Below, piece by piece: positions 1-62,556 of a stretch of DNA of 62,556 nucleotides. Below the pieces are notes generated by a model, which was not told the DNA's origin, searched no databases, and worked only from the letters and a program-made list of their open reading frames with translations. A program made the position numbers and the translations under genes. Each line of letters begins with the position of its first letter. The stretch's first letter is position 1. This stretch comes from Boseongicola sp. H5 (GTDB taxonomy: Bacteria > Pseudomonadota > Alphaproteobacteria > Rhodobacterales > Rhodobacteraceae): NCBI GenBank assembly GCA_020622165.1, contig JACNMN010000016.1, positions 1 through 62,556 of the forward strand. Direction: 5' to 3'.

Positions 1-64
1 ACCCGCTGGTTAAAGCCACCCGCACTGCTTCTGAACGAAATTCCTCGGTTGGTCGTGATGCCAT
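1..64 (-). CDS. IS3-family transposase OrfA, N-terminal fragment
   Basis: Read on the minus strand from an ATG at 64-62, the first 21 residues are MASRPTEEFRSEAVRVALTS plus G. This is the typical start of the helix-turn-helix OrfA of IS3-family transposases, which binds the terminal repeats. A GGAG ribosome binding site sits about 8 bases upstream, inside the element. The gene runs off the window at position 1, so its condition is unknown. It is probably the partner of the orfB end at the right edge, either as the same element on a circle or as a second copy. Confidence 0.75.
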   Translation of the reverse strand, partial: MASRPTEEFRSEAVRVALTSG

Positions 65-127
65 CTGTGTTCTCCTTTGCGACACGATACGTAGTCAAAG
101 GAGCGGCACAAATCCGTGACAGGTCCA
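1..127 (-). mobile_element. 5' end of an IS3-family element (cut by window edge)
   Basis: The left edge holds the upstream end of an insertion sequence on the minus strand. It contains the start of an orfA (64 down to 1) and a terminal repeat whose outermost bases, read from outside in, are TGGACCTGTCACGGATTTG, at about 127 down to 100. The same repeat, differing by two bases, lies at 62430-62457 next to an orfB end. IS3-family elements begin with TG, as here. The three bases outside this end are CAC. The rest of the element is beyond the window. Confidence 0.8.
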
Positions 128-162
128 CACATCGTAACAATCAAGCGGGTTGGGATATCGCC

Positions 163-660
163 ATGGGTACGGATGGTGTCGCCCTGGCCAGCGAGCGTGT
201 CCCCGAAGAGTTGCTACGTCGCGATCCGCGCATGCGGGCCGAGACCTTTCTTGTGCGGCTTGATGCAGGGCAGTCAGAGCGGCTGCCCGGGCGTGATCGT
301 TTTGTGCTTGGTACGGGCGCAGGTGGGAGATCCTATCTTGAAACGCTGAGCGGAGGACTTTTTGACGGAGCGGCGCGCTTGGGTGTCGGAGTGCGCCACG
401 CCACGAACCGCATAGAGTTAGGTTTTGATTATACGCGGTGTCTGGCTGCGGGCGCGCGGAACGGACGGGCCGATCTCTATGAGGATATCATTCGATCTGT
501 TGCAGAGTTTGCCAACCGCGTTCGCTGTGATCTCGCCGGGGACTTCATCGCCATCTCGACGGAGACCAACACAAGCCGCGGCCCGGTGGACCGGTTGCAT
601 TTGGTTAACCTACGGAGCTGGACCGAAGTGTCTGCCGTCAGCACCGATGGGACAGTTTAG
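163..660 (+). CDS. Hypothetical protein, probably 5'-truncated by the IS
   Basis: I do not recognise this protein. The frame is open from the IS boundary at 128 (reading HRNNQAGWDIA before the first internal ATG at 163). The original start was therefore probably removed by the IS3-family insertion to its left. The remaining ~166 residues are soluble-looking, with no signal peptide or membrane segment, and end at a TAG at 658-660. The gene stops 7 bases before the next insertion sequence. A family assignment would need a profile search. Confidence 0.4.
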   Translation: MGTDGVALASERVPEELLRRDPRMRAETFLVRLDAGQSERLPGRDRFVLGTGAGGRSYLETLSGGLFDGAARLGVGVRHATNRIELGFDYTRCLAAGARNGRADLYEDIIRSVAEFANRVRCDLAGDFIAISTETNTSRGPVDRLHLVNLRSWTEVSAVSTDGTV

Positions 661-677
661 GGTAAATTGATAAGGGA

Positions 678-728
678 GGATTTCTGGTTCATCGTAACCT
701 TTATGGAGTGAAGATGAACCAGAAATCC
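678..728 (+). promoter_or_regulatory. Hairpin sequestering the transposase start codon
   Basis: GGATTTCTGGTTCATC (678-693) is the exact reverse complement of GATGAACCAGAAATCC (713-728), with a 19-base loop. The orfA ATG (714-716) lies in the right arm and its GGAG site (705-708) in the loop. The left arm is also part of the terminal repeat. Only a transcript started outside the IS would contain both arms, so the structure would mask translation of read-through RNA. This is a known protective device in IS10 and IS50. The structure is seen; the function is inferred. Confidence 0.6.
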
Positions 729-1088
729 GGAACACGGCAGAGCCACGGCGAGAAGGTCGTGAAAGACATCCGTCGATCAACCCGCAAACAGTATTCAGCC
801 GAAGAGAAGATCAGGATCGTGCTGGACGGCCTGAAAGGCGAGGACAGCATTGCGGAGCTGTGCAGGCGCGAGGGCATTGCCCAGAGCCTCTATTACAGTT
901 GGTCGAAGGAATTCCTGGAGGCGGGAAAGAAGCGCCTTGCGGGCGACACGGCGCGTGCGGCGACATCGAACGAGGTGAAGGATCTGCGCCGGGAATCTCG
1001 CGATCTGAAAGAAGTCGTTGCCGAGCAGGCCCTCGAACTTCGGCTGCTCAAAAAAAGCATGATCGAGGATGGGGGCGACGACGAATGA
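714..1088 (+). CDS. IS3-family transposase OrfA
   Basis: This is a 124-residue protein with an N-terminal helix-turn-helix (KQYSAEEKIRIVLDGLKG..., GIAQSLYYSWSKEFLEAG) and a C-terminal leucine-zipper-like stretch, the standard IS3 OrfA layout. ATG 714 is preferred over GTG 708 because GGAG lies 5 bases before it. The stop overlaps the orfB start as ATGA. An A7 run at 1050-1056 precedes the overlap, and orfB is in the -1 frame with no intervening stop. An OrfAB fusion by -1 frameshifting is therefore possible, as is usual in this family. Confidence 0.9.
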   Translation: MNQKSGTRQSHGEKVVKDIRRSTRKQYSAEEKIRIVLDGLKGEDSIAELCRREGIAQSLYYSWSKEFLEAGKKRLAGDTARAATSNEVKDLRRESRDLKEVVAEQALELRLLKKSMIEDGGDDE

Positions 1089-2065
1089 GATACGCTGCAT
1101 CCGAGAAGCTGGAGATCATCCGTTTGGTTGAGCAGTCGCATCTGCCGACCAAGCGCACCCTGGACAAGCTCGGCATTCCCAGAACGACCTTCTATCGCTG
1201 GTATGACAGGTATCTGTCCGGTGGCCCCGAAGCCCTTGAGGATCGCAGCCCCAGGCCGTCACGGGTCTGGAACCGCATTCCCGAGCCGGTGCGCGAGAAG
1301 ATCAAGGACCTGGCGTTGAAGGAGAGCGAACCGTCGCCACGCGAGCTTGCCGTGCGCTTCACGGACACGGAAAAGCATTTTGTGTCAGAGGCTTCGCTCT
1401 ATCGCATCCTCAAATCCTACGACCTGATCACCAGTCCGGCCTATGTGGTTCTGTCGGCAGCAGATGAGTTCAAAGACAAGACAACGCGTCCCAACGAGCT
1501 GTGGCAGACAGACTTCACCTATCTGAAAGTGATCGGCTGGGGCTGGTTCTATCTCTCGACGATCCTGGACGATTACAGCCGTTACATCATCGCCTGGAAG
1601 CTCTGTACGACGATGAAGGCCGAGGATGTGACCGACACGCTCGACCTCGCGCTGCAGGCTTCGGGTTGTGATCAGGCAACGGTGCTTCACAAGCCGCGCC
1701 TGCTCTCCGACAACGGCGCCAGTTACATCTCGGGCGAACTGGCTGATTGGCTGGATGATCGGCAGATGGATCATGTCCGCGGTGCACCTTATCATCCGCA
1801 GACCCAGGGCAAGATCGAGCGCTGGCACCAGACCTTGAAGAACCGCATCCTGCTGGAAAACTACTACCTGCCAGGCGATCTCAGGCAGCAGATCGACGCC
1901 TTCGTCAATCACTACAACCACCGGCGCTATCATGAGAGCCTGCAAAACCTCGCGCCCGCTGACGTCTACTTCGGGCGCGGCCAAGCCATCTTGAAACAAC
2001 GAGAAAGGATCAAACGAAAGACCATCGAAACGCGACGCTTGCTTCACCGCAAATCCGCCGCATAA
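1085..2065 (+). CDS. IS3-family transposase OrfB (DDE integrase core)
   Basis: This 326-residue protein catalyses strand cutting and joining of the IS. It has an N-terminal HTH_21-like part (GIPRTTFYRWYDRYLSG) and then the rve catalytic core. The acidic triad is visible: D in WQTDFTYL, D in LSDNGASY and E in GKIERWHQ, followed by the HYNHRRYHESL signature. The length is normal and no disruption is seen. It begins inside the orfA stop (ATGA) and probably works as the OrfAB fusion. Confidence 0.92.
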   Translation: MRYAASEKLEIIRLVEQSHLPTKRTLDKLGIPRTTFYRWYDRYLSGGPEALEDRSPRPSRVWNRIPEPVREKIKDLALKESEPSPRELAVRFTDTEKHFVSEASLYRILKSYDLITSPAYVVLSAADEFKDKTTRPNELWQTDFTYLKVIGWGWFYLSTILDDYSRYIIAWKLCTTMKAEDVTDTLDLALQASGCDQATVLHKPRLLSDNGASYISGELADWLDDRQMDHVRGAPYHPQTQGKIERWHQTLKNRILLENYYLPGDLRQQIDAFVNHYNHRRYHESLQNLAPADVYFGRGQAILKQRERIKRKTIETRRLLHRKSAA

Positions 2066-2103
2066 TCAAACCAAACGGATGAGCCAGATCCTCTCTTAGC
2101 TCA

Positions 2104-3253
2104 GGCAGCCATCTGTCCCAAAATCCCTGACCACGGACAGACCGAAGGTGAACACCGGCACACCGAGATCACAACACCGCACCTCTATACCGAGGGGTTC
2201 AGTCTCTTTGCGGCACGTGATCTGCAGAATGCGGAGCTTTTCCACCACAATGGAGGGCGCCTGTCCTTGACCACCTTCGCCGACGAGACGACCGACCTGC
2301 AGTTCCCTGCTCGGATCGAGACAGCTGTTGCAATCGGCGCGGGCCGTGTTGCCATCATTATGGCGCCATTGGTTGGCCAAGGAGACAGCAAGCTTCTCAG
2401 CATCGTCGATTTCGGAGTCGCGGAGCGTTTCGGCCAGATCGGGTTGCCGCGCAGCGCGGAACCGCATGACCCCGCTTCAGAAATTGGCCCGCACTATAGT
2501 CTTCGCCCCCCTGATGATCCACTACGACAGAGCTGTGTTGATGTGGCAGAACAGCCCGGCTGGCGGAGCACTTCCTCTGAAACAGTGCGTTTGGCGTCAG
2601 CAGCGGGTCCGGTCACGATACTGCGTGACCTGTTGCAAGAAGAGAGCTGCCTCAAGGTTTCACCATCGGGTGAATATGCCGCGATCTGGCACGGTGCTGC
2701 GCTGCATATTCTGCAAGCTGAGACGGGTCAGGTGGTTGCTCGATACAGCATAGCGACACCACCCCGCGATTTCGCCTTTTCGGAATGCTGCGAACCTGCC
2801 ATTCTTATCGCTGATGCAAACGCTATTGTTTACAAGAGCTTGCCCCGCCTAACCACTTACCTCGATGATCAGGGAGTGGAGGTAGAGATCAGATATGCCG
2901 ATGACAACCAATTAGCCTGGGCCATTTTGCTCGCGGACGGCCCGATCCTGGGTATCGACCTGTCGCCCGATAATAGCCGCATACTCTATACCATCGCCAC
3001 TAGTGCTGGTGTTCTTGAGGCCCGGCTTCATTCTGTCGTATCTGGCGAAACTTGGGCAACTCTGGGTAGGTCTTCGAGCCTGCTTGAGAGCTATTTCATT
3101 AATAATCACGCTGTCTATTTCCGGCAGCCTGGCCGAACCTTTATATACGAACTCACGATGCTGGACGACGCGCAGACCCTCATCCGAGAGTCGTTGAGTG
3201 CCCATTGCCAATTTGAAGGAGAGTTGATGGAACGCTCTGACTGTACGAGATGA
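2104..3253 (+). pseudogene. Beta-propeller (WD40-like) protein, 5'-truncated by the IS
   Basis: The frame is open straight out of the IS end at 2103. The first usable start codon is only TTG 2267, so the N-terminal part has been lost to the insertion. The remaining ~380 codons contain propeller-type blades such as VSPSGEYAAIWHGAALHILQ, DAETGQVVARYS-like repeats and LSPDNSRILYT. No transmembrane segment is seen. Large WD40 proteins of this kind are often C-terminal sensor parts of bigger proteins, but the missing half prevents a functional call. The fragment is probably not functional. Confidence 0.6.
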
Positions 3254-3369
3254 TGGTGTTTTCTGCGGTTAGCTCCTTGGCGGGGCCGGATGGTTATACG
3301 TTTTGATGAGGAGCTAGACACCGGGGGTAAATACAGGTCCTCACGCGTGACCCGTGCGTGGTTCCGAAA

Positions 3370-3674
3370 CCCTTGCTTTCGTTACGCAATGCAATAGTAC
3401 TGACCTGCAAAGGCGGTGTCCATGACTACACCCGCAAGCAGGGCCTCAAGGAGACGTTCATTGTCGCTCCGAAGGATTCCCCTGACTGGCCGGAGAGGTT
3501 CTAGATGTCGCCAAGACCGACGGCGTCAAGATCGAGTAGATGCACGGCGTCTGGGCCAAGTTGCAGAACCGGGTTCTGGAGCGTGTCGATCATCGGTCCC
3601 TTGACGAACGGCGCGAGAAGGCGGCAGCGGAGCGCGAGGACCGGTTGCGCGACGAGGCGCTACGTCTTGCGTAG
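3370..3674 (+). pseudogene. MobA/MobL-type relaxase relic
   Basis: Fragments of a mobilisation relaxase survive. One frame reads VHDYTRKQGLKETFIVAPKD followed by SPDW and soon a stop. A second piece reads VWAKLQNRVLERVDHRSLDE followed by RREKAAAEREDRLRDEALRLA and a stop. HDYTR..G and the ERVDHRSL motif are hallmarks of the MobA/MobL family, where they lie well apart, so there is a large internal deletion plus stop codons. It shows that this end of the window once carried a mobilisable plasmid or element different from the trb system further right. Confidence 0.65.
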
Positions 3675-3731
3675 GTATCAATGGGTTGATTGGCTCAATA
3701 GTCTCGCAAGGAATTGCGGAGGGACCTAAGG

Positions 3732-3812
3732 ATGAAAGAGTTGGATAAGAAAATCGAAACGAGTCGCGCCGACGATTCGGCCTGCCGTCAAGCGGCCGCA
3801 TCACACACTTGA
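3732..3812 (+). CDS. Possible 26-residue ORF
   Basis: A short frame starts with ATG 3732 (MKELDKKIETSRADD...) with AAGG directly before it. It lies between the relaxase relic and the protease array. It has no recognisable family and may be chance. The rest of 3675-3846 shows nothing I can name. Confidence 0.15.
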   Translation: MKELDKKIETSRADDSACRQAAASHT

Positions 3813-3846
3813 CTGGTGGACGCTGGGCGAGTCATGCTAGGTAGCC

Positions 3847-5384
3847 GTGGAAGAAGAGAATCCGGAATTAGACCCAATTCTGATACACCTTACAAAGCAG
3901 CAAAAAAGTGCTCAAAGACACGGAATCTTTTCAGTGCTTAAGAGAAGCAAAGAAATAGTCTTTTCAGCTAGCCTGGTGTGTGCTGCAACGATCGCATCCG
4001 GAGCGTGGTATGCCGACCGAGACAACTCTTCGGTGCCGCTTTCCGGAAACCATCCGCAATTCGACGCATTTGTGACGTTCGCGGCCAGTCAAGGCATCAG
4101 CCAAGGTGTACAGGTCTGCCCGAACGTCTTTCTCGCGACCGGTCACGGCGTAGATGAAACGTTGAACGCGGGCCTGGAGGCAGTGCAGAATTGGATCAAG
4201 ATCATTCAGTATCCGATGTCAGACATACGTTTTTTCGATCTGGAGCCTGGAAATTTCGATCTTACGACAGAGTATCTGGAACGCTTCGGCAGACCGCGAT
4301 CACAGCGCGACTATGCGTTCTTTTCCGTGGACGCTGGCCTTGCCCCTCATCCGGAGACGTTTATTCGACCAGTCATTGCAGTCGATGGTTCGGAGATTGT
4401 AGCCTTTTCTGAAACAGGAGACCTAGACATCCATTCCTTTCGTCCCGCCACTAGGTTTGATTTAGATAGCGATGGAATTCCCAACTTTGACCAGAGTATA
4501 GCGCTCAGCGGGTTAGATACATTAATGCCCATTTATGATGCGCCGAGATTTACAGCGCAGCGCTGTGAGCTCACACCTGATCAATTCGGTGATGTTCTTA
4601 GTCATTCCTGTCCCACGGAAGCTGGTGTTTCCGGCAGTGCAGTCGTCATCGAAGCTGAGGGTCAGTTTTTTTGACGGCGATGCAGATTCAAGGACGGGGT
4701 GCTGTGGTCGAAAGCTTCGACCCGATTGGTCTTGAGAACGCCGCTTTACCCTCACGTCAATTTTGCGACGATTATGAAGCGGTCTGTGGCCAACCCTGCG
4801 CCCAACTGTCGGACCTGGTTGACCCGACCACACCGGGGGTGTCCTTCCTGGACACCCGCCTGGCACGAATAAGTGAAGCATGCGAGAACAACTGGCCTGC
4901 TTGCCAGACCTCCGCCTACAGTCTTGCACTGGAGGCGCGCCACGGCACTGCGCAGATGCCCCGAGATCCCGCGCAGGCGCTGGCGTTGCTGCGTCTAGCC
5001 GCCACTAGTGGTTCCGCTTCCGCCCATCTCGACCTCGCGCTGTTGCACGAGGCTCCTGTGACCGATGCCGACATCCGCGCGCGGGCCGTATGGCAGGGCA
5101 TTGCAGAAGCCCGCCAGCGCACCGTTCCCGACCTACGCGCCCTCTTCGAACTGGCCGCGCCGATCACGCCCGACCCCGACACCGCCGCTGAGCACCACAT
5201 CGCCGCGCTGGAGGCCGGCCTCAACACCATGCTCTACAGAAGTGCCGAAGACTGGCCCGAGGCCATCGCCCATACACTCCAGCAGCACCTTGCCCGGCGC
5301 GGCCTCTACACTGGTGCTATCGATGGGCGGATCGGGCCGGGGGCGCAAGCCGCGATGGAGGTGCTCTGCCAATGCGGGCCCTAG
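3847..5384 (+). pseudogene. Trypsin-like protease / Sel1 / PG-binding protein, copy 1 (frameshifted)
   Basis: This is the first of four tandem paralogues. From a GTG at 3847 it has a longer N-terminus than the others, then a hydrophobic export segment (about residues 38-55) and a chymotrypsin-fold domain. The domain has His in LATGHGV (~100), Asp in QRDYAFF and Ser in GVSGSAVV. The frame stops at 4672-4674 (TTTTTTTGA). The paralogues show that the protein should continue in the next frame with LTAMQIQGRG, which needs T8 instead of T7. The second frame (from 4671) carries the Cys-rich linker, Sel1-like repeats and a C-terminal peptidoglycan-binding-like motif. It could be a decayed gene, a phase-variable tract or a sequencing error. 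Confidence 0.75.
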
Positions 5385-6844
5385 TAGCAGTACTCAGCGT
5401 CGCAGCGGTTTTAACGGGCACAAGCTCGGTGGCCGGATGGTTTAGAGATCGCAACAACTCGATGCATCCCTTGTCTCGTTCAGAGTCGGGCGAAACTCCA
5501 TTCGTCATCGTCGATTCGATGACAGGTTACACGCAAGGCTCATTTGCTTGTCCCGGCGTCGTGTTGACCACAGCCCATGGCGTTTTGCCAAATCCCTCAC
5601 GCTGGTGCGAACTGATGGGCGAAGATCGCCCCCTTCCTCCGACAGAAGAGTATTTGCAGTACATCAATCCGTACCCCATGCAGGATAACCGGTTCTTTCG
5701 CGCGGCTGGGGCGCGGTTTCTATCGCCGCACGACATCTGGCAAAGTGGACCGAACCGGCCACTTTCAGCCGAGGACTACGTTTTCATTCGACTTGCCGGG
5801 GAAATCGTCCCGACTACACAGATCACACCGCTCAGCTTTGACCCGGAGGCGCTTCAGTTTCTCAGTGAGACTGGGGCACTTGATTTGCATACGGTCCGTG
5901 GGCGTACCAGGTTTGAGCCCGATGACGACGGGTTTCCCGACTTGAACCCAGACAATCTCTCCACTGAGTTTGATGTCGTTGCGGCCGTGTATGATGCTGC
6001 CCACATCGTGGCGCAGCGTTGTGAATTCACACCAGATGCCGCGTTGGAGACGATCAACTCCAGTTGCGGTTCTGAACAAAGTGTCTCGGGGAGTCCGCTT
6101 GTAAGCGAGATACGCGGGCAAATGTACCTCACCGCTATCCATACGCGCGGTCTAGACACTCATTTTGAGCAGTTTGAAAGTATTGGGGCGATGGCCATAG
6201 CCGCTGCTATGTCTGATCGTATCTGCGCCGATTATGAAGCGGTCTGCGGCCAACCCTGCGCGCAGCTGTCCGACCTGATCGACCCACCCACACCTGGTGT
6301 GAGCTTTCTGGACGCCCGCCTGGCACGCATAAGCGAGGCCTGCGAGAACAACTGGCCTGCCTGCCAGACCTCCGCCTACAGTCTTGCATTGGAGGCCCGC
6401 CATGGCACTGCGCAGATGCCCCGCGACCCCGTGCAGGCGCTGGATCTCCTACGCGCCGCTGCAGACAACGGCTCCGCCCCTGCCCATCTAGACCTCGCGC
6501 TGCTGCATGAGGCCCCCGTGACCGACGCCGACACCCGCGCCCGCACCGTCTGGCAGGGCATCGCAGAGGCCCGTCAACGCACCGTCCTCGACCTGCGCGC
6601 CCTCTTCACCCTGACCGCCGCGATCACGCCGGCCCCCGAAATCGCCGCCGATCATCACTTCGCCGCCCTCGAAGGCGGGCTGAACACAATGCTCACCCGC
6701 AGCCCCGCCGACTGGCCAGAACTCACCGCCCGCGCGCTGCAATCCCGCCTCGCTGAACGCGGCCTCTACACTGGCCCCCTTGATGGCCAGATCGGCCCCA
6801 CCACTCAAATCGCGATGGAGGCGCTGTGCCAATGCGGACACTAA
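5372..6844 (+). CDS. Exported trypsin-like protease with Sel1 and PG-binding module, copy 2
   Basis: This intact 490-residue protein starts with a signal peptide (residues 1-21, ending near SVAGWF). The protease domain (~22-260) has His69 in TTAHGV, Asp135 in AEDYVFI and Ser241 in SVSGSPL, a complete chymotrypsin-type triad. From ~286 a Cys-rich segment (DYEAVCGQPCAQLSDL) leads into Sel1-like helical repeats (ALEARHGTAQMPRDP, SAPAHLDLALLHEA). The last ~30 residues (GLYTGPLDGQIGPTTQIAME) resemble a peptidoglycan-binding repeat. It is probably periplasmic or wall-associated. It overlaps copies 1 and 3 by 13 nt each, implying translational coupling. The substrate is unknown. Confidence 0.8.
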   Translation: MRALVAVLSVAAVLTGTSSVAGWFRDRNNSMHPLSRSESGETPFVIVDSMTGYTQGSFACPGVVLTTAHGVLPNPSRWCELMGEDRPLPPTEEYLQYINPYPMQDNRFFRAAGARFLSPHDIWQSGPNRPLSAEDYVFIRLAGEIVPTTQITPLSFDPEALQFLSETGALDLHTVRGRTRFEPDDDGFPDLNPDNLSTEFDVVAAVYDAAHIVAQRCEFTPDAALETINSSCGSEQSVSGSPLVSEIRGQMYLTAIHTRGLDTHFEQFESIGAMAIAAAMSDRICADYEAVCGQPCAQLSDLIDPPTPGVSFLDARLARISEACENNWPACQTSAYSLALEARHGTAQMPRDPVQALDLLRAAADNGSAPAHLDLALLHEAPVTDADTRARTVWQGIAEARQRTVLDLRALFTLTAAITPAPEIAADHHFAALEGGLNTMLTRSPADWPELTARALQSRLAERGLYTGPLDGQIGPTTQIAMEALCQCGH

Positions 6845-8280
6845 TTGCAGCTTTGTCTGGTCTTGCCGTATGCGCGACTGCTGCAGCGGCGGCTTGGTTT
6901 GAGGATCGGGACAATTCGATGCAACCCCTGCCTACGACCACTGGGCACGGGTTGGCGCTCGCGACGGTTTTCTCGAGGAGCGGAAAATCCCAAACCGTAC
7001 AAGTCTGCGAAGGGGTCTATCTGGCGACGGCTCATGGAGTTTTGGACAACCCTTCCGGAGCGCGAGCTGATGGGCGACCAACGGAAAACCCCTCAAGCAA
7101 TCTCTATGGGCTAACACCATATCCGATTTCTCGACAGACAGTGATGGCTGCTCAAACTGACGACCGGTTCGTCTCCCCGCGAGTACGCGACGTTCTTGAG
7201 TGGAATCATCCGACCACAGATTACGTGTTCGTGACGATTGACCTCCCTTCGAGGTCTGAGATCGTTCGTCCCATCGCTGCGAGCGTGGCCGCCTTGCAAT
7301 CAGCGTCCAACCAGGGGCAACTGGATATCCATCTACTCCGGCCGTTGACGCGATTTGTGATCAACGATGATGGCTTGCCGCATCTTGGCGGTAGTATGAG
7401 GTACAACACGTTTGACGAGATGGAACCACTTTACCGAGCAGCCCATCGTGTTAATCAACGGTGCGAGATCGAGCCTGGATACGAGTCGCTGGTTGGCACT
7501 TATTGCCCGACCGAGCACTCCATTTCTGGAAGCAGCTACGTGGTAGAAATCTCAGGTCAAAACTATTTAGCAATGATGCATGCATTTGGGCTTGCTGAAG
7601 TCAGCTCCGATGCTCGGAGCGAAGTCTTGTCGAATGCCGCCATTCAAGCCCGTCATTTCTGCGAAGACTACGAAGACGTCTGCGGCCAACCCTGCGCACA
7701 ACTGTCCGATCTGGTTGACCAGCCCACACCGGGGGTGTCCTTCTTGGACACCCGCCTGGCACGAATAAGTGAAGCATGCGAGAACAACTGGCCCGCTTGC
7801 CAGACCTCTGCCTACAGTCTTGCACTGGAGGCGCGCCACGGCACCCGGCAGATGCCCCGCGATCCCGTGCAGGCGCTGGAATTGCTGCGCATGTCTGCTG
7901 CAAACGGCTCGGCCGCCGCCCATCTCGACCTCGCTTTGTTGCGCGAGGCTCCCGTGACCGATTCCGACATCCGTGCGCGGGCCGTCTGGCAGGGCATTGC
8001 AGAAGCCCGTCAGCGCACCGTTCCTGACCTCCGCGCCCTCTTCGAACTGGCCGCGCCGATCACGCCCGATCCCGAGATCGCCGCCGACCACCACATCGCG
8101 GCGCTGGAAGGCGGCCTGAATACTATGCTTGCCCGCAGCGCCGCCGACTGGCCAGAACTCACCGCCCGCGCGCTGCAATCCCGCCTTGCAGACCGCGGTC
8201 TTTACACCGGTGCTGTCGATGGGCGGATCGGGCCGGGCACCCGAACCGCGATGGAGGCGCTGTGCCAATGCGGTATCTGA
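6832..8280 (+). CDS. Exported trypsin-like protease with Sel1 and PG-binding module, copy 3
   Basis: The layout is that of copy 2, with 482 residues from ATG 6832; an in-frame GTG at 6826 is less likely because the ATG overlap is conserved between copies. A signal peptide ends near AAAAAWF. The triad residues are His68 (LATAHGV), Asp130 (TTDYVFV) and Ser234 (SISGSSY). The protease half is strongly diverged from copies 1 and 2, while the C-terminal ~200 residues are nearly identical at both protein and DNA level. It is the last intact member of the array. The stop TGA (8278-8280) lies within the first codons of copy 4. Confidence 0.8.
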   Translation: MRTLIAALSGLAVCATAAAAAWFEDRDNSMQPLPTTTGHGLALATVFSRSGKSQTVQVCEGVYLATAHGVLDNPSGARADGRPTENPSSNLYGLTPYPISRQTVMAAQTDDRFVSPRVRDVLEWNHPTTDYVFVTIDLPSRSEIVRPIAASVAALQSASNQGQLDIHLLRPLTRFVINDDGLPHLGGSMRYNTFDEMEPLYRAAHRVNQRCEIEPGYESLVGTYCPTEHSISGSSYVVEISGQNYLAMMHAFGLAEVSSDARSEVLSNAAIQARHFCEDYEDVCGQPCAQLSDLVDQPTPGVSFLDTRLARISEACENNWPACQTSAYSLALEARHGTRQMPRDPVQALELLRMSAANGSAAAHLDLALLREAPVTDSDIRARAVWQGIAEARQRTVPDLRALFELAAPITPDPEIAADHHIAALEGGLNTMLARSAADWPELTARALQSRLADRGLYTGAVDGRIGPGTRTAMEALCQCGI

Positions 8281-8931
8281 AACGCACCCTCGTGGCGCTC
8301 CTCCTCGCCCCCACCTTCGCGCTCGCCTCTTGGACCGACGGCAAGATCGACCTGCGCCCCCTCGACCCCGACGATCCGGTCGGCATGCTGATGATGGGGG
8401 CGATGGTCACCGTAAACATCGCGGGCGCCAACGACCATACCCAGGCCGTGCAAGTCTGCGAAGGCGTTTAATTGGCCACCGCCCACGGCCTGATGAACGA
8501 CACCCACACGCCGCGGCCCGAATACCAGATCCATATGGTCGCCTACCTCTATTCCCGCGCCAATGCGATGCGCGCGGTGGAATTCTTCAGCCCTCGCCTC
8601 GACGGCACCGCCCCGGAGAGCGGCCGCCGCAATCGCACCATGTGGTTTGTGCCCCTCGTCTCAGATGCGCGCAAAAACAACAGCTTAGGTGTGACAGAAA
8701 CCCCGGCGGAACGCCAACCGTTTTGCCACGTCTTCGCCGCCGTTGGACTTTCCAACATCTTCAGGATACGGCGGGAACCGTGTGGGTCAGGCAATGCTGC
8801 ACCTGAATGGCAGTGCGAGATCTGCCGCCGGAGCGGTAACGATAATGGGCCCTCCTTATGTATCCCTCAGGGCCGAATTGCTCCGTGATGGCGTTCTTCT
8901 TTTCTCAGTTTCGTGCAAGCCCTATGACTGA
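8268..8931 (+). pseudogene. Protease paralogue copy 4, nonsense and frameshift
   Basis: The gene starts with ATG 8268 inside copy 3 and has a good signal peptide (TLVALLLAPTFALASW). At 8469-8471 the codon matching Tyr in EGVYLATAHG of copy 3 is TAA. The frame then continues with LATAHGL, so the His region survives. The Asp motif is replaced (NRTMWFV instead of TDYVFV). A frame change near 8742 is needed to reach the terminal part, which ends VSCKPYD at 8931. No GxSGS motif and no Sel1/PG-binding module remain. It is a decayed and probably chimeric copy. Confidence 0.7.
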
Positions 8932-9114
8932 CGTGGGAAGGTTTTTGAGGGTCACGAAAGAGATCCGAAAAGCAGGCTTACTGGGAACAGATCGTCGAAT
9001 TGCATAGTGCTGGGTAAAGAGCAGAGGACCTCGTGCGGCAGTTCGACATTTCAAGGCATGCCATACCTAGGTTGACTTGGTTCGCTTCGAAGAACAGCGC
9101 CCCACTTCTCGGTC

Positions 9115-11316
9115 TCAGGCCGGCCCGATGTGTAGCCTTTCCGCCCAAAGGGTTCCGTCTCCAAGCAAAAGCCCCATCGCACCGCTTTCGAGCGCCGTGT
9201 CTTCACTGGACAACTGGAGCCCGTTCACGCAGGCCGTCAGTTGCTGATCTCGCACCGTCGCTTCTACATCGAGCGGTTGTGCCAGGTCATAGTCGATCTT
9301 TCCTGACGCGAGGATGCGGATATCCATGTCATGGCGATGGATCAGGTCTACCTTTCCATCGCGCGCGACTCGCACCGCGTAGTATCGGCGCAGGCCCCGT
9401 GCACGGAGCGCCACACCGCAATACGCGCCATGGGCGAGCGTGATCCGCCCAGAAACGGTGTAATTGCGCCAATCGCGTGTGCCTTGCGTGACGATGCCCT
9501 CACCCCGGTCGTTGATCACCTGGATGTCCGGCGGATACCGCCGCGACAGGGCGGTCGCGCCGTTGACGAAAGCGAGCCGCCAGGCATCGGGCGCCTTGTC
9601 CTTGCGACCGCGAAAGGTCGTATGGCCGTCATCGGGCCGCAGGATGGTGAAATCCGGCGCACCGTCCCACCAAACCTTGTCGAGAAGGATCGTGCCGTTT
9701 TGCCCCGCCGACGGCGCGGCGTCCGGGGTCGAGATGTGGACGCCGATCGCACCGATGGGCTGACCGCCGTTTTCGGGCAATACCCACGTAAGGTCTTTCT
9801 CCTCGCCTGGGGCGACGGTGGCGGTCGGCCCCATCACATCCACGAGCCTATCGTTCAGGTCGAACACCTTGATCATCGGTGCGGTATCGATCGCCCCTCC
9901 GTTTTCCGGCGCGGCCTTGAGCCTTATGCGCAGGGTCTGGCCCGGATACACCCGGGGGCAGGCCTGCAAGGAGTATTCACGCATTTCGGGCGGGGAGGCC
10001 GTTGCGGCGTAGACCGTGGCGGGGGCGGAGGGCGACACCCCTTCGAATGTCACCGCCAAAGCCCCATCGCCCTCACCCGGCACCTGTCGGACGGATGTGC
10101 GCGCACGGTGCTCACCTTCCTCCGCGATGAACCCCTGGACGCTTCCGCGGAGCAAAAAATGATAGGGTGCGCCGTCCTTCGGCGCGGGCAACGGATCGTG
10201 CCCGGCAAGACGACGTCCCATGTCGGCGATCCAGAGAGCGATCTCGGCACCGTTGGTGATAGACCGCCCGCCCTCCGCCGAAGACACGAACAGCCGATCG
10301 GCGACCGGATGCCGGAACGCGTGGTCGCCCTTCGGCCCGTCGAGCGCGTCTAGCCCCAACATGATGCCCATCAGGCAGCCGAGGTTGCCCGCATTACAAT
10401 CGGTGTCCCACCCGCTCGTGTTCACGATCATCTGCGCCTCGGCGAAGTCGTTCGGGGCATAGAGCAGCGCCATGATCATCAGCGCGTGGTTAGGAATGAC
10501 GTGGCAGGAGCCGAGGTAGTGCTGATACCCGTAATGTGTCTGTATGCGCTTCAGCGTGACACGCCAGTCGCCATCTTCGGCCACCCATTTGCGAATATCC
10601 GCAATCAGGCGCGCGATATCACCGTCGGCAGGAATCTGCGCCAATCCGGTGGCAAGCAGGTGCTCGACATCGCTGGAAACGAACGCCTCGGCTTCCATCG
10701 CCGCCCACAAGGCCGCAGCGTCGACGGCGGACCCGTCGTGGCTGACGCGGCCCGCACTCCGCGCCAGCCGGGCGGCCAATTCAGGTTGGCCCGGGGCTAC
10801 CATCGCCCACCCGTCGATGAATATCTGCGCCCCGATCTGCTCCGCGACCGTCGCACCATTGGTTTCGATCGACCCTGATGCAGGCGCGGCAATTCCGTGG
10901 TCGAGGTTCAGCCAGGCCGTATGTTCCGTCGAGGTGCCCTTGCCTCCCCACCAAAGCACGGTCCGGTGTTCGATCAAGTTGTTGAGCCAGGCGCGGCCCA
11001 CCGCTTCGGACGGGAGATCGGCGGGGCAGCCCTCGTCTTCGAGGGCGCGGAGGAAGGTGAACGTGCCCGACAGGTCATCGTCCACGACGATCAGGGGGAC
11101 GCCGCATTTCTCATGAACGTAGCCTCGAATTTCGCCCAATTCGCGCATGATCTTTTCATGCGTCCACTGCTCGACCGGGCGGCCCAGATAGACGCCGATC
11201 ATCTTCCCCAGAACACCTGCGTAGACACGCTCGACGTAATCGTCAGGGAGATTGACGGGGGTTTTCGCGTGTTCCGCGCTTTGCGCATCCCGCGATGCGA
11301 CGGCTGTTTGACCCAT
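9115..11316 (-). CDS. ADP-ribosylglycohydrolase-family protein with C-terminal sugar-binding-like domains
   Basis: The N-terminal ~330 residues match the ADP-ribosylglycohydrolase (DraG/ARH) fold. Evidence is GKMIGVYLGRPVEQW, the acidic metal-site stretch VVDDDLSGT and the second ligand motif NTSGWDTDCNAGN. The C-terminal ~350 residues are beta-rich and look like one or two jelly-roll modules. I prefer the ATG at 11316 (MGQTAVA) because GGAGG lies 8 bases upstream; an in-frame ATG also exists at 11337. Family members in sugar-use clusters probably act on a glycoside-like substrate rather than on ADP-ribosylated protein, but that is inference. It is divergent from the SGNH gene, with an operator candidate in between. 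Confidence 0.8.
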   Translation of the reverse strand: MGQTAVASRDAQSAEHAKTPVNLPDDYVERVYAGVLGKMIGVYLGRPVEQWTHEKIMRELGEIRGYVHEKCGVPLIVVDDDLSGTFTFLRALEDEGCPADLPSEAVGRAWLNNLIEHRTVLWWGGKGTSTEHTAWLNLDHGIAAPASGSIETNGATVAEQIGAQIFIDGWAMVAPGQPELAARLARSAGRVSHDGSAVDAAALWAAMEAEAFVSSDVEHLLATGLAQIPADGDIARLIADIRKWVAEDGDWRVTLKRIQTHYGYQHYLGSCHVIPNHALMIMALLYAPNDFAEAQMIVNTSGWDTDCNAGNLGCLMGIMLGLDALDGPKGDHAFRHPVADRLFVSSAEGGRSITNGAEIALWIADMGRRLAGHDPLPAPKDGAPYHFLLRGSVQGFIAEEGEHRARTSVRQVPGEGDGALAVTFEGVSPSAPATVYAATASPPEMREYSLQACPRVYPGQTLRIRLKAAPENGGAIDTAPMIKVFDLNDRLVDVMGPTATVAPGEEKDLTWVLPENGGQPIGAIGVHISTPDAAPSAGQNGTILLDKVWWDGAPDFTILRPDDGHTTFRGRKDKAPDAWRLAFVNGATALSRRYPPDIQVINDRGEGIVTQGTRDWRNYTVSGRITLAHGAYCGVALRARGLRRYYAVRVARDGKVDLIHRHDMDIRILASGKIDYDLAQPLDVEATVRDQQLTACVNGLQLSSEDTALESGAMGLLLGDGTLWAERLHIGPA

Positions 11317-11351
11317 CGACATTTCCTCCCTAGACATGCCTTGGAGCTCTA

Positions 11352-11387
11352 TGGTCCATATTGGTTTATAATGATACGCATTGGTTT
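11352..11387. promoter_or_regulatory. Candidate GntR operator 1
   Basis: TGGTCCATATTGGTTTA (11352-11368) matches two other sites in the cluster to the pattern TGGTYYAWWTTGGT. A further half site ATTGGTTT follows at 11380-11387. It lies in the 257-base gap between the minus-strand ADP-ribosylglycohydrolase gene and the plus-strand SGNH gene, so it could control either or both. The rest of this gap shows nothing else I can name. Confidence 0.5.
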
Positions 11388-11573
11388 GCGCGCGTCAACA
11401 CCAAGTTGCACGCGGAGGCGGCGGAGATCGCGTTGCGGCGGATCGGGAGGGGCGGGAATGACACGACACATGGCACGACAATCGGTCGGTTTCCGTGCGA
11501 GCGGGATCGTTCGTCTCGTCACGTCACCTGCCAGGATTGTGGTACAGGCTGACGGTTCAAGGGCGCAGCGCCG

Positions 11574-12200
11574 ATGATCGACGAGGCGACCGACCCGGTT
11601 CTCTGTTTCGGCGACAGCAATACTTGGGGTTACAACCCCCAGACCGGCGGTCGCATGCCCCGCGCGGTGCGATGGCCGGGACGGCTCGAAGGGCTGTCGA
11701 ACATCCGCGTCATCGAAGAAGGGCTACGCGGGCGGACGACCGTGAAACCGGACCTCGTGGGCCTGAAATCAGCAGCCGAGCCGTATTTTTCCGATTGCCT
11801 GGCCACGCACCTGCCGCTGTCGCTGGTCGTCATCATGCTAGGCACCAACGACCTCAAGGCGCACCAGGAAACATCGGTCGAAGAGATTGTACGACATTTG
11901 CTCGCCATGGCGGATCGGGTGGTTGAGGTCGGGGTAGACGTGCTGATCGTACCGCCGCCGCGTATCACGACGTTGCACGGTCGGTTCGAAGCGGGTTTCG
12001 TAGGTGCGATCGAAAAATCCGAGGCGCTGACGCGCGACTTGATTGCCGAATGTCGAAACGTGAATGTGCCCTGTTTTCATCCCGAGCCGGATCACGCTGG
12101 CAATGATTTCGACCCGATCCACCTCGACACGGCCCGTCACGCAGCGCTGGCCGATGCGCTTGCGCCGGTCGTAAGGGGTATGGTCGCAGGCAACCGATGA
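11574..12200 (+). CDS. SGNH/GDSL-family esterase
   Basis: This 208-residue hydrolase has all four SGNH blocks: block I FGDSNTWG (nucleophile Ser, residue ~14), the Gly of block II in EGLRGRTT, block III GTND (~89-92) and block V DPIHLD with the catalytic Asp-His pair near residue 181. There is no signal peptide, so it is cytoplasmic. Relatives deacetylate sugars or hydrolyse small esters, and its place at the head of a sugar-acid cluster suggests removal of an acyl group from an imported sugar. It is followed by the NIPSNAP and lactonase genes on the same strand. Confidence 0.85.
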   Translation: MIDEATDPVLCFGDSNTWGYNPQTGGRMPRAVRWPGRLEGLSNIRVIEEGLRGRTTVKPDLVGLKSAAEPYFSDCLATHLPLSLVVIMLGTNDLKAHQETSVEEIVRHLLAMADRVVEVGVDVLIVPPPRITTLHGRFEAGFVGAIEKSEALTRDLIAECRNVNVPCFHPEPDHAGNDFDPIHLDTARHAALADALAPVVRGMVAGNR

Positions 12201-12309
12201 GCGACAATGTCCGCCGCGCGAGCAGGGATGACGACTCTTCCGGCGCAGGCTTGGGCGACGTGAGCGGTATCAGGGCTACGACGAAATGAAGGATGGAGAG
12301 CGGAACGAT

Positions 12310-12666
12310 ATGATCACCTGTTACATTCGCTATGAGATCGACCCCGACAAGGTCCCTGAGTTCGAGGCTTACGCCAAAGCCTGGATCGCCCTGATCCCGC
12401 GGTTTGGTGGCACACATCACGGCGTGTTCCTTCCCGGCGAAGGGCCATCGGACGTGGCCATGGTGTTGTTTTCGTTTCCGTCTTTCGCGGCCTATGAAGA
12501 CTACAAGATCGCTTGCCGCAAGGACCCCGACTGCATCGAGACCTGGGCCTTCGCGAAAGCCGCAGGGTTCATGAAACGCTACGACAGGCTGTTCTTCCGG
12601 CCCGAGTTCGAAGGCGATCTCGAAAGCTTCCGCGAGATGCACCGCGCCTTGCGGGAGGAGGGATGA
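12310..12666 (+). CDS. NIPSNAP-family protein
   Basis: The protein has 118 residues, a ferredoxin-like alpha/beta fold, and the NIPSNAP pattern ITCYIRYEIDPDKVPEFEAY at the start with FFRPEFEGD near the end. ATG 12310 is chosen because the family begins right before the first strand; an ATG at 12286 is in frame but adds residues outside the family. Molecular function is unknown for bacterial members, which commonly sit in catabolic operons. The stop overlaps the next start as ATGA. A second, broken NIPSNAP gene occurs at 32241. Confidence 0.8.
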   Translation: MITCYIRYEIDPDKVPEFEAYAKAWIALIPRFGGTHHGVFLPGEGPSDVAMVLFSFPSFAAYEDYKIACRKDPDCIETWAFAKAAGFMKRYDRLFFRPEFEGDLESFREMHRALREEG

Positions 12667-13523
12667 TGGACGCCCAAATCCTGAGCGATGTGACCAGTGC
12701 GCTCGGCGAGGGGTGTCTGTGGCATCCGACGCGGGCGTCCATCCTTTGGGTCGATATCTTCGGCGGCAGCGTTCACGAGATGCACGGGGGCGCGCATCGA
12801 TCCTGGGATCTGGGCGAATTGGTGGGTGCGCTCGCCTGGGTGTCGGACCGCGAGGTTCTCGTCTCGACAAAAACCGGCCTGCGGCGGTTGGACCTCGACA
12901 ACGGCCATGCAGACCTGATCGCCGTGGTCGAGCCGGACCGCCCGGACCGCCGAGCCAATGACGGGCGCGCCGATCACCAGGGGGGGTTTTGGTTCAGCAT
13001 GATGGATACTAAGCATCGCAGCGAAAAGGCCGTCATCTACAGGTACTATCGCGGCGAGATCCGCGCCCTGCATGATGGCTTGACCGTGCCGAACGCGACC
13101 TGTTTCTCGCCCGATGGGCTGTGGGCCTATTTCGGGGATACGCGGACGAGCATCGTCTATCGTCAGAGTCTAGACGAAGCGACGGGATGGCCGCGCGGAG
13201 AGGCCGAAACCCTCGTGGATTTCTCGCAACCGCGGCGACGCCCAGACGGTGCGACCGTGGATGCTGACGGCGCCTTGTGGATCGCGATGTGGGGCGAAGG
13301 GCTGGCGCTTTGCGTGGCGCCGGACGGGCGCCCCGTGCGGCAGGTCTCGATCGGCACGCCCAATGCCTCCTGCGTCTGCTTCGGCGGGTCCAACCTGCAG
13401 GATTTGATATTGACGTCGGCGACGACCGATATCGACCTGTCGACGGACGCACGCGCCGGCAAGACCTTCATTCTGCCCGGCGTTGCGCAAGGCGTGGCTG
13501 AACCGAAGGTGATCCTCGCCTAA
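12663..13523 (+). CDS. SMP-30/gluconolactonase-family lactonase
   Basis: This 286-residue six-bladed beta-propeller enzyme probably hydrolyses a sugar lactone to the aldonate. The metal-site residues of the family are present: Glu in ALGEGCLWHP (~15), Asn in VPNATCFSPDG and Asp in RRPDGATVDADG. A strong GGAGGAGG precedes ATG 12663, which overlaps the NIPSNAP stop. It ends 4 bases inside the convergent GntR gene. In the proposed pathway it acts after an SDR dehydrogenase oxidises the sugar to a lactone. Confidence 0.88.
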   Translation: MMDAQILSDVTSALGEGCLWHPTRASILWVDIFGGSVHEMHGGAHRSWDLGELVGALAWVSDREVLVSTKTGLRRLDLDNGHADLIAVVEPDRPDRRANDGRADHQGGFWFSMMDTKHRSEKAVIYRYYRGEIRALHDGLTVPNATCFSPDGLWAYFGDTRTSIVYRQSLDEATGWPRGEAETLVDFSQPRRRPDGATVDADGALWIAMWGEGLALCVAPDGRPVRQVSIGTPNASCVCFGGSNLQDLILTSATTDIDLSTDARAGKTFILPGVAQGVAEPKVILA

Positions 13524-14254
13524 GTGGGGCGTCCGCTGTCGGTGATCCGTGCCAGGATCGCAGCGAGGTTCTGATCGCGGAACCGCGCGGCGGCCGTAGC
13601 ATCCCGATTGCGTAGCGCTTCGAGGAACTCGCGACCCTGTAGGCAAGAGCGTTCGCGCTCCTCCTCGGTATTGACGAGATAGCCGAGCCGGTTCCAGCCG
13701 GTCTTCGCGCGTGCCGCGATCAGCAACTCGTACATAGACACGAGAAGCGGGTTGTGGGTCGCGCGGATGAACTCGAGGTGGAAGGTGAAGGCGGCGGCGC
13801 GAAACGCACTTGCGGTTTCGGCCGCTTCCATGGCGCGCAGGCCGCTTTCTATCCGATCCAGATCTTCGTCGGTGGCGCGGGCCACGGCCAGTTCGACGGC
13901 GCCGACCTCGATCACGCGCCGCGCTTCGATGGCCCCCATCGGGCTTATGTCGGGAGCATCGCGAAGCCAAGTCGGGCGTTCCGGAACATCCGGGTCGGTG
14001 ACGAAGGTGCCGGCGCCGACCTTGCGTTCGATCTTACAGTCGGCTTCGAGCTGATCCAGCGCCAGCCGGACGAGATTGCGGCTCACCCCGTAGCTTTCGG
14101 CCAACGCCCGTTCCGTGGGCAGACGCGTGCCAGGAGAAAGTTCTCCGCGTGTGATGGCAGACGCAATTTCCCGATAGATGGTCCGCTCGGAGTCGCGAGA
14201 GCCGCCGACGAGTATGGTGTTCGACTGAGAAGTCACGTGGATAGCCCTGATCAA
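13520..14254 (-). CDS. GntR-family (FadR/FCD-type) transcriptional regulator
   Basis: The N-terminal winged helix (IYREIASAITRGELSPGTRL, then LAESYGVSRNLVRLALDQLEAD) is followed by an all-helical FCD effector domain. The FCD metal/ligand residues fall within EFIRATHN and related positions. A TTG at 14254 is favoured because GGGGAGGA lies 6 bases upstream; an ATG at 14296 is in frame but has no ribosome site. It is divergent from the ABC/sulfatase operon. FCD regulators usually bind sugar acids and release DNA, so it is the likely local repressor acting at the three TGGT repeat sites. Confidence 0.85.
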   Translation of the reverse strand: MIRAIHVTSQSNTILVGGSRDSERTIYREIASAITRGELSPGTRLPTERALAESYGVSRNLVRLALDQLEADCKIERKVGAGTFVTDPDVPERPTWLRDAPDISPMGAIEARRVIEVGAVELAVARATDEDLDRIESGLRAMEAAETASAFRAAAFTFHLEFIRATHNPLLVSMYELLIAARAKTGWNRLGYLVNTEEERERSCLQGREFLEALRNRDATAAARFRDQNLAAILARITDSGRPT

Positions 14255-14323
14255 ACAATTCCTCCCCAAATTGGCATTGAGGATCGTAAATGGCAATAAC
14301 CTATCAAGATCGAATATTACCTA

Positions 14324-14352
14324 TTGACACCAATTTGAACCAATTTGATAGT
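14324..14352 (+). promoter_or_regulatory. Promoter with overlapping GntR operator 2
   Basis: TTGACA (14324-14329) and GATAGT (14347-14352) are separated by 17 bases, a good sigma-70-type promoter for the operon starting at 14384. The spacer contains CACCAATTTGAACCA (14328-14342), the reverse complement of the TGGTYYAWWTTGGT pattern. A protein bound there would block RNA polymerase directly. Negative control by the neighbouring GntR protein follows by inference. Confidence 0.55.
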
Positions 14353-14383
14353 GCGACAATCTTGCAGTTTTGGGAGGACTGGC

Positions 14384-14749
14384 ATGACACTTCTTAACAC
14401 CACGGGTGCACGCGCCATTGGGCGGCGCAGCTTTCTAAGAACCACCGCAGCGGCCAGCGCGGTCCTGTGCGCGCCGGGCTTGATGCGCAGGTCCTATGCG
14501 CAAGGCTCCAAGCCGTTTACCGTCTGGGTCTGGGGTGGGCCGGACCGGTTCGATGGCCGTATGAACACCTTTTACACGGCCTAGCCAGGGGAGATGGATC
14601 AGTTCGATGTCGATGTTCGCTCCCCCGGCGCTCATGACGCTGAGGTGTACCAGCAGCTACGCCTTGCTATGGCGAGCCGGTCCGATGTGCCGGATCTGGT
14701 GATGATGAACTGCATCACGGTGCCTGAGTTCACGGAAACGGGCATCTGA
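14384..14749 (+). pseudogene. Truncated duplicate of the ABC sugar-binding protein
   Basis: It has a Tat-like leader (GRRSFLRTTAAASAVLCAPG) and then KPFTVWVWGGPDRFDGRMN, nearly identical to the intact binding protein at 16282. An amber TAG at 14582-14584 interrupts the frame. The homology resumes (FDVDVRSPGAHDAEVY) and ends at a TGA after ~121 codons, whereas the intact gene has 453. It keeps the operon promoter and ribosome site, so it is transcribed ahead of the sulfatase. Only a short leader peptide could be made. Confidence 0.8.
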
Positions 14750-14761
14750 GGGAGGGATTTC

Positions 14762-16231
14762 GTGGGTCAGCGACCTAACATATTGTTTCTGCTGCCGGAT
14801 CAGCTGCGCCCAGATTTTCTCGGCTGCTATGGGGCCGATTTCCTGTGGACGCCCGCGATCGACGGGCTGGCGGCGCGCGGGACGCGGTTCGAGACGGCGC
14901 TCTCTCCCTCGCCGATCTGCGTGCCCGCGCGCGCCTCTTTGCTGACGGGGCAAAGCGCAGCCTCGACCGGTGTGATCGACAATCACAGCTGGCTGCGGCC
15001 CGACCGGCGCAAGATGGGCGCCCGCACGATCCCGGAATTCTTGACTGATGCGGGCTACCGCACCTGCGCGGTCGGCAAGATGCACTTCTATCCTTGGGAC
15101 ATTTCGGAAGGGTTCGACGAGCGCATTATCGCCGAGGACAAGCGGCATATTCACATAGAAGATGATTATGCGGCATTCCTTGAGGCAGCTGGCCACCGAA
15201 AACTGCATGGCCGCGATCAGCGCCTTTACGACGAGCAGAAAGGCGCATCGCTGAGTGATTTGCGGGACCGCGCGAATGTGGATCGGTGGGTGGCCGACCA
15301 GACCGCCGAGTGGATCGAAGGCCACTCGGGCGAGCAGCCGTTCTTTTTGATGGTGGGCTTCCCGGGCCCGCATTGTCCCTACGATCCGCCTGAGGACGCG
15401 CTGTCCGCGATCGATCCGACCAAGCTGCCCGAGGCATTGCCACCTGCCCCAGAGGACGCAAGCCTCCGCGAAGCGATGACGCGCTCCTACCGCAACTGGT
15501 GGGCAGAGGTCGATTATGAAACCTTGTCCGCCGACGAGATCCGCAAGATCCGTCACCACTACGCGGCGCTGGTCGAACGCTTGGACCAAGACGTCGCGAC
15601 CATCCTGGCAGCGCTGGAACGCGCTGGAAGCGCCAAGGAAACGGTTGTGGTTTTCGCCTCCGATCACGGGGATTACCTCGGCGATCACGGGTTGATCGGC
15701 AAAACCTATTTCCACGAGGCGAGCTTGCGTGTCCCGCTGATCGTCGCCGATCCCCGTAAACCCGTCGCGGCCGTGGATCCGACGCCAGCCACGTTGATCG
15801 ACCTGTTGCCGACATTCCTGGAACTTGCAGGCCTGCCGCCGGCCGCCCAGGCGGAGGGCAGATCGCTTCTGTCCGAACGGGTAGATGAACCAGTGATCGG
15901 GGTCACCACGCATGGCGTGATGGTACGGACCGCGACGCATAAACTGGTGCGCCATCGCAGCGGGGCAGAGGCGCTTTACGACCTCGCCTCAGATCCCTTC
16001 GAGGCGCACAACCTGATCGACGACCCCGCCCACACCGCGATCCGGCGTACGCTGGAGATCGCTTTGGTGGATCGGCTGCTTGCCGGGATGAAAGCGGGCC
16101 ACATGGACAAACACGTCACCGCCGCCTCCGCACCTGAACCGCACGCATTTCACAAAAGGGGCTGGCAAAGGCCCTATCCGCCACGCGTATGGGCCGACCC
16201 CGACGGCGCGGCATCGGAGGCCGCCGAGTAG
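14762..16231 (+). CDS. Sulfatase (formylglycine-dependent, Cys type)
   Basis: This 489-residue alkaline-phosphatase-superfamily enzyme cleaves sulfate esters. The metal site Asp13 is in LLPDQLR. The active-site motif C53-V-P-A-R57 followed by ASLLTGQ is the formylglycine signature, so a maturase (FGE) is needed; none is in the window. ASDHGDYLGDHG (~300) supplies further ligands. No signal peptide is seen, so it acts on an imported sulfated sugar. It starts at GTG 14762 after GGGAGGG. Its location between two sugar-binding protein genes ties desulfation to this pathway. Confidence 0.92.
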   Translation: MGQRPNILFLLPDQLRPDFLGCYGADFLWTPAIDGLAARGTRFETALSPSPICVPARASLLTGQSAASTGVIDNHSWLRPDRRKMGARTIPEFLTDAGYRTCAVGKMHFYPWDISEGFDERIIAEDKRHIHIEDDYAAFLEAAGHRKLHGRDQRLYDEQKGASLSDLRDRANVDRWVADQTAEWIEGHSGEQPFFLMVGFPGPHCPYDPPEDALSAIDPTKLPEALPPAPEDASLREAMTRSYRNWWAEVDYETLSADEIRKIRHHYAALVERLDQDVATILAALERAGSAKETVVVFASDHGDYLGDHGLIGKTYFHEASLRVPLIVADPRKPVAAVDPTPATLIDLLPTFLELAGLPPAAQAEGRSLLSERVDEPVIGVTTHGVMVRTATHKLVRHRSGAEALYDLASDPFEAHNLIDDPAHTAIRRTLEIALVDRLLAGMKAGHMDKHVTAASAPEPHAFHKRGWQRPYPPRVWADPDGAASEAAE

Positions 16232-16281
16232 CAAGCAACAGACCCGACCACGAGAAACCAAATCGCAAGGGAGGAAACGCG

Positions 16282-17643
16282 ATGAGGACGAAATCGACAC
16301 TGACACGCCGTGGCTTGCTACGGACAGGCGCGGCTTTGGGCGCCGCGACCTTGGCGACACCCGCCTTGATGCGGCGCAGTTATGCCCAGGGGGCCAAGCC
16401 GTTCGAGGTCTGGGTCTGGGGCGGGCCCGACCGTTTTGATGGGCGCCTGAATAGCTTCGCCCAGGCCTATCCGGAGGAAGCCGGAACCTTCGATGTGACG
16501 GTGCGGTCACCCGGCGCGCACGGGGCCGAGGTTTGGCAGGCGCTGCGCTTGGCGCTGGCATCCGGGCAAACGCTGCCTGACGTCGTGATGAGCAACTACA
16601 TCGCCGTGCCGGAGTTTGCCGAGCTTGGCGTCCTGACGGACATGAGCGACCGCTTCGCCGAGTTCGAGGATGATCTGACCCCCGCGGGGCGCAGCCTGTC
16701 GGTGTATAACGACATGTTCGTCGGGGTGCCCGCGAACCACAACATCAAAACTTGGTTCTACAATGCAGCCAAGTTCGACGCGGCGGGCATCGACCCCACG
16801 GCGGTGCGCACGGCAGCCGACTTTATGGCGGCGGGCCAAGCCTACCGATCGGCGCATCCCGATAGCTACATCATGAATCTCGGCGACACGCCGATCCATT
16901 ACAATTACTTCATGATGCTGTCGCACTGGAACGACCTGACGCTCGCCAACCGCGATGGCAGCTACAACATCACGTCCGATCCCCGTTTCGCCGAAGTGTT
17001 CCAGTTGATGCATGATTGGCGGCAATCCGGCATCGCCATGCCCATCGACGACTGGTCGCCCGATTGGCAGCCCGGGTTCCAGGAAGGGCGCATCGGCTCG
17101 TCCCTGATCGCAAGCTGGATGCTCGGCTTCCTGCCTCGGTTCATGCCCGAACAGCGCGGCGAGTGGGAGATCGCGGCCTGGCCCGACTTCAGCCATCGTG
17201 GCAGCGAGGGCGGCGGACCGGTGTTCATGTTCCCCAACGGTGCGCCCAATACGGACAACGCCTGGGAGTTCATGTCGAAACTGCACCTCTCGACCGAGGG
17301 CGGCGTGATCGACTGGCAAACGCGCGGCACGATCCCAGGCACCACGAGCGCGCTCAGCCAGTTGCAAGAGCTCGCCTCGAACGTCACGCGCCCGGCCGAC
17401 ATGACCGACGAGCAGTGGCAACTGACGCCCGGCTACTACTACGGGGACGGGTTCATGGACCCGATCATCGCGGCGATGGAGGATTTCCAGGTCTTCCAAT
17501 ACGACCCCGCCGCGCCCGCGCAACTCGACATCATGCGCCGCCGGGTCAACCCGTATGTCTCCGGCAATTCGACCCTCGAAGAGGCGCTCGAAGGCATGCA
17601 GGCCGACATGGAACGCCAGATCGGCAACCCCTACGCGGTGTGA
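16282..17643 (+). CDS. ABC transporter sugar-binding protein
   Basis: This 453-residue family-1 extracellular solute-binding protein has a twin-arginine leader (TRRGLLRTGAALGAATLATP) cleaved near SYAQG. The mature protein shows the two-lobed binding pattern with many aromatic residues (VWVWGGPDRF, WRQSGIAMPIDDWSPDW), as expected for carbohydrate binding. A strong AGGGAGGAAA precedes ATG 16282. It is followed by two permease genes and delivers the substrate to them in the periplasm. The substrate is inferred to be an oligosaccharide or sulfated sugar. Confidence 0.9.
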   Translation: MRTKSTLTRRGLLRTGAALGAATLATPALMRRSYAQGAKPFEVWVWGGPDRFDGRLNSFAQAYPEEAGTFDVTVRSPGAHGAEVWQALRLALASGQTLPDVVMSNYIAVPEFAELGVLTDMSDRFAEFEDDLTPAGRSLSVYNDMFVGVPANHNIKTWFYNAAKFDAAGIDPTAVRTAADFMAAGQAYRSAHPDSYIMNLGDTPIHYNYFMMLSHWNDLTLANRDGSYNITSDPRFAEVFQLMHDWRQSGIAMPIDDWSPDWQPGFQEGRIGSSLIASWMLGFLPRFMPEQRGEWEIAAWPDFSHRGSEGGGPVFMFPNGAPNTDNAWEFMSKLHLSTEGGVIDWQTRGTIPGTTSALSQLQELASNVTRPADMTDEQWQLTPGYYYGDGFMDPIIAAMEDFQVFQYDPAAPAQLDIMRRRVNPYVSGNSTLEEALEGMQADMERQIGNPYAV

Positions 17644-17656
17644 TGGAGGCAAAGGC

Positions 17657-18601
17657 GTGACCCAAGCGACAGACATTCCCAAACCCGCGCTTCGTGCGGC
17701 GGCGGCTGAAACACCGGCGGCTCCTCGCGGCGCGTGGATGCGCAAGGTCACGCCTTACCTTTTTATCGCACCGTTCGTGATATCATTCCTGCTGATCTTT
17801 GTGGGCCCGGCGCTGTATGCGTTGGGCCTCAGCTTCACCAACTATCGCGGCTTCGGTAGTTTCCGGTGGGTTGGGTTCTACAACTACGTCACGATGCTCC
17901 AGTACGATGCGTTCTGGATCACGCTGCGCAACACTGCCTTTTACTGGGTCGCGCATGCCGCTCCGATGATGGGCATCGCGCTTGGCCTGGCCCTTCTGGT
18001 GCGTTCGAGACTCGCACGGTATCGGCGGTTCTTCAAAACCACGATCTTCCTGCCGCAGATGATCGCGAGCGTCACCGCCGCGCTGGTCTTTCAAAACTTC
18101 TTCGGCACCACGAGTGGCGTGCTGAACGGCTTTCTCGGCATGGAAATCCCATGGCTGACTGACCCCGACCTCGCGCCCTGGGCGGTCGTTCTGATCCTGA
18201 TTTGGCGCGGGACCGGGTATTGGTTCGTCATCTTCCTCGCCGGTCTCACCTCCATCGACCTCGAGATCGAAGAGGCCGCCAAGATGGACGGCGCCAATGG
18301 CTGGCAGAGGCTGTGGCGGATCACCCTGCCGCTGATGAAGCCCATCCTGCTTTTCGCATTCGTGGTCGACATGGTCGTTACCTGGCGCCTGTTTGCGGAG
18401 CCCAACGTGCTTCTTGGCCGGGCCGGGACGCTCGCGCCGATCGAGCAGGCGCCCGTTCTGAACCTCGTGGTCGAAAACATCCGCGCCGGTCAGTTCGGGC
18501 AGGCGGCGGCGACCGGCTGGCTTCTGTTCATCATCATCGCGGTCCTGACTTTCGTGATGTTCAAACTCATCGGCAGCAAGACGCGGGGTAGTGAAAGATG
18601 A
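17657..18601 (+). CDS. ABC sugar transporter permease (MalF type)
   Basis: The protein has 314 residues and six predicted membrane segments, beginning TPYLFIAPFVISFLLIFVGP. The EAA coupling loop reads EEAAKMDGANGWQRLWRITL near residue 230. The start is GTG 17657 with GGAGG upstream. The stop overlaps the next permease start as ATGA. It forms the membrane channel with the MalG-type partner and is driven by the ATPase encoded at 25714. Confidence 0.92.
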   Translation: MTQATDIPKPALRAAAAETPAAPRGAWMRKVTPYLFIAPFVISFLLIFVGPALYALGLSFTNYRGFGSFRWVGFYNYVTMLQYDAFWITLRNTAFYWVAHAAPMMGIALGLALLVRSRLARYRRFFKTTIFLPQMIASVTAALVFQNFFGTTSGVLNGFLGMEIPWLTDPDLAPWAVVLILIWRGTGYWFVIFLAGLTSIDLEIEEAAKMDGANGWQRLWRITLPLMKPILLFAFVVDMVVTWRLFAEPNVLLGRAGTLAPIEQAPVLNLVVENIRAGQFGQAAATGWLLFIIIAVLTFVMFKLIGSKTRGSER

Positions 18602-19476
18602 CCGACACAACCACTCACCAAACGCAGACCGCGTTGCCCGAGGAAATGCCCGCCGAGCGGCGGTCGCGGACGATCATCCTGATCGTGCTGTTGATCGCTG
18701 CGATCTTTTTCACGTACCCGACCATCCAGATGCTGGTGAACTCGTTCAAATCGAACGACGGCATCATCTCGAACCCCTCCGGCCTGCCCGACCCCTGGAC
18801 GCTCAGCAGTTATGCCGACGGGTTCCTTGGCGATCGTGGGCTGACGCGGGCGTTGATCAACTCGATCATCATCTCCACCACCTCGACGGTGATCGCTGTG
18901 GCGCTGTCGGCAATGGCCGCCTACGGGTTCGCCAAGTTCCAGTTCCGTGGCCGCGACCTAATCTTCGCTGCGCTCTTGACGACGATGATGGTGCCGCCGG
19001 AGGTTTTGATCCCCGGCCAGTACTTGATCTTCGCGCGCCTGGGCCTGATCGAAACCCTGACGGTGCAGATCATCCCGACGGTCACGCCGGTGCTCGGCCT
19101 GTTCCTGATCCGGCAATACATGCTGTCGCTGCCCGATGAGATCATCGAAGCCGCGCGGATCGACGGCGCGTCGGAGTTCATGATCTTCCGCAGGATCATC
19201 CTGCCTATGGCCGCGCCCGTCCTGTCCGCCTACGCGATCCTGCATTTCCTGAGCGAATGGAACGCCTATCTCTGGCCGTCGATCGTGGCGACGACGCCTG
19301 AGGTCAAACCGATCATGGTGCTGTTGCCGCAGCTTGTGGACCAGGAGGTCGGCTTCCTGCCCGTCTACGGCACGATCATGGCGGGCTGCGTCGTGGCCAC
19401 CCTGCCCATGGTGATCGTGTTCCTGATCTTCCAGGACAAGATCATGAATTCCATCACGCTCGGGGCCGTGAAATGA
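18598..19476 (+). CDS. ABC sugar transporter permease (MalG type)
   Basis: The protein has 292 residues, six membrane segments and the EAA loop IIEAARIDGASEFMIFRRII near residue 190. It overlaps the upstream permease and the downstream dehydratase by 4 bases each (ATGA), so the three are translationally coupled. It is the second half of the importer channel in the cytoplasmic membrane. Confidence 0.92.
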   Translation: MTDTTTHQTQTALPEEMPAERRSRTIILIVLLIAAIFFTYPTIQMLVNSFKSNDGIISNPSGLPDPWTLSSYADGFLGDRGLTRALINSIIISTTSTVIAVALSAMAAYGFAKFQFRGRDLIFAALLTTMMVPPEVLIPGQYLIFARLGLIETLTVQIIPTVTPVLGLFLIRQYMLSLPDEIIEAARIDGASEFMIFRRIILPMAAPVLSAYAILHFLSEWNAYLWPSIVATTPEVKPIMVLLPQLVDQEVGFLPVYGTIMAGCVVATLPMVIVFLIFQDKIMNSITLGAVK

Positions 19477-20642
19477 GCAAAATCACTCGGATCGAAATCG
19501 TCGATTTCCGGTTCGAGGTCGACAACATCGCCCAAATGGGTGGCGGGCAGAGATTGGGCTACAGTAAGGGCGCCAAACTGCCGGTGACGAAAAACGCCAT
19601 CGTCATCGAGACGGACGACGGGTTGCGGGGCGAATACGTCACCAACCTCGTAGCCAGCCCGGCGACCCGTGGCGAAATGGCGATGCTGGCGCCGCTTCTG
19701 ATCGGGCGCGACCACAGCGAGCGCGAAGAGATTTTCGATGATCTCAAGCGCGAGATCCGGCAATGGTCCGGCCTGGGGCAAGGGCCGCTCGACATCGCGC
19801 TGTGGGATCTGGAGGGCAAGGCGCTCGGCGCGTCGATCTCCCGGCTGTTAGGCGGCTACCGGGCACGGCTCCCGGCCTATGCCTCCACGTATCTGGGCGA
19901 CGACGCGGGCGGGCTCGACAGCCCCGAAGCCTACGAAGCCTTTGCCGAGGAATGCTACGCTTTGGGCTATCGGGCCTTCAAGATCCACGGCTGGAACGAC
20001 GGTGACGCAAAACGCGAGGTTGCGAATGTTCTGCATTGTGCAGCGGCGTTGGAGGGGCGCATGATCCTGATGCTCGACGCCTGCTGCCAGTTGCGACGGT
20101 TCTCCGACGCGCTCTATGTCGGGCGCGCCTGCGATGAGGCGGGCTATTTCTGGTACGAGGACCCGATGCGCGACTCTGGCCGCTCGGCGCATCTGCATCG
20201 CAAGCTGCGGCAATTCCTGAGCACGCCGATCCTCATCACCGAATACGTTCGGGGACTGGAGCCGAAGGCCGACATTATCGTGGCCGAAGCCACCGACTAC
20301 CTCCGCGTTAATCCCGAATACGATCAGGGCATCACCGGTGCGATCAAGACCGCGCATCTGGCCGAGGCGTTCGGGCTCGATTGCGAGGTGCATGCCTGCG
20401 GGCCGGCCCACCGCCATGTGATGTCCGCGATGCGCAACAGCAACTTCTACGAGGTCGCTCTGGTCGGACCCGACATGCCCAATATGGTCGCACCGGTCTA
20501 TGCCTGTGGCTATTCCGATCAGCTGAATTGCATCGGTTCTGACGGGACGGTTCCAGTGCCGGCAGGCCCCGGCCTTGGCGTTACCTACGATTGGGATTTC
20601 ATCGCCCACCACAGCGTTGACCGACAGGTGTTCGCCGCATGA
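19473..20642 (+). CDS. Enolase-superfamily sugar-acid dehydratase (mandelate racemase type)
   Basis: This 389-residue protein has the enolase capping domain and a barrel. Likely catalytic groups are Lys170-x-His172 (FKIHGW), metal ligands Asp202 (LDACC), Glu229 (YEDP) and Glu257 (ITEY), and His307 (EVHACGPAHRH). The KxH first motif and the His near strand 7 fit acid-sugar dehydratases of the fuconate, gluconate or rhamnonate groups, which turn an aldonate into a 2-keto-3-deoxy acid. The exact substrate cannot be read from the sequence. It is coupled to the permease by ATGA. Confidence 0.85.
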   Translation: MSKITRIEIVDFRFEVDNIAQMGGGQRLGYSKGAKLPVTKNAIVIETDDGLRGEYVTNLVASPATRGEMAMLAPLLIGRDHSEREEIFDDLKREIRQWSGLGQGPLDIALWDLEGKALGASISRLLGGYRARLPAYASTYLGDDAGGLDSPEAYEAFAEECYALGYRAFKIHGWNDGDAKREVANVLHCAAALEGRMILMLDACCQLRRFSDALYVGRACDEAGYFWYEDPMRDSGRSAHLHRKLRQFLSTPILITEYVRGLEPKADIIVAEATDYLRVNPEYDQGITGAIKTAHLAEAFGLDCEVHACGPAHRHVMSAMRNSNFYEVALVGPDMPNMVAPVYACGYSDQLNCIGSDGTVPVPAGPGLGVTYDWDFIAHHSVDRQVFAA

Positions 20643-20647
20643 CGCAC

Positions 20648-21418
20648 CTAGCTTGTCAAAATCACGCCGCCATCAACGATCATCGCCTGGCCCGTCATCG
20701 CGGCCGAGGCGTCGGAGGCCAGGAACAACGTCGGCCCCACCATATCCGCGGGCGTCAGTTCGCAGGCGAGGCACTGTTCGGCGATATGACGCTCCAACGC
20801 CTCATCCGTCACCCAAAGCTCGCGCTGGCGGTCGGTCATCACCCACCCGGGCAACAGCGCATTCACGCGAATTCCGTCGCGGCCGAAGTCGCGGGCCAGC
20901 GTCATCGTCAGACCGGTGATCGCCGCTTTCGCGGTCGCGTAAGCCGGCATCCCTGGTGCGCCGTTTTTGAAGCTGATCGACGAGTAATTGATGATCGCCC
21001 CCTTGCCCTTGGCGGCCATATCGGCGCGGACGGCTTTGGCGGTGAAGGCGTGCGGGCGCAGGTTCACGTTCATCAGGTGATCCCAGTCGTCAGGGCCGGT
21101 GTCCTCCAGGCTCATCCGCTGATCAACCGCCGCGTTATTGACCAGAACGTCGATCGCCCCCTGGGCCGTGCGGGCATCGGCGATCGCGGCTTCGAGCGCG
21201 GGAATGTCCGTCACGTCGCAGGGCAGGAACAGCGGGCGGTTGCCATGCCGCGCCTCCATCTCGTCGCAAAACGTCGTGGCGTCCGAGCGTTGGACGAAGG
21301 CGACCTTTGCCCCTTGCGCCAGAAATCCTTCGGTCAGCGAGGCGCCGATCCCCGATCCGCCGCCGGTGATGAAGACGGATTTGCCGCTCAGGTCGGGAAA
21401 TTTTGCAGAATTGTCCAT
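20648..21418 (-). CDS. SDR-family oxidoreductase
   Basis: This 256-residue classical short-chain dehydrogenase has the TGGGSGIG cofactor motif (~19-26), NNAA (~95), a catalytic Ser in INYSSIS, and Tyr and Lys in YATAK (~160). The C-terminus GQAMIVDGGVILTS is typical. Within this pathway it could oxidise the free sugar to a lactone or a keto-deoxy acid. It is convergent with the dehydratase gene (5-base gap) and divergent from the UxaA-like gene across 59 bases that contain operator 3. Confidence 0.9.
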   Translation of the reverse strand: MDNSAKFPDLSGKSVFITGGGSGIGASLTEGFLAQGAKVAFVQRSDATTFCDEMEARHGNRPLFLPCDVTDIPALEAAIADARTAQGAIDVLVNNAAVDQRMSLEDTGPDDWDHLMNVNLRPHAFTAKAVRADMAAKGKGAIINYSSISFKNGAPGMPAYATAKAAITGLTMTLARDFGRDGIRVNALLPGWVMTDRQRELWVTDEALERHIAEQCLACELTPADMVGPTLFLASDASAAMTGQAMIVDGGVILTS

Positions 21419-21430
21419 AATGGCCTCTTT

Positions 21431-21447
21431 TGGTCTATTTTGGTTTG
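21431..21447. promoter_or_regulatory. Candidate GntR operator 3
   Basis: TGGTCTATTTTGGTTTG fits TGGTYYAWWTTGGT. It lies only 13 bases upstream of the minus-strand SDR start, just before that gene's AGAGG ribosome site, and 30 bases before the plus-strand UxaA-type gene. A bound repressor could shut both divergent units. Confidence 0.5.
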
Positions 21448-21477
21448 CATTAACACGTTGGTGGGAGCAACGCCAAA

Positions 21478-23025
21478 ATGACAGTCACGCCCGTCCTTAC
21501 TGAAACGCCAACCGCCCTCGTGTTGTGCCATAGCCCCGACGACACCGTCGCGATTTGCCTGGAACCCGTGCGCGAAGGGCAGATGGTCGCGGGTGTGCAT
21601 GCGCTGTCGGACATTCCGGCCGGCCACAAGATTGCGCTGCGCGATCACGCAGCGGGGGCGCCTGTCATGCGCTATGGCCAACCGATCGGCATTGCGCGCG
21701 AAGCGATCGAGGCAGGCGCGCATGTGCACTCCCACAATCTCGACATCGGCGATCTAACGCGAACCCACCAATTTGGAGCTGGTCGTATCGGCCCGCAGCC
21801 GACCCCGGAGCCGCGCCGGTTCGAGGGCATTCGCCGCGCCGACGGACGGGTCGCCACCCGCAACTATATCGGCATCCTCACGACGGTGAATTGCTCCGCC
21901 CATGTCGCGGAGCTTGCCGCACAGGCCTTCGCGCGCAATCCGCTCACCGGGCATGACCCGCTCGCCGAGTTTCCCAATGTCGACGGCGTCGTCGCATTCG
22001 GGCACAAGACCGGCTGCGGCATGGCGGAGGGCGAGGCGCTCGAGACGTTGCAGCGCACGATCACCGGCTATGCGCGCCATCCGAATTTCAGCCATGTCAT
22101 CGTGCTCGGCCTCGGATGCGAGGTGAACCAGACCAACCGCCTCCCTGGCGCCACGACGATGGACGGGCGGATGTACACGATGAACATCCAGCGCGAGGGC
22201 GGCACGCTGAAAACGGTGCAGGCCATCGGCGATCTGGTGCGACAGCTTTTGCCCGAGGCGAACGCGGTCACGCGAGACCCCGCCCCCTTATCGCATCTGT
22301 CACTAGCGCTGATCTGCGGCGGGTCGGACGGGTATTCCGGGATCACCGCCAATCCCGCGCTTGGCGTGGCGAGCGACATGCTGACGGCTCATGGCGCGAC
22401 CGTGATCTTGTCGGAAACGCCGGAGACCTATGGCGCGGAACATCTGCTCTCCCGCCGCGCGATCAGCGATACAGTCGGGCAGGCGCTGGTGGATCGGATC
22501 GACTGGTGGACGGACTGCGCCGCGCGCCACGGTATCTCGCTCGATGCCAACCCCTCGCCCGGGAACAAGGCGGGTGGACTGACGACGATCCTCGAAAAAT
22601 CACTCGGCGCACTGGCAAAGGCGGGACGCAGCGATTTGCGGCAAGTGGTCCGCTACGCCGAACCGGCGACAGAGAGCGGCCTCGTGTTCATGGACGGCCC
22701 CGGCTTCGATCCGGTGCAGGTGACGGGGCAAATCGCGTCGGGCGCCAACCTCGTGGCCTTCACCACCGGGCGGGGATCGGTCTTTGGCTCGAAACCCGCG
22801 CCGACGCTCAAGATCGCGACCAATTCGAAGATATTCACCCATATGCAGGACGACATGGATATAGACGCAGGCCCGATCGCGCGTGGCGACGCGACGGCCG
22901 AAACCAAAGGCGCCGAGATTTTCGAGGCGCTCATCGCTCTGGCCTCGGGGCGCAAATCGAAAAGCGAAGCCTTCGGCTTCGGCGGTGCGGAGTTTGCGCC
23001 CTGGGTGATTGGGCCAACGATATGA
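21478..23025 (+). CDS. UxaA-family (altronate/galactarate dehydratase-like) protein
   Basis: This 515-residue protein joins an N-terminal SAF domain containing HVHSHN (82-87) to the large UxaA/GarD C-terminal domain (GYGGSDGYSGITANPALG-like stretch, GNKAGGLTTI). The family includes iron-dependent dehydratases of altronate and galactarate, and proteins of L-fucose-type clusters. Fused SAF+UxaA is the usual full-length form. The start follows GGGAG. The stop overlaps the next gene as ATGA. It probably removes water from a sugar acid. Confidence 0.85.
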   Translation: MTVTPVLTETPTALVLCHSPDDTVAICLEPVREGQMVAGVHALSDIPAGHKIALRDHAAGAPVMRYGQPIGIAREAIEAGAHVHSHNLDIGDLTRTHQFGAGRIGPQPTPEPRRFEGIRRADGRVATRNYIGILTTVNCSAHVAELAAQAFARNPLTGHDPLAEFPNVDGVVAFGHKTGCGMAEGEALETLQRTITGYARHPNFSHVIVLGLGCEVNQTNRLPGATTMDGRMYTMNIQREGGTLKTVQAIGDLVRQLLPEANAVTRDPAPLSHLSLALICGGSDGYSGITANPALGVASDMLTAHGATVILSETPETYGAEHLLSRRAISDTVGQALVDRIDWWTDCAARHGISLDANPSPGNKAGGLTTILEKSLGALAKAGRSDLRQVVRYAEPATESGLVFMDGPGFDPVQVTGQIASGANLVAFTTGRGSVFGSKPAPTLKIATNSKIFTHMQDDMDIDAGPIARGDATAETKGAEIFEALIALASGRKSKSEAFGFGGAEFAPWVIGPTI

Positions 23026-24737
23026 CCCGCGATCCCAAGACCTACCGCAGCGCCAAATGGTTCGCCGATCCCGGCAAGCTCGGCCATACCAGCCGCGAGC
23101 GCATTCACCAGATCGGCGCCAGCCGTGAGGATTTCATGGGTAAGCCGGTGATCGGCATCCTCTCGACCTGGTCCGAGATGAACCCCTGCCACATCCATTT
23201 CCGCGAACGCGCGGAGGACGTCAAACGCGGCGTCTGGCAGGCGGGTGGTTTCCCGGTGGAAATCCCAGTGCTGTCGCTCGGCGAGCCGTTCATGAAACCC
23301 ACGACGATGATCTACCGCGATCTGATGTCGGCCGAGGTGGAGGAGGTTCTGGTCTGCCACCCCCTTGACGGTGCGGTACTGATGGGCGGGTGCGACAAGA
23401 CCCCGGCAGCGATGCTGATGGGCGCGTTGTCGGCGAGTATTCCATCGGTCTTCTTGCCGTCGGGCCCGATGCTGTCCGGCGAATGGCGCGGCACGCGGCT
23501 TGGCAGTGGGACGGATCTGAACAAGGCGCATGACGCGTTGAAACGGGGTGAGATCGGCGCGCAGGCGCTGGTCGATATGGAAACCGGCGGGGCGCGATCG
23601 GCCGGTCACTGCATGACGATGGGAACCGCCTCGACCATGTGTTCGATCGCCGAGGCGATGGGGATGTGCCCGGCGGGCTCCTCCTCCATCCCGGCGCCCG
23701 ACAGTCGCCACCGCGCGATGGCCGCGCAGGTGGGCCGGATCGCGGTGGATCTGGTGCGGCGAGACGTCAGGCCCGAGATGATCTTGGGCGCCGATGCGTT
23801 CCACAACGCGATCGTCACCCTTATGGCGCTCGGCGGTTCGACCAACGCGGTCATCCACCTGATGGCGATGGCGGATCGGGCTGGTGTGCCGCTGGAGTTG
23901 GAGGATTTCGGTCGCCTCTCCGAAACGGTCCCCGTGCTCGCGGATATCAGGCCATCCGGCGAGTACCTCATGGAAGATTTCCATCGCGCCGGGGGCGTAC
24001 CCGCGCTACTCGACCGCATCCGCGATCATCTGCGGCTCGCTGCGCCGACCGTGACGGGGCGGAGCTTGGGCGAGGAGATCGCCGCGGCCGAATGCTTCGA
24101 TGATCGGGTGATCCGCCCGCGGGACGAACCCGTGATCGACAATGGCGGTCTGGTGGTTTTGCGCGGTAACCTTGCGCCCGGCGGCGCCGTGCTCAAACGC
24201 TCCGCCGCGACCCCTGCGCTGCTCAAGAACCGGGGCAAGGCGATCTGTTTCAACAGCCGTGCCGACGTGAACGCCCGGATCGACGATCCGTCTTTCGAGT
24301 TGGACGAAACCACCGTCCTGGTCCTGAAATACGCGGGACCCAAAGGCGTGGGCCTGCCCGAATGGGGGATGCTCCCCCTACCCAAGCGCCTGGCCGAGCG
24401 TGGGGTCAAAGACCTGGTGCGCCTGTCCGATGCTAGGATGAGTGGCACGCATTACGGCACCGTCGTGCTCCACATCACGCCCGAAGCGGCTGATGGCGGC
24501 CCCTTGGCATTGGTGGAGGACGGCGACTGGATCACGCTCGACGCCGATGCTGGCACGCTGACCCTCGAAGTCAGCGACGAAGAGCTTGCCCGCCGCCGCG
24601 CCGCGTGGACCCCGCCCCATTTCGAAGACAAGCGCGGGTGGGCTGCCTTCTACCGCCGTGAGGCACGCTCGGCCAGCGATGGAGCGGGCGTCGAGTTTCT
24701 CGCCGGCAGCGACCGGCGCAAAGACCCGTTGATGTGA
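23022..24737 (+). CDS. IlvD/Edd-family dehydratase (pentonate-type)
   Basis: This 571-residue iron-sulfur dehydratase has the three likely cluster cysteines Cys56 (NPCH), Cys124 (GGCDKT) and Cys197 (GHCMTMGTAS). The spacing is very like that of sugar-acid dehydratases such as L-arabonate/xylonate dehydratase. SGTHYGTVVLHI near the C-terminus carries the catalytic Ser region. It is the second or third dehydratase of the cluster, so the operon may handle several epimers or successive dehydrations. It is coupled to the upstream gene by ATGA. Confidence 0.88.
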   Translation: MTRDPKTYRSAKWFADPGKLGHTSRERIHQIGASREDFMGKPVIGILSTWSEMNPCHIHFRERAEDVKRGVWQAGGFPVEIPVLSLGEPFMKPTTMIYRDLMSAEVEEVLVCHPLDGAVLMGGCDKTPAAMLMGALSASIPSVFLPSGPMLSGEWRGTRLGSGTDLNKAHDALKRGEIGAQALVDMETGGARSAGHCMTMGTASTMCSIAEAMGMCPAGSSSIPAPDSRHRAMAAQVGRIAVDLVRRDVRPEMILGADAFHNAIVTLMALGGSTNAVIHLMAMADRAGVPLELEDFGRLSETVPVLADIRPSGEYLMEDFHRAGGVPALLDRIRDHLRLAAPTVTGRSLGEEIAAAECFDDRVIRPRDEPVIDNGGLVVLRGNLAPGGAVLKRSAATPALLKNRGKAICFNSRADVNARIDDPSFELDETTVLVLKYAGPKGVGLPEWGMLPLPKRLAERGVKDLVRLSDARMSGTHYGTVVLHITPEAADGGPLALVEDGDWITLDADAGTLTLEVSDEELARRRAAWTPPHFEDKRGWAAFYRREARSASDGAGVEFLAGSDRRKDPLM

Positions 24738-24769
24738 CCACAGAACAGCGACCGTAAGGAGACCCGAAA

Positions 24770-25702
24770 ATGCCTTCTTCCCAATCCCAATGGCGGGGCG
24801 TCTTCGTCATCGTCACCACCCCGTTCAAGGACGATCTGAGCCTCGACGAGACCGGGCTGCGCAACACCGTGCGCTTCTGCCTCGAAAGCGGGGTGCACGG
24901 TTTGGTGTCGACCGCGAACGCGTCCGAGGTTGGTTACCTGACGGATGAGGAGCGTCGCCGCTCCGTCAAGATCATCGTGGAAGAGACCGCGGGCCGCGCG
25001 ACCGTTCTGGCGGGCTGTTCGGCCTCCTGCGCCTTCACCGCGACCCGGATCGCCAAACACGCAGCGGAAACAGGCGTCGATGGCATCATGGCGATGCCGC
25101 CCACGGTCAACACGGCCTCCGCCGCCGAAATTCGCGCGTTCTACGAAGCTCTGGCCGATGCGACGGACCTGCCGGTGATGTTGCAGAACTTCGCCGGGCC
25201 CTCCGGCACTTACATGTCGCCCGCCCTGATGGCCGAAATGGTGCGCGAGATCGACGGCGTGGATTACGTCAAGGAAGAAACCACCTATTCCAGCGTCCTC
25301 ATGACCGAGGTGATGGACTTGGCCGGGCCGGGCCTAAAGGGCGTGATGGGCGGCAAGGCCGGTATCAAACTGCTCGACGAATGCCGCCGGGGCGCCTGCG
25401 GGACGATGCCTGCCTGCGAGGTGGCGGATGTGCACGTCGCGCTGTGGAACGCGCTCGAAGCCGGCGACATGGCGCTGGCGAAACGTATCTACCACGTGCT
25501 GATGCCGCTTCTGAGCTTCGAGGTCGGCTATGGCCCCGCCGTTTACAAACGCGTGCTGCACCGCCGTGGCGTCATCGGGACACCACTTTTCCGGCAGACG
25601 GGCGGCCGCGTTCTGGACGATCTGGCGTTGGTCGAGTTGGATGACATCCTGTCGGACCTCGCGCCATTCATGTCGGGCCCGCGCGAAGTCGCGGCACAAT
25701 AG
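24770..25702 (+). CDS. DapA-family aldolase/dehydratase (DHDPS superfamily)
   Basis: This 310-residue (beta/alpha)8 barrel has the Schiff-base Lys168 in DYVKEET. The usual YNxP motif with the catalytic Tyr is replaced by QNFAGP (139-144), as happens in keto-deoxy-sugar-acid members rather than true dihydrodipicolinate synthases. It probably cleaves or dehydrates a 2-keto-3-deoxy acid made by the dehydratases. AAGGAG precedes ATG 24770. With the KDPGal aldolase of this cluster broken, this may be the main carbon-splitting enzyme. Confidence 0.85.
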
Positions 25703-25713
25703 GAGGGTCCCCC

Positions 25714-26796
25714 ATGGCCACCGTTACGATCCGCAATCTCAACAAGAAATTCGGCGCCGTCGAGGTCATGCCGAGCCTGTCGCTCGACATCGAGGAGGGG
25801 CAATTCGTCGTCCTCGTCGGGCCGTCGGGCTGCGGCAAGTCCACGCTTCTGCGGATGGTCGCGGGGCTTGAGACGATCACCGGCGGCGAGGTGAGGATCG
25901 GGGAGCGCGTGGTCAACCACGTCGCCCCGAAGGATCGCGATATCGCCATGGTGTTCCAGTCCTACGCGCTCTACCCACACATGAACGTGCAGCAGAACAT
26001 GGGCTTTTCGCTGCAACTCAAGCGCAAAACGCCGGAAGAGATCGACGGCAAGATCCGGCCAGCCTCCGGAATGCTCGGGCTTCAGGATTACCTCGATCGC
26101 TTCCCCAAACAGCTGTCCGGCGGGCAGCGGCAGCGGGTGGCGATGGGCCGCGCGATCGTGCGCGACCCGCAGGTGTTTCTATTTGACGAACCCCTGTCGA
26201 ACCTCGATGCGAAATTGCGCGTGCAGATGCGCGGTGAGATCAAGTCGATGCACCAGCGGCTGAAAACGACGACGATCTACGTGACCCATGACCAAATCGA
26301 AGCCATGACGATGGCCGACAAGATCGTCGTCATGCGCGATGGCCGCATCGAACAAGAGGGCGCGCCGCTGGAGCTTTATGACCGGCCGCAGAATGTCTTC
26401 GTGGCTGGCTTCATCGGCTCGCCGCAGATGAATTTCTTCGACGCGGTGGCCGCCGATGGTCGATTGCGGCTCGGTCCCGATCTAACGCTGCCCTTGCCGC
26501 CCGCCTATGCATCCACCCAAGGCAAGGTGATCTGCGGGGTCCGGCCAGAAAACTTCCATCCGGGCGGGCCGGGCGATCTGCCGTTCGCCGTGTCGCTGGT
26601 GGAGCCGACGGGCGCGGAAACCATGGTCACCGGCAAAATCGGCTCGACGCAAGTGTCCGCCGTTTTGCGTGAACGTGTCACGCCGCACCCGGGCGAGGTG
26701 ATGCAGCTGCGTGTGGATATCGAAAGCCTGCATCTGTTCGATCCCGAGACCGAGCAACGGATCGAGGCGCAACCAGCATTGGAGGCAGCGGAATGA
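25714..26796 (+). CDS. ABC sugar transporter ATP-binding protein (UgpC/MsmK type)
   Basis: The protein has 360 residues with Walker [10 protein letters not shown] (36-44), signature LSGGQ (134-138), Walker B VFLFDEP (154-160) and switch His192. A C-terminal TOBE/MOP domain ([13 protein letters not shown]) is typical of family-1 sugar importers. It energises the permeases at 17657 and 18598, from which it is separated by the catabolic genes. AGGAGG precedes the start and the stop overlaps the next gene as ATGA. Confidence 0.92.
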
Positions 26797-27533
26797 GCGA
26801 TTTGATTGGAAAGGCAGCGCTGATCACGGGCGGGACGTCCGGAATCGGGCTTGCGACGGCAGAGCGGCTGGCGGACCGCGGGGCGGACCTTCTGGTCGCC
26901 GCGCGCACACCTAAACCGGAGTTCGAAGCGCTCGTGGCGCGCGCGAGCGGGAAGGCGGAATTCGTGGTCGCGGACCTGAGCGATCCCGACGCGTCTGCCA
27001 TGCTCGGCAAGGAGGCGCAGCGCCTTTTCGAACGGCTGGATTTCGTTGTGCACTCCGCCGGGGGCAATGTGCCGGGCAAGATCGAGGATCTGACGGCCGA
27101 GGCATGGATGCACGCCTTCGACGTGCATGTCCATTCCACCTTCCATCTGTTCCGCGCCTGCCTGCCCCTACTGCGTGCCAAGGGCGGATCGGTCATGCTC
27201 TTGTCGTCGGTGGCAGGGCTGCGGGGCTGCCCGAACTCCGTCGCCTACCAGACCGTCAAAGGCGCGCTCCCGCAGATGGCACGCGCGCTCGCGCGTGACC
27301 ACGCTGCCGAGGACGTTCGCGTCAACTGCGTCGCCCCGGGGGTCATTCGCACCCCGTTCCACGCTGCGATGCCCGAGGATGTGCGCCTCAACAACATCGA
27401 AAACCGCATTCCTCTCAAACGCGAGGGCACGCCGGACGACGTCGCCTCCCTCATCGTCGAAATGCTCACGAACCGTTTCATCACCGGCGAGTGTTTCGCG
27501 GTGGACGGCGGCATGACCATGCGCATCGCCTGA
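26793..27533 (+). CDS. SDR-family oxidoreductase
   Basis: This 246-residue classical SDR has the TGGTSGIG cofactor loop (~12-19), a catalytic Ser in LLSSVAG, and Tyr and Lys in YQTVK. The usual NNAG is changed to HSAGG. The C-terminal [10 protein letters not shown] is typical. It is distinct from the SDR at 20648, so the cluster has two NAD(P)-dependent dehydrogenation steps, for example sugar to lactone and keto-deoxy acid to diketo acid. It is translationally coupled to the ATPase gene. Confidence 0.88.
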
Positions 27534-27541
27534 GGCGGATC

Positions 27542-28471
27542 ATGCAAACACCCGTGATCGTGATCGACTGGGGCAGTACGAATTGCCGGGCGAGCCTTGT
27601 CATCGATGGGCAGGTCGCCGATCGGCGCAGCGCGGAGATCGGGATCACCCGCATGGCGGGCCGCGACTACGCCGCCGAGTTCGCCGCGCTCGTCGACCCG
27701 TGGAAAGACCGGACCCGCGACTGCGTCATCTTTGGCATGGTGACCAGCCGCTCGGGCTGGCTCGAAACACCCTATGCCGAGTGTCCGGCGAAGCTTGACG
27801 ATCTAATCCCGCTGGCGGTGACACGGACCATCGCGGGGATGCGCGCCATCTTCGTGCCCGGTGTGTGCCATCGCACGCCGCATTGCGACGTCATCCGGGG
27901 CGAGGAGTTGCAGGCTTTCGGCCTCGTCGCGACCGGCACGCCCGACGCCGTGGTGCTTCTGCCTGGGACCCATTCGAAGTGGCTCGTTCTGTCCGGTGGC
28001 CGGATCGACCATTTTTCGACCGCTCCCACGGGCGAACTGTTTTCCTTGCTTTCGCGGCATTCCCTCGTGGGGGCGATCGCGGATCAGGCGACCTTCGATT
28101 TGCCAGCCTTCGAGCGTGGCGCCGAACGGGCTCTCGGCAGTAGCACCGACCTCTTCGATCTCTTCGAGGCCCGTCCGCGCGTTCTCCTGGGCCAGATGAC
28201 CCCACAGGAGGTCACCGGTCACCTTTCGGGGCTGTTAATCGGGGCCGAGTCGCGCCAGGCGCGGACCCGGTTCGGCGGGGATATGAGCGACATCGTCATT
28301 ATCGGGGAAGGGACGCTTGTCTCGAAGTACCACAAGGTTCTGGAGATCGCCGGACTTTCGGCCCGCATGCCCGATGCCGATCTCGGCCTTTCCGGCGCGC
28401 TCGATTTCTGGTCGGCGTGGCGTGCCGCATCCGAGACGCATGTCTTGGCCGCAAAATCAGATGCGGAATGA
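27542..28471 (+). CDS. dgoK: 2-dehydro-3-deoxygalactonokinase
   Basis: This 309-residue ASKHA-fold sugar kinase begins VIVIDWGSTNCRASLV, the phosphate-1 loop typical of DgoK. LLPGTHSKWLVLSGGRI matches the family's phosphate-2 region. It phosphorylates 2-keto-3-deoxygalactonate for cleavage by the aldolase encoded immediately downstream. In the De Ley-Doudoroff route kinase and aldolase work as a pair, but here the aldolase is truncated. Confidence 0.9.
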   Translation: MQTPVIVIDWGSTNCRASLVIDGQVADRRSAEIGITRMAGRDYAAEFAALVDPWKDRTRDCVIFGMVTSRSGWLETPYAECPAKLDDLIPLAVTRTIAGMRAIFVPGVCHRTPHCDVIRGEELQAFGLVATGTPDAVVLLPGTHSKWLVLSGGRIDHFSTAPTGELFSLLSRHSLVGAIADQATFDLPAFERGAERALGSSTDLFDLFEARPRVLLGQMTPQEVTGHLSGLLIGAESRQARTRFGGDMSDIVIIGEGTLVSKYHKVLEIAGLSARMPDADLGLSGALDFWSAWRAASETHVLAAKSDAE

Positions 28472-28556
28472 TGCTAGAGCCGACCAGGCCGGACAAGCGC
28501 TTCGATGCGCCGCAGGAAACACCGCACGCGCGACTCATTGGGAAAGACCAAGCGAA

Positions 28557-29151
<595 letters not shown>

Positions 29152-29334
29152 TTAAAGAAACATACTTCTGTCGTATTTTTTGGTCTCCAAACTGCCTTTG
29201 GTGCACCATGAAGTAAATGACGGCTCAGCGGACAAAGCGACCCTCCATTGAGAACTTCTGAACGTTTGCTTCATTGAGCTTGATGCGATGTGCCTAGGCC
29301 GAAACTAAGCATATGGAACTATGATTTACCTATC

Positions 29335-30228
29335 TCAGCCAAGTGTCTGCTTCAGCTTTTTTTCAATGAACTCCGTAAAAACATGCACTCTCTTGGAAAC
29401 CAGCCGTCCAGGAGGCCTGACGGCCCAAATGCTCCATTCAGGTTCGATCGTGAACTTCGGCAAAACGGCAATAAGCGCACCGCTCGACAAGTGGCCTAAC
29501 ACGTCCCATTTTGACTTCAACGCGATCCCAACGCCCGCAACAGCGGCCTCGGTGGCGGCTTCGCCATAGCTGGTCGCAAAATTACCTTCAGTTCGAATAT
29601 TGATGCTCTTTCCCGTGGGCCCTTTTAGGCCCCAAGTGCGGTTCTCATTGAGCGCTATACAGTTGTGATCAGAAAGGTCTTCAGGACGTAACAGCGTTCC
29701 GCTTTGTTCAAGATAGTCTGGCGACGCAACTAGGATGCGTGGATTGTCCGCAATTTTACGTGCCATGAGCGTCGATGGGGCAAGCTCACCTATCCTAAGT
29801 GCCAGATCAAAGCCATGTTGGACGATATCGAATTGGGTGTCGCTAAGTTCAAGGTTGATACGAACTTGCGGGTGATCAGTCAAAAATTCACCTATAAACG
29901 GTGCGATGTAGCGCCGTCCAAATGACGCTGATGCGGTAACGCGCAGCTCGCCCCGCAATGATGCATCGGCACCCTGCAAATCGATCATGGCGTCTTCGAC
30001 ATCACCAAGTATGCGTTTGGCATGATCCAAGAAGACCTCTCCATCCGAAGACAGAGACACCGAACGGGTCGTTCTGTTCAGAAGCTTGCAATCTAGTTGC
30101 GCCTCAAGCGCCTGAATGCGCTGCGAAGCTGTCGTAGCAGAGAACCCGAACTCCAACCCTGCCTTCGCGATGCCACCGAGAGCAGCCACGCGGACAAATA
30201 GTTCTAGGGTTTTAAGATCAAAGCTCAT
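29335..30228 (-). CDS. LysR-family transcriptional regulator
   Basis: This 297-residue protein has an N-terminal LysR helix-turn-helix (LELFVRVAALGGIAKAGLEF, TTASQRIQALEAQL) and a periplasmic-binding-protein-like effector domain. It is of the CrgA/AaeR-like subgroup that regulates nearby oxidoreductases. It is divergent from the small ORF, PEBP and oxidoreductase genes, its most likely targets. The 190-base gap between the tRNA and this gene holds no other feature I can name. Confidence 0.88.
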   Translation of the reverse strand: MSFDLKTLELFVRVAALGGIAKAGLEFGFSATTASQRIQALEAQLDCKLLNRTTRSVSLSSDGEVFLDHAKRILGDVEDAMIDLQGADASLRGELRVTASASFGRRYIAPFIGEFLTDHPQVRINLELSDTQFDIVQHGFDLALRIGELAPSTLMARKIADNPRILVASPDYLEQSGTLLRPEDLSDHNCIALNENRTWGLKGPTGKSINIRTEGNFATSYGEAATEAAVAGVGIALKSKWDVLGHLSSGALIAVLPKFTIEPEWSIWAVRPPGRLVSKRVHVFTEFIEKKLKQTLG

Positions 30229-30347
30229 TGTCCCGAAATATCAAATAGTCACTGTGAAAGATAGTCAATTATCCTCAGAGGTCAGATTAGCTAAACCACC
30301 CCCAGTGAAGCGGCCAACCCCATCGGCCACATCAAGAAAGCAAGACA

Positions 30348-30521
30348 ATGGCACAGATGACCCGAGCCCAAATCGATCAAGGAATGAAACAAGCTCGAAT
30401 CGAGCGTGCAATCGCGTTTCAAACAGGCATCAAAGCCGTTCGAGCTGCAATCTCATCCATTGGTGGACGAGTAAGCGCAAAGATCACAACTGCAAAACGG
30501 TTCAAAAATTACCACACGTAA
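30348..30521 (+). CDS. Small basic protein, 57 residues, unknown
   Basis: ATG 30348 opens a 57-residue frame (MAQMTRAQIDQGMKQARIER...) rich in Lys, Arg and Ala, predicted mostly helical, ending at TAA 30519-30521. It looks like the very small rhodobacterial proteins often found between regulators and their targets. It is on the same strand as, and 22 bases before, the PEBP gene. I have no family name for it. Confidence 0.45.
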   Translation: MAQMTRAQIDQGMKQARIERAIAFQTGIKAVRAAISSIGGRVSAKITTAKRFKNYHT

Positions 30522-30543
30522 ATCAACTCAAAGGACCAACACC

Positions 30544-31083
30544 ATGACACGCTCTTTTTCTATTATTTCTGCACTCGCTGTTGCTGGAACATTCGCGACG
30601 GCCGCACTTGCGGACTTTGAACTCTCAAGCCCCGATGTAACCGACGGAGCCGCAATTAGCGCTGCACAGTTTGCCAATAGCTTTGGGTGCGAGGGGGATA
30701 ACGCCGGGCCGACCTTGAACTGGTCGGGCGCCCCAGAGGGCACCCGGGGATACGCCGTTACATTTTATGACAAAGATGCGCCGACCGGCAGCGGTTTTTG
30801 GCACTGGGTCGTAACTGATATTCCGGCCTCCGCGACCAGCATATCACCCAACTCAATTCCTGACGGCGCAGTGCAGGGCATTAACGATGCTGGCATTACT
30901 GGTTTTATCGGCCCTTGCCCACCGATCGGTCGTACGCACACCTATCAATACACGGTGCATGCGCTGGACACAGATACGCTTGGCGCTCCTGAAGGTGCAT
31001 CCGGCGCTTTGACAGGGTTTTTCCTGTTCCAGCACACGCTTGAGACGGCAACGCTGAACGTCATTGCGGGCCCGCGCCAGTAA
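30544..31083 (+). CDS. YbhB/YbcL-type PEBP-family protein, exported
   Basis: The 179-residue protein has a signal peptide (SFSIISALAVAGTFATAALA). The phosphatidylethanolamine-binding-protein fold follows: FELSSPDVTDG, GCEGDNAGPTLNWSGAPEG, a DKDAP(T)GSGFWHWVVTDIP core with the ligand-site His-Trp, and the GPCPP-G-H-Y region. It is probably periplasmic. The function of bacterial members is not settled. It lies in a probable unit with the oxidoreductase gene. Confidence 0.88.
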   Translation: MTRSFSIISALAVAGTFATAALADFELSSPDVTDGAAISAAQFANSFGCEGDNAGPTLNWSGAPEGTRGYAVTFYDKDAPTGSGFWHWVVTDIPASATSISPNSIPDGAVQGINDAGITGFIGPCPPIGRTHTYQYTVHALDTDTLGAPEGASGALTGFFLFQHTLETATLNVIAGPRQ

Positions 31084-31103
31084 GGGTCAGCGACACAAAC
31101 TTC

Positions 31104-31130
31104 GGTCGCGAGGACTTCTTCCTCGTGACC
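31104..31130 (+). terminator. Hairpin after the PEBP gene
   Basis: GGTCGCGAGGA and TCCTCGTGACC pair at 10 of 11 positions around a 5-base loop, just after the PEBP stop. There is no T run, so it is a stem-loop that may attenuate or protect the mRNA 3' end rather than a classical intrinsic terminator. Confidence 0.35.
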
Positions 31131-31158
31131 GCCCAAAATCAAATATGGGGACAACACG

Positions 31159-32169
31159 ATGAAAGCCGTAGGATTTACACAATACTTGCCCGTCGAAGAC
31201 GCCAATGCTTTTCTGGACGTCGAGATAGACAAACCAACACCCACTGGCCACGACATTCTGGTCAACGTCAAAGCCGTCGCGATCAACCCCGTAGATACGA
31301 AAGTTCGCGCACCCAAAGATAAGGTTGAAGAAACGCCGCGCGTGATCGGGTATGACGCCTCCGGTGTTGTTGAGGCCGTTGGTCCCGATGTGACGATCTT
31401 TAAGCCCGGTGACGAGGTTTATTATGCAGGCGACATCACCCGCTCTGGTACGAACCAAGAGTTTCATTTGGTCGATGCGCGCATTGTGGGGCGCAAGCCC
31501 AAGTCGCTGTCGCACGCTGAAGCCGCGGCCCTGCCGCTGACGACGATTACAGCCTATGAATCATTCTTTGATCGGTTGGGCATCGATCGTGATGGCGCAG
31601 ATGCAGGCCAGTCGATATTCATCATCGGTGCCGGTGGTGGTGTTGGCTCGATTGGCATCCAACTTGCCAAGGCAGCTGGTCTGACAGTCATCGCAACGGC
31701 GTCCCGGCCAGAAACGTCAAATTGGGTCAAAGAACTTGGCGCAGACCATGTCGTTAATCACAGAGAAGACATGGTGGCACAGGTCCGCGAGTTGGGAATC
31801 CAGCACGTCGATCACATCGCGATCTTCAATGATATGCGCCATTGGGATGCTGCGGTTGAGCTGGTCCGTCCTCAGGGTGGCATCGTGTCCATTGATGACA
31901 CACACCATCCAATGCCTATGGATGGGATGAAGATGAAAGCAGCCAGCTTTCATTGGGAACTGATGTTCGCACGCTCCATGCATCAGACGCCTGATATGAT
32001 CGAGCAGCACAACTTGTTGTCCTATGTGGCAGATGAGATTGATGCCGGACGCATAAAGACAACGGTGTCCGAAGTGATGTCCCCGATTAACGCGGCCAAC
32101 ATGCGCGAGGCGCACAGGCTGGTCGAAACCGGTCAGGCCAAAGGCAAGATCGTCGTCGAAGGGTTCTAG
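31159..32169 (+). CDS. Zinc-type alcohol dehydrogenase / quinone oxidoreductase
   Basis: This 336-residue medium-chain dehydrogenase has an N-terminal GroES-like fold (AVAINPVDTKVRAPK, VIGYDASGVVEAVG) and a Rossmann domain with IIGAGGGVGSIGIQLAKAAG. The catalytic-zinc cysteine of true alcohol dehydrogenases is absent, which fits the zinc-free quinone oxidoreductase branch that reduces quinones or enones with NADPH. GGGG precedes ATG 31159. It is a likely target of the LysR at 29335. Confidence 0.88.
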   Translation: MKAVGFTQYLPVEDANAFLDVEIDKPTPTGHDILVNVKAVAINPVDTKVRAPKDKVEETPRVIGYDASGVVEAVGPDVTIFKPGDEVYYAGDITRSGTNQEFHLVDARIVGRKPKSLSHAEAAALPLTTITAYESFFDRLGIDRDGADAGQSIFIIGAGGGVGSIGIQLAKAAGLTVIATASRPETSNWVKELGADHVVNHREDMVAQVRELGIQHVDHIAIFNDMRHWDAAVELVRPQGGIVSIDDTHHPMPMDGMKMKAASFHWELMFARSMHQTPDMIEQHNLLSYVADEIDAGRIKTTVSEVMSPINAANMREAHRLVETGQAKGKIVVEGF

Positions 32170-32186
32170 ACATCAGACCAATCCAA

Positions 32187-32216
32187 CCCCGGCGGGTTTT
32201 CCCCAACGCGCCGGGG
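32187..32216 (+). terminator. Hairpin after the oxidoreductase gene
   Basis: CCCCGGCG (32187-32194) and CGCCGGGG (32209-32216) form an 8-bp perfect stem 18 bases after the stop codon. The only T run (TTTT) is in the loop, so termination efficiency is uncertain. Confidence 0.4.
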
Positions 32217-32240
32217 CAATCAACTCCAGCAAAGGAGGAA

Positions 32241-32567
32241 ATGATGGCGTTCTACGAACTCAGACAATACCAGATCAAACCCGACAAAATGGCCGCTTGG
32301 TTCGATTTGGTGGAAGGCGAGGTGATCCCCTTCATCGTTTCCAAAGGCATGGTCATGATGGCCAGCTTTCAAGGTGAAACAGATGAAGGCGTCTAAATCT
32401 GGATCCGTAGATTTGAGAATGACGACCATTGCGCAGCACTCTATGAAGCGATCTACGAAAGCGATCACTGGAAAACCGTTCTGCCCCCAAAAATCGGCGC
32501 CTTGCTCAATCGAGACGCCGCAATCCTCCAACGCATTGTGCCGAAACGCTTGTCGCCAATGCAATAA
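32241..32567 (+). pseudogene. NIPSNAP-family protein, nonsense mutation
   Basis: The gene starts well (AAAGGAGGAAATG) with MMAFYELRQYQIKPDKMAAW, a NIPSNAP beginning. At 32394-32396 the reading EGV-TAA-IWIRRFEN shows a stop where the family has Tyr (TAT to TAA). The frame then continues without error to SPMQ and a TAA at 32565-32567, giving 108 codons as expected. It is a recent, single-base pseudogene. It lies between the oxidoreductase and the thiamine-diphosphate enzyme. Confidence 0.75.
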
Positions 32568-32590
32568 GTGCACATGAAGGGGCAAAATCC

Positions 32591-34957
32591 ATGTCGACCA
32601 TCCCAGCCGAGGATCTCAAAATCATCGAACAGAGGCTCTTGTGGCTGTCTCATTGGATGATTCACAACGCCAATCACATTCGCCCAAAGGCTGATGGCAT
32701 CAAGGTCGGCGGTCACCAAGCGTCATCAGCCTCGATGGTATCTATCATGACGGCCCTCTATTTTTCTGCCCTGCGGCCCGCAGACCGCGTGGCGGTCAAG
32801 CCGCATGCGTCGCCTGTGTTTCATGCTATCCAGTATCTGATGGGCAACCAGACGCTTGAGAAGCTGCAAAATTTCCGTGGCTACGGCGGCGCGCAAAGCT
32901 ACCCAAGCCGCACCAAAGACATTGACGACGTTGACTTTTCGACTGGCTCCGTTGGTTTGGGCGTCGCTGTCACATCCTTTGCCTCCATCGTTCAGGACTA
33001 CATTGACGCCAAATCTTGGGGTTGTGATCAGCCTATGGGTCGTATGATCGCGCTTGTTGGTGATGCCGAGCTGGATGAAGGCAACATCTACGAAGCTCTG
33101 CAAGAGGGCTGGAAAAACGACCTGCGCAATTGCTGGTGGATCATCGACTACAACCGCCAATCGCTCGATGGCGTCGTCCGCGAAGGGTTGTTCAAACGGG
33201 TTGAACAAATTTTCGACGCCTTCGGATGGGATGTCGTACGGGTCAAATATGGCCAGTTGCAACGTGCCGCCTTTGAAGAGCCTGGCGGTGACAGACTGCG
33301 CAAATGGATCGATGATTGTCCAAATCAGCTTTACTCGGCCCTGACCTATATGGGCGGCGCTGTGTGGCGCGAGCGCCTTATGGACGCACTTGGCGATCAA
33401 GGAGACGTCAGCGCGCTGATTGAGCGACGCAGCGACAAAGACCTCGCGGATCTGATGGAAAACCTCGGTGGCAATTGCGTGGCGACTATGGCTGAAACCT
33501 TCGAAGCCATTGATCACGACCGGCCCGTGTGTTTCCTCGCTTATACCATCAAAGGCTGGGGCACCCCGATTGCGGGTCACAAAGACAATCATGGTGGGTT
33601 AATGAATAAGACCCAAATGGCCGAATGGCAGGCCTATATGGGCGTGGCTGAAGGCGCGGAATGGGAGCCTTTTGCAACGATTGAAACCCCAAAGACTTTT
33701 AAAGAAAAACTGGCGAAGACCCCGTTTTTCGCCAAGGGCCGTCGTCGGTACAACGACAGTTTGATCAATGTACCTGCTATCGCATTATCTACTGATCGTG
33801 AGATTTCGACACAAATGGCATTTGGCAAAATCCTCGCCGATCTGTCAAAGGGCGATAGCGTATTAGCGCAGCGAATCGTCACCACGTCGCCTGATGTGAC
33901 AGGCACCACCAACCTCGGACCATGGGTTAATCGCCGCAAGCTTTTTGCGCGTGACCCCCAAACCGACACGTTCAAAGCCGAGAACATACCCTCGACCGCT
34001 AAATGGGACTTCGCGCCCGAAGGTCAACATATCGAACTTGGCATCGCCGAGATGAACCTTTTTCTTCTGCTGGCAGCAATGGGTCTGTCGCATTCGCTAT
34101 TCGGCAAGCGGCTGATCCCCATCGGTACCGTCTACGACCCGTTCGTCTCTCGCGGGCTCGATGCGCTGAATTATGCCTGCTACCAAGACGCGCGGTTCAT
34201 CATCGTGGGCACGCCATCGGGCGTCACACTGGCACCCGAAGGCGGCGCGCATCAATCCATTGCATCACCGCTGATCGGCATGTCGCAAGATGGCCTTGCC
34301 GCGTTTGAACCTGCCTTTGCCGACGAGCTTGCCGTGATCATTGAATGGGCGTTCGCCTATTTGCAAAAGGACGGCGAAGGTGACCGGGATGAGCGCACAT
34401 GGCTGCGCGACGAAACCGGTGGCTCAGTCTACCTGCGCCTGACCACTAACCCGATTGAACAACCCGGCAAACGCGTGGATGACGCGTTCTGCCAAGGGGC
34501 GATAGACGGGGCCTATTGGTTGCGCAAACCAGGTCCATCTTGCGAAGTCGTGATTGCTTATCAAGGGGCTGTAGCCCCCGAAGCGATCAAGGCTGCAGGC
34601 ATTATTGCAGACGGCCGCCGTGATGGAGGTGTGCTTGCTGTCACGTCCGCCGATAGGTTGAACGCTGGATGGACAGCCGCGCAAAGGGCAAGGTTAAATG
34701 GCAACCCAAACGCACAGTCACATATTGAGGCACTACTGAGCGACCTCCCCCGGAACTGTGTGTTGGTCACCGTTATTGATGGGCATCCTGCGACCCTGTC
34801 TTGGCTAGGTGCCGTTCACGGGCATCAAACCATTCCACACGGCGTCGAGCATTTTGGACAAACTGGATCAATCGCTGAGCTCTATCGCCATTTCCGACTT
34901 GATGCCGCTTCACTGGTGCGATCGGTGAGCGAACTTACTGACGGTCGCAGGATTTAG
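32591..34957 (+). CDS. Transketolase / pyruvate dehydrogenase E1-type ThDP enzyme
   Basis: The protein has 788 residues. The N-terminal part (GGHQASSASMVSIMTALYFS, HASPVFHAIQYLMGN, FRGYGGAQSYPSRTKD) and the ThDP/metal motif GDAELDEGNIYEAL followed by IIDYNRQSLDG are those of transketolase-like E1 enzymes. A central pyrimidine-binding domain (HIELGIAEMNLFLLLAAMG, with the catalytic Glu) and a C-terminal transketolase domain follow. It is shorter than AceE (~890) and longer than transketolase (~665), and no E2 or E3 gene is near. The substrate is therefore unclear: a 2-keto acid or ketose. Confidence 0.75.
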   Translation: MSTIPAEDLKIIEQRLLWLSHWMIHNANHIRPKADGIKVGGHQASSASMVSIMTALYFSALRPADRVAVKPHASPVFHAIQYLMGNQTLEKLQNFRGYGGAQSYPSRTKDIDDVDFSTGSVGLGVAVTSFASIVQDYIDAKSWGCDQPMGRMIALVGDAELDEGNIYEALQEGWKNDLRNCWWIIDYNRQSLDGVVREGLFKRVEQIFDAFGWDVVRVKYGQLQRAAFEEPGGDRLRKWIDDCPNQLYSALTYMGGAVWRERLMDALGDQGDVSALIERRSDKDLADLMENLGGNCVATMAETFEAIDHDRPVCFLAYTIKGWGTPIAGHKDNHGGLMNKTQMAEWQAYMGVAEGAEWEPFATIETPKTFKEKLAKTPFFAKGRRRYNDSLINVPAIALSTDREISTQMAFGKILADLSKGDSVLAQRIVTTSPDVTGTTNLGPWVNRRKLFARDPQTDTFKAENIPSTAKWDFAPEGQHIELGIAEMNLFLLLAAMGLSHSLFGKRLIPIGTVYDPFVSRGLDALNYACYQDARFIIVGTPSGVTLAPEGGAHQSIASPLIGMSQDGLAAFEPAFADELAVIIEWAFAYLQKDGEGDRDERTWLRDETGGSVYLRLTTNPIEQPGKRVDDAFCQGAIDGAYWLRKPGPSCEVVIAYQGAVAPEAIKAAGIIADGRRDGGVLAVTSADRLNAGWTAAQRARLNGNPNAQSHIEALLSDLPRNCVLVTVIDGHPATLSWLGAVHGHQTIPHGVEHFGQTGSIAELYRHFRLDAASLVRSVSELTDGRRI

Positions 34958-35181
34958 GGTCGTCAGGTAAACATGCCGCCCATCATGCCGACTGGAAGCA
35001 CTGCGCGCAGGCGTGCAAGACCCGCGCTGAAGCCTGCGAGGTGGCGCTGAAAACGTTGAACTGAGAAACAGACATTCAATCGGCGCGGCAGGTGTCGCGT
35101 CGGCTTCGATATTTCGGCGAGCTGCCAGAGCGAAAGTTTGCCAAACACAGTTGAGCATGCACAGGCGCGCAACAATGCCTG

Positions 35182-36060
35182 ATGGCAAATCTGTCAGAAC
35201 ACCAAAGATCTCGCGTTGCGACACCGGAAAGGAGGAAAAGACGGACCGTGAGCTCTATCGATCGCTCAGATGTGCCGGTTTCCAAGTCGGCGATTAGTCT
35301 AGACGGTGCCGTAGCCGGTGTCGAAGTGCGACACCTGAGATATGTGATCGCAGCGGCTGACCAGGGCAGTTTTTATCGCGCGGCCATGGCACTTGACGTC
35401 GAGCAGTCCGCCATCAGCCGACGTATTCGGGATGTGGAAGATCGTTTGGGAGTTTCCCTGTTTATGCGTCACTCCGACGGCGTCGATTTGACCAATGCAG
35501 GACAGAAGTTCATCAATCACGCAAGACTTGCGCTTAAGCAGATTGACCTAGCGATAAAGCTGGCGGGGTCGGCCGGGCGTGGGGAACACGGCATAATTCG
35601 GGTTGGATTATTTTCATCCCTTGCATCCGGCTTTATCGCGGATTTGCTCAAGACTTATGAAAGCAGTGAAACTGGTGTTCATATCGAATATCTCGAAGGA
35701 GCTCCAAGCGAGCACATTGCCGCTATTCGACGCTTTCGGATCGATGTCGCGTTTCTCACAGGCCAAACTGCGCCGGCAGGTTGTGAAACCGAACATCTTT
35801 GGATCGAAAAGGTCTTCGCGGTCTTGTCTGCGAGCCATCCGCTCGCTGCAAAGGGATCGATCGGTTGAGCAGACCTGAAGGACCAACACTTTCTGGTCAG
35901 CGAAACGGATCCCGGTCTTGAGATTCATGATTTTCTCATCAAGAACTTGGCGGATCTCGGACAGCATCCAAGCGTGGAATGCTGCGCGGTGGGCCGCGAC
36001 AACCTTATGCAGATTGTCTCTGTGAACCTGTCGGGCCGTATTGAGTATGCGGTTGCTTAG
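35182..36060 (+). pseudogene. LysR-family regulator, nonsense mutation
   Basis: The helix-turn-helix (IAAADQGSFYRAAMALDVEQ, SAISRRIRDVEDRLGVSLF) and first half of the effector domain are intact up to a TGA at 35866-35868. In-frame reading beyond it (ADLKDQHFLVSETDPG...) continues the family sequence to a stop at 36058-36060. The TGA thus replaces a Trp codon by one base change. The start may be ATG 35182 or GTG 35248, the latter preceded by AAAGGAGG. It resembles the intact LysR at 37093. Confidence 0.75.
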
Positions 36061-36322
36061 CATTGTTGACTCAGCGTGGCGTGGTTGCCGACCTTTCAAC
36101 TTGATTCCGCCGGGCCATGCCCGATCTTGCTCCTTTTTCTCACGGACATCCCCATCGCGCGCCATTGGTCATTAGGCCTAGGCAGCACGTCCATGACGTA
36201 GTCAGAAGTCAGAGCACACTATCCGAACAAACCAAATAATGTTTTCGGTTCAGTCCCCATTATTTGAGTTCTTTGATTCGACTAAATGTCGTTGTGAGAA
36301 AGTTAAAGAGGACGTCGCTGTG

Positions 36323-36391
36323 ATGGATCGCCGAGAATTGTTGAGAGGAGCTTCCGCCATTGGTGTGGGCCCCTCGCGCAACCGTCGTTGA
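36323..36391 (+). pseudogene. Tat-leader remnant of a lost gene
   Basis: ATG 36323 opens MDRRELLRGASAIGVG, a clear twin-arginine signal start, but after 22 codons it stops (TGA at 36389-36391). Another frame then reads VVDQTIPKYIAAL. A deletion has fused the leader to a short foreign tail. The rest of the 399-base stretch 36061-36459 shows no gene; its end carries the AAGGAG site of dps. Confidence 0.45.
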
Positions 36392-36459
36392 TCAGACAAT
36401 TCCCAAGTACATCGCCGCGCTTACGAGCAATAATTTCTTAGAACATAAGGAGAAGAGCC

Positions 36460-36933
36460 ATGCATCCCACCCGAAACACATTGCCGAACAACACGCGTAA
36501 AGTGTCGATCTCTCTTTTGCAGAACCGGCTTCATGACGCGATTGATCTGACAGCCCAGGCCAAGCAAGCGCACTGGAATGTGAAGGGCCCGAGCTTTATA
36601 GCTCTACATGAACTTTTTGACACTATTCATGGAGAACTCGACAGTCATGCGGACCTGATAGCCGAGCGACTTGTGTCACTCGGCGGTCAGGCGCATGGGA
36701 CCGTGCGGGCTGCGGCGGCTGGTTCCAGTCTTGAAGAATATCCACTCAGGGCAAGCACACAAGAGGATCACATCGCTGCCTTATCGTCTGCGCTTGCGAA
36801 ATTTGGTGAATCCGTTCGGATAGCGATCGATGAAACCGCAAACTGCGGCGATCAAGACACGTCCGATCTCTTTACCGAGATTTCCAGGGCCATCGACAAG
36901 TCGCTCTGGTTTGTCGAAGCGCATCAATCATAA
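36460..36933 (+). CDS. dps: Dps ferritin-like DNA-protection protein
   Basis: This 157-residue four-helix ferritin-like protein has the Dps signature QAHWNVKGPSFIALHELFDT and then HGELDSHADLIAERLVSLGG. These include the intersubunit ferroxidase residues His (HWN), His and Asp/Glu. It oxidises and stores iron using peroxide and shields DNA in stress or stationary phase. AAGGAG lies 8 bases before ATG 36460. It stands alone between remnants, so it is probably cargo with its own promoter. Confidence 0.92.
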   Translation: MHPTRNTLPNNTRKVSISLLQNRLHDAIDLTAQAKQAHWNVKGPSFIALHELFDTIHGELDSHADLIAERLVSLGGQAHGTVRAAAAGSSLEEYPLRASTQEDHIAALSSALAKFGESVRIAIDETANCGDQDTSDLFTEISRAIDKSLWFVEAHQS

Positions 36934-36962
36934 CTTTAAGAGGATGCAATCGCGCGGCCCAT

Positions 36963-37076
36963 AAGGACGGCCTGAACGTCTTAACGCTGACGAGGGACAG
37001 TACAGCGACGACCAAAGCCGTGGCGTCAGAAATCGGAAAAGCTGACTTCAGAGTGGGCGTCTCACCCGCTGACAAA
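36963..37076 (+). pseudogene. Heavy-metal P-type ATPase fragment
   Basis: A ~38-codon open stretch reads GLNVLTLTRDSTATTKAVAS and then EIGKADFRVGVSPADKFN. This fits the hinge region of metal P1B-ATPases (LTGDN..TA.AVA..IGI....EVLP.DK), with the GD signature already degraded to RD. There is no start or stop of its own and the rest of the gene is absent. It is a relic of a copper/heavy-metal exporter beside dps. Confidence 0.55.
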
Positions 37077-37092
37077 TTCAACATCTTCAATT

Positions 37093-38052
37093 ATGACCAT
37101 CCCCAAGAACAGCAGCGGAACCTGGCGGAAGCGAAGGTATCAGCGTATCGAGATCTTCGATTTGGAGGTTCTGGTTCTAGCAGCGGAGTCAGGCAGCTTT
37201 CGCGGAGTGAGCGCGCAGGTTGGAGTTGGCCAACCTGCGGTCACGCGACGGATACAAAAGCTCGAGGACACTTTCGGAGTATCTCTGTTCGAGCGCAGCC
37301 CTACAGGCGTAAGGCTGACTAATGCGGGATGGAGGTTTCTCTGTCGGGTCCGGCGCATCCTGAGTGAACTCAAGCTTGCTATTGCCGATGTCGAAATCGC
37401 CGGAGTAGGTGGCAATGGAGAAATCAACTTCGGATTGACGGATTCCCTGTCGAATGGGCTGTTTCACCAAATCCTCTCGGAGTTCTTTGACAATCATCCG
37501 GAAGTCCAGCCAAACTTCGTGCAGGCAGATCTTGGCGAACTCGAAACTCTGCTGAATCACAGGATGATCGACATCTTGTACGGACCTGTGAATACGTCCT
37601 TCACTGACAGTGATATCCTGCCGGTTGCTAACCAGCAGATCTACCTAGCCGTTTCTCACAACAACGGTCTTGCCGCGCGACAATGGGTCTCTTGGGCTGA
37701 TGTAGCTGGTTTGGTTTTAATGGTGGGGACCGAAGACCCCGGACCAGTGTTTGAAACCTATGTTCGCCCTGGATTTCGGAAGCATCATGACGGAATCAAG
37801 GTCAAGCGCCACAACCTTGACCGTAAAGGCATCTTGAACCTCGTAGAGATGAACCTTGGTTCCACATTAATTTGGGAGGATCCACGCAGGATAGGACACA
37901 ACGACCTTATATACATTCCTGTATTGGAAGCGGGTGTCGCTCAGCGCATTCAATACTCGCTCAAATGGCATGCTAAAAACGACAATCCCGCTCTCCGACG
38001 TTTTATCTCTCTAGCGCGGATTAAGGCGAAGAAGAACGGCGCTCTTTCCTGA
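37093..38052 (+). CDS. LysR-family transcriptional regulator
   Basis: The protein has 319 residues. The helix-turn-helix is in LEVLVLAAESGSFRGVSAQV and VGVGQPAVTRRIQKLEDTFG. A substrate-binding-like domain follows. It is homologous to the broken LysR at 35182, and the two may be ancient duplicates. Its 3' end overlaps the end of the trb operon by 32 bases in convergent orientation, so antisense interference with the last trb gene is possible. It marks the border between cargo and conjugation module. Confidence 0.85.
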   Translation: MTIPKNSSGTWRKRRYQRIEIFDLEVLVLAAESGSFRGVSAQVGVGQPAVTRRIQKLEDTFGVSLFERSPTGVRLTNAGWRFLCRVRRILSELKLAIADVEIAGVGGNGEINFGLTDSLSNGLFHQILSEFFDNHPEVQPNFVQADLGELETLLNHRMIDILYGPVNTSFTDSDILPVANQQIYLAVSHNNGLAARQWVSWADVAGLVLMVGTEDPGPVFETYVRPGFRKHHDGIKVKRHNLDRKGILNLVEMNLGSTLIWEDPRRIGHNDLIYIPVLEAGVAQRIQYSLKWHAKNDNPALRRFISLARIKAKKNGALS

Positions 38053-38251
38053 GCTTCGCGAACCCCCGGTCTGTCTTCATGAACCGCTCGAGCATGGGTG
38101 CGATGAGCTTGGTGGTTTCCAGCTTCTGTCCATTCTCAACACCGAGGATCTCCGCATAGGCCGTCAAATCACGATGCACTTGCGCAGGCAGTTCCACGGT
38201 AAGCTTGACCGGCTTGTCGTCGCGAATATCGCCCAGCTTCAACTTGCTCAT
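38021..38251 (-). CDS. DUF2274 small protein of the trb operon
   Basis: This 76-residue protein (MSKLKLGDIRDDKPVKLTVE...) has a ribbon-helix-helix-like pattern (VKLTVELPAQVHRDLTAYAE). DUF2274 genes regularly follow trbI in alphaproteobacterial elements. Its start overlaps the trbI stop as ATGA, so it is the last gene of the trb operon. It may bind DNA or act as an accessory factor; no function is established to my knowledge. Confidence 0.8.
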   Translation of the reverse strand: MSKLKLGDIRDDKPVKLTVELPAQVHRDLTAYAEILGVENGQKLETTKLIAPMLERFMKTDRGFAKLRKERRSSSP

Positions 38252-39471
38252 CGCGTGTCTCCTTGAGGTTCGAGGATAAGATCGCGGGTCACCATTACGC
38301 GCACGGGAAACCCCGGCCGGACCGTCAGCGTGGGCGGGATGTTGAGCTGGCGCTGGACGATGGCCTCGCCCGCGCGGGCGATCGTATCCTGGGTGCCGTC
38401 GCGGATTGCGTCGGCAATCTCATCGCCACCATCTTCACCGGTCTCGAGGCCGATATTAAGGATCGTGGCGAGACCGGCCGCGCGAAACAGTTGGCCCCAA
38501 TGGTTGTCGACACCGTCTTCGAGCCCGGCATATCCCGCCTGATCCGTACCGGGCTGGCGTTCGAGCACGATGGAGCGTCCGTCTGGGAGTATCAATCGGG
38601 TCCACGCCAAGAGGACACGCCGCTGACCGGTTTCCACACGGCTATCATATTCGCCGAGTAGCCGCGCGCCCTGCGGGATCAGCAGGAACTGGCCGGTCGG
38701 GCTGTCATAGACATTGGCTGTGACCTGCGCGGTGATCTGTCCCGGAAGATCGGACCGCAGGCCGGTCAGAAGTGCAGCCTCGATGACCGATCCCGCTTGC
38801 AGAACGTAAGGGCTTGGCGGAGCCTGCAGCCGATCTGCGGCGGTGGTCCTCCGGTCGACCTCACGATCCAAGAAGGCTTCCTTTCGTCCCGTCATGTCCG
38901 GTTGCCGTGTCTGCCCGACAGATGCCGGGAATAGACCTTGTTGCCCGTGCGTTGGAGGTGTCATGGGTGCGATCGGTTGCTGCGCAACACCCGCGCCGCT
39001 CGTCCTTGCATCGGCGAAGAGAGTTGCGAGCCGCGCCGCCTCCGCTTCCTGCAACCGCAGTTGCTCTTCGGGATCAACGGCGGGGCCGGTGGCCGGCACG
39101 ACCGGCACGGGTTCACCCCGCCGCTGCGCAGAAAGAACCGGGCGTCCCAGCTCTCCTGGAAGCGGTGGCCCGAGTTGTGGGATCGACGCGTAGTCGCGCG
39201 GCAGACCCAAAAGACCCTCGGCCTCCTGGACTCGTTCCGTCGAGAAGAGTTCTGACGGCCCATCGCCCGGATCAGATCCTTGCAAGGCGACAATCAGGAT
39301 CGAACCAATGCCGAGCCCGCCCACGACGGCGAGAACCGTGATGGCCTTGCGCGAGAGCCGCATGACGCGTGGCGGATCGGGCCGCAGGCGCAGTTCCTTG
39401 GCGATGTCCTGTTCGGTGCGTGGCGGCTCTTCGGGGCGGTCGTCTTGTTGCTGGTTTTCGGTGCCGGTCAT
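38248..39471 (-). CDS. trbI: TrbI (VirB10-like) conjugation channel protein
   Basis: This 407-residue protein has a short cytoplasmic tail, one membrane helix (AITVLAVVGGLGIGSILIVAL, near residues 46-66), a proline-rich periplasmic linker and the VirB10 C-terminal domain (VIEAALLTGLRSDLPGQITA, GARLLGEYDSRV). It spans both membranes and forms the outer part of the type IV secretion channel together with TrbG. It starts 3 bases after the trbG stop. Confidence 0.93.
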   Translation of the reverse strand: MTGTENQQQDDRPEEPPRTEQDIAKELRLRPDPPRVMRLSRKAITVLAVVGGLGIGSILIVALQGSDPGDGPSELFSTERVQEAEGLLGLPRDYASIPQLGPPLPGELGRPVLSAQRRGEPVPVVPATGPAVDPEEQLRLQEAEAARLATLFADARTSGAGVAQQPIAPMTPPTHGQQGLFPASVGQTRQPDMTGRKEAFLDREVDRRTTAADRLQAPPSPYVLQAGSVIEAALLTGLRSDLPGQITAQVTANVYDSPTGQFLLIPQGARLLGEYDSRVETGQRRVLLAWTRLILPDGRSIVLERQPGTDQAGYAGLEDGVDNHWGQLFRAAGLATILNIGLETGEDGGDEIADAIRDGTQDTIARAGEAIVQRQLNIPPTLTVRPGFPVRVMVTRDLILEPQGDTR

Positions 39472-39474
39472 GGC

Positions 39475-40533
39475 TCAGCGGTCCTCATCGGGACGCCACG
39501 CGGAAACCACGCGTTCCGCGCTCTGCTCGCTGCGCCGGACTCCATCGGTCCGCACGATCCGGACGACGCGCTGGCGGTCTCCGAGACGCAACTCGGCTGC
39601 GGCGAAGAGCCGGTCAACGATCATGTAGTTGCGCCGGATGCGGTAATTGACGAGCTGGCCGTCCCCTTCCGGTCCGATCACGAAGAGCGGCGGCATCTCG
39701 CCCTGGCCGATCCCGCGTGGGAACTCGATGAAGACCTGTCGTCCGTCATCGAAGGCCCGGCGCGGCCGCCAGGGCGCGCGATCCCCCGTTATCCGGTAGC
39801 GGAAATTGATGTCGTCGAGATCGACATTGCGCACGATCGGAAGGCTGGCTTCCGCGCGATCGTTCTGGCGGCGCAAGGCGATCAGTTCGTCTTCGGGGTA
39901 TTGCCAAGATACCGAAGCCATATAGGCCTGCGGCGTCGCGCGCAGCTCCAGGTGATAGGTGCGCCGGTCGGTGTTGATGACCAGATTAGTTACGAGGTCG
40001 GGCCGTGTCGGCTTCACGAGCACATGAATGCGGCGGTTATCGCCGGAGCCGCTCTCGGTGTCGCCGATGATCCATCGTGCAGTGTCGCCTGCTGCGATCG
40101 GACCACTCCCAACAAGGCTCTCACCCGCCTGTAGCGCGATGTCCGTGACCTGGCCGGGAGAGGTGTAGACCTGATAGAGCGCCCCGGAGCTGTAGGGATA
40201 GAGCTGGACGGCGTTGATGAAGCCGTCGCGGACCGGTTCGATCCGGGCGGCTTCGTTGGCGTTGGTCACGCGCTCTGTCGGTTCCGCCGCTTCTGCCGGC
40301 CGATCGTCGGCATCGACCCGCATGAGCTGGCCGGGCAGCGGTAAAGGCTCGGGTGTCTCGACGATCCGAACGGGCCGCGCCGGTTCCGCGATCAGCGTTG
40401 CGGCGACCGGATCGTCATATGCGATCTCCGGTGGTTTGAAGGTGGCGCACCCGGCCAGCATCGAGCCGGCGAGTAGTGTCGTGATGGAAAGTTTGCCTGA
40501 CATGCAGATTTGGCGTGTGATGCAATCACTCAT
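39475..40533 (-). CDS. trbG: TrbG (VirB9-like) conjugation channel protein
   Basis: The protein has 352 residues from ATG 40533, which overlaps the trbF stop; ATG 40503 (MSGKLSITTLLAGSMLAGCA) gives a cleaner lipoprotein signal with Cys in the lipobox LAGC. The VirB9 domain (VQLYPYSSGALYQVYTSPGQ, VINTDRRTYHLELRA, FIEFP) is complete. It forms the outer-membrane core complex with TrbI. Confidence 0.92.
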   Translation of the reverse strand: MSDCITRQICMSGKLSITTLLAGSMLAGCATFKPPEIAYDDPVAATLIAEPARPVRIVETPEPLPLPGQLMRVDADDRPAEAAEPTERVTNANEAARIEPVRDGFINAVQLYPYSSGALYQVYTSPGQVTDIALQAGESLVGSGPIAAGDTARWIIGDTESGSGDNRRIHVLVKPTRPDLVTNLVINTDRRTYHLELRATPQAYMASVSWQYPEDELIALRRQNDRAEASLPIVRNVDLDDINFRYRITGDRAPWRPRRAFDDGRQVFIEFPRGIGQGEMPPLFVIGPEGDGQLVNYRIRRNYMIVDRLFAAAELRLGDRQRVVRIVRTDGVRRSEQSAERVVSAWRPDEDR

Positions 40534-41216
40534 TGGGCGTTCTCCCTTGACCAGTTGATGGCGTGGACGAAGACGCCGAGGGGGTTTTTGCGGAGGCGTT
40601 CGGCATCGCGGGGTGGTTGGACGACGACGCTAAGGATGCCGGTCCAGCGTTCGGTGACGGCGAGCTGTCCGTTGACGTAGCGGCGTTCGGTCCAGGCGAC
40701 GCGGAAGCTGGAGTCGGAGGCGCGGATGACGCTGGAGATCTCGGCTGTGACCTGGACCTCACCGACGCTTGCGAAGGGGTTATTCTCCCGGGCGAAGTCG
40801 TTGAGGGCGACAGAGCCTCGATCGGTGGTGAAGTCGTAAGCACGCAACCAGTTCTGACGCAGGACTATGGGATCGGCGGGCACCTGGCGGACATTCTCGA
40901 TGAAGCGCGCGAGGTGGAAGGCGATCTGCGGATCGGTGGGACGGTAGTTTGCGGTGGCGGGTGCCACGGCTTGGGCTGCTCCAAGTCTATCGACCTCGAC
41001 GACGTAAGGAACGATCGTGCCTTGGGTCGATTGCCAGACCAGCGCGAGGCCGAAGGTCGCTGTCGTGGCGAGGCATCCGATGGCCATGAGGCGCCAATTG
41101 CGGGCCTGGACACGGGCGGAACCCATGCGTTCGTCCCAGACCTGGGCGGCCTTCTGGTAGGGTGTCACGGGCTTGGGGGTCTTGGCGTATCGCACGCTGG
41201 GTCGCTTGAATCTCAT
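40530..41216 (-). CDS. trbF: TrbF (VirB8-like) conjugation protein
   Basis: This 228-residue inner-membrane assembly factor has a cytoplasmic N-terminus (MRFKRPSVRYAKTPKPVTPY), one helix (WRLMAIGCLATTATFGLALV) and a VirB8-fold periplasmic domain (VPYVVEVDRLGAAQAV, FRVAWTERRY). The start ATG 41216 is chosen because it overlaps the trbL stop as ATGA and matches the family start; a longer frame upstream is an overlap artefact. It ends inside the trbG start. Confidence 0.93.
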   Translation of the reverse strand: MRFKRPSVRYAKTPKPVTPYQKAAQVWDERMGSARVQARNWRLMAIGCLATTATFGLALVWQSTQGTIVPYVVEVDRLGAAQAVAPATANYRPTDPQIAFHLARFIENVRQVPADPIVLRQNWLRAYDFTTDRGSVALNDFARENNPFASVGEVQVTAEISSVIRASDSSFRVAWTERRYVNGQLAVTERWTGILSVVVQPPRDAERLRKNPLGVFVHAINWSRENAQ

Positions 41217-42502
41217 GATCTCTCCGAAAGGCTGATGGTGGTGCCCGCGCCGCCGCCATCGCCGGAGCGGATCGCATGGGCAGTTATGGCAGTGCCGTGC
41301 TGCAGGCTTTGCTGGCGTTTCATCTGGCGCGCCCAAGCGGGCGGACCGTCATTCGCGGGCGTGGGCATGGAAGACGGGGAATTGCTGAACTTGCCGCCGG
41401 TGGCTTCGAAAGCGGCGCGTGAGCCGGAGCGATAGCTCTCGCCAACGGCGCGCTTGAGGGGGCTGACCGCGGTATTGACCCCGGCTTGACCGACCGCGGC
41501 CATGCCGCTCGCGGCTTTCCCGGCGGTCGATGTGCCGGAGGCCGCGCCGATCTTGAATGCGGTCGAAGCGCCACCTGCGACGGCGGACCCACCGCGCAGG
41601 GCTGCTCCACCGGCCGCCCCTGCCATCTTCGCGCCCGCGAGGCCGCCTGCGACCACACCGCCTGCTGCGAGACCGGCTCCGACCGCCGCGCCTGCGCCAA
41701 GCTGCGGACCACCTGAGACGATACCGTTGGCGATACCGGGGCCGAAGATGCCGAGCGCGAGGAGCGAGAGCGCCGCCAGCACGACGGCCATGGCGTCCTC
41801 GATGGTCGGTTCACCCGTGAACCCGGCGGTGAACTCGCCAAAAATCGTCGAGCCGATGCCGACGATGACGGCGAGCACGAGCACCTTGACGCCCGAGGAG
41901 ATCACGAGCCCCAGCACGCGCTCGGCCATGAAGGCGGTCTTGTTGAAGAGCCCGAAGGGGACGAGGATGAAGCCCGCGAGCGTCGCCAGCTTGAACTCGA
42001 TCAGCGTGACGAAGAGTTGGATCGCGAGGATGAAGAAGGAGAGCAAGACCACGATCCAAGCGAAGAGCAGGATCGAAATTTGGATGAAGTTCTCGAAGAA
42101 GGAGACGAACCCCATCAAGTCGGCAATGGATTCCAGGATCGGCTGACCGGCTTCGAGCCCGACGGCGGCGATGCGTCCGGGCTGCAAAAGTTCGCCCGCA
42201 CCGATCGCGCCGCCGGTGGCCACCAGCCCGAGCCCGGCGAAGCTCTCGAAGACGATTCGCGCGAGCGCGTTCCAGTTGCTGATGATGTAGGCGAACACGC
42301 CGACGAAGAGCGTCTTCTTGACGAGCCTTCCGATGATGTCGTCATCCGCGCCCCAAGCCCAGAAGAGCGCTGCAAGGGTGACATCGATGACGATCAGCGT
42401 GGTCGCGAGGAAAGCGACGTCGCCGCCGAGCAGCCCGAAGCCCGAGTCGATATAGGTCGTGAAGACCTCCAGGAACCGATCGATGACGCCGACGCCGTCC
42501 AT
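41213..42502 (-). CDS. trbL: TrbL (VirB6-like) conjugation membrane protein
   Basis: The protein has 429 residues. The N-terminal half has about six membrane helices (VAFLATTLIVIDVTLAALFWA and others). It is followed by a long Gly/Ala-rich region (AGAAVGAGLAAGGVVAGGLA) and a low-complexity soluble tail, as usual for TrbL/VirB6. It is a polytopic inner-membrane part of the channel. It is coupled to trbF by ATGA and lies 3 bases after trbK. Confidence 0.93.
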   Translation of the reverse strand: MDGVGVIDRFLEVFTTYIDSGFGLLGGDVAFLATTLIVIDVTLAALFWAWGADDDIIGRLVKKTLFVGVFAYIISNWNALARIVFESFAGLGLVATGGAIGAGELLQPGRIAAVGLEAGQPILESIADLMGFVSFFENFIQISILLFAWIVVLLSFFILAIQLFVTLIEFKLATLAGFILVPFGLFNKTAFMAERVLGLVISSGVKVLVLAVIVGIGSTIFGEFTAGFTGEPTIEDAMAVVLAALSLLALGIFGPGIANGIVSGGPQLGAGAAVGAGLAAGGVVAGGLAGAKMAGAAGGAALRGGSAVAGGASTAFKIGAASGTSTAGKAASGMAAVGQAGVNTAVSPLKRAVGESYRSGSRAAFEATGGKFSNSPSSMPTPANDGPPAWARQMKRQQSLQHGTAITAHAIRSGDGGGAGTTISLSERS

Positions 42503-42505
42503 GAC

Positions 42506-42784
42506 CTACTCCGTGTCCGGATCGTTGATGGAGGTGCCGAAGAACCGGCGGCGATTCTCTTCCCAGGCGGCCTGACACGCGGTGTCGGCGTCGAGCGCTT
42601 CCGGTGTGAGCGTGCGGCAGCGCTGCAAGGTTCCGCGCAATGGATCGTCCGAAACCACCGCTGCAGGTTCGGCCGCACGCTCTTCCTCAAGGGCGCGCTG
42701 AAGCTCTATCGCCGCCATGAGCGCGGCAATGGCGCCCATGGCGATGGCGATGGCTTTCAGCGTGGTCTCGGCGGTCAGCTTCAT
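42506..42784 (-). CDS. trbK: TrbK-like (entry exclusion type) protein
   Basis: This 92-residue protein has one N-terminal hydrophobic helix (LKAIAIAMGAIAALMAAIEL) and a small periplasmic domain with two Cys (LQRCRTLTP, DTACQAAWEENRRRFFG), the pattern of the alternative TrbK family between trbJ and trbL. The family is associated with entry exclusion, keeping a second copy of the element out of the host. It lies in the standard place in the operon. Confidence 0.8.
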   Translation of the reverse strand: MKLTAETTLKAIAIAMGAIAALMAAIELQRALEEERAAEPAAVVSDDPLRGTLQRCRTLTPEALDADTACQAAWEENRRRFFGTSINDPDTE

Positions 42785-42790
42785 CGCGGC

Positions 42791-43570
42791 TTACCGGAAC
42801 ATCCGCACGGTCGTCGGCTCGTAGCCCGAGCCGTAGTCGAGGAAGCGCGTGAGGTTCTCGCGCGCCTGAGCCTCGGCCGTCGCGACGCGCGCGGCTTCGA
42901 GCGATTGCGCCCGGTTTTGCGCGGCGATGGCGGCAGTCAGGTCGGAGATCTGCTGGCTCTGCAGCGCGAGGAGTTGGTTGCCCGCCTGTGTCGCCTGCAG
43001 CGCGCCGGTGGCCGCTTGGCTGCGGCCCACAAGCGCTTGCATCTCCGTCCGGGCGGTTTCGATATTGCCAACTACACCGGCCTGGACCTTCAGCGCGTCC
43101 TCGAACCCAGCGACCGAGGTGCGCCAGCGGTCCTGCGCGCCCGCAATCATGTGGTCGAAATCGCCCCGCGCGGCGGCGGCTCCGTAATCCTGGGTGAAGG
43201 CCTCGTCGATGGTCGCCACATCATGGGCGATGCGCTGTGCTTCACCCAAGAGCTGCTGGGTCTGCTGCACGGAGGATTGCAGGCGCGAGAGGGAGGAATA
43301 AGGCAGGCTCGCGAGATTACGGGCCTGGTTGACCAGCATCTGTGCCTCGTTCTGGAGCTGGGCGATCTGGTTGTTGATCTGCTCCAGCGTCCGCGCGGCG
43401 GTCAGAAGGTTTTCGGCATGGTTGGTCGGGTCGTAGACGATCCCGCCAAACCCGCCGCCGAAGAATGCGTGGGCGGGCGGTGCCGTGGCCGGGGTCAGCG
43501 CGATCGCGCTCGACAGTAGCAGGGCTGCGGCAGCGCGTCCGGCCAGTTTACGTGTCTTGGTCTTGATCAT
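42791..43570 (-). CDS. trbJ: TrbJ (VirB5-like) conjugation protein
   Basis: This 259-residue exported protein has a signal peptide (RAAAALLLSSAIALTPATAP) and a long helical body (TLEQINNQIAQLQNEAQMLV) typical of TrbJ/VirB5, a minor pilus-tip component. The start overlaps the trbE end by 23 bases. Downstream is trbK. Confidence 0.92.
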   Translation of the reverse strand: MIKTKTRKLAGRAAAALLLSSAIALTPATAPPAHAFFGGGFGGIVYDPTNHAENLLTAARTLEQINNQIAQLQNEAQMLVNQARNLASLPYSSLSRLQSSVQQTQQLLGEAQRIAHDVATIDEAFTQDYGAAAARGDFDHMIAGAQDRWRTSVAGFEDALKVQAGVVGNIETARTEMQALVGRSQAATGALQATQAGNQLLALQSQQISDLTAAIAAQNRAQSLEAARVATAEAQARENLTRFLDYGSGYEPTTVRMFR

Positions 43571-46046
43571 CAGTCTTCTCCTTGTGGTCGTTGGCTTCTG
43601 GGGTGGGGGATGGGGTGGCCTCGATCATGGCGTCGGAAGGACCCAGCAATTCGGTGGCCCAGCCGAGATCGCGCCGGGCGAGCCAGGCGGCGGCAAAGCC
43701 GTCACGCCCGTGCTCTTCGAGGATCGGGTCGATGGCGGCGTGATCGGATTTCGAGGAAGCCGCCGTGAAGGCGAGCGCGACCTCGCCGAGACCGAGCGCA
43801 AAGAGCCGATTGCCGCGGCGTGACTGGCAGTAATAATCGCGCTTCGGCGTCGCGCGTGCGATGATCTCGATTTGCCGGTCGTTCAGGCCGAAGCTGCGAT
43901 AGGTTGCCGCGATCTGCGGCTCGAAGGCGCGCTCGTTGGATAGGAAGATGCGGCTCGGGCAGCTCTCGACGATGGCGGGCGCGATGTCCGAACCCTCGAT
44001 ATCGGCGAGCGATTGGGTGGCGAAGATGACGGAGGCGTTCTTCTTGCGGAGCGTTTTCAGCCATTCGCGCAGTTGCGGGCCAAAGGTTGCGTCGTCCAAA
44101 GCGAGCCAGCCCTCGTCGACGATGATTAGGCTCGGCCGCCCGTCGAGGTGGGCTTCTATGCGGTGGAAGAGATAGACGAGGACGGCGGGAGCAGCGGCGG
44201 ACCCGATCAAGCCCTCGGTCTCGAAAGCCTGGAAGTCGGCTGTGCCGAGAGCTTCGCTTTCCGCGTCGAGCAAGCGCCCGAACGGACCGCCGAGGCAGAA
44301 CGGGGCCAACGCGCGTTTCAAATCGTTTGATTGCAGCAAGATCGAGAGGCCGGTCAGCGTGCGCTCCTCGATCGGGGCCGAAGCCAGCGATGTCAGAGCC
44401 GACCAGAGATGATCCCGTGCGACCGGGTCGATGGTGACGCCTTCTCGCGCGAGCAGCCCGGCGAGCCAGTCCTGCGCCCAGCTGCGTTCCGCGGCATCGT
44501 CGATCCGCGCGAGCGGTTGCAGCTGGACCGCGTCGTCTTCGTCCGACAGCGCCAGGCCAAGGTCTTCCCAATCCCCGCCGCAGGCCAGGGTTGCGCAGCG
44601 GATCGAGCCGCCGAAATCGAAAGCGAAGATCTGCGCGCCTTCATAGCGGCGAAATTGCAGCGCCATAAGCGCCAGCAGCACGGACTTGCCCGCGCCAGTC
44701 GGTCCCACGACGAGCGTATGGCCGACGTCACCCACATGGGTAGAGAAGCGAAACGGCGTCGAGCCTTGGGTCTCGGCGTAGAAGAGCGGCGGGCCGTCCA
44801 GATGATCGTTGCGCGCCGGCCCGGCCCAGACCGCTGAGATTGGGATCATGTGGGCGAGGTTCAGTGTGGAGATCGGTGGCTGACGGACATTAGCATAAAG
44901 ATGCCCCGGCAAGGAGCCGAGCCAAGCCTCCACCGCGTTCAGCGTCTCCGGGATGCAGGTGAAGTCGCGACCCTGCACGACCTTCTCGGCGAGCTTGATC
45001 TTGGCGTCCGCTGCGCGCTCGTCTTCGTCCCAGACGGTGATGCTTGCGGTGACATAGGCCGCGCCGACGATATCGCTTCCCAGCTCTTGTAGCGCTTCGT
45101 CTGCATCGAGCGCTTTGTTGTCGGCGTCCGAGTCCAGAAGCGTCGAGGCTTCGTTGGTCATCACCTCCTTGAGGATCGCGGCGACCGATTTGCGCTTGGC
45201 GAACCATTGGCGGCGGATGCGGGTGAAGAGCTTGGTCGCGTCAGTCTTGTCGAGACAGATGGCGCGCGTTGCCCAGCGATACTCGAAAGCCTGCGCGTTG
45301 AGCTCGTCGAGCAGGCCGGGCCAGGTCGAGGTCGGAAACCCGACGATGGACAGCGTGCGCAAATGCGCGTTGCCGAGCTTCGGAGCTAGACCGGCGACCA
45401 ACGGCTCGTCGGCGAGATATCCGTCCAGATGCATCGGGGTTTCGGGGACGCGGACGGCTTGCCGCCGCGTCGAGATCGTCGAATGCATGTAAGAGAGGGT
45501 GTCCTCGTCGGTGAGCCAAGCGGCTTCCGGCATGAATCCTTCGAAGAGGTCGAGCAGCCGATCGCTGCGGGACCGAAACGCAACGAGATGCTCGCGCGGG
45601 TTTGCACCCTTGCTCGGTGCATCCTCGAACAGCCATCCGCTGGCGCGTCTTGTGTCGTCCGCAGGCGGCATCCAAGTCAGCGTCAGGAAATAGCGGCTCT
45701 CATAGTGGGATGACGCTTCCTCGAATTGCGCGCGGCGCTCTGCATCGACCAGCGCCGAGACCGGATCAGGAAACTCGGAGAGCGGATACTCGCGTGCCGG
45801 GATGCGCTGTGCTTCGACGAACACGGCCCAGCCCGACCCCAGACGTCGAAGCGCGCTGTTGAGGCGGGCCGCGGTCGAGACCAATTCCGATGGCGTCGCG
45901 GAGTCGAGGTCCGGTCCCCGGAAGGCTGCCGTCCGCTGGAAGCTGCCATCCTTGTTGAGGATGACGCCGTCAGCAATCAGCGCGGCCCAAGGCAGGAAAT
46001 CCGACAGCAGCGCGGCTTTGGAACGGTATTCGGCGAGGCGCATCAT
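43548..46046 (-). CDS. trbE: TrbE (VirB4-like) conjugation ATPase
   Basis: This ~832-residue cytoplasmic ATPase powers pilus assembly and substrate transfer. Walker A is GPTGAGKSVLLALMALQF and Walker B is SLIIVDEGWLALDD, with downstream motifs including FATQSLADIEGSDIAP. ATG 46046 or the adjacent ATG 46043 is the start (MMRLAEYRSKAALLSDFLPW); the longer open frame extends into trbD and is not expected to be used. The C-terminal tail is Glu/Lys/Asp-rich and overlaps trbJ. Confidence 0.93.
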   Translation of the reverse strand: MMRLAEYRSKAALLSDFLPWAALIADGVILNKDGSFQRTAAFRGPDLDSATPSELVSTAARLNSALRRLGSGWAVFVEAQRIPAREYPLSEFPDPVSALVDAERRAQFEEASSHYESRYFLTLTWMPPADDTRRASGWLFEDAPSKGANPREHLVAFRSRSDRLLDLFEGFMPEAAWLTDEDTLSYMHSTISTRRQAVRVPETPMHLDGYLADEPLVAGLAPKLGNAHLRTLSIVGFPTSTWPGLLDELNAQAFEYRWATRAICLDKTDATKLFTRIRRQWFAKRKSVAAILKEVMTNEASTLLDSDADNKALDADEALQELGSDIVGAAYVTASITVWDEDERAADAKIKLAEKVVQGRDFTCIPETLNAVEAWLGSLPGHLYANVRQPPISTLNLAHMIPISAVWAGPARNDHLDGPPLFYAETQGSTPFRFSTHVGDVGHTLVVGPTGAGKSVLLALMALQFRRYEGAQIFAFDFGGSIRCATLACGGDWEDLGLALSDEDDAVQLQPLARIDDAAERSWAQDWLAGLLAREGVTIDPVARDHLWSALTSLASAPIEERTLTGLSILLQSNDLKRALAPFCLGGPFGRLLDAESEALGTADFQAFETEGLIGSAAAPAVLVYLFHRIEAHLDGRPSLIIVDEGWLALDDATFGPQLREWLKTLRKKNASVIFATQSLADIEGSDIAPAIVESCPSRIFLSNERAFEPQIAATYRSFGLNDRQIEIIARATPKRDYYCQSRRGNRLFALGLGEVALAFTAASSKSDHAAIDPILEEHGRDGFAAAWLARRDLGWATELLGPSDAMIEATPSPTPEANDHKEKTDDQDQDT

Positions 46047-46050
46047 CGGG

Positions 46051-46320
46051 TCACACCCCCATCCAGGTCGGATAACGGAGGTGGCGGCGCGCGACGTCTG
46101 CGATCTGCGCGTCATGCTTGGCAGCATAGACCGCGAGCATGTGGCCGATGGCCCAAAGAACGAGCCCGACGAGCCAGAGGCGGAGGCCCAGACCCACGGC
46201 TGCCGCTATGGTGCCGTTGGCGATCGCGATGGTTCGCGGTGCGCCGCCCAGGAGGATCGGCTCAGTCAGTGCGCGATGCACGGGCGCGGTGAAGCCGGGG
46301 ATATCGGTCGGATCGCTCAT
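46051..46320 (-). CDS. trbD: TrbD (VirB3-like) conjugation protein
   Basis: This 89-residue membrane protein starts IPGFTAPVHRALTEPILLGG, the characteristic VirB3/TrbD opening. Two close hydrophobic helices follow (IAIANGTIAAAVGLGLRLWL and VLWAIGHMLAVY). It works with TrbE at the inner membrane. It overlaps trbC by ATGA and lies 4 bases before trbE. Confidence 0.92.
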   Translation of the reverse strand: MSDPTDIPGFTAPVHRALTEPILLGGAPRTIAIANGTIAAAVGLGLRLWLVGLVLWAIGHMLAVYAAKHDAQIADVARRHLRYPTWMGV

Positions 46321-46652
46321 ACGAGGACGCCGCCGCCGAAGGAGAAGAAGGACAGGAAGAAGCTCGATGCGGCGAACGCGATCGACAGACCGAAGACGAT
46401 CTGCACGAGCCGACGCGCGCCACCCGAGGTGTCGCCGAAAGCGAGCGTCAGACCGGTGATGATGATGATCATGACCGCGACGATCTTAGCGACCGGGCCT
46501 TCGATCGATTCGAGGATAGCCTGGAGCGGCGCTTCCCAGGGCATGCCGGAGCCTGCGGCCTCGGCCTGTCCGGTGGCCAGCAGAAAGCCGACCGCAGCGG
46601 CGCTCACATAGATTGGCCAGCGGGGATAGAGGAGATTGAGTCGGGTGGTCAT
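46317..46652 (-). CDS. trbC: TrbC (VirB2-like) major pilin
   Basis: This 111-residue protein has a leader peptide (IYVSAAAVGFLLATGQAEAA), and the mature part has two hydrophobic helices (PVAKIVAVMIIIITGLTLAF and LVQIVFGLSIAFAASSFFLS). It is the building block of the conjugation pilus. TraF, encoded at 52964, is the likely maturation peptidase. It is coupled to trbB and trbD by overlapping start/stop codons. Confidence 0.92.
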   Translation of the reverse strand: MTTRLNLLYPRWPIYVSAAAVGFLLATGQAEAAGSGMPWEAPLQAILESIEGPVAKIVAVMIIIITGLTLAFGDTSGGARRLVQIVFGLSIAFAASSFFLSFFSFGGGVLV

Positions 46653-47632
46653 GTGGCGGTTCCTTTCGGGTTGTCGAGAAGGGAGTGGAGCGCGTAGTCG
46701 CCGGCGTCGGTGAGGCCCGTGACGCGTGCGAGATCCGCAAGGCGGCGATCGCTGCCGCGTCCTTGAAGGACGGCGAGCACATCGATCGTTTCCGCGATCA
46801 GGGCACGCGGGACGGTGACGACGGCTTCCTGGATGAGCTGTTCGAGGCGGCGCAGCGCGCCGATGGCCGAGCCCGCGTGGATGGTGCCGATCCCGCCCGG
46901 ATGGCCGGTTCCCCAGGCTTTGAGAAGATCGAGGGCTTCGGACCCGCGCACCTCACCGATGGGGATGCGATCCGGGCGCAGGCGAAGAGACGAGCGGACG
47001 AGATCAGACAGCGTCGCGACGCCGTCCTTGGTGCGCAGGGCGACCAGATTGGGCGTTGTGCATTGGAGCTCGCGCGTGTCCTCGATCAAGACGACGCGAT
47101 CGGAGGTCTTGGCCACTTCGGCCAGCAGCGCATTGGTGAGTGTCGTCTTGCCCGTGGATGTGCCGCCTGCGACGAGGATATTGGCTCGGGATGCGACGGC
47201 TTCGCGCAATGCACCGGCTGCGGCGGAGTCCATGATCCCGGCGCGGACATAATCGTCTAGCGTGAAGACGGCGACGGCGGGCTTGCGGATCGCGAACGTG
47301 GGCGCGGCGACGACCGGAGGGAGCAATCCCTCGAAGCGTTCGCCGGTTCTGGGTAGCTCGGCGGATACTCGCGGCGCGTCCGCATGGACTTCGGCTCCCA
47401 CATGATGGGCGACGAGGCGAACGATCCGCTCGCCATCGTCGGCAGTAAGCGTGGCGCCCGTATCGCAGAGACCCTCGCCGAGCCGGTCGACCCAGAGGCG
47501 TCCGCATGGATTGAGCATCACTTCGACGACGGCGTCCTCGTCGAGCCAGGCGGCGATATCGGCGCCGAGCGCTGTGCGGAGCATGCGGGAACCGCGCTCG
47601 ATCGCTGCTGATTTGAGAGTGTGGACGGTCAT
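46649..47632 (-). CDS. trbB: TrbB (VirB11-like) secretion ATPase
   Basis: This 327-residue hexameric traffic ATPase has Walker [18 protein letters not shown], an Asp box ([12 protein letters not shown]), Walker B ([20 protein letters not shown]) and a His box ([13 protein letters not shown]). It is the first gene of the trb operon, whose promoter is probably in the 135 bases up to the RHH gene. It switches the machine between pilus formation and DNA transfer. Confidence 0.94.
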
Positions 47633-47767
47633 TGGCGGCCCCGCATCTGGTTACGGGGTCGATCAAGAAGACCGCTAAAGGATCAGTCGCAACAGGTTTG
47701 AGGGCGTAGTAGTGTGGTGGCGTAGAGAGGCAGGCATAAGCGCATTTTGCATGAAGTCGCGATGGCT

Positions 47768-48196
47768 TCAGACAGTGGATGTTCGGTCTGGTATGTCGTC
47801 CGAGACTTCCTTGGTAAGCGTTTTTCCCTTTGCGAGTCGCCGCCCAAGTGCCTCCACGAACCCGTCATAGCGTTCCTTGCCTGAGGACTGTGCCGCCTCG
47901 CGCATCTCGTCGGGCAATGGCGGCGTGGTCGTCAGCCAGAACTTGATGAAGAGCGCCATCGCCTCGTTCCCGATAGACTGATTTCGTTCCAACCGCTCCA
48001 CTGCGCGGGTCAGCCGATCGAGGCGGCGAACAATCGCCGCCTCCCGCTGATCGGCTCCATCGGGCGATAGGAATGCGGCGAGCGCCGCTTCCACGATTTG
48101 CGATTTCGAGACCTTCCGGCGGGCGGCCAACGCCTCCAGTTCACCCGACAGAGCCGGATCGAAATACACATTCAGGCGGTCTTTCTTCACGGCCAT
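47768..48196 (-). CDS. Ribbon-helix-helix (CopG-like) transfer regulator
   Basis: The 142-residue protein has an N-terminal RHH fold (RLNVYFDPALSGELEALAAR, RKVSKSQIVEAALAAFL) and a helical C-terminus. Such proteins sit between traG and trbB in this element family. They probably bind near oriT or the trb promoter to control transfer, as TraD/TraJ-like auxiliary factors do. It starts 3 bases after the traG stop. Confidence 0.8.
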   Translation of the reverse strand: MAVKKDRLNVYFDPALSGELEALAARRKVSKSQIVEAALAAFLSPDGADQREAAIVRRLDRLTRAVERLERNQSIGNEAMALFIKFWLTTTPPLPDEMREAAQSSGKERYDGFVEALGRRLAKGKTLTKEVSDDIPDRTSTV

Positions 48197-48199
48197 CTC

Positions 48200-50194
48200 T
48201 TAGAGCTCGATCCCGTCATCGGGATCGAGCGAAGCCTGCCGTGCGACCGTGCCAAACCGGTCACGCATGGCCTTGGCGCGCTGTGCATCATCCTCCGGTT
48301 CGTCATCGAGATCGGCGAACTCGCTGCGTGCCGGAGCCGGTTCGGGCGCGATGTCTTCATGTTCCGGCAAGTCAGGTTCGCGACGGACACCACCATCGGT
48401 GTCGTCCGTTGTTGACTTTCGCTTCTTCGGTGGCGGCGCAGCGATCGGTTCGCAGCCGCTCCAATCGTTTGCCGTGCTGCCAACTGAGTCATCCTTGGCA
48501 GTGCGATCCGGCGGCGGCGCAATCCGAGCCTTGAACTGGGGATCGGTATAGTAGCGCGCTTTCTCCGCGCGCACCGGCGGCGAACCTGAGACCAGCACGA
48601 TCTCTTCGGTCGGCGGCAGTTGCATCATTTCGCCGGGGGTGAGCAGCGGCCGCGCCGTCTCTTGGCGCGAGACCATCAGATGCCCAAGCCAGGGGGACAG
48701 CCGATGTCCGGCATAGTTCTTCATCGCGCGCATCTCGGTCGCTGTCCCGAGCGCGTCTGATACGCGCTTGGCCGTGCGCTCGTCGTTTGTTGCGAAGGCG
48801 ACGCGGACATGGCAGTTGTCGAGGATGGCATTGTTCTGCCCATAGGCCTTCTCGATCTGATTGAGGGACTGTGCGATAAGGAACGCCTTGATCCCGTAGC
48901 CCGCCATGAAGGCGAGTTGGCTCTCGAAGAAGTCGAGTCGGCCAAGAGCGGGGAACTCGTCGAGCATGAGGAGCATGCGATGATTGCGCTCGGCGTGCAG
49001 GTCTTCAGTCAGCCGGCGACCGATCTGGTTGAGCACCAGACGGATGAGTGGCTTCGTGCGGGAGATGTCAGAGGGCGGCACGACGAGATAGAGCGTCACC
49101 GGCCTGTCGCCGGTCACGAGATCGTCGATGCGCCAGTCGCAGCGACGCGTTACACTAGCCACGACCGGATCGCGATAGAGCCCGAGAAAACTCATCGCCG
49201 TCGAAAGCACGCCCGATCGTTCATTTTCGGATTTGTTCAGGAGTTCCCGCGCGGCTTGTGCGACGACCGGATGCGGGTGGTCGCCGAGATGTGGCGTCCG
49301 CATCATCGCCGCGAGCGTTGACTCGATCGGACGCTTCGGATCGGAGAGAAAGGCCGCGACGCCCGCCAGAGTCTTGTCGGCTTCGGCATAGAGAACATGC
49401 AGGATCGCACCGACCAGAAGCGAGTGGCTGGTTTTCTCCCAATGGTTCCGCCGTTCGAGCAGCCCTTCGGGATCGACCAGGATATCCGCGACGTTCTGGA
49501 CGTCGCGCACCTCGGTGTCGCCGCGCCGCACTTCGAGCAGCGGGTTGTAGGCCGCCGATTTTGCATCGGTCGGGTCGAAGAGCAGCACCCGGCTGAAGCG
49601 GGAGCGGTAATTCGCCGTGAGCTGCCAGTTCTCACCCTTGATATCGTGGACGATCGCCGAGCCCGGCCAGGTTAGAAGTGAGGGTACGACCAATCCGACT
49701 CCCTTGCCGGATCGCGTCGGCGCAAAGCACAGCACGTGCTCTGGGCCATCGTGTCGGAGATAGCGGGACTGGCAGCGCCCGAGCACCACGCCATCGTCAA
49801 CGAACAATCCCGCCTCGCGCATATCTTTCTCTGTCCCCCAGCGAGCGGAGCCGTAGGTCGTCACATTGCTCGCTTCGCGGGCGCGCAGGACGGAGAGGAA
49901 GATCGCGACACCGACGGCAGCGATACCACCGGCCCCTGCGATGATCGCGCCTTCCATGAAGACGCGCGGCGCATAGGCGTCGTACCAGTACCACCAAACG
50001 AAGACGTTCCATGGCGGGTAGATCGGTAGGCCCAAGATGGTCGTTAGCGGGTCTCCCAGTTCGGATTGGAAGCCGAGCCGGAAGGCCACCCATTGCGTCG
50101 CGGCCCAAACGAAGAGCAGCGCTACGCCCGTGACGATGAGAAGCTGGCCCCAGAGGATGGCGGTGGCCGGTGATGCGTGCTTCTTCGAGGTCAA
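48200..50194 (-). CDS. traG: TraG (VirD4-like) coupling protein
   Basis: This ~664-residue ATPase brings the relaxosome to the channel. Two or three N-terminal membrane helices are followed by Walker A (APTRSGKGVGLVVPSLL), Walker B (MLLMLDEFPALGRLDFFES) and the VirD4 motif AFLIAQSLNQIEKAYG. The C-terminus is acidic and low-complexity (DLPEHEDIAPEPAPARSEF). I place the start at TTG 50194 (LTSKKHASPATAILWG), 13 bases after the relaxase stop with GGAG upstream; the frame is open further up but overlaps the relaxase. Confidence 0.92.
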   Translation of the reverse strand: MTSKKHASPATAILWGQLLIVTGVALLFVWAATQWVAFRLGFQSELGDPLTTILGLPIYPPWNVFVWWYWYDAYAPRVFMEGAIIAGAGGIAAVGVAIFLSVLRAREASNVTTYGSARWGTEKDMREAGLFVDDGVVLGRCQSRYLRHDGPEHVLCFAPTRSGKGVGLVVPSLLTWPGSAIVHDIKGENWQLTANYRSRFSRVLLFDPTDAKSAAYNPLLEVRRGDTEVRDVQNVADILVDPEGLLERRNHWEKTSHSLLVGAILHVLYAEADKTLAGVAAFLSDPKRPIESTLAAMMRTPHLGDHPHPVVAQAARELLNKSENERSGVLSTAMSFLGLYRDPVVASVTRRCDWRIDDLVTGDRPVTLYLVVPPSDISRTKPLIRLVLNQIGRRLTEDLHAERNHRMLLMLDEFPALGRLDFFESQLAFMAGYGIKAFLIAQSLNQIEKAYGQNNAILDNCHVRVAFATNDERTAKRVSDALGTATEMRAMKNYAGHRLSPWLGHLMVSRQETARPLLTPGEMMQLPPTEEIVLVSGSPPVRAEKARYYTDPQFKARIAPPPDRTAKDDSVGSTANDWSGCEPIAAPPPKKRKSTTDDTDGGVRREPDLPEHEDIAPEPAPARSEFADLDDEPEDDAQRAKAMRDRFGTVARQASLDPDDGIEL

Positions 50195-50207
50195 AGGGTT
50201 CTCCGGG

Positions 50208-51962
50208 TCAGATCGACAGGCCACGCTTGCGGCCGAGCGACCAGTCGATGCCGCCGCCTGCCGTGACGGTCCCTGAGACGGTCTGGCCGAGATGCTTTTC
50301 GAGCTGGGGTTTCCAGGGGACGAGTTCGAAGCCCATCCCGTCATCGATCATGGCGAAGCGGCCCGACGCGAGATCGAGGCGTTGCTTGTAGATGCCCGCA
50401 ATGGGCTCGCCGTCACCGGACTTTCGGAAGAACAGGCCCGTGTCGTTGGCGATCTTGCTTGCGGCTCTATCGAGATCGCGCTGGCGCAGCGTCTTTAGAA
50501 GATCGCGCGCGAAGGTGACGCGCTGACCTTGGCGCGTCGCCAGACCTTGACCGACCAAATGCTCGGCTCGGTTTTCCAGAGCGTCGCGGACCTCGGCTCC
50601 GAACCCGCTCTGCGCGAACGGCGCGCGGGCCTTGGCGAGCGCCAACCGATCGACCCAGGTCGCGCCATCGGCGTCGACTTGTTTCTCGAGTGCGATGTCC
50701 GATCGGCCGACCAAGGCAAGGCGTCGCGGTCCTCCATCCTTCCCGGCCCAGCTCCGCGTCTCGACGATCCCGCCGAGAGGCGTGTCGCCGGTGAGATCGA
50801 GATCGCGAAAGCGCAGATGATGGAGACGGCCATCGACCCCGTCGATGACCGCGTAAGCTTCGCCCGAGAGTTCATTGTGCAGGCCTCGGTCGACCAGCTT
50901 GCCGAGGATGGGAGTGTCCGGCTGTCCTTCGATGGCAAAGTCGGTTTGTGCGCGAGCCTGACCACCCATCGAACGGTGCATCGTCTTGATGATGTCGCCG
51001 CGCACGGCCATCTCGCGCAGCGTGTCTTCCATGCCGGGCTTGAACTGCCAGACCGAGGGCGCGAGCTTTTCGGCGAGGCCAAAGCGCTCGAGAGTTTGTG
51101 CGCGCCCGATCATTCGGCGCTGGAGGTCTTTGTCGTCGAGATCGGGTGCGCCGGGGCGCAAGTCAGCGACGCCGAGGGTATCATCGGCGTAAGACCGCAG
51201 CACTCGGTCCAGACCGGTCCAGCGCTCAGCTTTCACTTCTTCATCGAGCCCGGCCGCGATCTCCTTGTCACTGCGGGGACCGAGCTCCAGCTCCACAAGC
51301 TCTTCGGCCCGGCCCCGCAGACCGCGGCTGATGTAGTCCCGGGAGATAACCAGGTCTTTGCCGTCATCGGCCTTGCCGCAGACCAGGACATGGACATGCG
51401 GATTGTCCGTGTTCCAATGATCGACGGCGACCCAATCGAGTTCGGTGCCGAGATCGCGCTCGGCCTGGGCCATGAGGTCGCGAGTGAAGGCGCGCAGATC
51501 CTCCATCTGTCCGGCGTCTTCCGGCGAGACGATGAAGCGGAAATGATGACGGTCATCTTCGGTGCTCGCGGCGAAGGCGCGATCGTCGGCCTGGTCGTGC
51601 TCCTTGTCGAACATCCCTGCATCTCGGCCGTCCTTGGTGACGCCCTCGCGTTTCAGATAATCGAGATGCTTGGCGAGCGGTGCGGACCGGAACTTCTGAC
51701 CGCGATGCCGGACGATCCGCGCATTCACGACGACCCGGCGCTGCGTTCGCGCGAGGCCGCTTGTGGCTCGCACGAAGCGTCCACGTCCAAACGTCGACCG
51801 TCCGGCACGACCGCCGCTCGTTCTGAAATGATTGCCGGTATGCCCCGCCTTCTTCGCGGCACGCATGACCTGTCCGACGAAGCTCTTGGCGCGTTTGGCT
51901 GACGGGCCTTTGTCGCGGATACGCCCCGGCTTGATGCGAATGTCGTTATCGCGCTGGCTCAT
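50208..51962 (-). CDS. VirD2/TraI-type relaxase (DUF3363 family)
   Basis: This 584-residue protein nicks oriT and pilots the strand. A basic N-terminus precedes the relaxase core with HHFRFIVSPEDAGQM and the metal motif DNPHVHVLVCG (HxH), with candidate catalytic Tyr in ISRDYISRGLRGR or LAKHLDYLKREG. The rest matches the DUF3363 C-terminal part of alphaproteobacterial ICE relaxases. The operon continues to traG. The 247-base non-coding stretch upstream of its start is the expected oriT location. Confidence 0.88.
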   Translation of the reverse strand: MSQRDNDIRIKPGRIRDKGPSAKRAKSFVGQVMRAAKKAGHTGNHFRTSGGRAGRSTFGRGRFVRATSGLARTQRRVVVNARIVRHRGQKFRSAPLAKHLDYLKREGVTKDGRDAGMFDKEHDQADDRAFAASTEDDRHHFRFIVSPEDAGQMEDLRAFTRDLMAQAERDLGTELDWVAVDHWNTDNPHVHVLVCGKADDGKDLVISRDYISRGLRGRAEELVELELGPRSDKEIAAGLDEEVKAERWTGLDRVLRSYADDTLGVADLRPGAPDLDDKDLQRRMIGRAQTLERFGLAEKLAPSVWQFKPGMEDTLREMAVRGDIIKTMHRSMGGQARAQTDFAIEGQPDTPILGKLVDRGLHNELSGEAYAVIDGVDGRLHHLRFRDLDLTGDTPLGGIVETRSWAGKDGGPRRLALVGRSDIALEKQVDADGATWVDRLALAKARAPFAQSGFGAEVRDALENRAEHLVGQGLATRQGQRVTFARDLLKTLRQRDLDRAASKIANDTGLFFRKSGDGEPIAGIYKQRLDLASGRFAMIDDGMGFELVPWKPQLEKHLGQTVSGTVTAGGGIDWSLGRKRGLSI

Positions 51963-52087
51963 GTTCGTGCCTCCCCAAAGTCAGGCACGGCACGGTGAAA
52001 GCCTTGTGTAATCAGAGCGATAGCTGTGAATGCAGCACTGTGACCAAGTGAGCAGCACGCGAAAACCTCAAAAACAACAACGCCGTA

Positions 52088-52120
52088 GACGCCTTGCGCG
52101 TCCGGCCTTTTATCTTGCCC
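52088..52120 (+). other. Candidate oriT (nic region)
   Basis: In the 247 bases between the relaxase start (51962) and the transglycosylase end (52210), the plus strand reads TATCTTGCCC at 52111-52120. This is one change from the RP4-type nic core TATCCTG|CCC. A 5-bp inverted repeat GACGC/GCGTC (52088-52102, loop CTTGC) lies just 5' of it, as do relaxosome-protein sites in P-type oriTs. With nicking after G52117, the relaxase operon would enter last. Position and core fit, but the match is short. Confidence 0.4.
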
Positions 52121-52209
52121 TCCCGTCGTTGAGTTGGTCTGCAATCCTCCGCCTGCCGCATTCCATACGAAGCAGCACGACGGAACGGGGCGCAGCCAGA
52201 TCGCTACGA

Positions 52210-52959
52210 TCATCGGTCTGACTCCTCGGTTCTGGAGACGAAAAGCGGGTTTGGTTGGCTGTTCTGCGAGCGCGATTGAGGCGGCTCATCAGCGGCTTGA
52301 ACATTGGCCGATGTGCGGTCTGGGTCGGCTCTGCGTTGCGTTTCGTGCAAGGGTGTGACAGGCGCAAAGAGCGGTGCGGACTGCCACCGATCGGCAGAAA
52401 CTGTGCGCACTGGCTGCAACGGCGCTGCATCCGAAAAGCCGAGCTCTTGCGAAAGCGCGGCAACGTAAAGACGGGTCTCACGCGGCAAGGTGCGCCCAGT
52501 TCGCAGGTGCTCGGCATACCGCCCGGGGCCAGCATTGTAGGCCGCGAGAAACCCCGGCGCGCCGAATTGGTCGTACATCTGTCGCAGATAAGCGGCACCT
52601 GCCAGGATGTTCTCGCGGCGGTCGAAAGGGTCCGAGCCGAAGCCATGAGCGGCGCGCAGCTCCGCCCAGGTGCCGGGCATGATCTGCATTAGACCCATTG
52701 CGCCGGCACTGCTGACGGCGCGCGCATTGCCGGCACTTTCGGCCTGCATCACGGCGCGTATCCAGCGCTCGGGGATGCCGAAGCGTTGCGCCGCTTCTGT
52801 AATGTAAGCGTCGATATCGGAGCTTGGGGTAACGGCTTGAGCGGAACGGGAAACCGTGTCCCGCGCGTCAGCGGCGGGCGGATTGGTGCAGCCGGAAAGC
52901 CCGATCAGGATCGCGGAAGCGGCGACAAGACGACGGCCGGGAGGAACGAGGAAAGCCAT
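52210..52959 (-). CDS. Lytic transglycosylase lipoprotein (VirB1-like)
   Basis: The 249-residue protein has a lipoprotein signal ending in the lipobox LSGC. The SLT domain has catalytic Glu in VMQAESAGN, GAMGLMQIMPGT and AAYNAGPGRYAEH. It opens the peptidoglycan for the transfer channel. The C-terminal ~70 residues are disordered and Gln/Arg/Pro-rich. It follows traF by 4 bases. Confidence 0.92.
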   Translation of the reverse strand: MAFLVPPGRRLVAASAILIGLSGCTNPPAADARDTVSRSAQAVTPSSDIDAYITEAAQRFGIPERWIRAVMQAESAGNARAVSSAGAMGLMQIMPGTWAELRAAHGFGSDPFDRRENILAGAAYLRQMYDQFGAPGFLAAYNAGPGRYAEHLRTGRTLPRETRLYVAALSQELGFSDAAPLQPVRTVSADRWQSAPLFAPVTPLHETQRRADPDRTSANVQAADEPPQSRSQNSQPNPLFVSRTEESDR

Positions 52960-52963
52960 CCGT

Positions 52964-53476
52964 TCAGCCCTCCCGCGTCCAGATCGGCACCGCGCGGCCG
53001 ATGATCGTGTCGCGTGGCAGCGGCCCGAAGTACCGTCCGTCGAGGCTCGCCTCGGTGTCAGGATTGAGGAAGAAGATCTGATCGTCGGTGAGCCGATGAC
53101 AGCCCTGCCAAACGGGCATTGGGCGGTCGAAACGGTCGTGTGTCTTTGCGGTCGCGACTACAACGCCATCTACGCTGATCGTGACGCCGACACGGCAGAC
53201 GCGCTGTCCGGGAAGCGCGGCGACATGCTTGATCAGCGGGACATCGGCGCCGAGATAGCCATGCTCCAGGAGCCAATCGCCGAGCGGCGATGGCGGTTCG
53301 AGAACAACCAGATCGCCGACCATCGGGGCGTCGAGCGGCTGTACGGTGTAGAAGCCGACCGGCACGCTGGCCGACGCATTCCAGATGAGGACCGGGTTGG
53401 CGCGGATGATCGCGGAAAGCGCGATCAACGCGATACCTGCGCTGCCGATGAGAAGTGATGGGCGCGCCCGTTTCAT
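52964..53476 (-). CDS. traF: TraF, signal-peptidase-like (S26) pilin maturase
   Basis: This 170-residue membrane-anchored S26 peptidase has one N-terminal helix (LLIGSAGIALIALSAIIRAN), the nucleophile Ser in NASASVPVGFY and the general-base Lys in LIKHVAALPGQRV. TraF proteins process and cyclise the TrbC pilin. It overlaps the DUF2840 gene by ATGA, in the typical rdfS-DUF2840-traF order. Confidence 0.9.
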   Translation of the reverse strand: MKRARPSLLIGSAGIALIALSAIIRANPVLIWNASASVPVGFYTVQPLDAPMVGDLVVLEPPSPLGDWLLEHGYLGADVPLIKHVAALPGQRVCRVGVTISVDGVVVATAKTHDRFDRPMPVWQGCHRLTDDQIFFLNPDTEASLDGRYFGPLPRDTIIGRAVPIWTREG

Positions 53477-53937
53477 GCCGCGAGCGCCCGTCTTTTGAGC
53501 CAGGCCTCATGCCGAAGAGGCATGTAGCGGCGCGGCTCGAGATTGCAGGTGAGGCGATTGTGGACGTGGCGCCAGTGATCCGGACAGACGTCCTCCGGCG
53601 CGATCTTTTCGGCCTCGATCTGGTCGATTGCGACCAGCACCGCCTCGACCTTGGACCAGCCGGACAGCCGCAGGAGAGACGTTCCGCCGGGCCTCACGAA
53701 CGGCACCGTCGAATAGCGCTCGCCCGGGAAGGCGGCCTGAAGGATGTCGATCCGACTCTCGACTGTGCCGTAGTCATTCGCGGCCCAGCGGATGAAGGCG
53801 AATACGCTACCGGGATCGACGCCAACGACGCGAACCGAACGGCTTCTAATCGTCTCTTGAACGATCCGGCCGAAGCGCAGCCAGCGTTCGATGCGACCTT
53901 CGATCCATGTGAGTACGATGGTCGTGCGCCCGCTCAT
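53473..53937 (-). CDS. DUF2840-family protein
   Basis: This 154-residue soluble protein (WIEGRIERWLRFGRIVQETI, FAFIRWAANDYGTVESRI, LEPRRYMPLRHEAWLKRRA) matches the DUF2840 family found between the excisionase and traF in alphaproteobacterial ICEs. The function is unknown. It is coupled to its neighbours on both sides by ATGA overlaps, so it is made in fixed proportion with RdfS and TraF. Confidence 0.82.
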   Translation of the reverse strand: MSGRTTIVLTWIEGRIERWLRFGRIVQETIRSRSVRVVGVDPGSVFAFIRWAANDYGTVESRIDILQAAFPGERYSTVPFVRPGGTSLLRLSGWSKVEAVLVAIDQIEAEKIAPEDVCPDHWRHVHNRLTCNLEPRRYMPLRHEAWLKRRALAA

Positions 53938-54218
53938 GAGCGCTTCTCGCCGCTATAGGCCGGTGAGATCGCGGCATGGCGTTTGGCCGGAAGGACAGTG
54001 TCGCCCGTGTCGTCCGAGGTCGAGCGTTTCTCACCGCGGCTGACCCAGGCTTGCAGATCTTCGACCGCGTAAACGACACGGCCGCCGATCTTGGAATACT
54101 TCGGGCCGGTTCCGTAGGTGCGGTGTTTCTCAAGCGTGCGGCCGGAAAGGCCGAGAAGACGGGCGGCTTCAGGGGTTCTCAGATAGCGCGGCGGAAGGCC
54201 GGCATTGGGATCGGGCAT
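53934..54218 (-). CDS. rdfS: RdfS-like excisionase (winged-helix HTH)
   Basis: The 94-residue protein begins PPRYLRTPEAARLLGLSGRT and continues LEKHRTYGTGPKYSKIGGRV, the AlpA/MerR-like winged helix of recombination directionality factors. In the ICEMlSymR7A family the gene in this position, ahead of DUF2840 and traF, is rdfS. It bends DNA so that the integrase excises the element, and it is switched on by FseA. The gap 54219-54393 upstream should hold its promoter. No integrase is seen in the window. Confidence 0.75.
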   Translation of the reverse strand: MPDPNAGLPPRYLRTPEAARLLGLSGRTLEKHRTYGTGPKYSKIGGRVVYAVEDLQAWVSRGEKRSTSDDTGDTVLPAKRHAAISPAYSGEKRS

Positions 54219-54393
54219 CGGGGGCTCCTCTGGTCATCGCGGGTCCGTCGCGGGATGCGAGGGACGGCTGATGGCCAGAGAAGCGGAGAAGAGCGCCCAG
54301 GAGGGATGATGAAGATTCTCGCGAGGAATCGTCACCCCTTCGAGAAGGACGAGTGGTGTTCCGATAGGATCTGTTTGGGGGACGGTGAGACAG

Positions 54394-55126
54394 TTACTTT
54401 CGAGGCAAGCGGGCTGCTGATTTCCCGCGCAATAGCTGTCGATAGCCGTCACTGACGAGGGTACGTCCATAAGCGGCGAGACGCGCGACCTGCGCTTTCA
54501 GAGCGCTCGTCTTCCAAGGTTCGGCGGCGACCCGTCGTGCGCCGAAATAGGTCACCGCAATGTCGCGCAGACGCGTCCCCGATTGCCGTGCATCGTTCGT
54601 GCGCAGCGCATGACCGATGCGTTTACGTCGTTGAAGGGTGAACAGAGCGCGTGGGGTTTGACCACGCCAGACACGCCTTAGACGCTCTGCGGTGGCGATT
54701 CTGATGGACCAGTCAAGCGTCAAAGGGAGGATGACGGCGCGGGGGCGGTCCTCGGTCAGGGCGTCGTCCGAAACAACGATCAATCCGGTACGAACGCACG
54801 ACCAGTAGCGACCACGGGCGCCGCGCCTCGTTTCGACGATGACCTGATCAAAAACGGCGTTTTCCGCCTCACCGAGGCTTCTGGCCGTCATCAAGCATGT
54901 CACGGCTGGTGCAATTGAAGGTCTCCAGTAGAGCTTCGCATTGGTCGCCTTGAGCTCTGGATCGACCGGGAAATCGCAACCCCCAAGCGGCCGCCTCGTT
55001 CTCGGTCATGTTTGGAAACCCGGCGCGGTAGTCTGGATTGCGCCTGAGGCATTCCCACGCCAGACCGGAGGCATCGAGTTTTTCGATGTAATCGTAGTCG
55101 GTTTCGTCTCGCCAGTTCGTCGGCAT
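54394..55126 (-). CDS. fseA: FseA-like activator, DUF6499 + DUF2285, joined by +1 frameshift
   Basis: Two overlapping frames make one protein. The first (55126-54869) gives a DUF6499 start (YDYIEKLDASGLAWECLRRN, PDYRAG, AAAWGLRF). The second (to 54394) gives the rest (PVDPELKATNAKLYWRPSIA, then CLMTARSLGEAENAVFD) and a C-terminal DUF2285 helix-turn-helix (RLRDIAVTYFGARRVAAEPW, KTSALKAQVARL). Slipping one base forward at CCC (54970-54968) joins them without a gap into 243 residues. In ICEMlSymR7A the excision activator FseA is made exactly this way from two ORFs. GGAG precedes ATG 55126. A plain frameshift mutation is the alternative. Confidence 0.75.
54967..54973 (-). promoter_or_regulatory. 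+1 ribosomal frameshift site in the fseA-like gene
   Basis: On the minus strand the sequence is TTT-CCC-G, followed by GTC-GAT in the +1 frame. Proline codon CCC followed by G allows the P-site tRNA to re-pair with CCG, a known +1-prone situation. The join gives RF-P-VDPEL, which fits the family alignment. The first frame does not stop until 54871, so unshifted ribosomes make an 85-residue DUF6499 product. Confidence 0.6.
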
Positions 55127-55268
55127 ATCCGCTCTCCAACTGTTACGCGCCGAGCGTCAGACGCTTTGGACTCAGCAATATGCTCGCGTTAAACGGGAAA
55201 GCGTAGGGAGGCGGATGGCATATGGTGATGCACTTAATGCATCACGTGTCTGCACGCTTCTTGCAGCT

Positions 55269-55535
55269 TCAAGTGTTGGTCAGAAGCTCACGGTAGCCTT
55301 GCTCTGCGACCCAATGAGCGCGCACGAGATGGCTGTCATGAACACGTCTCGCACGCTCGGGTTCGTCTTCGACATCGATCCCGAACAGATGGTGCGCGAT
55401 TTCCGAGAGTGCGGCCCCGTCGGCTTCGGCGTCGAGTAGGCGTGCATAGAGCTTGAACTGGGCACGGTCATAGTCGGTCAGGTGGTCGCTCTCGGGAGGC
55501 GCGTCGGCAAACCGCATACTGCTCTTACCGTTCAT
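55269..55535 (-). CDS. qseM: QseM-like antiactivator (small DUF2285 protein)
   Basis: This 88-residue protein consists of one DUF2285-type helix-turn-helix (LYARLLDAEADGAALSEIAH, HLFGIDVEDEP, HDSHLVRAHWVAEQGYRELL). It parallels the C-terminal part of the FseA-like protein. In ICEMlSymR7A, QseM is a small DUF2285 protein that binds and blocks the quorum sensor TraR and FseA. GGGGG lies before ATG 55535. It is divergent from the XRE repressor gene across a perfect-looking operator, again as in that element. Confidence 0.7.
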   Translation of the reverse strand: MNGKSSMRFADAPPESDHLTDYDRAQFKLYARLLDAEADGAALSEIAHHLFGIDVEDEPERARRVHDSHLVRAHWVAEQGYRELLTNT

Positions 55536-55657
55536 TTAGTCCCCCAGCGGGCTGACATGCGCCCGTATGGTTAATGCCTCATCTTAGCGGTTCCGCGCAA
55601 CGGTCCCACAGTTGAAAAGCTGAATCTCCGAGTCGGTTTGTTGATCGGCGTCGTATT

Positions 55658-55696
55658 TATCGCGTATTATAGTACGTCGCACTAAAATACGCGATA
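55658..55696. promoter_or_regulatory. Operator, 16-bp inverted repeat between qseM- and qseC-like genes
   Basis: TATCGCGTATTATAGT (55658-55673) and ACTAAAATACGCGATA (55681-55696) are reverse complements at 15 of 16 positions, with a 7-base spacer ACGTCGC. The site lies 16 bases before the XRE gene and 120 bases before the QseM-like gene. A dimeric or tetrameric XRE repressor binding here could control its own gene and qseM, giving the switch known from ICEMlSymR7A. Confidence 0.7.
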
Positions 55697-55711
55697 GGTC
55701 TTTGTCGTCGG

Positions 55712-55945
55712 ATGGATATCCGGCAGATTTTTGGGAACAATCTCAAGCACTACAGAACCTTAGCTGACATGAGCCAAGCGGCGCTGGCCGTGAAGATGGG
55801 CGTGGATCGTGCCCATGTCAGTTCGATGGAGCGCGGCCAGCAGAACGTCACGATCATCACGCTTTGGCATGCCGCGCTGGCGCTCGATGTACGACCGGAT
55901 CTCTTGTTGAAGGAAAGCGCCACGGAGGGCGCTGAACAGACGTAA
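55712..55945 (+). CDS. qseC: QseC-like XRE-family repressor
   Basis: This 77-residue protein is one XRE helix-turn-helix (MDIRQIFGNNLKHYRTLADM, SQAALAVKMGVDRAHVSSME, RGQQNVTII). It is like the controller proteins of restriction systems and QseC of ICEMlSymR7A, which represses both qseM and itself and so sets whether transfer is on. The ribosome site is weak (TCGTCGG). Its position divergent from the QseM-like gene decides the call; an R-M controller is unlikely because no restriction genes are near. Confidence 0.72.
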   Translation: MDIRQIFGNNLKHYRTLADMSQAALAVKMGVDRAHVSSMERGQQNVTIITLWHAALALDVRPDLLLKESATEGAEQT

Positions 55946-55972
55946 GCCCCGCCCGGTCTCCCGAGCGGGGCT
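55945..55972. terminator. Hairpin between convergent qseC-like and DUF736 genes
   Basis: AGCCCCGC (55945-55952) and GCGGGGCT (55965-55972) form an 8-bp GC-rich stem exactly at the qseC-like stop and 14 bases from the DUF736 stop. It can serve as a two-way transcription barrier, though no T run follows. Confidence 0.5.
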
Positions 55973-55985
55973 GATGTCGCGGGGC

Positions 55986-56321
55986 TCAGTCTCCGTTCTT
56001 GCGGCGCGCCCGGGACCAGATGAGGCTGAAGGTCTCCTCGCCGCCTTCGACGACCGTGTCATCGAAGAGGTTGGCGTAGATCGGCTGGGTGAAGCTCGGA
56101 TCGTCGAGCTTGAGGCTCAGATAGTCGCGGCTCTCGTTCGAGGTCTTGGACCAGGCGGCGCCGATCTCGGCGCGACCGACGAAGACCCGGTGGGAGGGAG
56201 CGTTCTCGCCCGAGGTGCTGTCCTCGGGGACGATGCGGACGTTCTGCGCCTGCACGTTGAGAGTGACGATTTCTCCGACGTATTCGTTGCCGGTCTTCTT
56301 GAAGGTTCCGATGGTGGCCAT
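55986..56321 (-). CDS. DUF736-family protein
   Basis: This 111-residue protein opens MATIGTFKKTGNEYVGEIVT and has the internal stretch LSLKLDDPSFTQPIYANLFD, matching the DUF736 family. These small beta-rich proteins are almost always found on conjugative elements of Proteobacteria near transfer or maintenance genes. The function is unknown. It is transcribed toward the qseC-like gene. The upstream 857 bases carry a large hairpin. Confidence 0.85.
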   Translation of the reverse strand: MATIGTFKKTGNEYVGEIVTLNVQAQNVRIVPEDSTSGENAPSHRVFVGRAEIGAAWSKTSNESRDYLSLKLDDPSFTQPIYANLFDDTVVEGGEETFSLIWSRARRKNGD

Positions 56322-56432
56322 ATCGTTTCTCCTATTGGCTTTCGATCCCGCGCCCGTCGCGGTCTCGATGGCGATCGGCAGGACCGGGACGATCCGCCGA
56401 CGCAGCCCTTGGCCCGCAGCGCATGCGGAGGA

Positions 56433-56517
56433 CGCCGGGGGCGGACTTTCTTGGACCCGTCAGGGTCGTCCCGCGAGGAATGGGCGAAGCCCGGGGGAAG
56501 AAAGTCCGCCCCCGGCG
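56433..56517. repeat. 20-bp perfect inverted repeat
   Basis: CGCCGGGGGCGGACTTTCTT (56433-56452) is the exact reverse complement of 56498-56517, separated by 45 bases. It lies in the long gap between DUF736 and the TetR gene. On either strand it could form a strong RNA or DNA hairpin, and the minus-strand transcript would meet it in the 5' leader of DUF736. It may be a regulatory leader, a small RNA or a recombination/transfer structure. Confidence 0.6.
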
Positions 56518-56559
56518 TTGCGGCTGAGGCGGTCGAGGCGTCAGCCGATCCCGGTCAGA

Positions 56560-56790
56560 TCAGCCCAATGAGAGGCCGTGACGGACGCGGGTGACGAGGG
56601 CATGGGATGAGAAATGACCACCACCCTCGGACCGGGCAATCCACTGGCAACGTCCATCGGAGAAAGACAGGCTCCAGCGTGCAGAACGGCGCAGAGCGGG
56701 GTTGTCGCCGGACACTTCCAGCGACGCGAGAATGCTCCGTCTCGCTGAGTCTGGGCGGTGTTCGATATGTGCTTTGCTAGGTTCAGGCAC
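56560..56790 (-). CDS. Possible small protein, 76 residues, unknown
   Basis: The minus-strand frame MPEPSKAHIEHRPDSARRSI... has a protein-like middle (LEVSGDNPALRRSARWSLSF, SDGRCQWIARSEGG) but no family that I recognise. It lies in the 857-base gap 56322-57178, which otherwise shows only the 20-bp inverted repeat and a GC-rich stretch. It may be a degraded element gene. Confidence 0.3.
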   Translation of the reverse strand: MPEPSKAHIEHRPDSARRSILASLEVSGDNPALRRSARWSLSFSDGRCQWIARSEGGGHFSSHALVTRVRHGLSLG

Positions 56791-57178
56791 TCGAACGGGA
56801 TCGGACCCGCCATGCCGAAAGCTCGAATTCGAGCTTCAGCCTGCCTCGCCTAATACCGTAAAGCTGCATGGTCGCAGGCGGGGAGGTTTCAGCGTTCATT
56901 TGCGAACGGGGACGCCTGCGCGGCGTCTGCGTGCTGCATCCCATCCTCGCCAATGGGACCAGCGAGGCTTGCGATCCGCGCTTGTGGGTCAAGTGAAGGG
57001 CAGTAGCGAGCCCCGATTCACAGATGCTGCGTTTTGATCGAATGTCGGTATATTTGGCCCATTGCCGCCTTCATTAGTTTCGAAGAACAGATCATTGCCA
57101 GGTCAACGATCCGACAGATTGGGTTATGATCGTCAGTCGCAGAGAACCTCAATTGCAGCGTGTCTTAGACGACCAAGA

Positions 57179-57808
57179 TCACGTGCGCTCCTTCGTGGCT
57201 TTCAAGTAAGCGCACATCATGTCCTGAAGTTGTTCTGCAAGTCGTTCCGGCTCGGCCAATGCACCATCATCTTCAATGACCCATCGATGAACGGCGGCAT
57301 CGGCAACGTCAAAGAGCAATTGGGCGGCGATACGGTTCTGACCGATATGGTGCTTTAAGGCATCCGCGATACCTTTGATTACTGTATCGCGCAACTCATC
57401 GACCCGCCCTCGGATAATCGATGAGATCGGCACTTCAGATGATAGGACGCGATGCAGTTGGGGGTCATCTTTGTGTAATTCTACAATGCCGTTAACGAGG
57501 ACTCTCACGATGACAGCAGGTTCAGCCGTTGGGACCAACGAAGTGGATGCGGCAGACATAAGCGCCTCACCCTTCGAAAGATGGTCATCCGCGATCGCAT
57601 CGACGAGGGCCTGCTTGTTCGGGAAGTATTCGTAGAGCGAGCCGATTGACACGCCGGCGCGTTGCGCGACCACGTTCGTGTTGAATCCATCCCAACCTTC
57701 CTTGGCAAGAATCTGAGCTGCCGCTTCCAGAATGGCGGCGACAGTCGCTTTCGAGCGGCTTTGTTTTGGTTTGCGAACAATGGTTTGACGCCGTTTCACC
57801 GCTGCCAT
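57179..57808 (-). CDS. TetR-family transcriptional regulator
   Basis: The protein has 209 residues with an N-terminal TetR helix-turn-helix (TVAAILEAAAQILAKEGWDG, FNTNVVAQRAGVSIGSLYEY) and a helical ligand domain. ATG 57808 (MAAVKRRQTIVRKPKQSRSK) gives the standard start. It is divergent from the alpha/beta hydrolase gene by 77 bases, so it most likely represses that gene and itself. The repeat AACCCGAG occurs twice in the gap. The pair looks like cargo placed inside the element backbone. Confidence 0.9.
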   Translation of the reverse strand: MAAVKRRQTIVRKPKQSRSKATVAAILEAAAQILAKEGWDGFNTNVVAQRAGVSIGSLYEYFPNKQALVDAIADDHLSKGEALMSAASTSLVPTAEPAVIVRVLVNGIVELHKDDPQLHRVLSSEVPISSIIRGRVDELRDTVIKGIADALKHHIGQNRIAAQLLFDVADAAVHRWVIEDDGALAEPERLAEQLQDMMCAYLKATKERT

Positions 57809-57885
57809 GCACCGACCTCCGAACCCGAGTAGAAAACCCGAGCAAATATTCAATATCATGGGTATCAACGAAAGGAACCCTGATA

Positions 57886-58842
57886 ATGAACATCTACGAA
57901 GGCTCTCCATCATGGTCGCGATATCGCGATATCCTTACCAGTCGCTTCGATATTCATTTCGAACGTGAGCCTATTGAAACTTGGCGTTCGATCCGCGGTC
58001 ACGAAATTCATATTGACGAGTGGTGGCCGGAAGGCTCAGAGAACGGCACGCTGATCCTTGTGCATGGCGCGGGCGGAAATGGGCGCGTTCTTTCACCCTT
58101 CGGAGCATTCGCAGCAAAACTGGGTTGGCGTGTGATCGCACCTGATCTGCCCGGATATGGTCTGACAAAAACAGCAAAGAGCTTTCGCTGGGATTACGAA
58201 GAGTGGCCGGCAGTTGTCGCGGAATTGGCCGATGCGTGTGCAGGCCCTGTGGTTCTCATGGGCCTCTCTTTGGGCGGAATGACAGCGGTGTTCGCGGCAG
58301 AATCATCGCACAACGTGTCTGGCGTCGTCGCCACAACACTTCTGGATATGGGCGACCCCGGTATCTTCATTCGTGCCGCTCGCTGGCCTTGGTTGGGCCT
58401 TGCGACACTCGCAGGCTTCCGCTTGATGCCATGGATTGTCGACCGTTTGGCAATGCCACTCTGGCTTATTGCGCCGATGAGCAAGATGACTGGTGATGCT
58501 GCGATGCGCAACTACTTCTCGACCGACATACTGCTTGGACAACTTCGTGTACCATCACGGTTTTTCCGCACAATCCACGCCCGAAAGGCGGCGACGATAC
58601 ACCTGCATTGCCCATTGCTCCTCCTTCATCCCGGTGCCGACGTCTGGACCCCAACGGCTCTGAGCAAACCGGCTTTTGGTCGTGTGGACGGCGATAAGCG
58701 GCTGCGCGAATTGACCAACGGCTCGCACCTGCCTCTGGAACAACCAGCGTTTAAGGAGCTGCAAGACGAAGTGGGAGCCTTTCTTGCTACTGTATCCAAG
58801 ACAGCGGTTGAGTTTTCGTCTGATGATGTCGCAGCGGAATAA
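57886..58842 (+). CDS. Alpha/beta hydrolase
   Basis: This 318-residue alpha/beta-hydrolase-fold enzyme has the oxyanion-hole motif VHGAGGNGR, the nucleophile elbow GLSLGG (Ser ~131), an acid in LHPGADVWTP and the terminal His in NGSHLPLE. There is no signal peptide. The substrate is unknown; esters or lactones are likely. ATG 57886 has AAAGGA upstream. It is the probable target of the divergent TetR. Confidence 0.88.
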   Translation: MNIYEGSPSWSRYRDILTSRFDIHFEREPIETWRSIRGHEIHIDEWWPEGSENGTLILVHGAGGNGRVLSPFGAFAAKLGWRVIAPDLPGYGLTKTAKSFRWDYEEWPAVVAELADACAGPVVLMGLSLGGMTAVFAAESSHNVSGVVATTLLDMGDPGIFIRAARWPWLGLATLAGFRLMPWIVDRLAMPLWLIAPMSKMTGDAAMRNYFSTDILLGQLRVPSRFFRTIHARKAATIHLHCPLLLLHPGADVWTPTALSKPAFGRVDGDKRLRELTNGSHLPLEQPAFKELQDEVGAFLATVSKTAVEFSSDDVAAE

Positions 58843-58937
58843 TGAAAAGCTATGGCAGCTTTGGCTCATATAGCGATGTGGCTGGTCGCACAAAGCTGCC
58901 ATCTGGAGCGGAAACCCAAAAGTCCGTTTTGTCCCGC

Positions 58938-59408
58938 CTACCGGTCGTTCGCGAAAGGGCTCGCCTGCATCGTCTCTGTCTTCTGCACATCATCCTGACC
59001 TATCGGACCGGCGAGGCTTGCGATCTGCACCCAGGCGGTGCCAGCGGTGACGATCCCGCCGATGATCGCGAAGGCCAGTGTCCAGCCTTCGGAAGCGCCG
59101 CCGATCTGCGACAGGCCCTCGATCGCAGAGAACCCGGCGACTCCGGCAGGCGCGGCGAAGAGCGCGCCGATGGCCAGACGGATCGGGACAGACTGAACCT
59201 TGGCAAAGACTATCTGGCCAATGAGATAGGTGAAGACGGCAGCAAACATACCAGCCACCAATGCCGCGATCACGCCCGCTTCGGTGTCGTAGACATACAT
59301 GCCGACGCTTACGCCGACGAAGGCGGGCAGCGCGTAAACGGCCAATGCGAATAGCACCCAGACGAGGAAGCCGAGGCCGATAACACTTAGAAATGCGGAA
59401 ACGAACAT
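58938..59408 (-). CDS. Multipass membrane protein, unknown
   Basis: The protein has 156 residues and about four to five hydrophobic helices (FLSVIGLGFLVWVLFALAVY, VIAALVAGMFAAVFTYLIGQ, AIIGGIVTAGTAWVQIASLA) with a short polar C-terminus. I recognise no family. It stands between the cargo pair and DUF2493 on the backbone strand, so it is probably an element gene of the inner membrane. Confidence 0.7.
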   Translation of the reverse strand: MFVSAFLSVIGLGFLVWVLFALAVYALPAFVGVSVGMYVYDTEAGVIAALVAGMFAAVFTYLIGQIVFAKVQSVPIRLAIGALFAAPAGVAGFSAIEGLSQIGGASEGWTLAFAIIGGIVTAGTAWVQIASLAGPIGQDDVQKTETMQASPFANDR

Positions 59409-59532
59409 GGGCGGCCTGCTTTCAAGGATCGCGCCTCCACCACCGCCACGGCACTAATAAAGTATAACATATCCGCGGTGTTCACGGAATATTCCCGCTG
59501 AGCGCAACGCGATGCGATCTGCGCATCACGGG

Positions 59533-60459
59533 TCACGACGACCCGCCTTTCCCTGGGCGGAAATCGTAGAGCGGGATGCCGAGCACCTTGGCTTTGTCGG
59601 CGAGATTGTCGGTGATCCCCGAGCCGGGAAACACGATCAGTCCGATTGGTAGGGTTTCCAAAAGCAGATCGTTGCGCTTGAAGGGCGCAGCTTTGCCGTG
59701 ACGGGTCCAGTCCGGCTTGAAGACGATCTGTTGGCATTTGCGATTGTCGGCCCAGCAGGCCGCGATGCGTTCGGCGCCCTTGGGAGAACCGCCATGCAGA
59801 AGCACCATGTCGTCATGCTTGGCGCGTACCTTGTCGAGCGCGGCCCAGATGTCCGTAGTGTCGTTCACGTCCTGCCCGCCGGTGAAGGCGATTTTGGTGC
59901 CTGTCGGAAGCAGCGGTTCGAGCGCGGTCTTGCGCTTGGCGTCGAGATAGTCGCGGCTGTCGATCATCGCGGCAGTCATATGTTTGCGCTTGACGTGGCT
60001 GCCGGTCCGCGGATGCCAGGTTTGGCCGAGATGCGCCTCGAAATGCTCGGCAGCGAGATCGCGCATGCTGTCATAGGCGTTGCGCTGTTCGGTGAGCGTC
60101 AGCCCTTCAGCGATGAGGCGTTCGAGTTCGACCGAGCGGACTTCAGAGCCGTCCTGGCTGCGCTGCGCGCGTCGCTGTGCCTGTTCGTTATCGTCGAGCT
60201 TGCGGTCGATGCGGGTCGCCATGCGGTGGAAGACATTGGTGGTGGACCAGAGCAGGTCTTCGAGATCGGGTTCGAGCCGCGTGTCGCCGAGCGCCACGAC
60301 AAGTGCGTCGAAGACATCGGCGATCGCGCCTTCGACGGTGCCGGCGTCTGGCAATGGCCGCGGATCGGGCTCGTTGGCGAAGGGTCGATGTCCGAAGAGC
60401 TGCAACTCGTCGAGGACGAGCGCTGTGGCGGAGCGGGTTTCGGGCTCGTGCTGGGTCAT
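59533..60459 (-). CDS. DUF2493 (SLOG-like Rossmann) protein
   Basis: The protein has 308 residues. The C-terminal ~120 form a DUF2493/YpsA-like fold that may bind nucleotides: TKIAFTGGQDVNDTTDIWAA, VLLHGGSPKGAERIAACWAD, then LIVFPGSGITDNLADKAKVL. The N-terminal part is helical. Such genes are common on conjugative elements, and the fold suggests binding of a nucleotide-like signal. ATG 60459 is chosen as the family start (MTQHEPETRS); the open frame extends upstream through repeats. Confidence 0.82.
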   Translation of the reverse strand: MTQHEPETRSATALVLDELQLFGHRPFANEPDPRPLPDAGTVEGAIADVFDALVVALGDTRLEPDLEDLLWSTTNVFHRMATRIDRKLDDNEQAQRRAQRSQDGSEVRSVELERLIAEGLTLTEQRNAYDSMRDLAAEHFEAHLGQTWHPRTGSHVKRKHMTAAMIDSRDYLDAKRKTALEPLLPTGTKIAFTGGQDVNDTTDIWAALDKVRAKHDDMVLLHGGSPKGAERIAACWADNRKCQQIVFKPDWTRHGKAAPFKRNDLLLETLPIGLIVFPGSGITDNLADKAKVLGIPLYDFRPGKGGSS

Positions 60460-60540
60460 GGGCGTTGTGCCTCCTTGTCGCTGACCGCGCCTCGCGCGGC
60501 CTTCATGGGCGACGGAAAGCGGGACGTGACCGGGCCTGCA

Positions 60541-60594
60541 CCGACGCAATTCCCCACGAAGTGGTACTTCGTGGGGACCCCGTGGCTGCGTCGG
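60541..60594. repeat. Nested hairpins in the DUF2493-Toprim gap
   Basis: An inner perfect stem CCCCACGAAGT/ACTTCGTGGGG (60552-60562 with 60566-60576, 3-base loop) is enclosed by CCGACGCA/TGCGTCGG (60541-60548 with 60587-60594). A third stem GCCGAGG/CCTCGGC follows at 60650-60668. They occupy the 350-base gap 60460-60809, which shows no convincing gene. A structured leader or small RNA, or a single-strand origin, is possible. Confidence 0.5.
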
Positions 60595-60809
60595 CCGGAG
60601 CGTCAGCGGAGGATGGCGGAGGCGACGCCGTTTTGGATCGCGATGCAAAGCCGAGGCTTGCCCTCGGCGGCGGAAAACGATGTCGCCGAAGCCATTGCCG
60701 GACCGGGCGGGTTCCGCTCCGGCTCGCCCCTCTCGGGAAGGCCGTCGGGCGTGGCTCTACGGCGTGAGGTTCATTCCACCTGTCCAGCGGACGAGACCGG
60801 TTCTGCACA

Positions 60810-61856
60810 TCAGCAACTCTCGGCTGCGAGCAAATTCGGAACGTCGATCGGTGAAAGCTGGGGACGCAAATGGCCGCGCATCTCGTCGATGCTGCATGTC
60901 CGGAGATCGCCGTTGAAGTCGTCCAGCATCGGTCGCAACGGTAAAAGGTGAAGCTCCCGTTCCGCGAAGCGTTCGGTTAATGTGTCGAAAGCAGTCTGTC
61001 CTGCCTCGTCGTTGTCGATGGCGACGTAGAGCCTGCGAAGATCAGTCGGCGGATCAAACGCCGCGAGATGATTGCCTGACAGAGCCGCAGCAATCGGCAG
61101 ACCGGCAAGTGCCAGTCTCAGCGAGAGCATCGTCTCCAGGCCTTCACCCACAGCGAGAATGTCGGTCGGCGATCCGATCCTGACGGCGTGGCCGAGCAGG
61201 TTGCCCATCGCCTTGCGGTTGGGATCGAGTGGAGCCTTTTCGGTCGTCCGCGGATCGAGCCAGGTCCGGTGAACGCCGGTGAGCGTCCCGGACGTGTCGG
61301 TGACTTTAGCGAGCAATGCTGGCCAGGCATCGGGTGGGGCATCCGCATCCGCGTCCTCTCGCCAATAGTAGCAGTTCGGATGAAACCGAAGCGCGCTCAC
61401 GGATCGAAGGCCCGTCAATCCGCGTCCGGAAAGATAGCGTTCCGCCAGCGTGCCCGCGATGGGTCGACCCATCGCCCAAAGGCGTCGGGCCGCTTCGGGC
61501 GATCCACGCATTGCCGGCGTCTGCGGCTGCTTTTCAGGAGGTTCCAGTTTCGGAAGACTGAGAAAGCGACGCGCCTCGTTGAGTGTGTCGCGCAGCGTCG
61601 AGAGATTGAGATTGGCCGCGATGAGATCGAGCAGATCGCCATGCTCGCCCGTGGCGGCGTCGGTCCATTTGCCTGCCGCACCCTTCCCGCGGGTCGGCCC
61701 GGTGAGCCGGACATAGAGACTGCGACCGGGCGAATTGTCGACATCGCCGACGACCCAGTAGTTGCCGTGCTTGCGTCCATTCGAGAGGTACTGGCGGCAT
61801 ACAGCCTCGGCTTCGCGGCTGAGCTTTTGCGATAGGTCCGTTGCGGGACTGTCCAT
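60810..61856 (-). CDS. Toprim-domain (primase-like) protein
   Basis: This 348-residue protein has an N-terminal region related to DnaG-type zinc/substrate-binding parts (NGRKHGNYWVVGDVDNSPG, GKWTDAATGEHGDLLDLIA) and a Toprim domain (LAVGEGLETMLSLRLAL with the Glu, LYVAIDNDEAG with the DxD-like acids). Such proteins prime or process the transferred strand in recipients. It is preceded by an intrinsic terminator. Confidence 0.85.
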   Translation of the reverse strand: MDSPATDLSQKLSREAEAVCRQYLSNGRKHGNYWVVGDVDNSPGRSLYVRLTGPTRGKGAAGKWTDAATGEHGDLLDLIAANLNLSTLRDTLNEARRFLSLPKLEPPEKQPQTPAMRGSPEAARRLWAMGRPIAGTLAERYLSGRGLTGLRSVSALRFHPNCYYWREDADADAPPDAWPALLAKVTDTSGTLTGVHRTWLDPRTTEKAPLDPNRKAMGNLLGHAVRIGSPTDILAVGEGLETMLSLRLALAGLPIAAALSGNHLAAFDPPTDLRRLYVAIDNDEAGQTAFDTLTERFAERELHLLPLRPMLDDFNGDLRTCSIDEMRGHLRPQLSPIDVPNLLAAESC

Positions 61857-61880
61857 GTCTTTCTCCTGAATGATGCGCAG

Positions 61881-61910
61881 AAAAAAGGGCCTGCCGCGTC
61901 CGACAGGCCC
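61881..61910 (-). terminator. Intrinsic terminator
   Basis: Read on the minus strand, GGGCCTG and CAGGCCC form a 7-bp stem with a 10-base loop, followed at once by TTTTTT. This is a textbook rho-independent terminator, placed ~120 bases after the DUF6915-like stop and 25 bases before the Toprim start. It separates the two minus-strand genes. Confidence 0.8.
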
Positions 61911-62030
61911 CAGGGTGAGGGAGTGGGGGAGCGTCTCCCTCGGTTGGTGGTCGCCAACTGCTCGATGGTGGGCGAAGGCGGCGGCGACAGGCCCATCTTC
62001 GCCGATGAGGCGATGTGCGGCGATGGACCG

Positions 62031-62459
62031 TCAGCCGCCGTCGGCCTGTCTTCGCGCTACGCCCCTGCGAGGTTCGGCCTCGGCCGCGAACGGATCGACG
62101 ATCTGGTGGATGGGTTGCGCCTGCTGCATCCAGGGTTCGGGCCGGATGCAACGCACCCAATCGGCGAAGCTGGGGATGAAGCCGAGATCCTCGGTCACAT
62201 GCTGCTCGCCGATTTGGCGCACGGGGACCTCGCGCCCGGTCGAAACCGTGATGACGGTCCCGAAAATGCGTTCGAGCATGAAGATGCCCTCCGCATGGTG
62301 ACGCAGCGCCCGATGCCGGAAGTCGGCGGTGATGCACTTGGACTCGTCGAACCAGTTATGCAGGGCGATATAGTCGTCTGCCGTGCCGCCGAACTTGCGA
62401 GCCGACGAGAGCGCATGGTGGTAGCAATGTGGACCTGTCACGTTTTTGTGCCGCTCCAA
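62031..62459 (-). CDS. DUF6915-like protein, 5' end replaced by IS
   Basis: The body reads CYHHALSSARKFGGTADDYI, then LHNWFDESKCITADFRHRAL and RHHAEGIFMLERIFG. It matches a small family of conjugative elements (DUF6915, from memory). The IS3-family terminal repeat ends at 62430, so the first residues (up to VTGP) are encoded by the IS and the native start is lost. Translation could begin at a TTG (62459) or GTG in the IS end. The function is unknown and the gene may be inactive. Confidence 0.6.
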   Translation of the reverse strand: MERHKNVTGPHCYHHALSSARKFGGTADDYIALHNWFDESKCITADFRHRALRHHAEGIFMLERIFGTVITVSTGREVPVRQIGEQHVTEDLGFIPSFADWVRCIRPEPWMQQAQPIHQIVDPFAAEAEPRRGVARRQADGG

Positions 62460-62556
62460 GTTCTCATTTACGCGGCCTGAGCTTCGAAGGCCAAGGGGCT
62501 TTTCCAGCCGAGGGCTGAATGCCGTCGGCGCGGATTGTAGAAGCCGTTGATGTATT
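62430..62556 (-). mobile_element. 3' end of an IS3-family element (cut by window edge)
   Basis: The terminal repeat, from outside in, reads TGGACCTGTCACGTTTTTGT and then GCCGCTCC (62430-62457). It matches the repeat at 127-100 with two differences. Inside it lies the end of an orfB. Orientation is minus, the same as at the left edge. The outer flank is ATG, which does not match CAC at the other end. Confidence 0.8.
62468..62556 (-). CDS. IS3-family transposase OrfB, C-terminal fragment
   Basis: The minus strand reads YINGFYNPRRRHSALGWKSP and then LAFEAQAA before a TAA at 62470-62468. This is the conserved C-terminus of IS3-family OrfB integrases (YNxxRRHSxLG). The upstream part lies outside the window. 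Confidence 0.85.
   Translation of the reverse strand, partial: YINGFYNPRRRHSALGWKSPLAFEAQAA

Follow-up and report, generated by a model that had tools for sequence, protein, structure and literature searches.

A partly decayed array of putative exported trypsin-like proteases with diverged heads and near-constant tails in Boseongicola sp. H5

In a 62,556-nucleotide stretch of Boseongicola sp. H5 DNA (contig JACNMN010000016.1; here called the window), protease-like genes follow one another beside mobile-element debris, raising the question of what such an array encodes and whether it still works. The initial annotation had recognized four head-to-tail paralogs, and ORF analysis with sequence comparison bore this out: four paralogous coding stretches with overlapping genes occupy positions 3847-8931 of the + strand, and the match of copy 3 to copy 2 (E 1.5e-158) puts paralogy far above chance (Table 1). 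A search of the strain's own genome detected copies at the array positions only. Each gene overlaps the preceding one by 13 nt, counted from the ATG of the next gene; for copies 3 and 4, taking an upstream GTG as the start gives 19 nt. The ATG in question falls inside the C-module of the gene before it, in the conserved end, and GGAGG is located 10 nt upstream of this ATG. No promoter-like site was found on the + strand.

Table 1. Coordinates of the array and adjoining features in the window
Feature	Coordinates	Strand	Details
Insertion sequence transposase ORFs (HTH_Tnp_1, rve)	708..2065	+	ORFs and domain matches
MobA/MobL relaxase relic	3400..3501	+	E 7.2e-4, under Pfam cut-off
Copy 1, first frame: start region and protease head	3847..4674	+	His 4144, Asp 4309, Ser 4630
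T7 run; first frame of copy 1 stops right after	4666..4672	+	One of three A/T runs of at least 7 in the window
Copy 1, remainder in another frame	4671..5384	+	C-module 4761-5381
Copy 2, open, 490 aa	5372..6844	+	His 5576, Asp 5774, Ser 6086; C-module 6221-6841
Copy 3, open, 484 aa	6826..8280	+	His 7033, Asp 7219, Ser 7525; C-module 7657-8277
Copy 4 remnant, signal-like start	8262..8931	+	TAA 8469-8471; His motif behind TAA (8484)

Copies 1 to 3 share one order: a hydrophobic, export-signal-like start (in copy 1, an alternative GTG at 3934 lies before the hydrophobic stretch), a His/Asp/Ser domain, a Cys-rich segment, Sel1-like sequence, and a PG_binding_1-like end. The full module set that had been assigned to all three upstream copies is visible in each, but in copy 1 it is out of frame, with the tail part remaining open over 237 codons past the frame change. 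Copy 4, described earlier as a signal plus part of a protease, is reduced in just this way and also contains a stop codon: it has Arg at the Asp position of the other copies and lacks both the Ser motif and the C-module. Only copies 2 and 3 are open, and copies 1 and 4 are broken. Breakage of two copies in four may mean that the array as a whole is decaying.

The visible catalytic residues of a chymotrypsin-type domain were confirmed in copies 1 to 3, where His, Asp, and Ser follow the trypsin-like order and are accompanied by a Cys pair; the triad is incomplete in copy 4. In an hhalign comparison with 38 trypsins, the head aligned over 154 columns (probability 50.6, E 1.6e-4), with His, Asp, Ser, and the Cys pair all in register. 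Against the trypsin model, copies 1 and 2 scored 10.4 and 10.3 bits (shuffle maximum, 5.3; n = 900), whereas copy 3 scored 3.1 bits and was not separated from the shuffles, five of which were higher. When the protease profile was run against 385 genomes of the class, the best nonself match (E 7.1e-4, L061) was a protein above the Pfam Trypsin cut-off. Aligned with the two nearest trypsins of the same architecture, the head reached a probability of 5.8 over 54 columns only. Pfam Trypsin_2 was matched by copy 1 alone (E 0.032, 15.4 bits versus a gathering score of 27.6), copies 2 and 3 matched no Pfam trypsin family at E 1, and no Pfam or NCBIfam family was above cut-off for any head, so such heads would probably be annotated as "hypothetical." The NCBIfam candidates dsbE and HxsA scored far under cut-off and were rejected. 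The best match among PDB sequences, 7uxg_A ("Serine protease," E 0.23), was not firm. GxSGG is the motif that carries the oxyanion Gly, which is replaced by Ser in copies 2 and 3. From these comparisons, the heads look trypsin-like but very divergent.

For the tails, the earlier assignment of Sel1 and peptidoglycan-binding modules survives as weak matches, although these lie below the Pfam cut-offs for both Sel1 (17.9 to 23.9 bits versus 30.7, one recognized stretch per protein) and PG_binding_1 (15.6, 17.4, and 20.2 bits versus 23). A tail profile detected relatives in 55 other genomes among 295. Five of five full tail-bearing relatives checked in Pfam were above the Sel1 cut-off; four of the five matched PG_binding_1 at 16.7 to 22.9 bits, just under 23, and the fifth was unlisted at E 0.01. 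Comparison with PDB sequences gave nothing firm (TPR repeat protein 6deh_A, E 0.019; spore cortex-lytic enzyme and SltB3 entries, E 0.14 to 0.86).

The two parts of these proteins differ sharply in divergence. Heads are 35 to 38% identical between copies, with synonymous sites saturated (pS about 0.8), whereas tails are 80 to 85% identical (dS 0.47 to 0.80, dN/dS 0.14 to 0.21). In their tails, copies 2 and 3 are identical across 17 variable sites in a row, a run reached in 0 of 10,000 permutations; this recombination signal is a sign of probable gene conversion among the tails. In four related arrays used for comparison, it is the protease that is conserved, opposite to the pattern in the window array. 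On present alignments, the mosaic of diverged heads and near-constant tails is the unusual feature of this locus.

As had been noted initially, the array adjoins a relaxase relic and insertion sequences. Among seven genomes of the genus, it was present in its own genome and absent from the other six; these and the following genome samples are a small part of existing genomes. At E 0.001, the protease head was detected in its own genome only, both among 394 genomes of the family and among 299 of the phylum, which is not the distribution of an ordinary single gene present in all relatives. At E 0.01, the 385 class genomes yielded its own genome and three weak partial head matches (E 7.1e-4, 0.00186, and 0.00754), the second of which (an ORF, L066) we take for chance. 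Searches of plasmids and phages (tblastn) and of genome contig and viral contig collections returned no relative of the whole protein or of the protease head. Recurrence among related genomes, proposed as support for a system, was found for tandem arrays of sister architecture in relatives but not for this array itself. One exported trypsin family of relatives (profile A5), whose DUF4384/cytochrome c-like and OmpA partners are both present at 9 of 22 loci and so are not universal, had no match in the window's own genome at E 1e-20; its DUF4384 protein likewise had no match there, and neither kind of partner gene was found in the window.

We lean toward reading the locus as a present or recent operon with translational coupling that encodes exported trypsin-like serine proteases, lying in an accessory region next to the remains of mobile elements and now losing members. 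Each protein would join a divergent protease head to a near-constant Cys-rich/Sel1/PG-binding-like tail. The proteins would reach the periplasm or cell surface, where the common tail may place each protease at the same site or partner (the cell wall or a Sel1-binding protein) while the heads, having diverged, would act on different substrates. Similarity of the tails would be maintained by gene conversion, and the heads would drift or be selected apart. The most likely use of such an array would be to cut foreign or envelope proteins outside the cytoplasm. A more tentative and rather unlikely extension is a head-swapping or head-diversifying locus, in which the constant tails would serve both as a common anchor and as recombination arms flanking each head; this would let the locus acquire new heads and retain divergent ones, with gene conversion maintaining a constant tail. 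If true, the locus would invert the pattern of the related arrays, where one protease joins changing tails.

Other explanations fit parts of these data. That the array once worked but now has no present role, with copies 1 and 4 dead and the rest following, is somewhat unlikely in our judgment. The frameshifted copy 1, the stop and the missing Asp, Ser, and tail of copy 4, the adjoining insertion sequence and relaxase relic, and the absence from six other genomes of the genus are all consistent with a relic. However, copies 2 and 3 retain the triad and intact reading frames of 490 and 484 codons, and the tail dN/dS of 0.14 to 0.21 and the open tail of copy 1 beyond its frame change also speak against a relic. 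The heads might instead belong to another exported domain in which the His/Asp/Ser pattern is a coincidence, an idea suggested by the lack of any family above cut-off, by copy 3 scoring within the shuffles, and by AlphaFold models of low confidence (mean pLDDT 33.3 and 30.3, with window proteins only as input). We consider this very improbable given that triad and Cys pair align to trypsins over 154 columns, copies 1 and 2 outscored all 900 shuffles, and an independent profile search ended on a trypsin.

Two further possibilities concern function, for which the initial annotation had conjectured envelope defense, competition, or surface protein processing. In envelope regulation or self-processing, the Sel1/PG-binding tail would dock the protease on a sensor in the periplasm or on a partner in the wall, and cleavage would set a signal, by analogy with ExoR-like Sel1 proteins, which bind a sensor kinase. 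Proteins of the ExoR type work through binding in the periplasm, where a protease yet to be identified cleaves them, and some ExoR relatives carry PG_binding_1 or a C14 peptidase (PMC4550343). In the tail tree, a weak grouping (93/87) unites the window tails with ten rows in which no peptidase was recognized in the fetched frame, but their branch is long (1.57) and carries no starred support; no regulator or kinase gene was identified adjoining the array, and such rarity fits a core regulator poorly. This role seems fairly unlikely. Use as a weapon or defense, with surface proteases directed at rival cells, phages, or grazers and heads diversifying in the contest, would agree with the accessory setting, the very uneven distribution, the much greater divergence of heads than of tails, and the recurrence in relatives of tandem exported proteases of sister kinds. 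It nevertheless seems distinctly improbable: no defense family matched among the five pieces given to PADLOC (best E 0.027, to LmuA, which was rejected), the overlapping genes leave no space for an immunity gene, no recurrent partner gene was found adjoining the array, and its genome has no counterpart of the DUF4384 protein that accompanies the sister family. Polymorphic toxin systems combine a constant N-terminal part with a variable C-terminal toxin and an adjacent immunity gene. A toxin-immunity arrangement of that type was rejected here, as it is the N-terminal part that varies and the gene overlaps leave no room for an intervening ORF.

If the favored reading of diverged heads on one tail holds, exported protease arrays in these bacteria would diversify in two opposite ways, with one protease on many tails or one tail on many proteases, and periplasmic caspase- and trypsin-type enzymes would draw on a common stock of wall- or partner-binding tails. 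What such arrays cut would then become directly askable.

How new is this architecture? The Spl proteases SplA to SplF of Staphylococcus aureus, which are not known to have a Sel1/PG-binding tail, can be likened to the window array in functional style only. They are several secreted serine-protease-like paralogs (PMC8765433). Literature searches for DUF4384 with trypsin-like, OmpA, and cytochrome c proteins, and for tandem serine proteases with gene conversion, gave nothing on point. The initial annotation knew of no parallel for this domain order in an array, a view that is not supported. Pelodictyon luteolum has a Tryp-(Sel1)6 protein, printed in 2008, that resembles the window copies by description in having trypsin followed by Sel1 repeats; the relevant part of that paper mentions neither a PG-binding end nor an array (PMC2605481). 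In two related genera (L058 and L063), single genes encode Trypsin_2, Cys linker, Sel1, and PG_binding in the same order as in the window and share with it the signal-like start and a Cys pair ahead of the catalytic Ser. They differ in being single genes with strong Trypsin_2 matches (E 5e-19 and 5.9e-18) and several Sel1 repeats, and theirs are the protease parts that aligned so poorly with the window heads. Proteins with a caspase (C14) domain followed by Sel1 and PG_binding carry the same kind of tail and can be tandem (a triple in L057), but their peptidase is a caspase domain, and identity is higher in the catalytic part (61 to 68%) than in the last 140 residues (35 to 48%). Adjacent same-strand genes for signal-bearing trypsin-like proteases, as in the window, occur in sets of four (L097) and two (L098 and L099); in most of them, a linker containing Cys leads to a repeat or binding part at the C terminus. 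Their profile had no match at E 1e-20 in the genome that carries the window. In these arrays, the protease is 63 to 84% identical and the C-terminal part 19 to 37%, the reverse of the window, and the latter is a beta-helix, SH3, WD40, or unassigned part, unlike the window tail. Since the same domain order exists in single genes and tandem sister arrays occur in relatives, the window array is best seen as a variant of existing protease arrays.

The tandem array of four genes proposed in the initial annotation is real but partly broken. Four paralogous stretches, copies 1 to 4, are arranged head to tail on the plus strand from 3847 to 8931, and the copy 2 protein finds matches only in the array within its own genome (4.2 Mb in 46 contigs, with a reported completeness of 100%). 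Copy 1 is split between two frames. The fourth copy was rightly described as reduced: it keeps a signal-like start and a His motif, the latter downstream of an internal TAA (8469-8471), carries Arg in place of the Asp, and showed neither a Ser motif nor a tail (the Cys-rich, Sel1-like and peptidoglycan-binding-like C-terminal part). Counted from its ATG, each gene overlaps the preceding one by 13 nt; starting copies 3 and 4 at an upstream GTG would make the overlap 19 nt. This ATG falls within the conserved terminus of the tail before it and is preceded by GGAGG at a distance of 10 nt; each tail end therefore also supplies a probable ribosome-binding site to the following gene. The array genes leave no room between them for immunity genes. 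Across 3200-9120, one promoter-like site was detected, on the minus strand (1.6 expected), and 14 terminator-like sites (4.6 expected). Terminator-like hairpins occupy the equivalent position in all three tails and may merely mirror the repeated, GC-rich tail.

Features of the protease array and its surroundings (window coordinates)
Feature	Position	Strand	Remarks
IS	708-2065		Upstream of array
MobA/MobL relic	3400-3501		Below cut-off; upstream of array
Copy 1, first ORF	3847-4674	+	Stops just past T7 run 4666-4672
Copy 1, remainder	4671-5384	+	Different frame
Copy 2	5372-6844	+	Open, 490 aa
Copy 3	6826-8280	+	Open, 484 aa
Terminator-like hairpins	4892-4910, 6352-6370, 7788-7806	-	One in each tail
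Trb-type conjugation cluster	38248-52959	-	TrbI, TrbE/TraG-like ATPase, DUF3363 relaxase, SLT transglycosylase

What is surprising in this array is its inverted mosaic and heads (N-terminal protease parts) without close relatives; the domain order is not. The heads share 35-38% amino acid identity, with pS saturated at about 0.8; the tails are 80-85% identical (dS, 0.47-0.80; dN/dS, 0.14-0.21), and in the comparison of copy 2 with copy 3 identity rises stepwise at about 6200. GC3 in heads 1 to 3 is 0.51-0.59, that of the tails 0.74-0.78 and that of what remains of copy 4 0.86; sampled window genes have 0.74-0.89 (9-28 kb) and 0.52-0.61 (31-38 kb). Within the tails, copies 2 and 3 are identical at 17 variable sites in a row and, at third positions, over a run of 10, each reached in 0 of 10,000 permutations. 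The corresponding counts for all sites and third positions were 536 and 113 for copies 1 and 3, and 187 and 802 for copies 1 and 2. For the strongest tract, gene conversion involving copies 2 and 3 is one possible origin and foreign sequence within copy 1 another; both amount to recombination inside the tails. The heads may have been exchanged or may only have drifted apart.

Sequence comparison makes it likely, without proving it, that the heads are very divergent trypsin-like proteases. The chymotrypsin-type domain claimed for them stands insofar as copies 1 to 3 hold His, Asp and Ser in trypsin order, along with three invariant Cys; however, Pfam returned only Trypsin_2, in copy 1 (E 0.032). 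Against a trypsin model, copies 1 and 2 scored 10.4 and 10.3 bits (maximum of 900 shuffles, 5.3), but copy 3 only 3.1 bits, with five of 900 shuffles higher. A three-head profile run against 385 genomes of the class gave a best non-self match at E 7.1e-4, a signal-bearing protein (locus L061) above the Pfam Trypsin cut-off, and 134 of 149 family genomes carry small trypsins resembling it. When the heads were aligned by hhalign to 38 small trypsins (one class sequence and 37 from family loci), probability was 50.6 and E 1.6e-4 over 154 columns, with both the triad and the Cys pair aligned; two trypsins of the same architecture (L058 and L063) gave a probability of only 5.8. Small trypsins of the L061 type can themselves form adjacent pairs in the family (for example G164:C9:613128-614485 and G085:C1:3985453-3986846). 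Both AlphaFold runs on the array proteins produced unusable models.

The proposed Sel1 and peptidoglycan-binding module is recognised weakly: in each tail Pfam finds a single faint Sel1 stretch and a PG_binding_1-like end, none of them reaching the cut-off. Seven Cys are invariant across the three tails. The tail profile matched 56 of 295 family genomes, own genome included. Many listed matches lacked a locus; among 36 loci examined (32 distinct), 16 of the distinct loci had a caspase domain in the matching frame, 1 had trypsin and 15 had neither. At least two of these 15 were clipped at the locus edge; the full ORF encodes a caspase protein at L057 and a trypsin protein at L058. In a tree of the 36 tails, those of the window cluster together on a long branch of 1.57, next to ten rows in which no peptidase was recognised; support for this placement (93/87) falls short of the level that the tree marks. 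This placement weakly suggests that a trypsin-like head was joined to an ExoR-like tail in a separate fusion.

A mobile accessory location had been proposed. The accessory, island-like setting is supported by the IS, the MobA/MobL relic, and the presence of the array in one of seven genus genomes (its own), evidence that does not extend to mobility of the array itself. Low-GC3 ORFs also lie upstream. ORFs 49-660 (GC3 0.60) and 2267-3253 (GC3 0.58) flank the IS, show propeller-like stretches by eye and may be pieces of a single interrupted gene; Pfam returned nothing for them and NCBIfam one chance-level match only. An A7 run (1050-1056) lies close to the end of the first transposase ORF; frameshifting is frequent in IS of this type. 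Farther along, 9115-27533 includes an ADP-ribosylglycohydrolase gene next to genes that, by eye, resemble a set for sulfated-sugar catabolism and ABC transport, and 28000-38000, where GC falls to 52-57% beside tRNA-Arg (29068-29144), resembles a tRNA-associated island.

The domain order, which the initial annotation knew from no described serial array, recurs as single genes in two other genera (L058:10300-13212; L063:6516-9134). At E 1e-20, a profile of these two trypsin domains found matches in 14 of the 295 family genomes, and the window's own genome had none. Many matches are proteins of about 700 aa; ten of these carried, in Pfam, a beta-helix (5), SH3 (2), WD40 (1) or no further domain (2). 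Among 22 trypsin loci of this kind, 9 (L058, L098, L100, L102, L104, L105, L106, L108 and L110) pair the signal-bearing trypsin-like protease with both a roughly 800-aa DUF4384/cytochrome c-like protein and a member of the OmpA family, 2 have OmpA alone and 11 neither. The window has neither partner gene, and a search of own genome with the DUF4384 protein gave no match.

In the literature covered, which leaves most subscription journals outside, we recognised no account of this array or of the trypsin/DUF4384/OmpA group. Published sources describe a Tryp-(Sel1)6 architecture (PMC2605481), prokaryotic caspase homologues with Sel1 and peptidoglycan-binding domains (PMC3501461), ExoR relatives bearing PG_binding_1 and C14 peptidase, ExoR itself being cut by a periplasmic protease that is not identified there (PMC4550343), and conflict systems that include trypsin and caspase peptidases (PMC7159879); Spl proteases offer a further comparison. 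What the array proteins do we can only infer. Some of the proteins matched by the L058/L063 trypsin profile are exported trypsins in tandem, at L097 (four, three adjacent and the fourth beyond a small ORF), L098 and L099 (two each), and three caspase-Sel1-PGB genes stand in tandem at L057:6080-14951 (Pfam run on two), where an additional caspase-domain ORF lies at 15130-16884. Within each of the four arrays, identity is 61-84% over the catalytic part and 19-48% over the remainder. The window array is the opposite: its tail is nearly constant and its protease variable, whereas theirs conserve the catalytic part.
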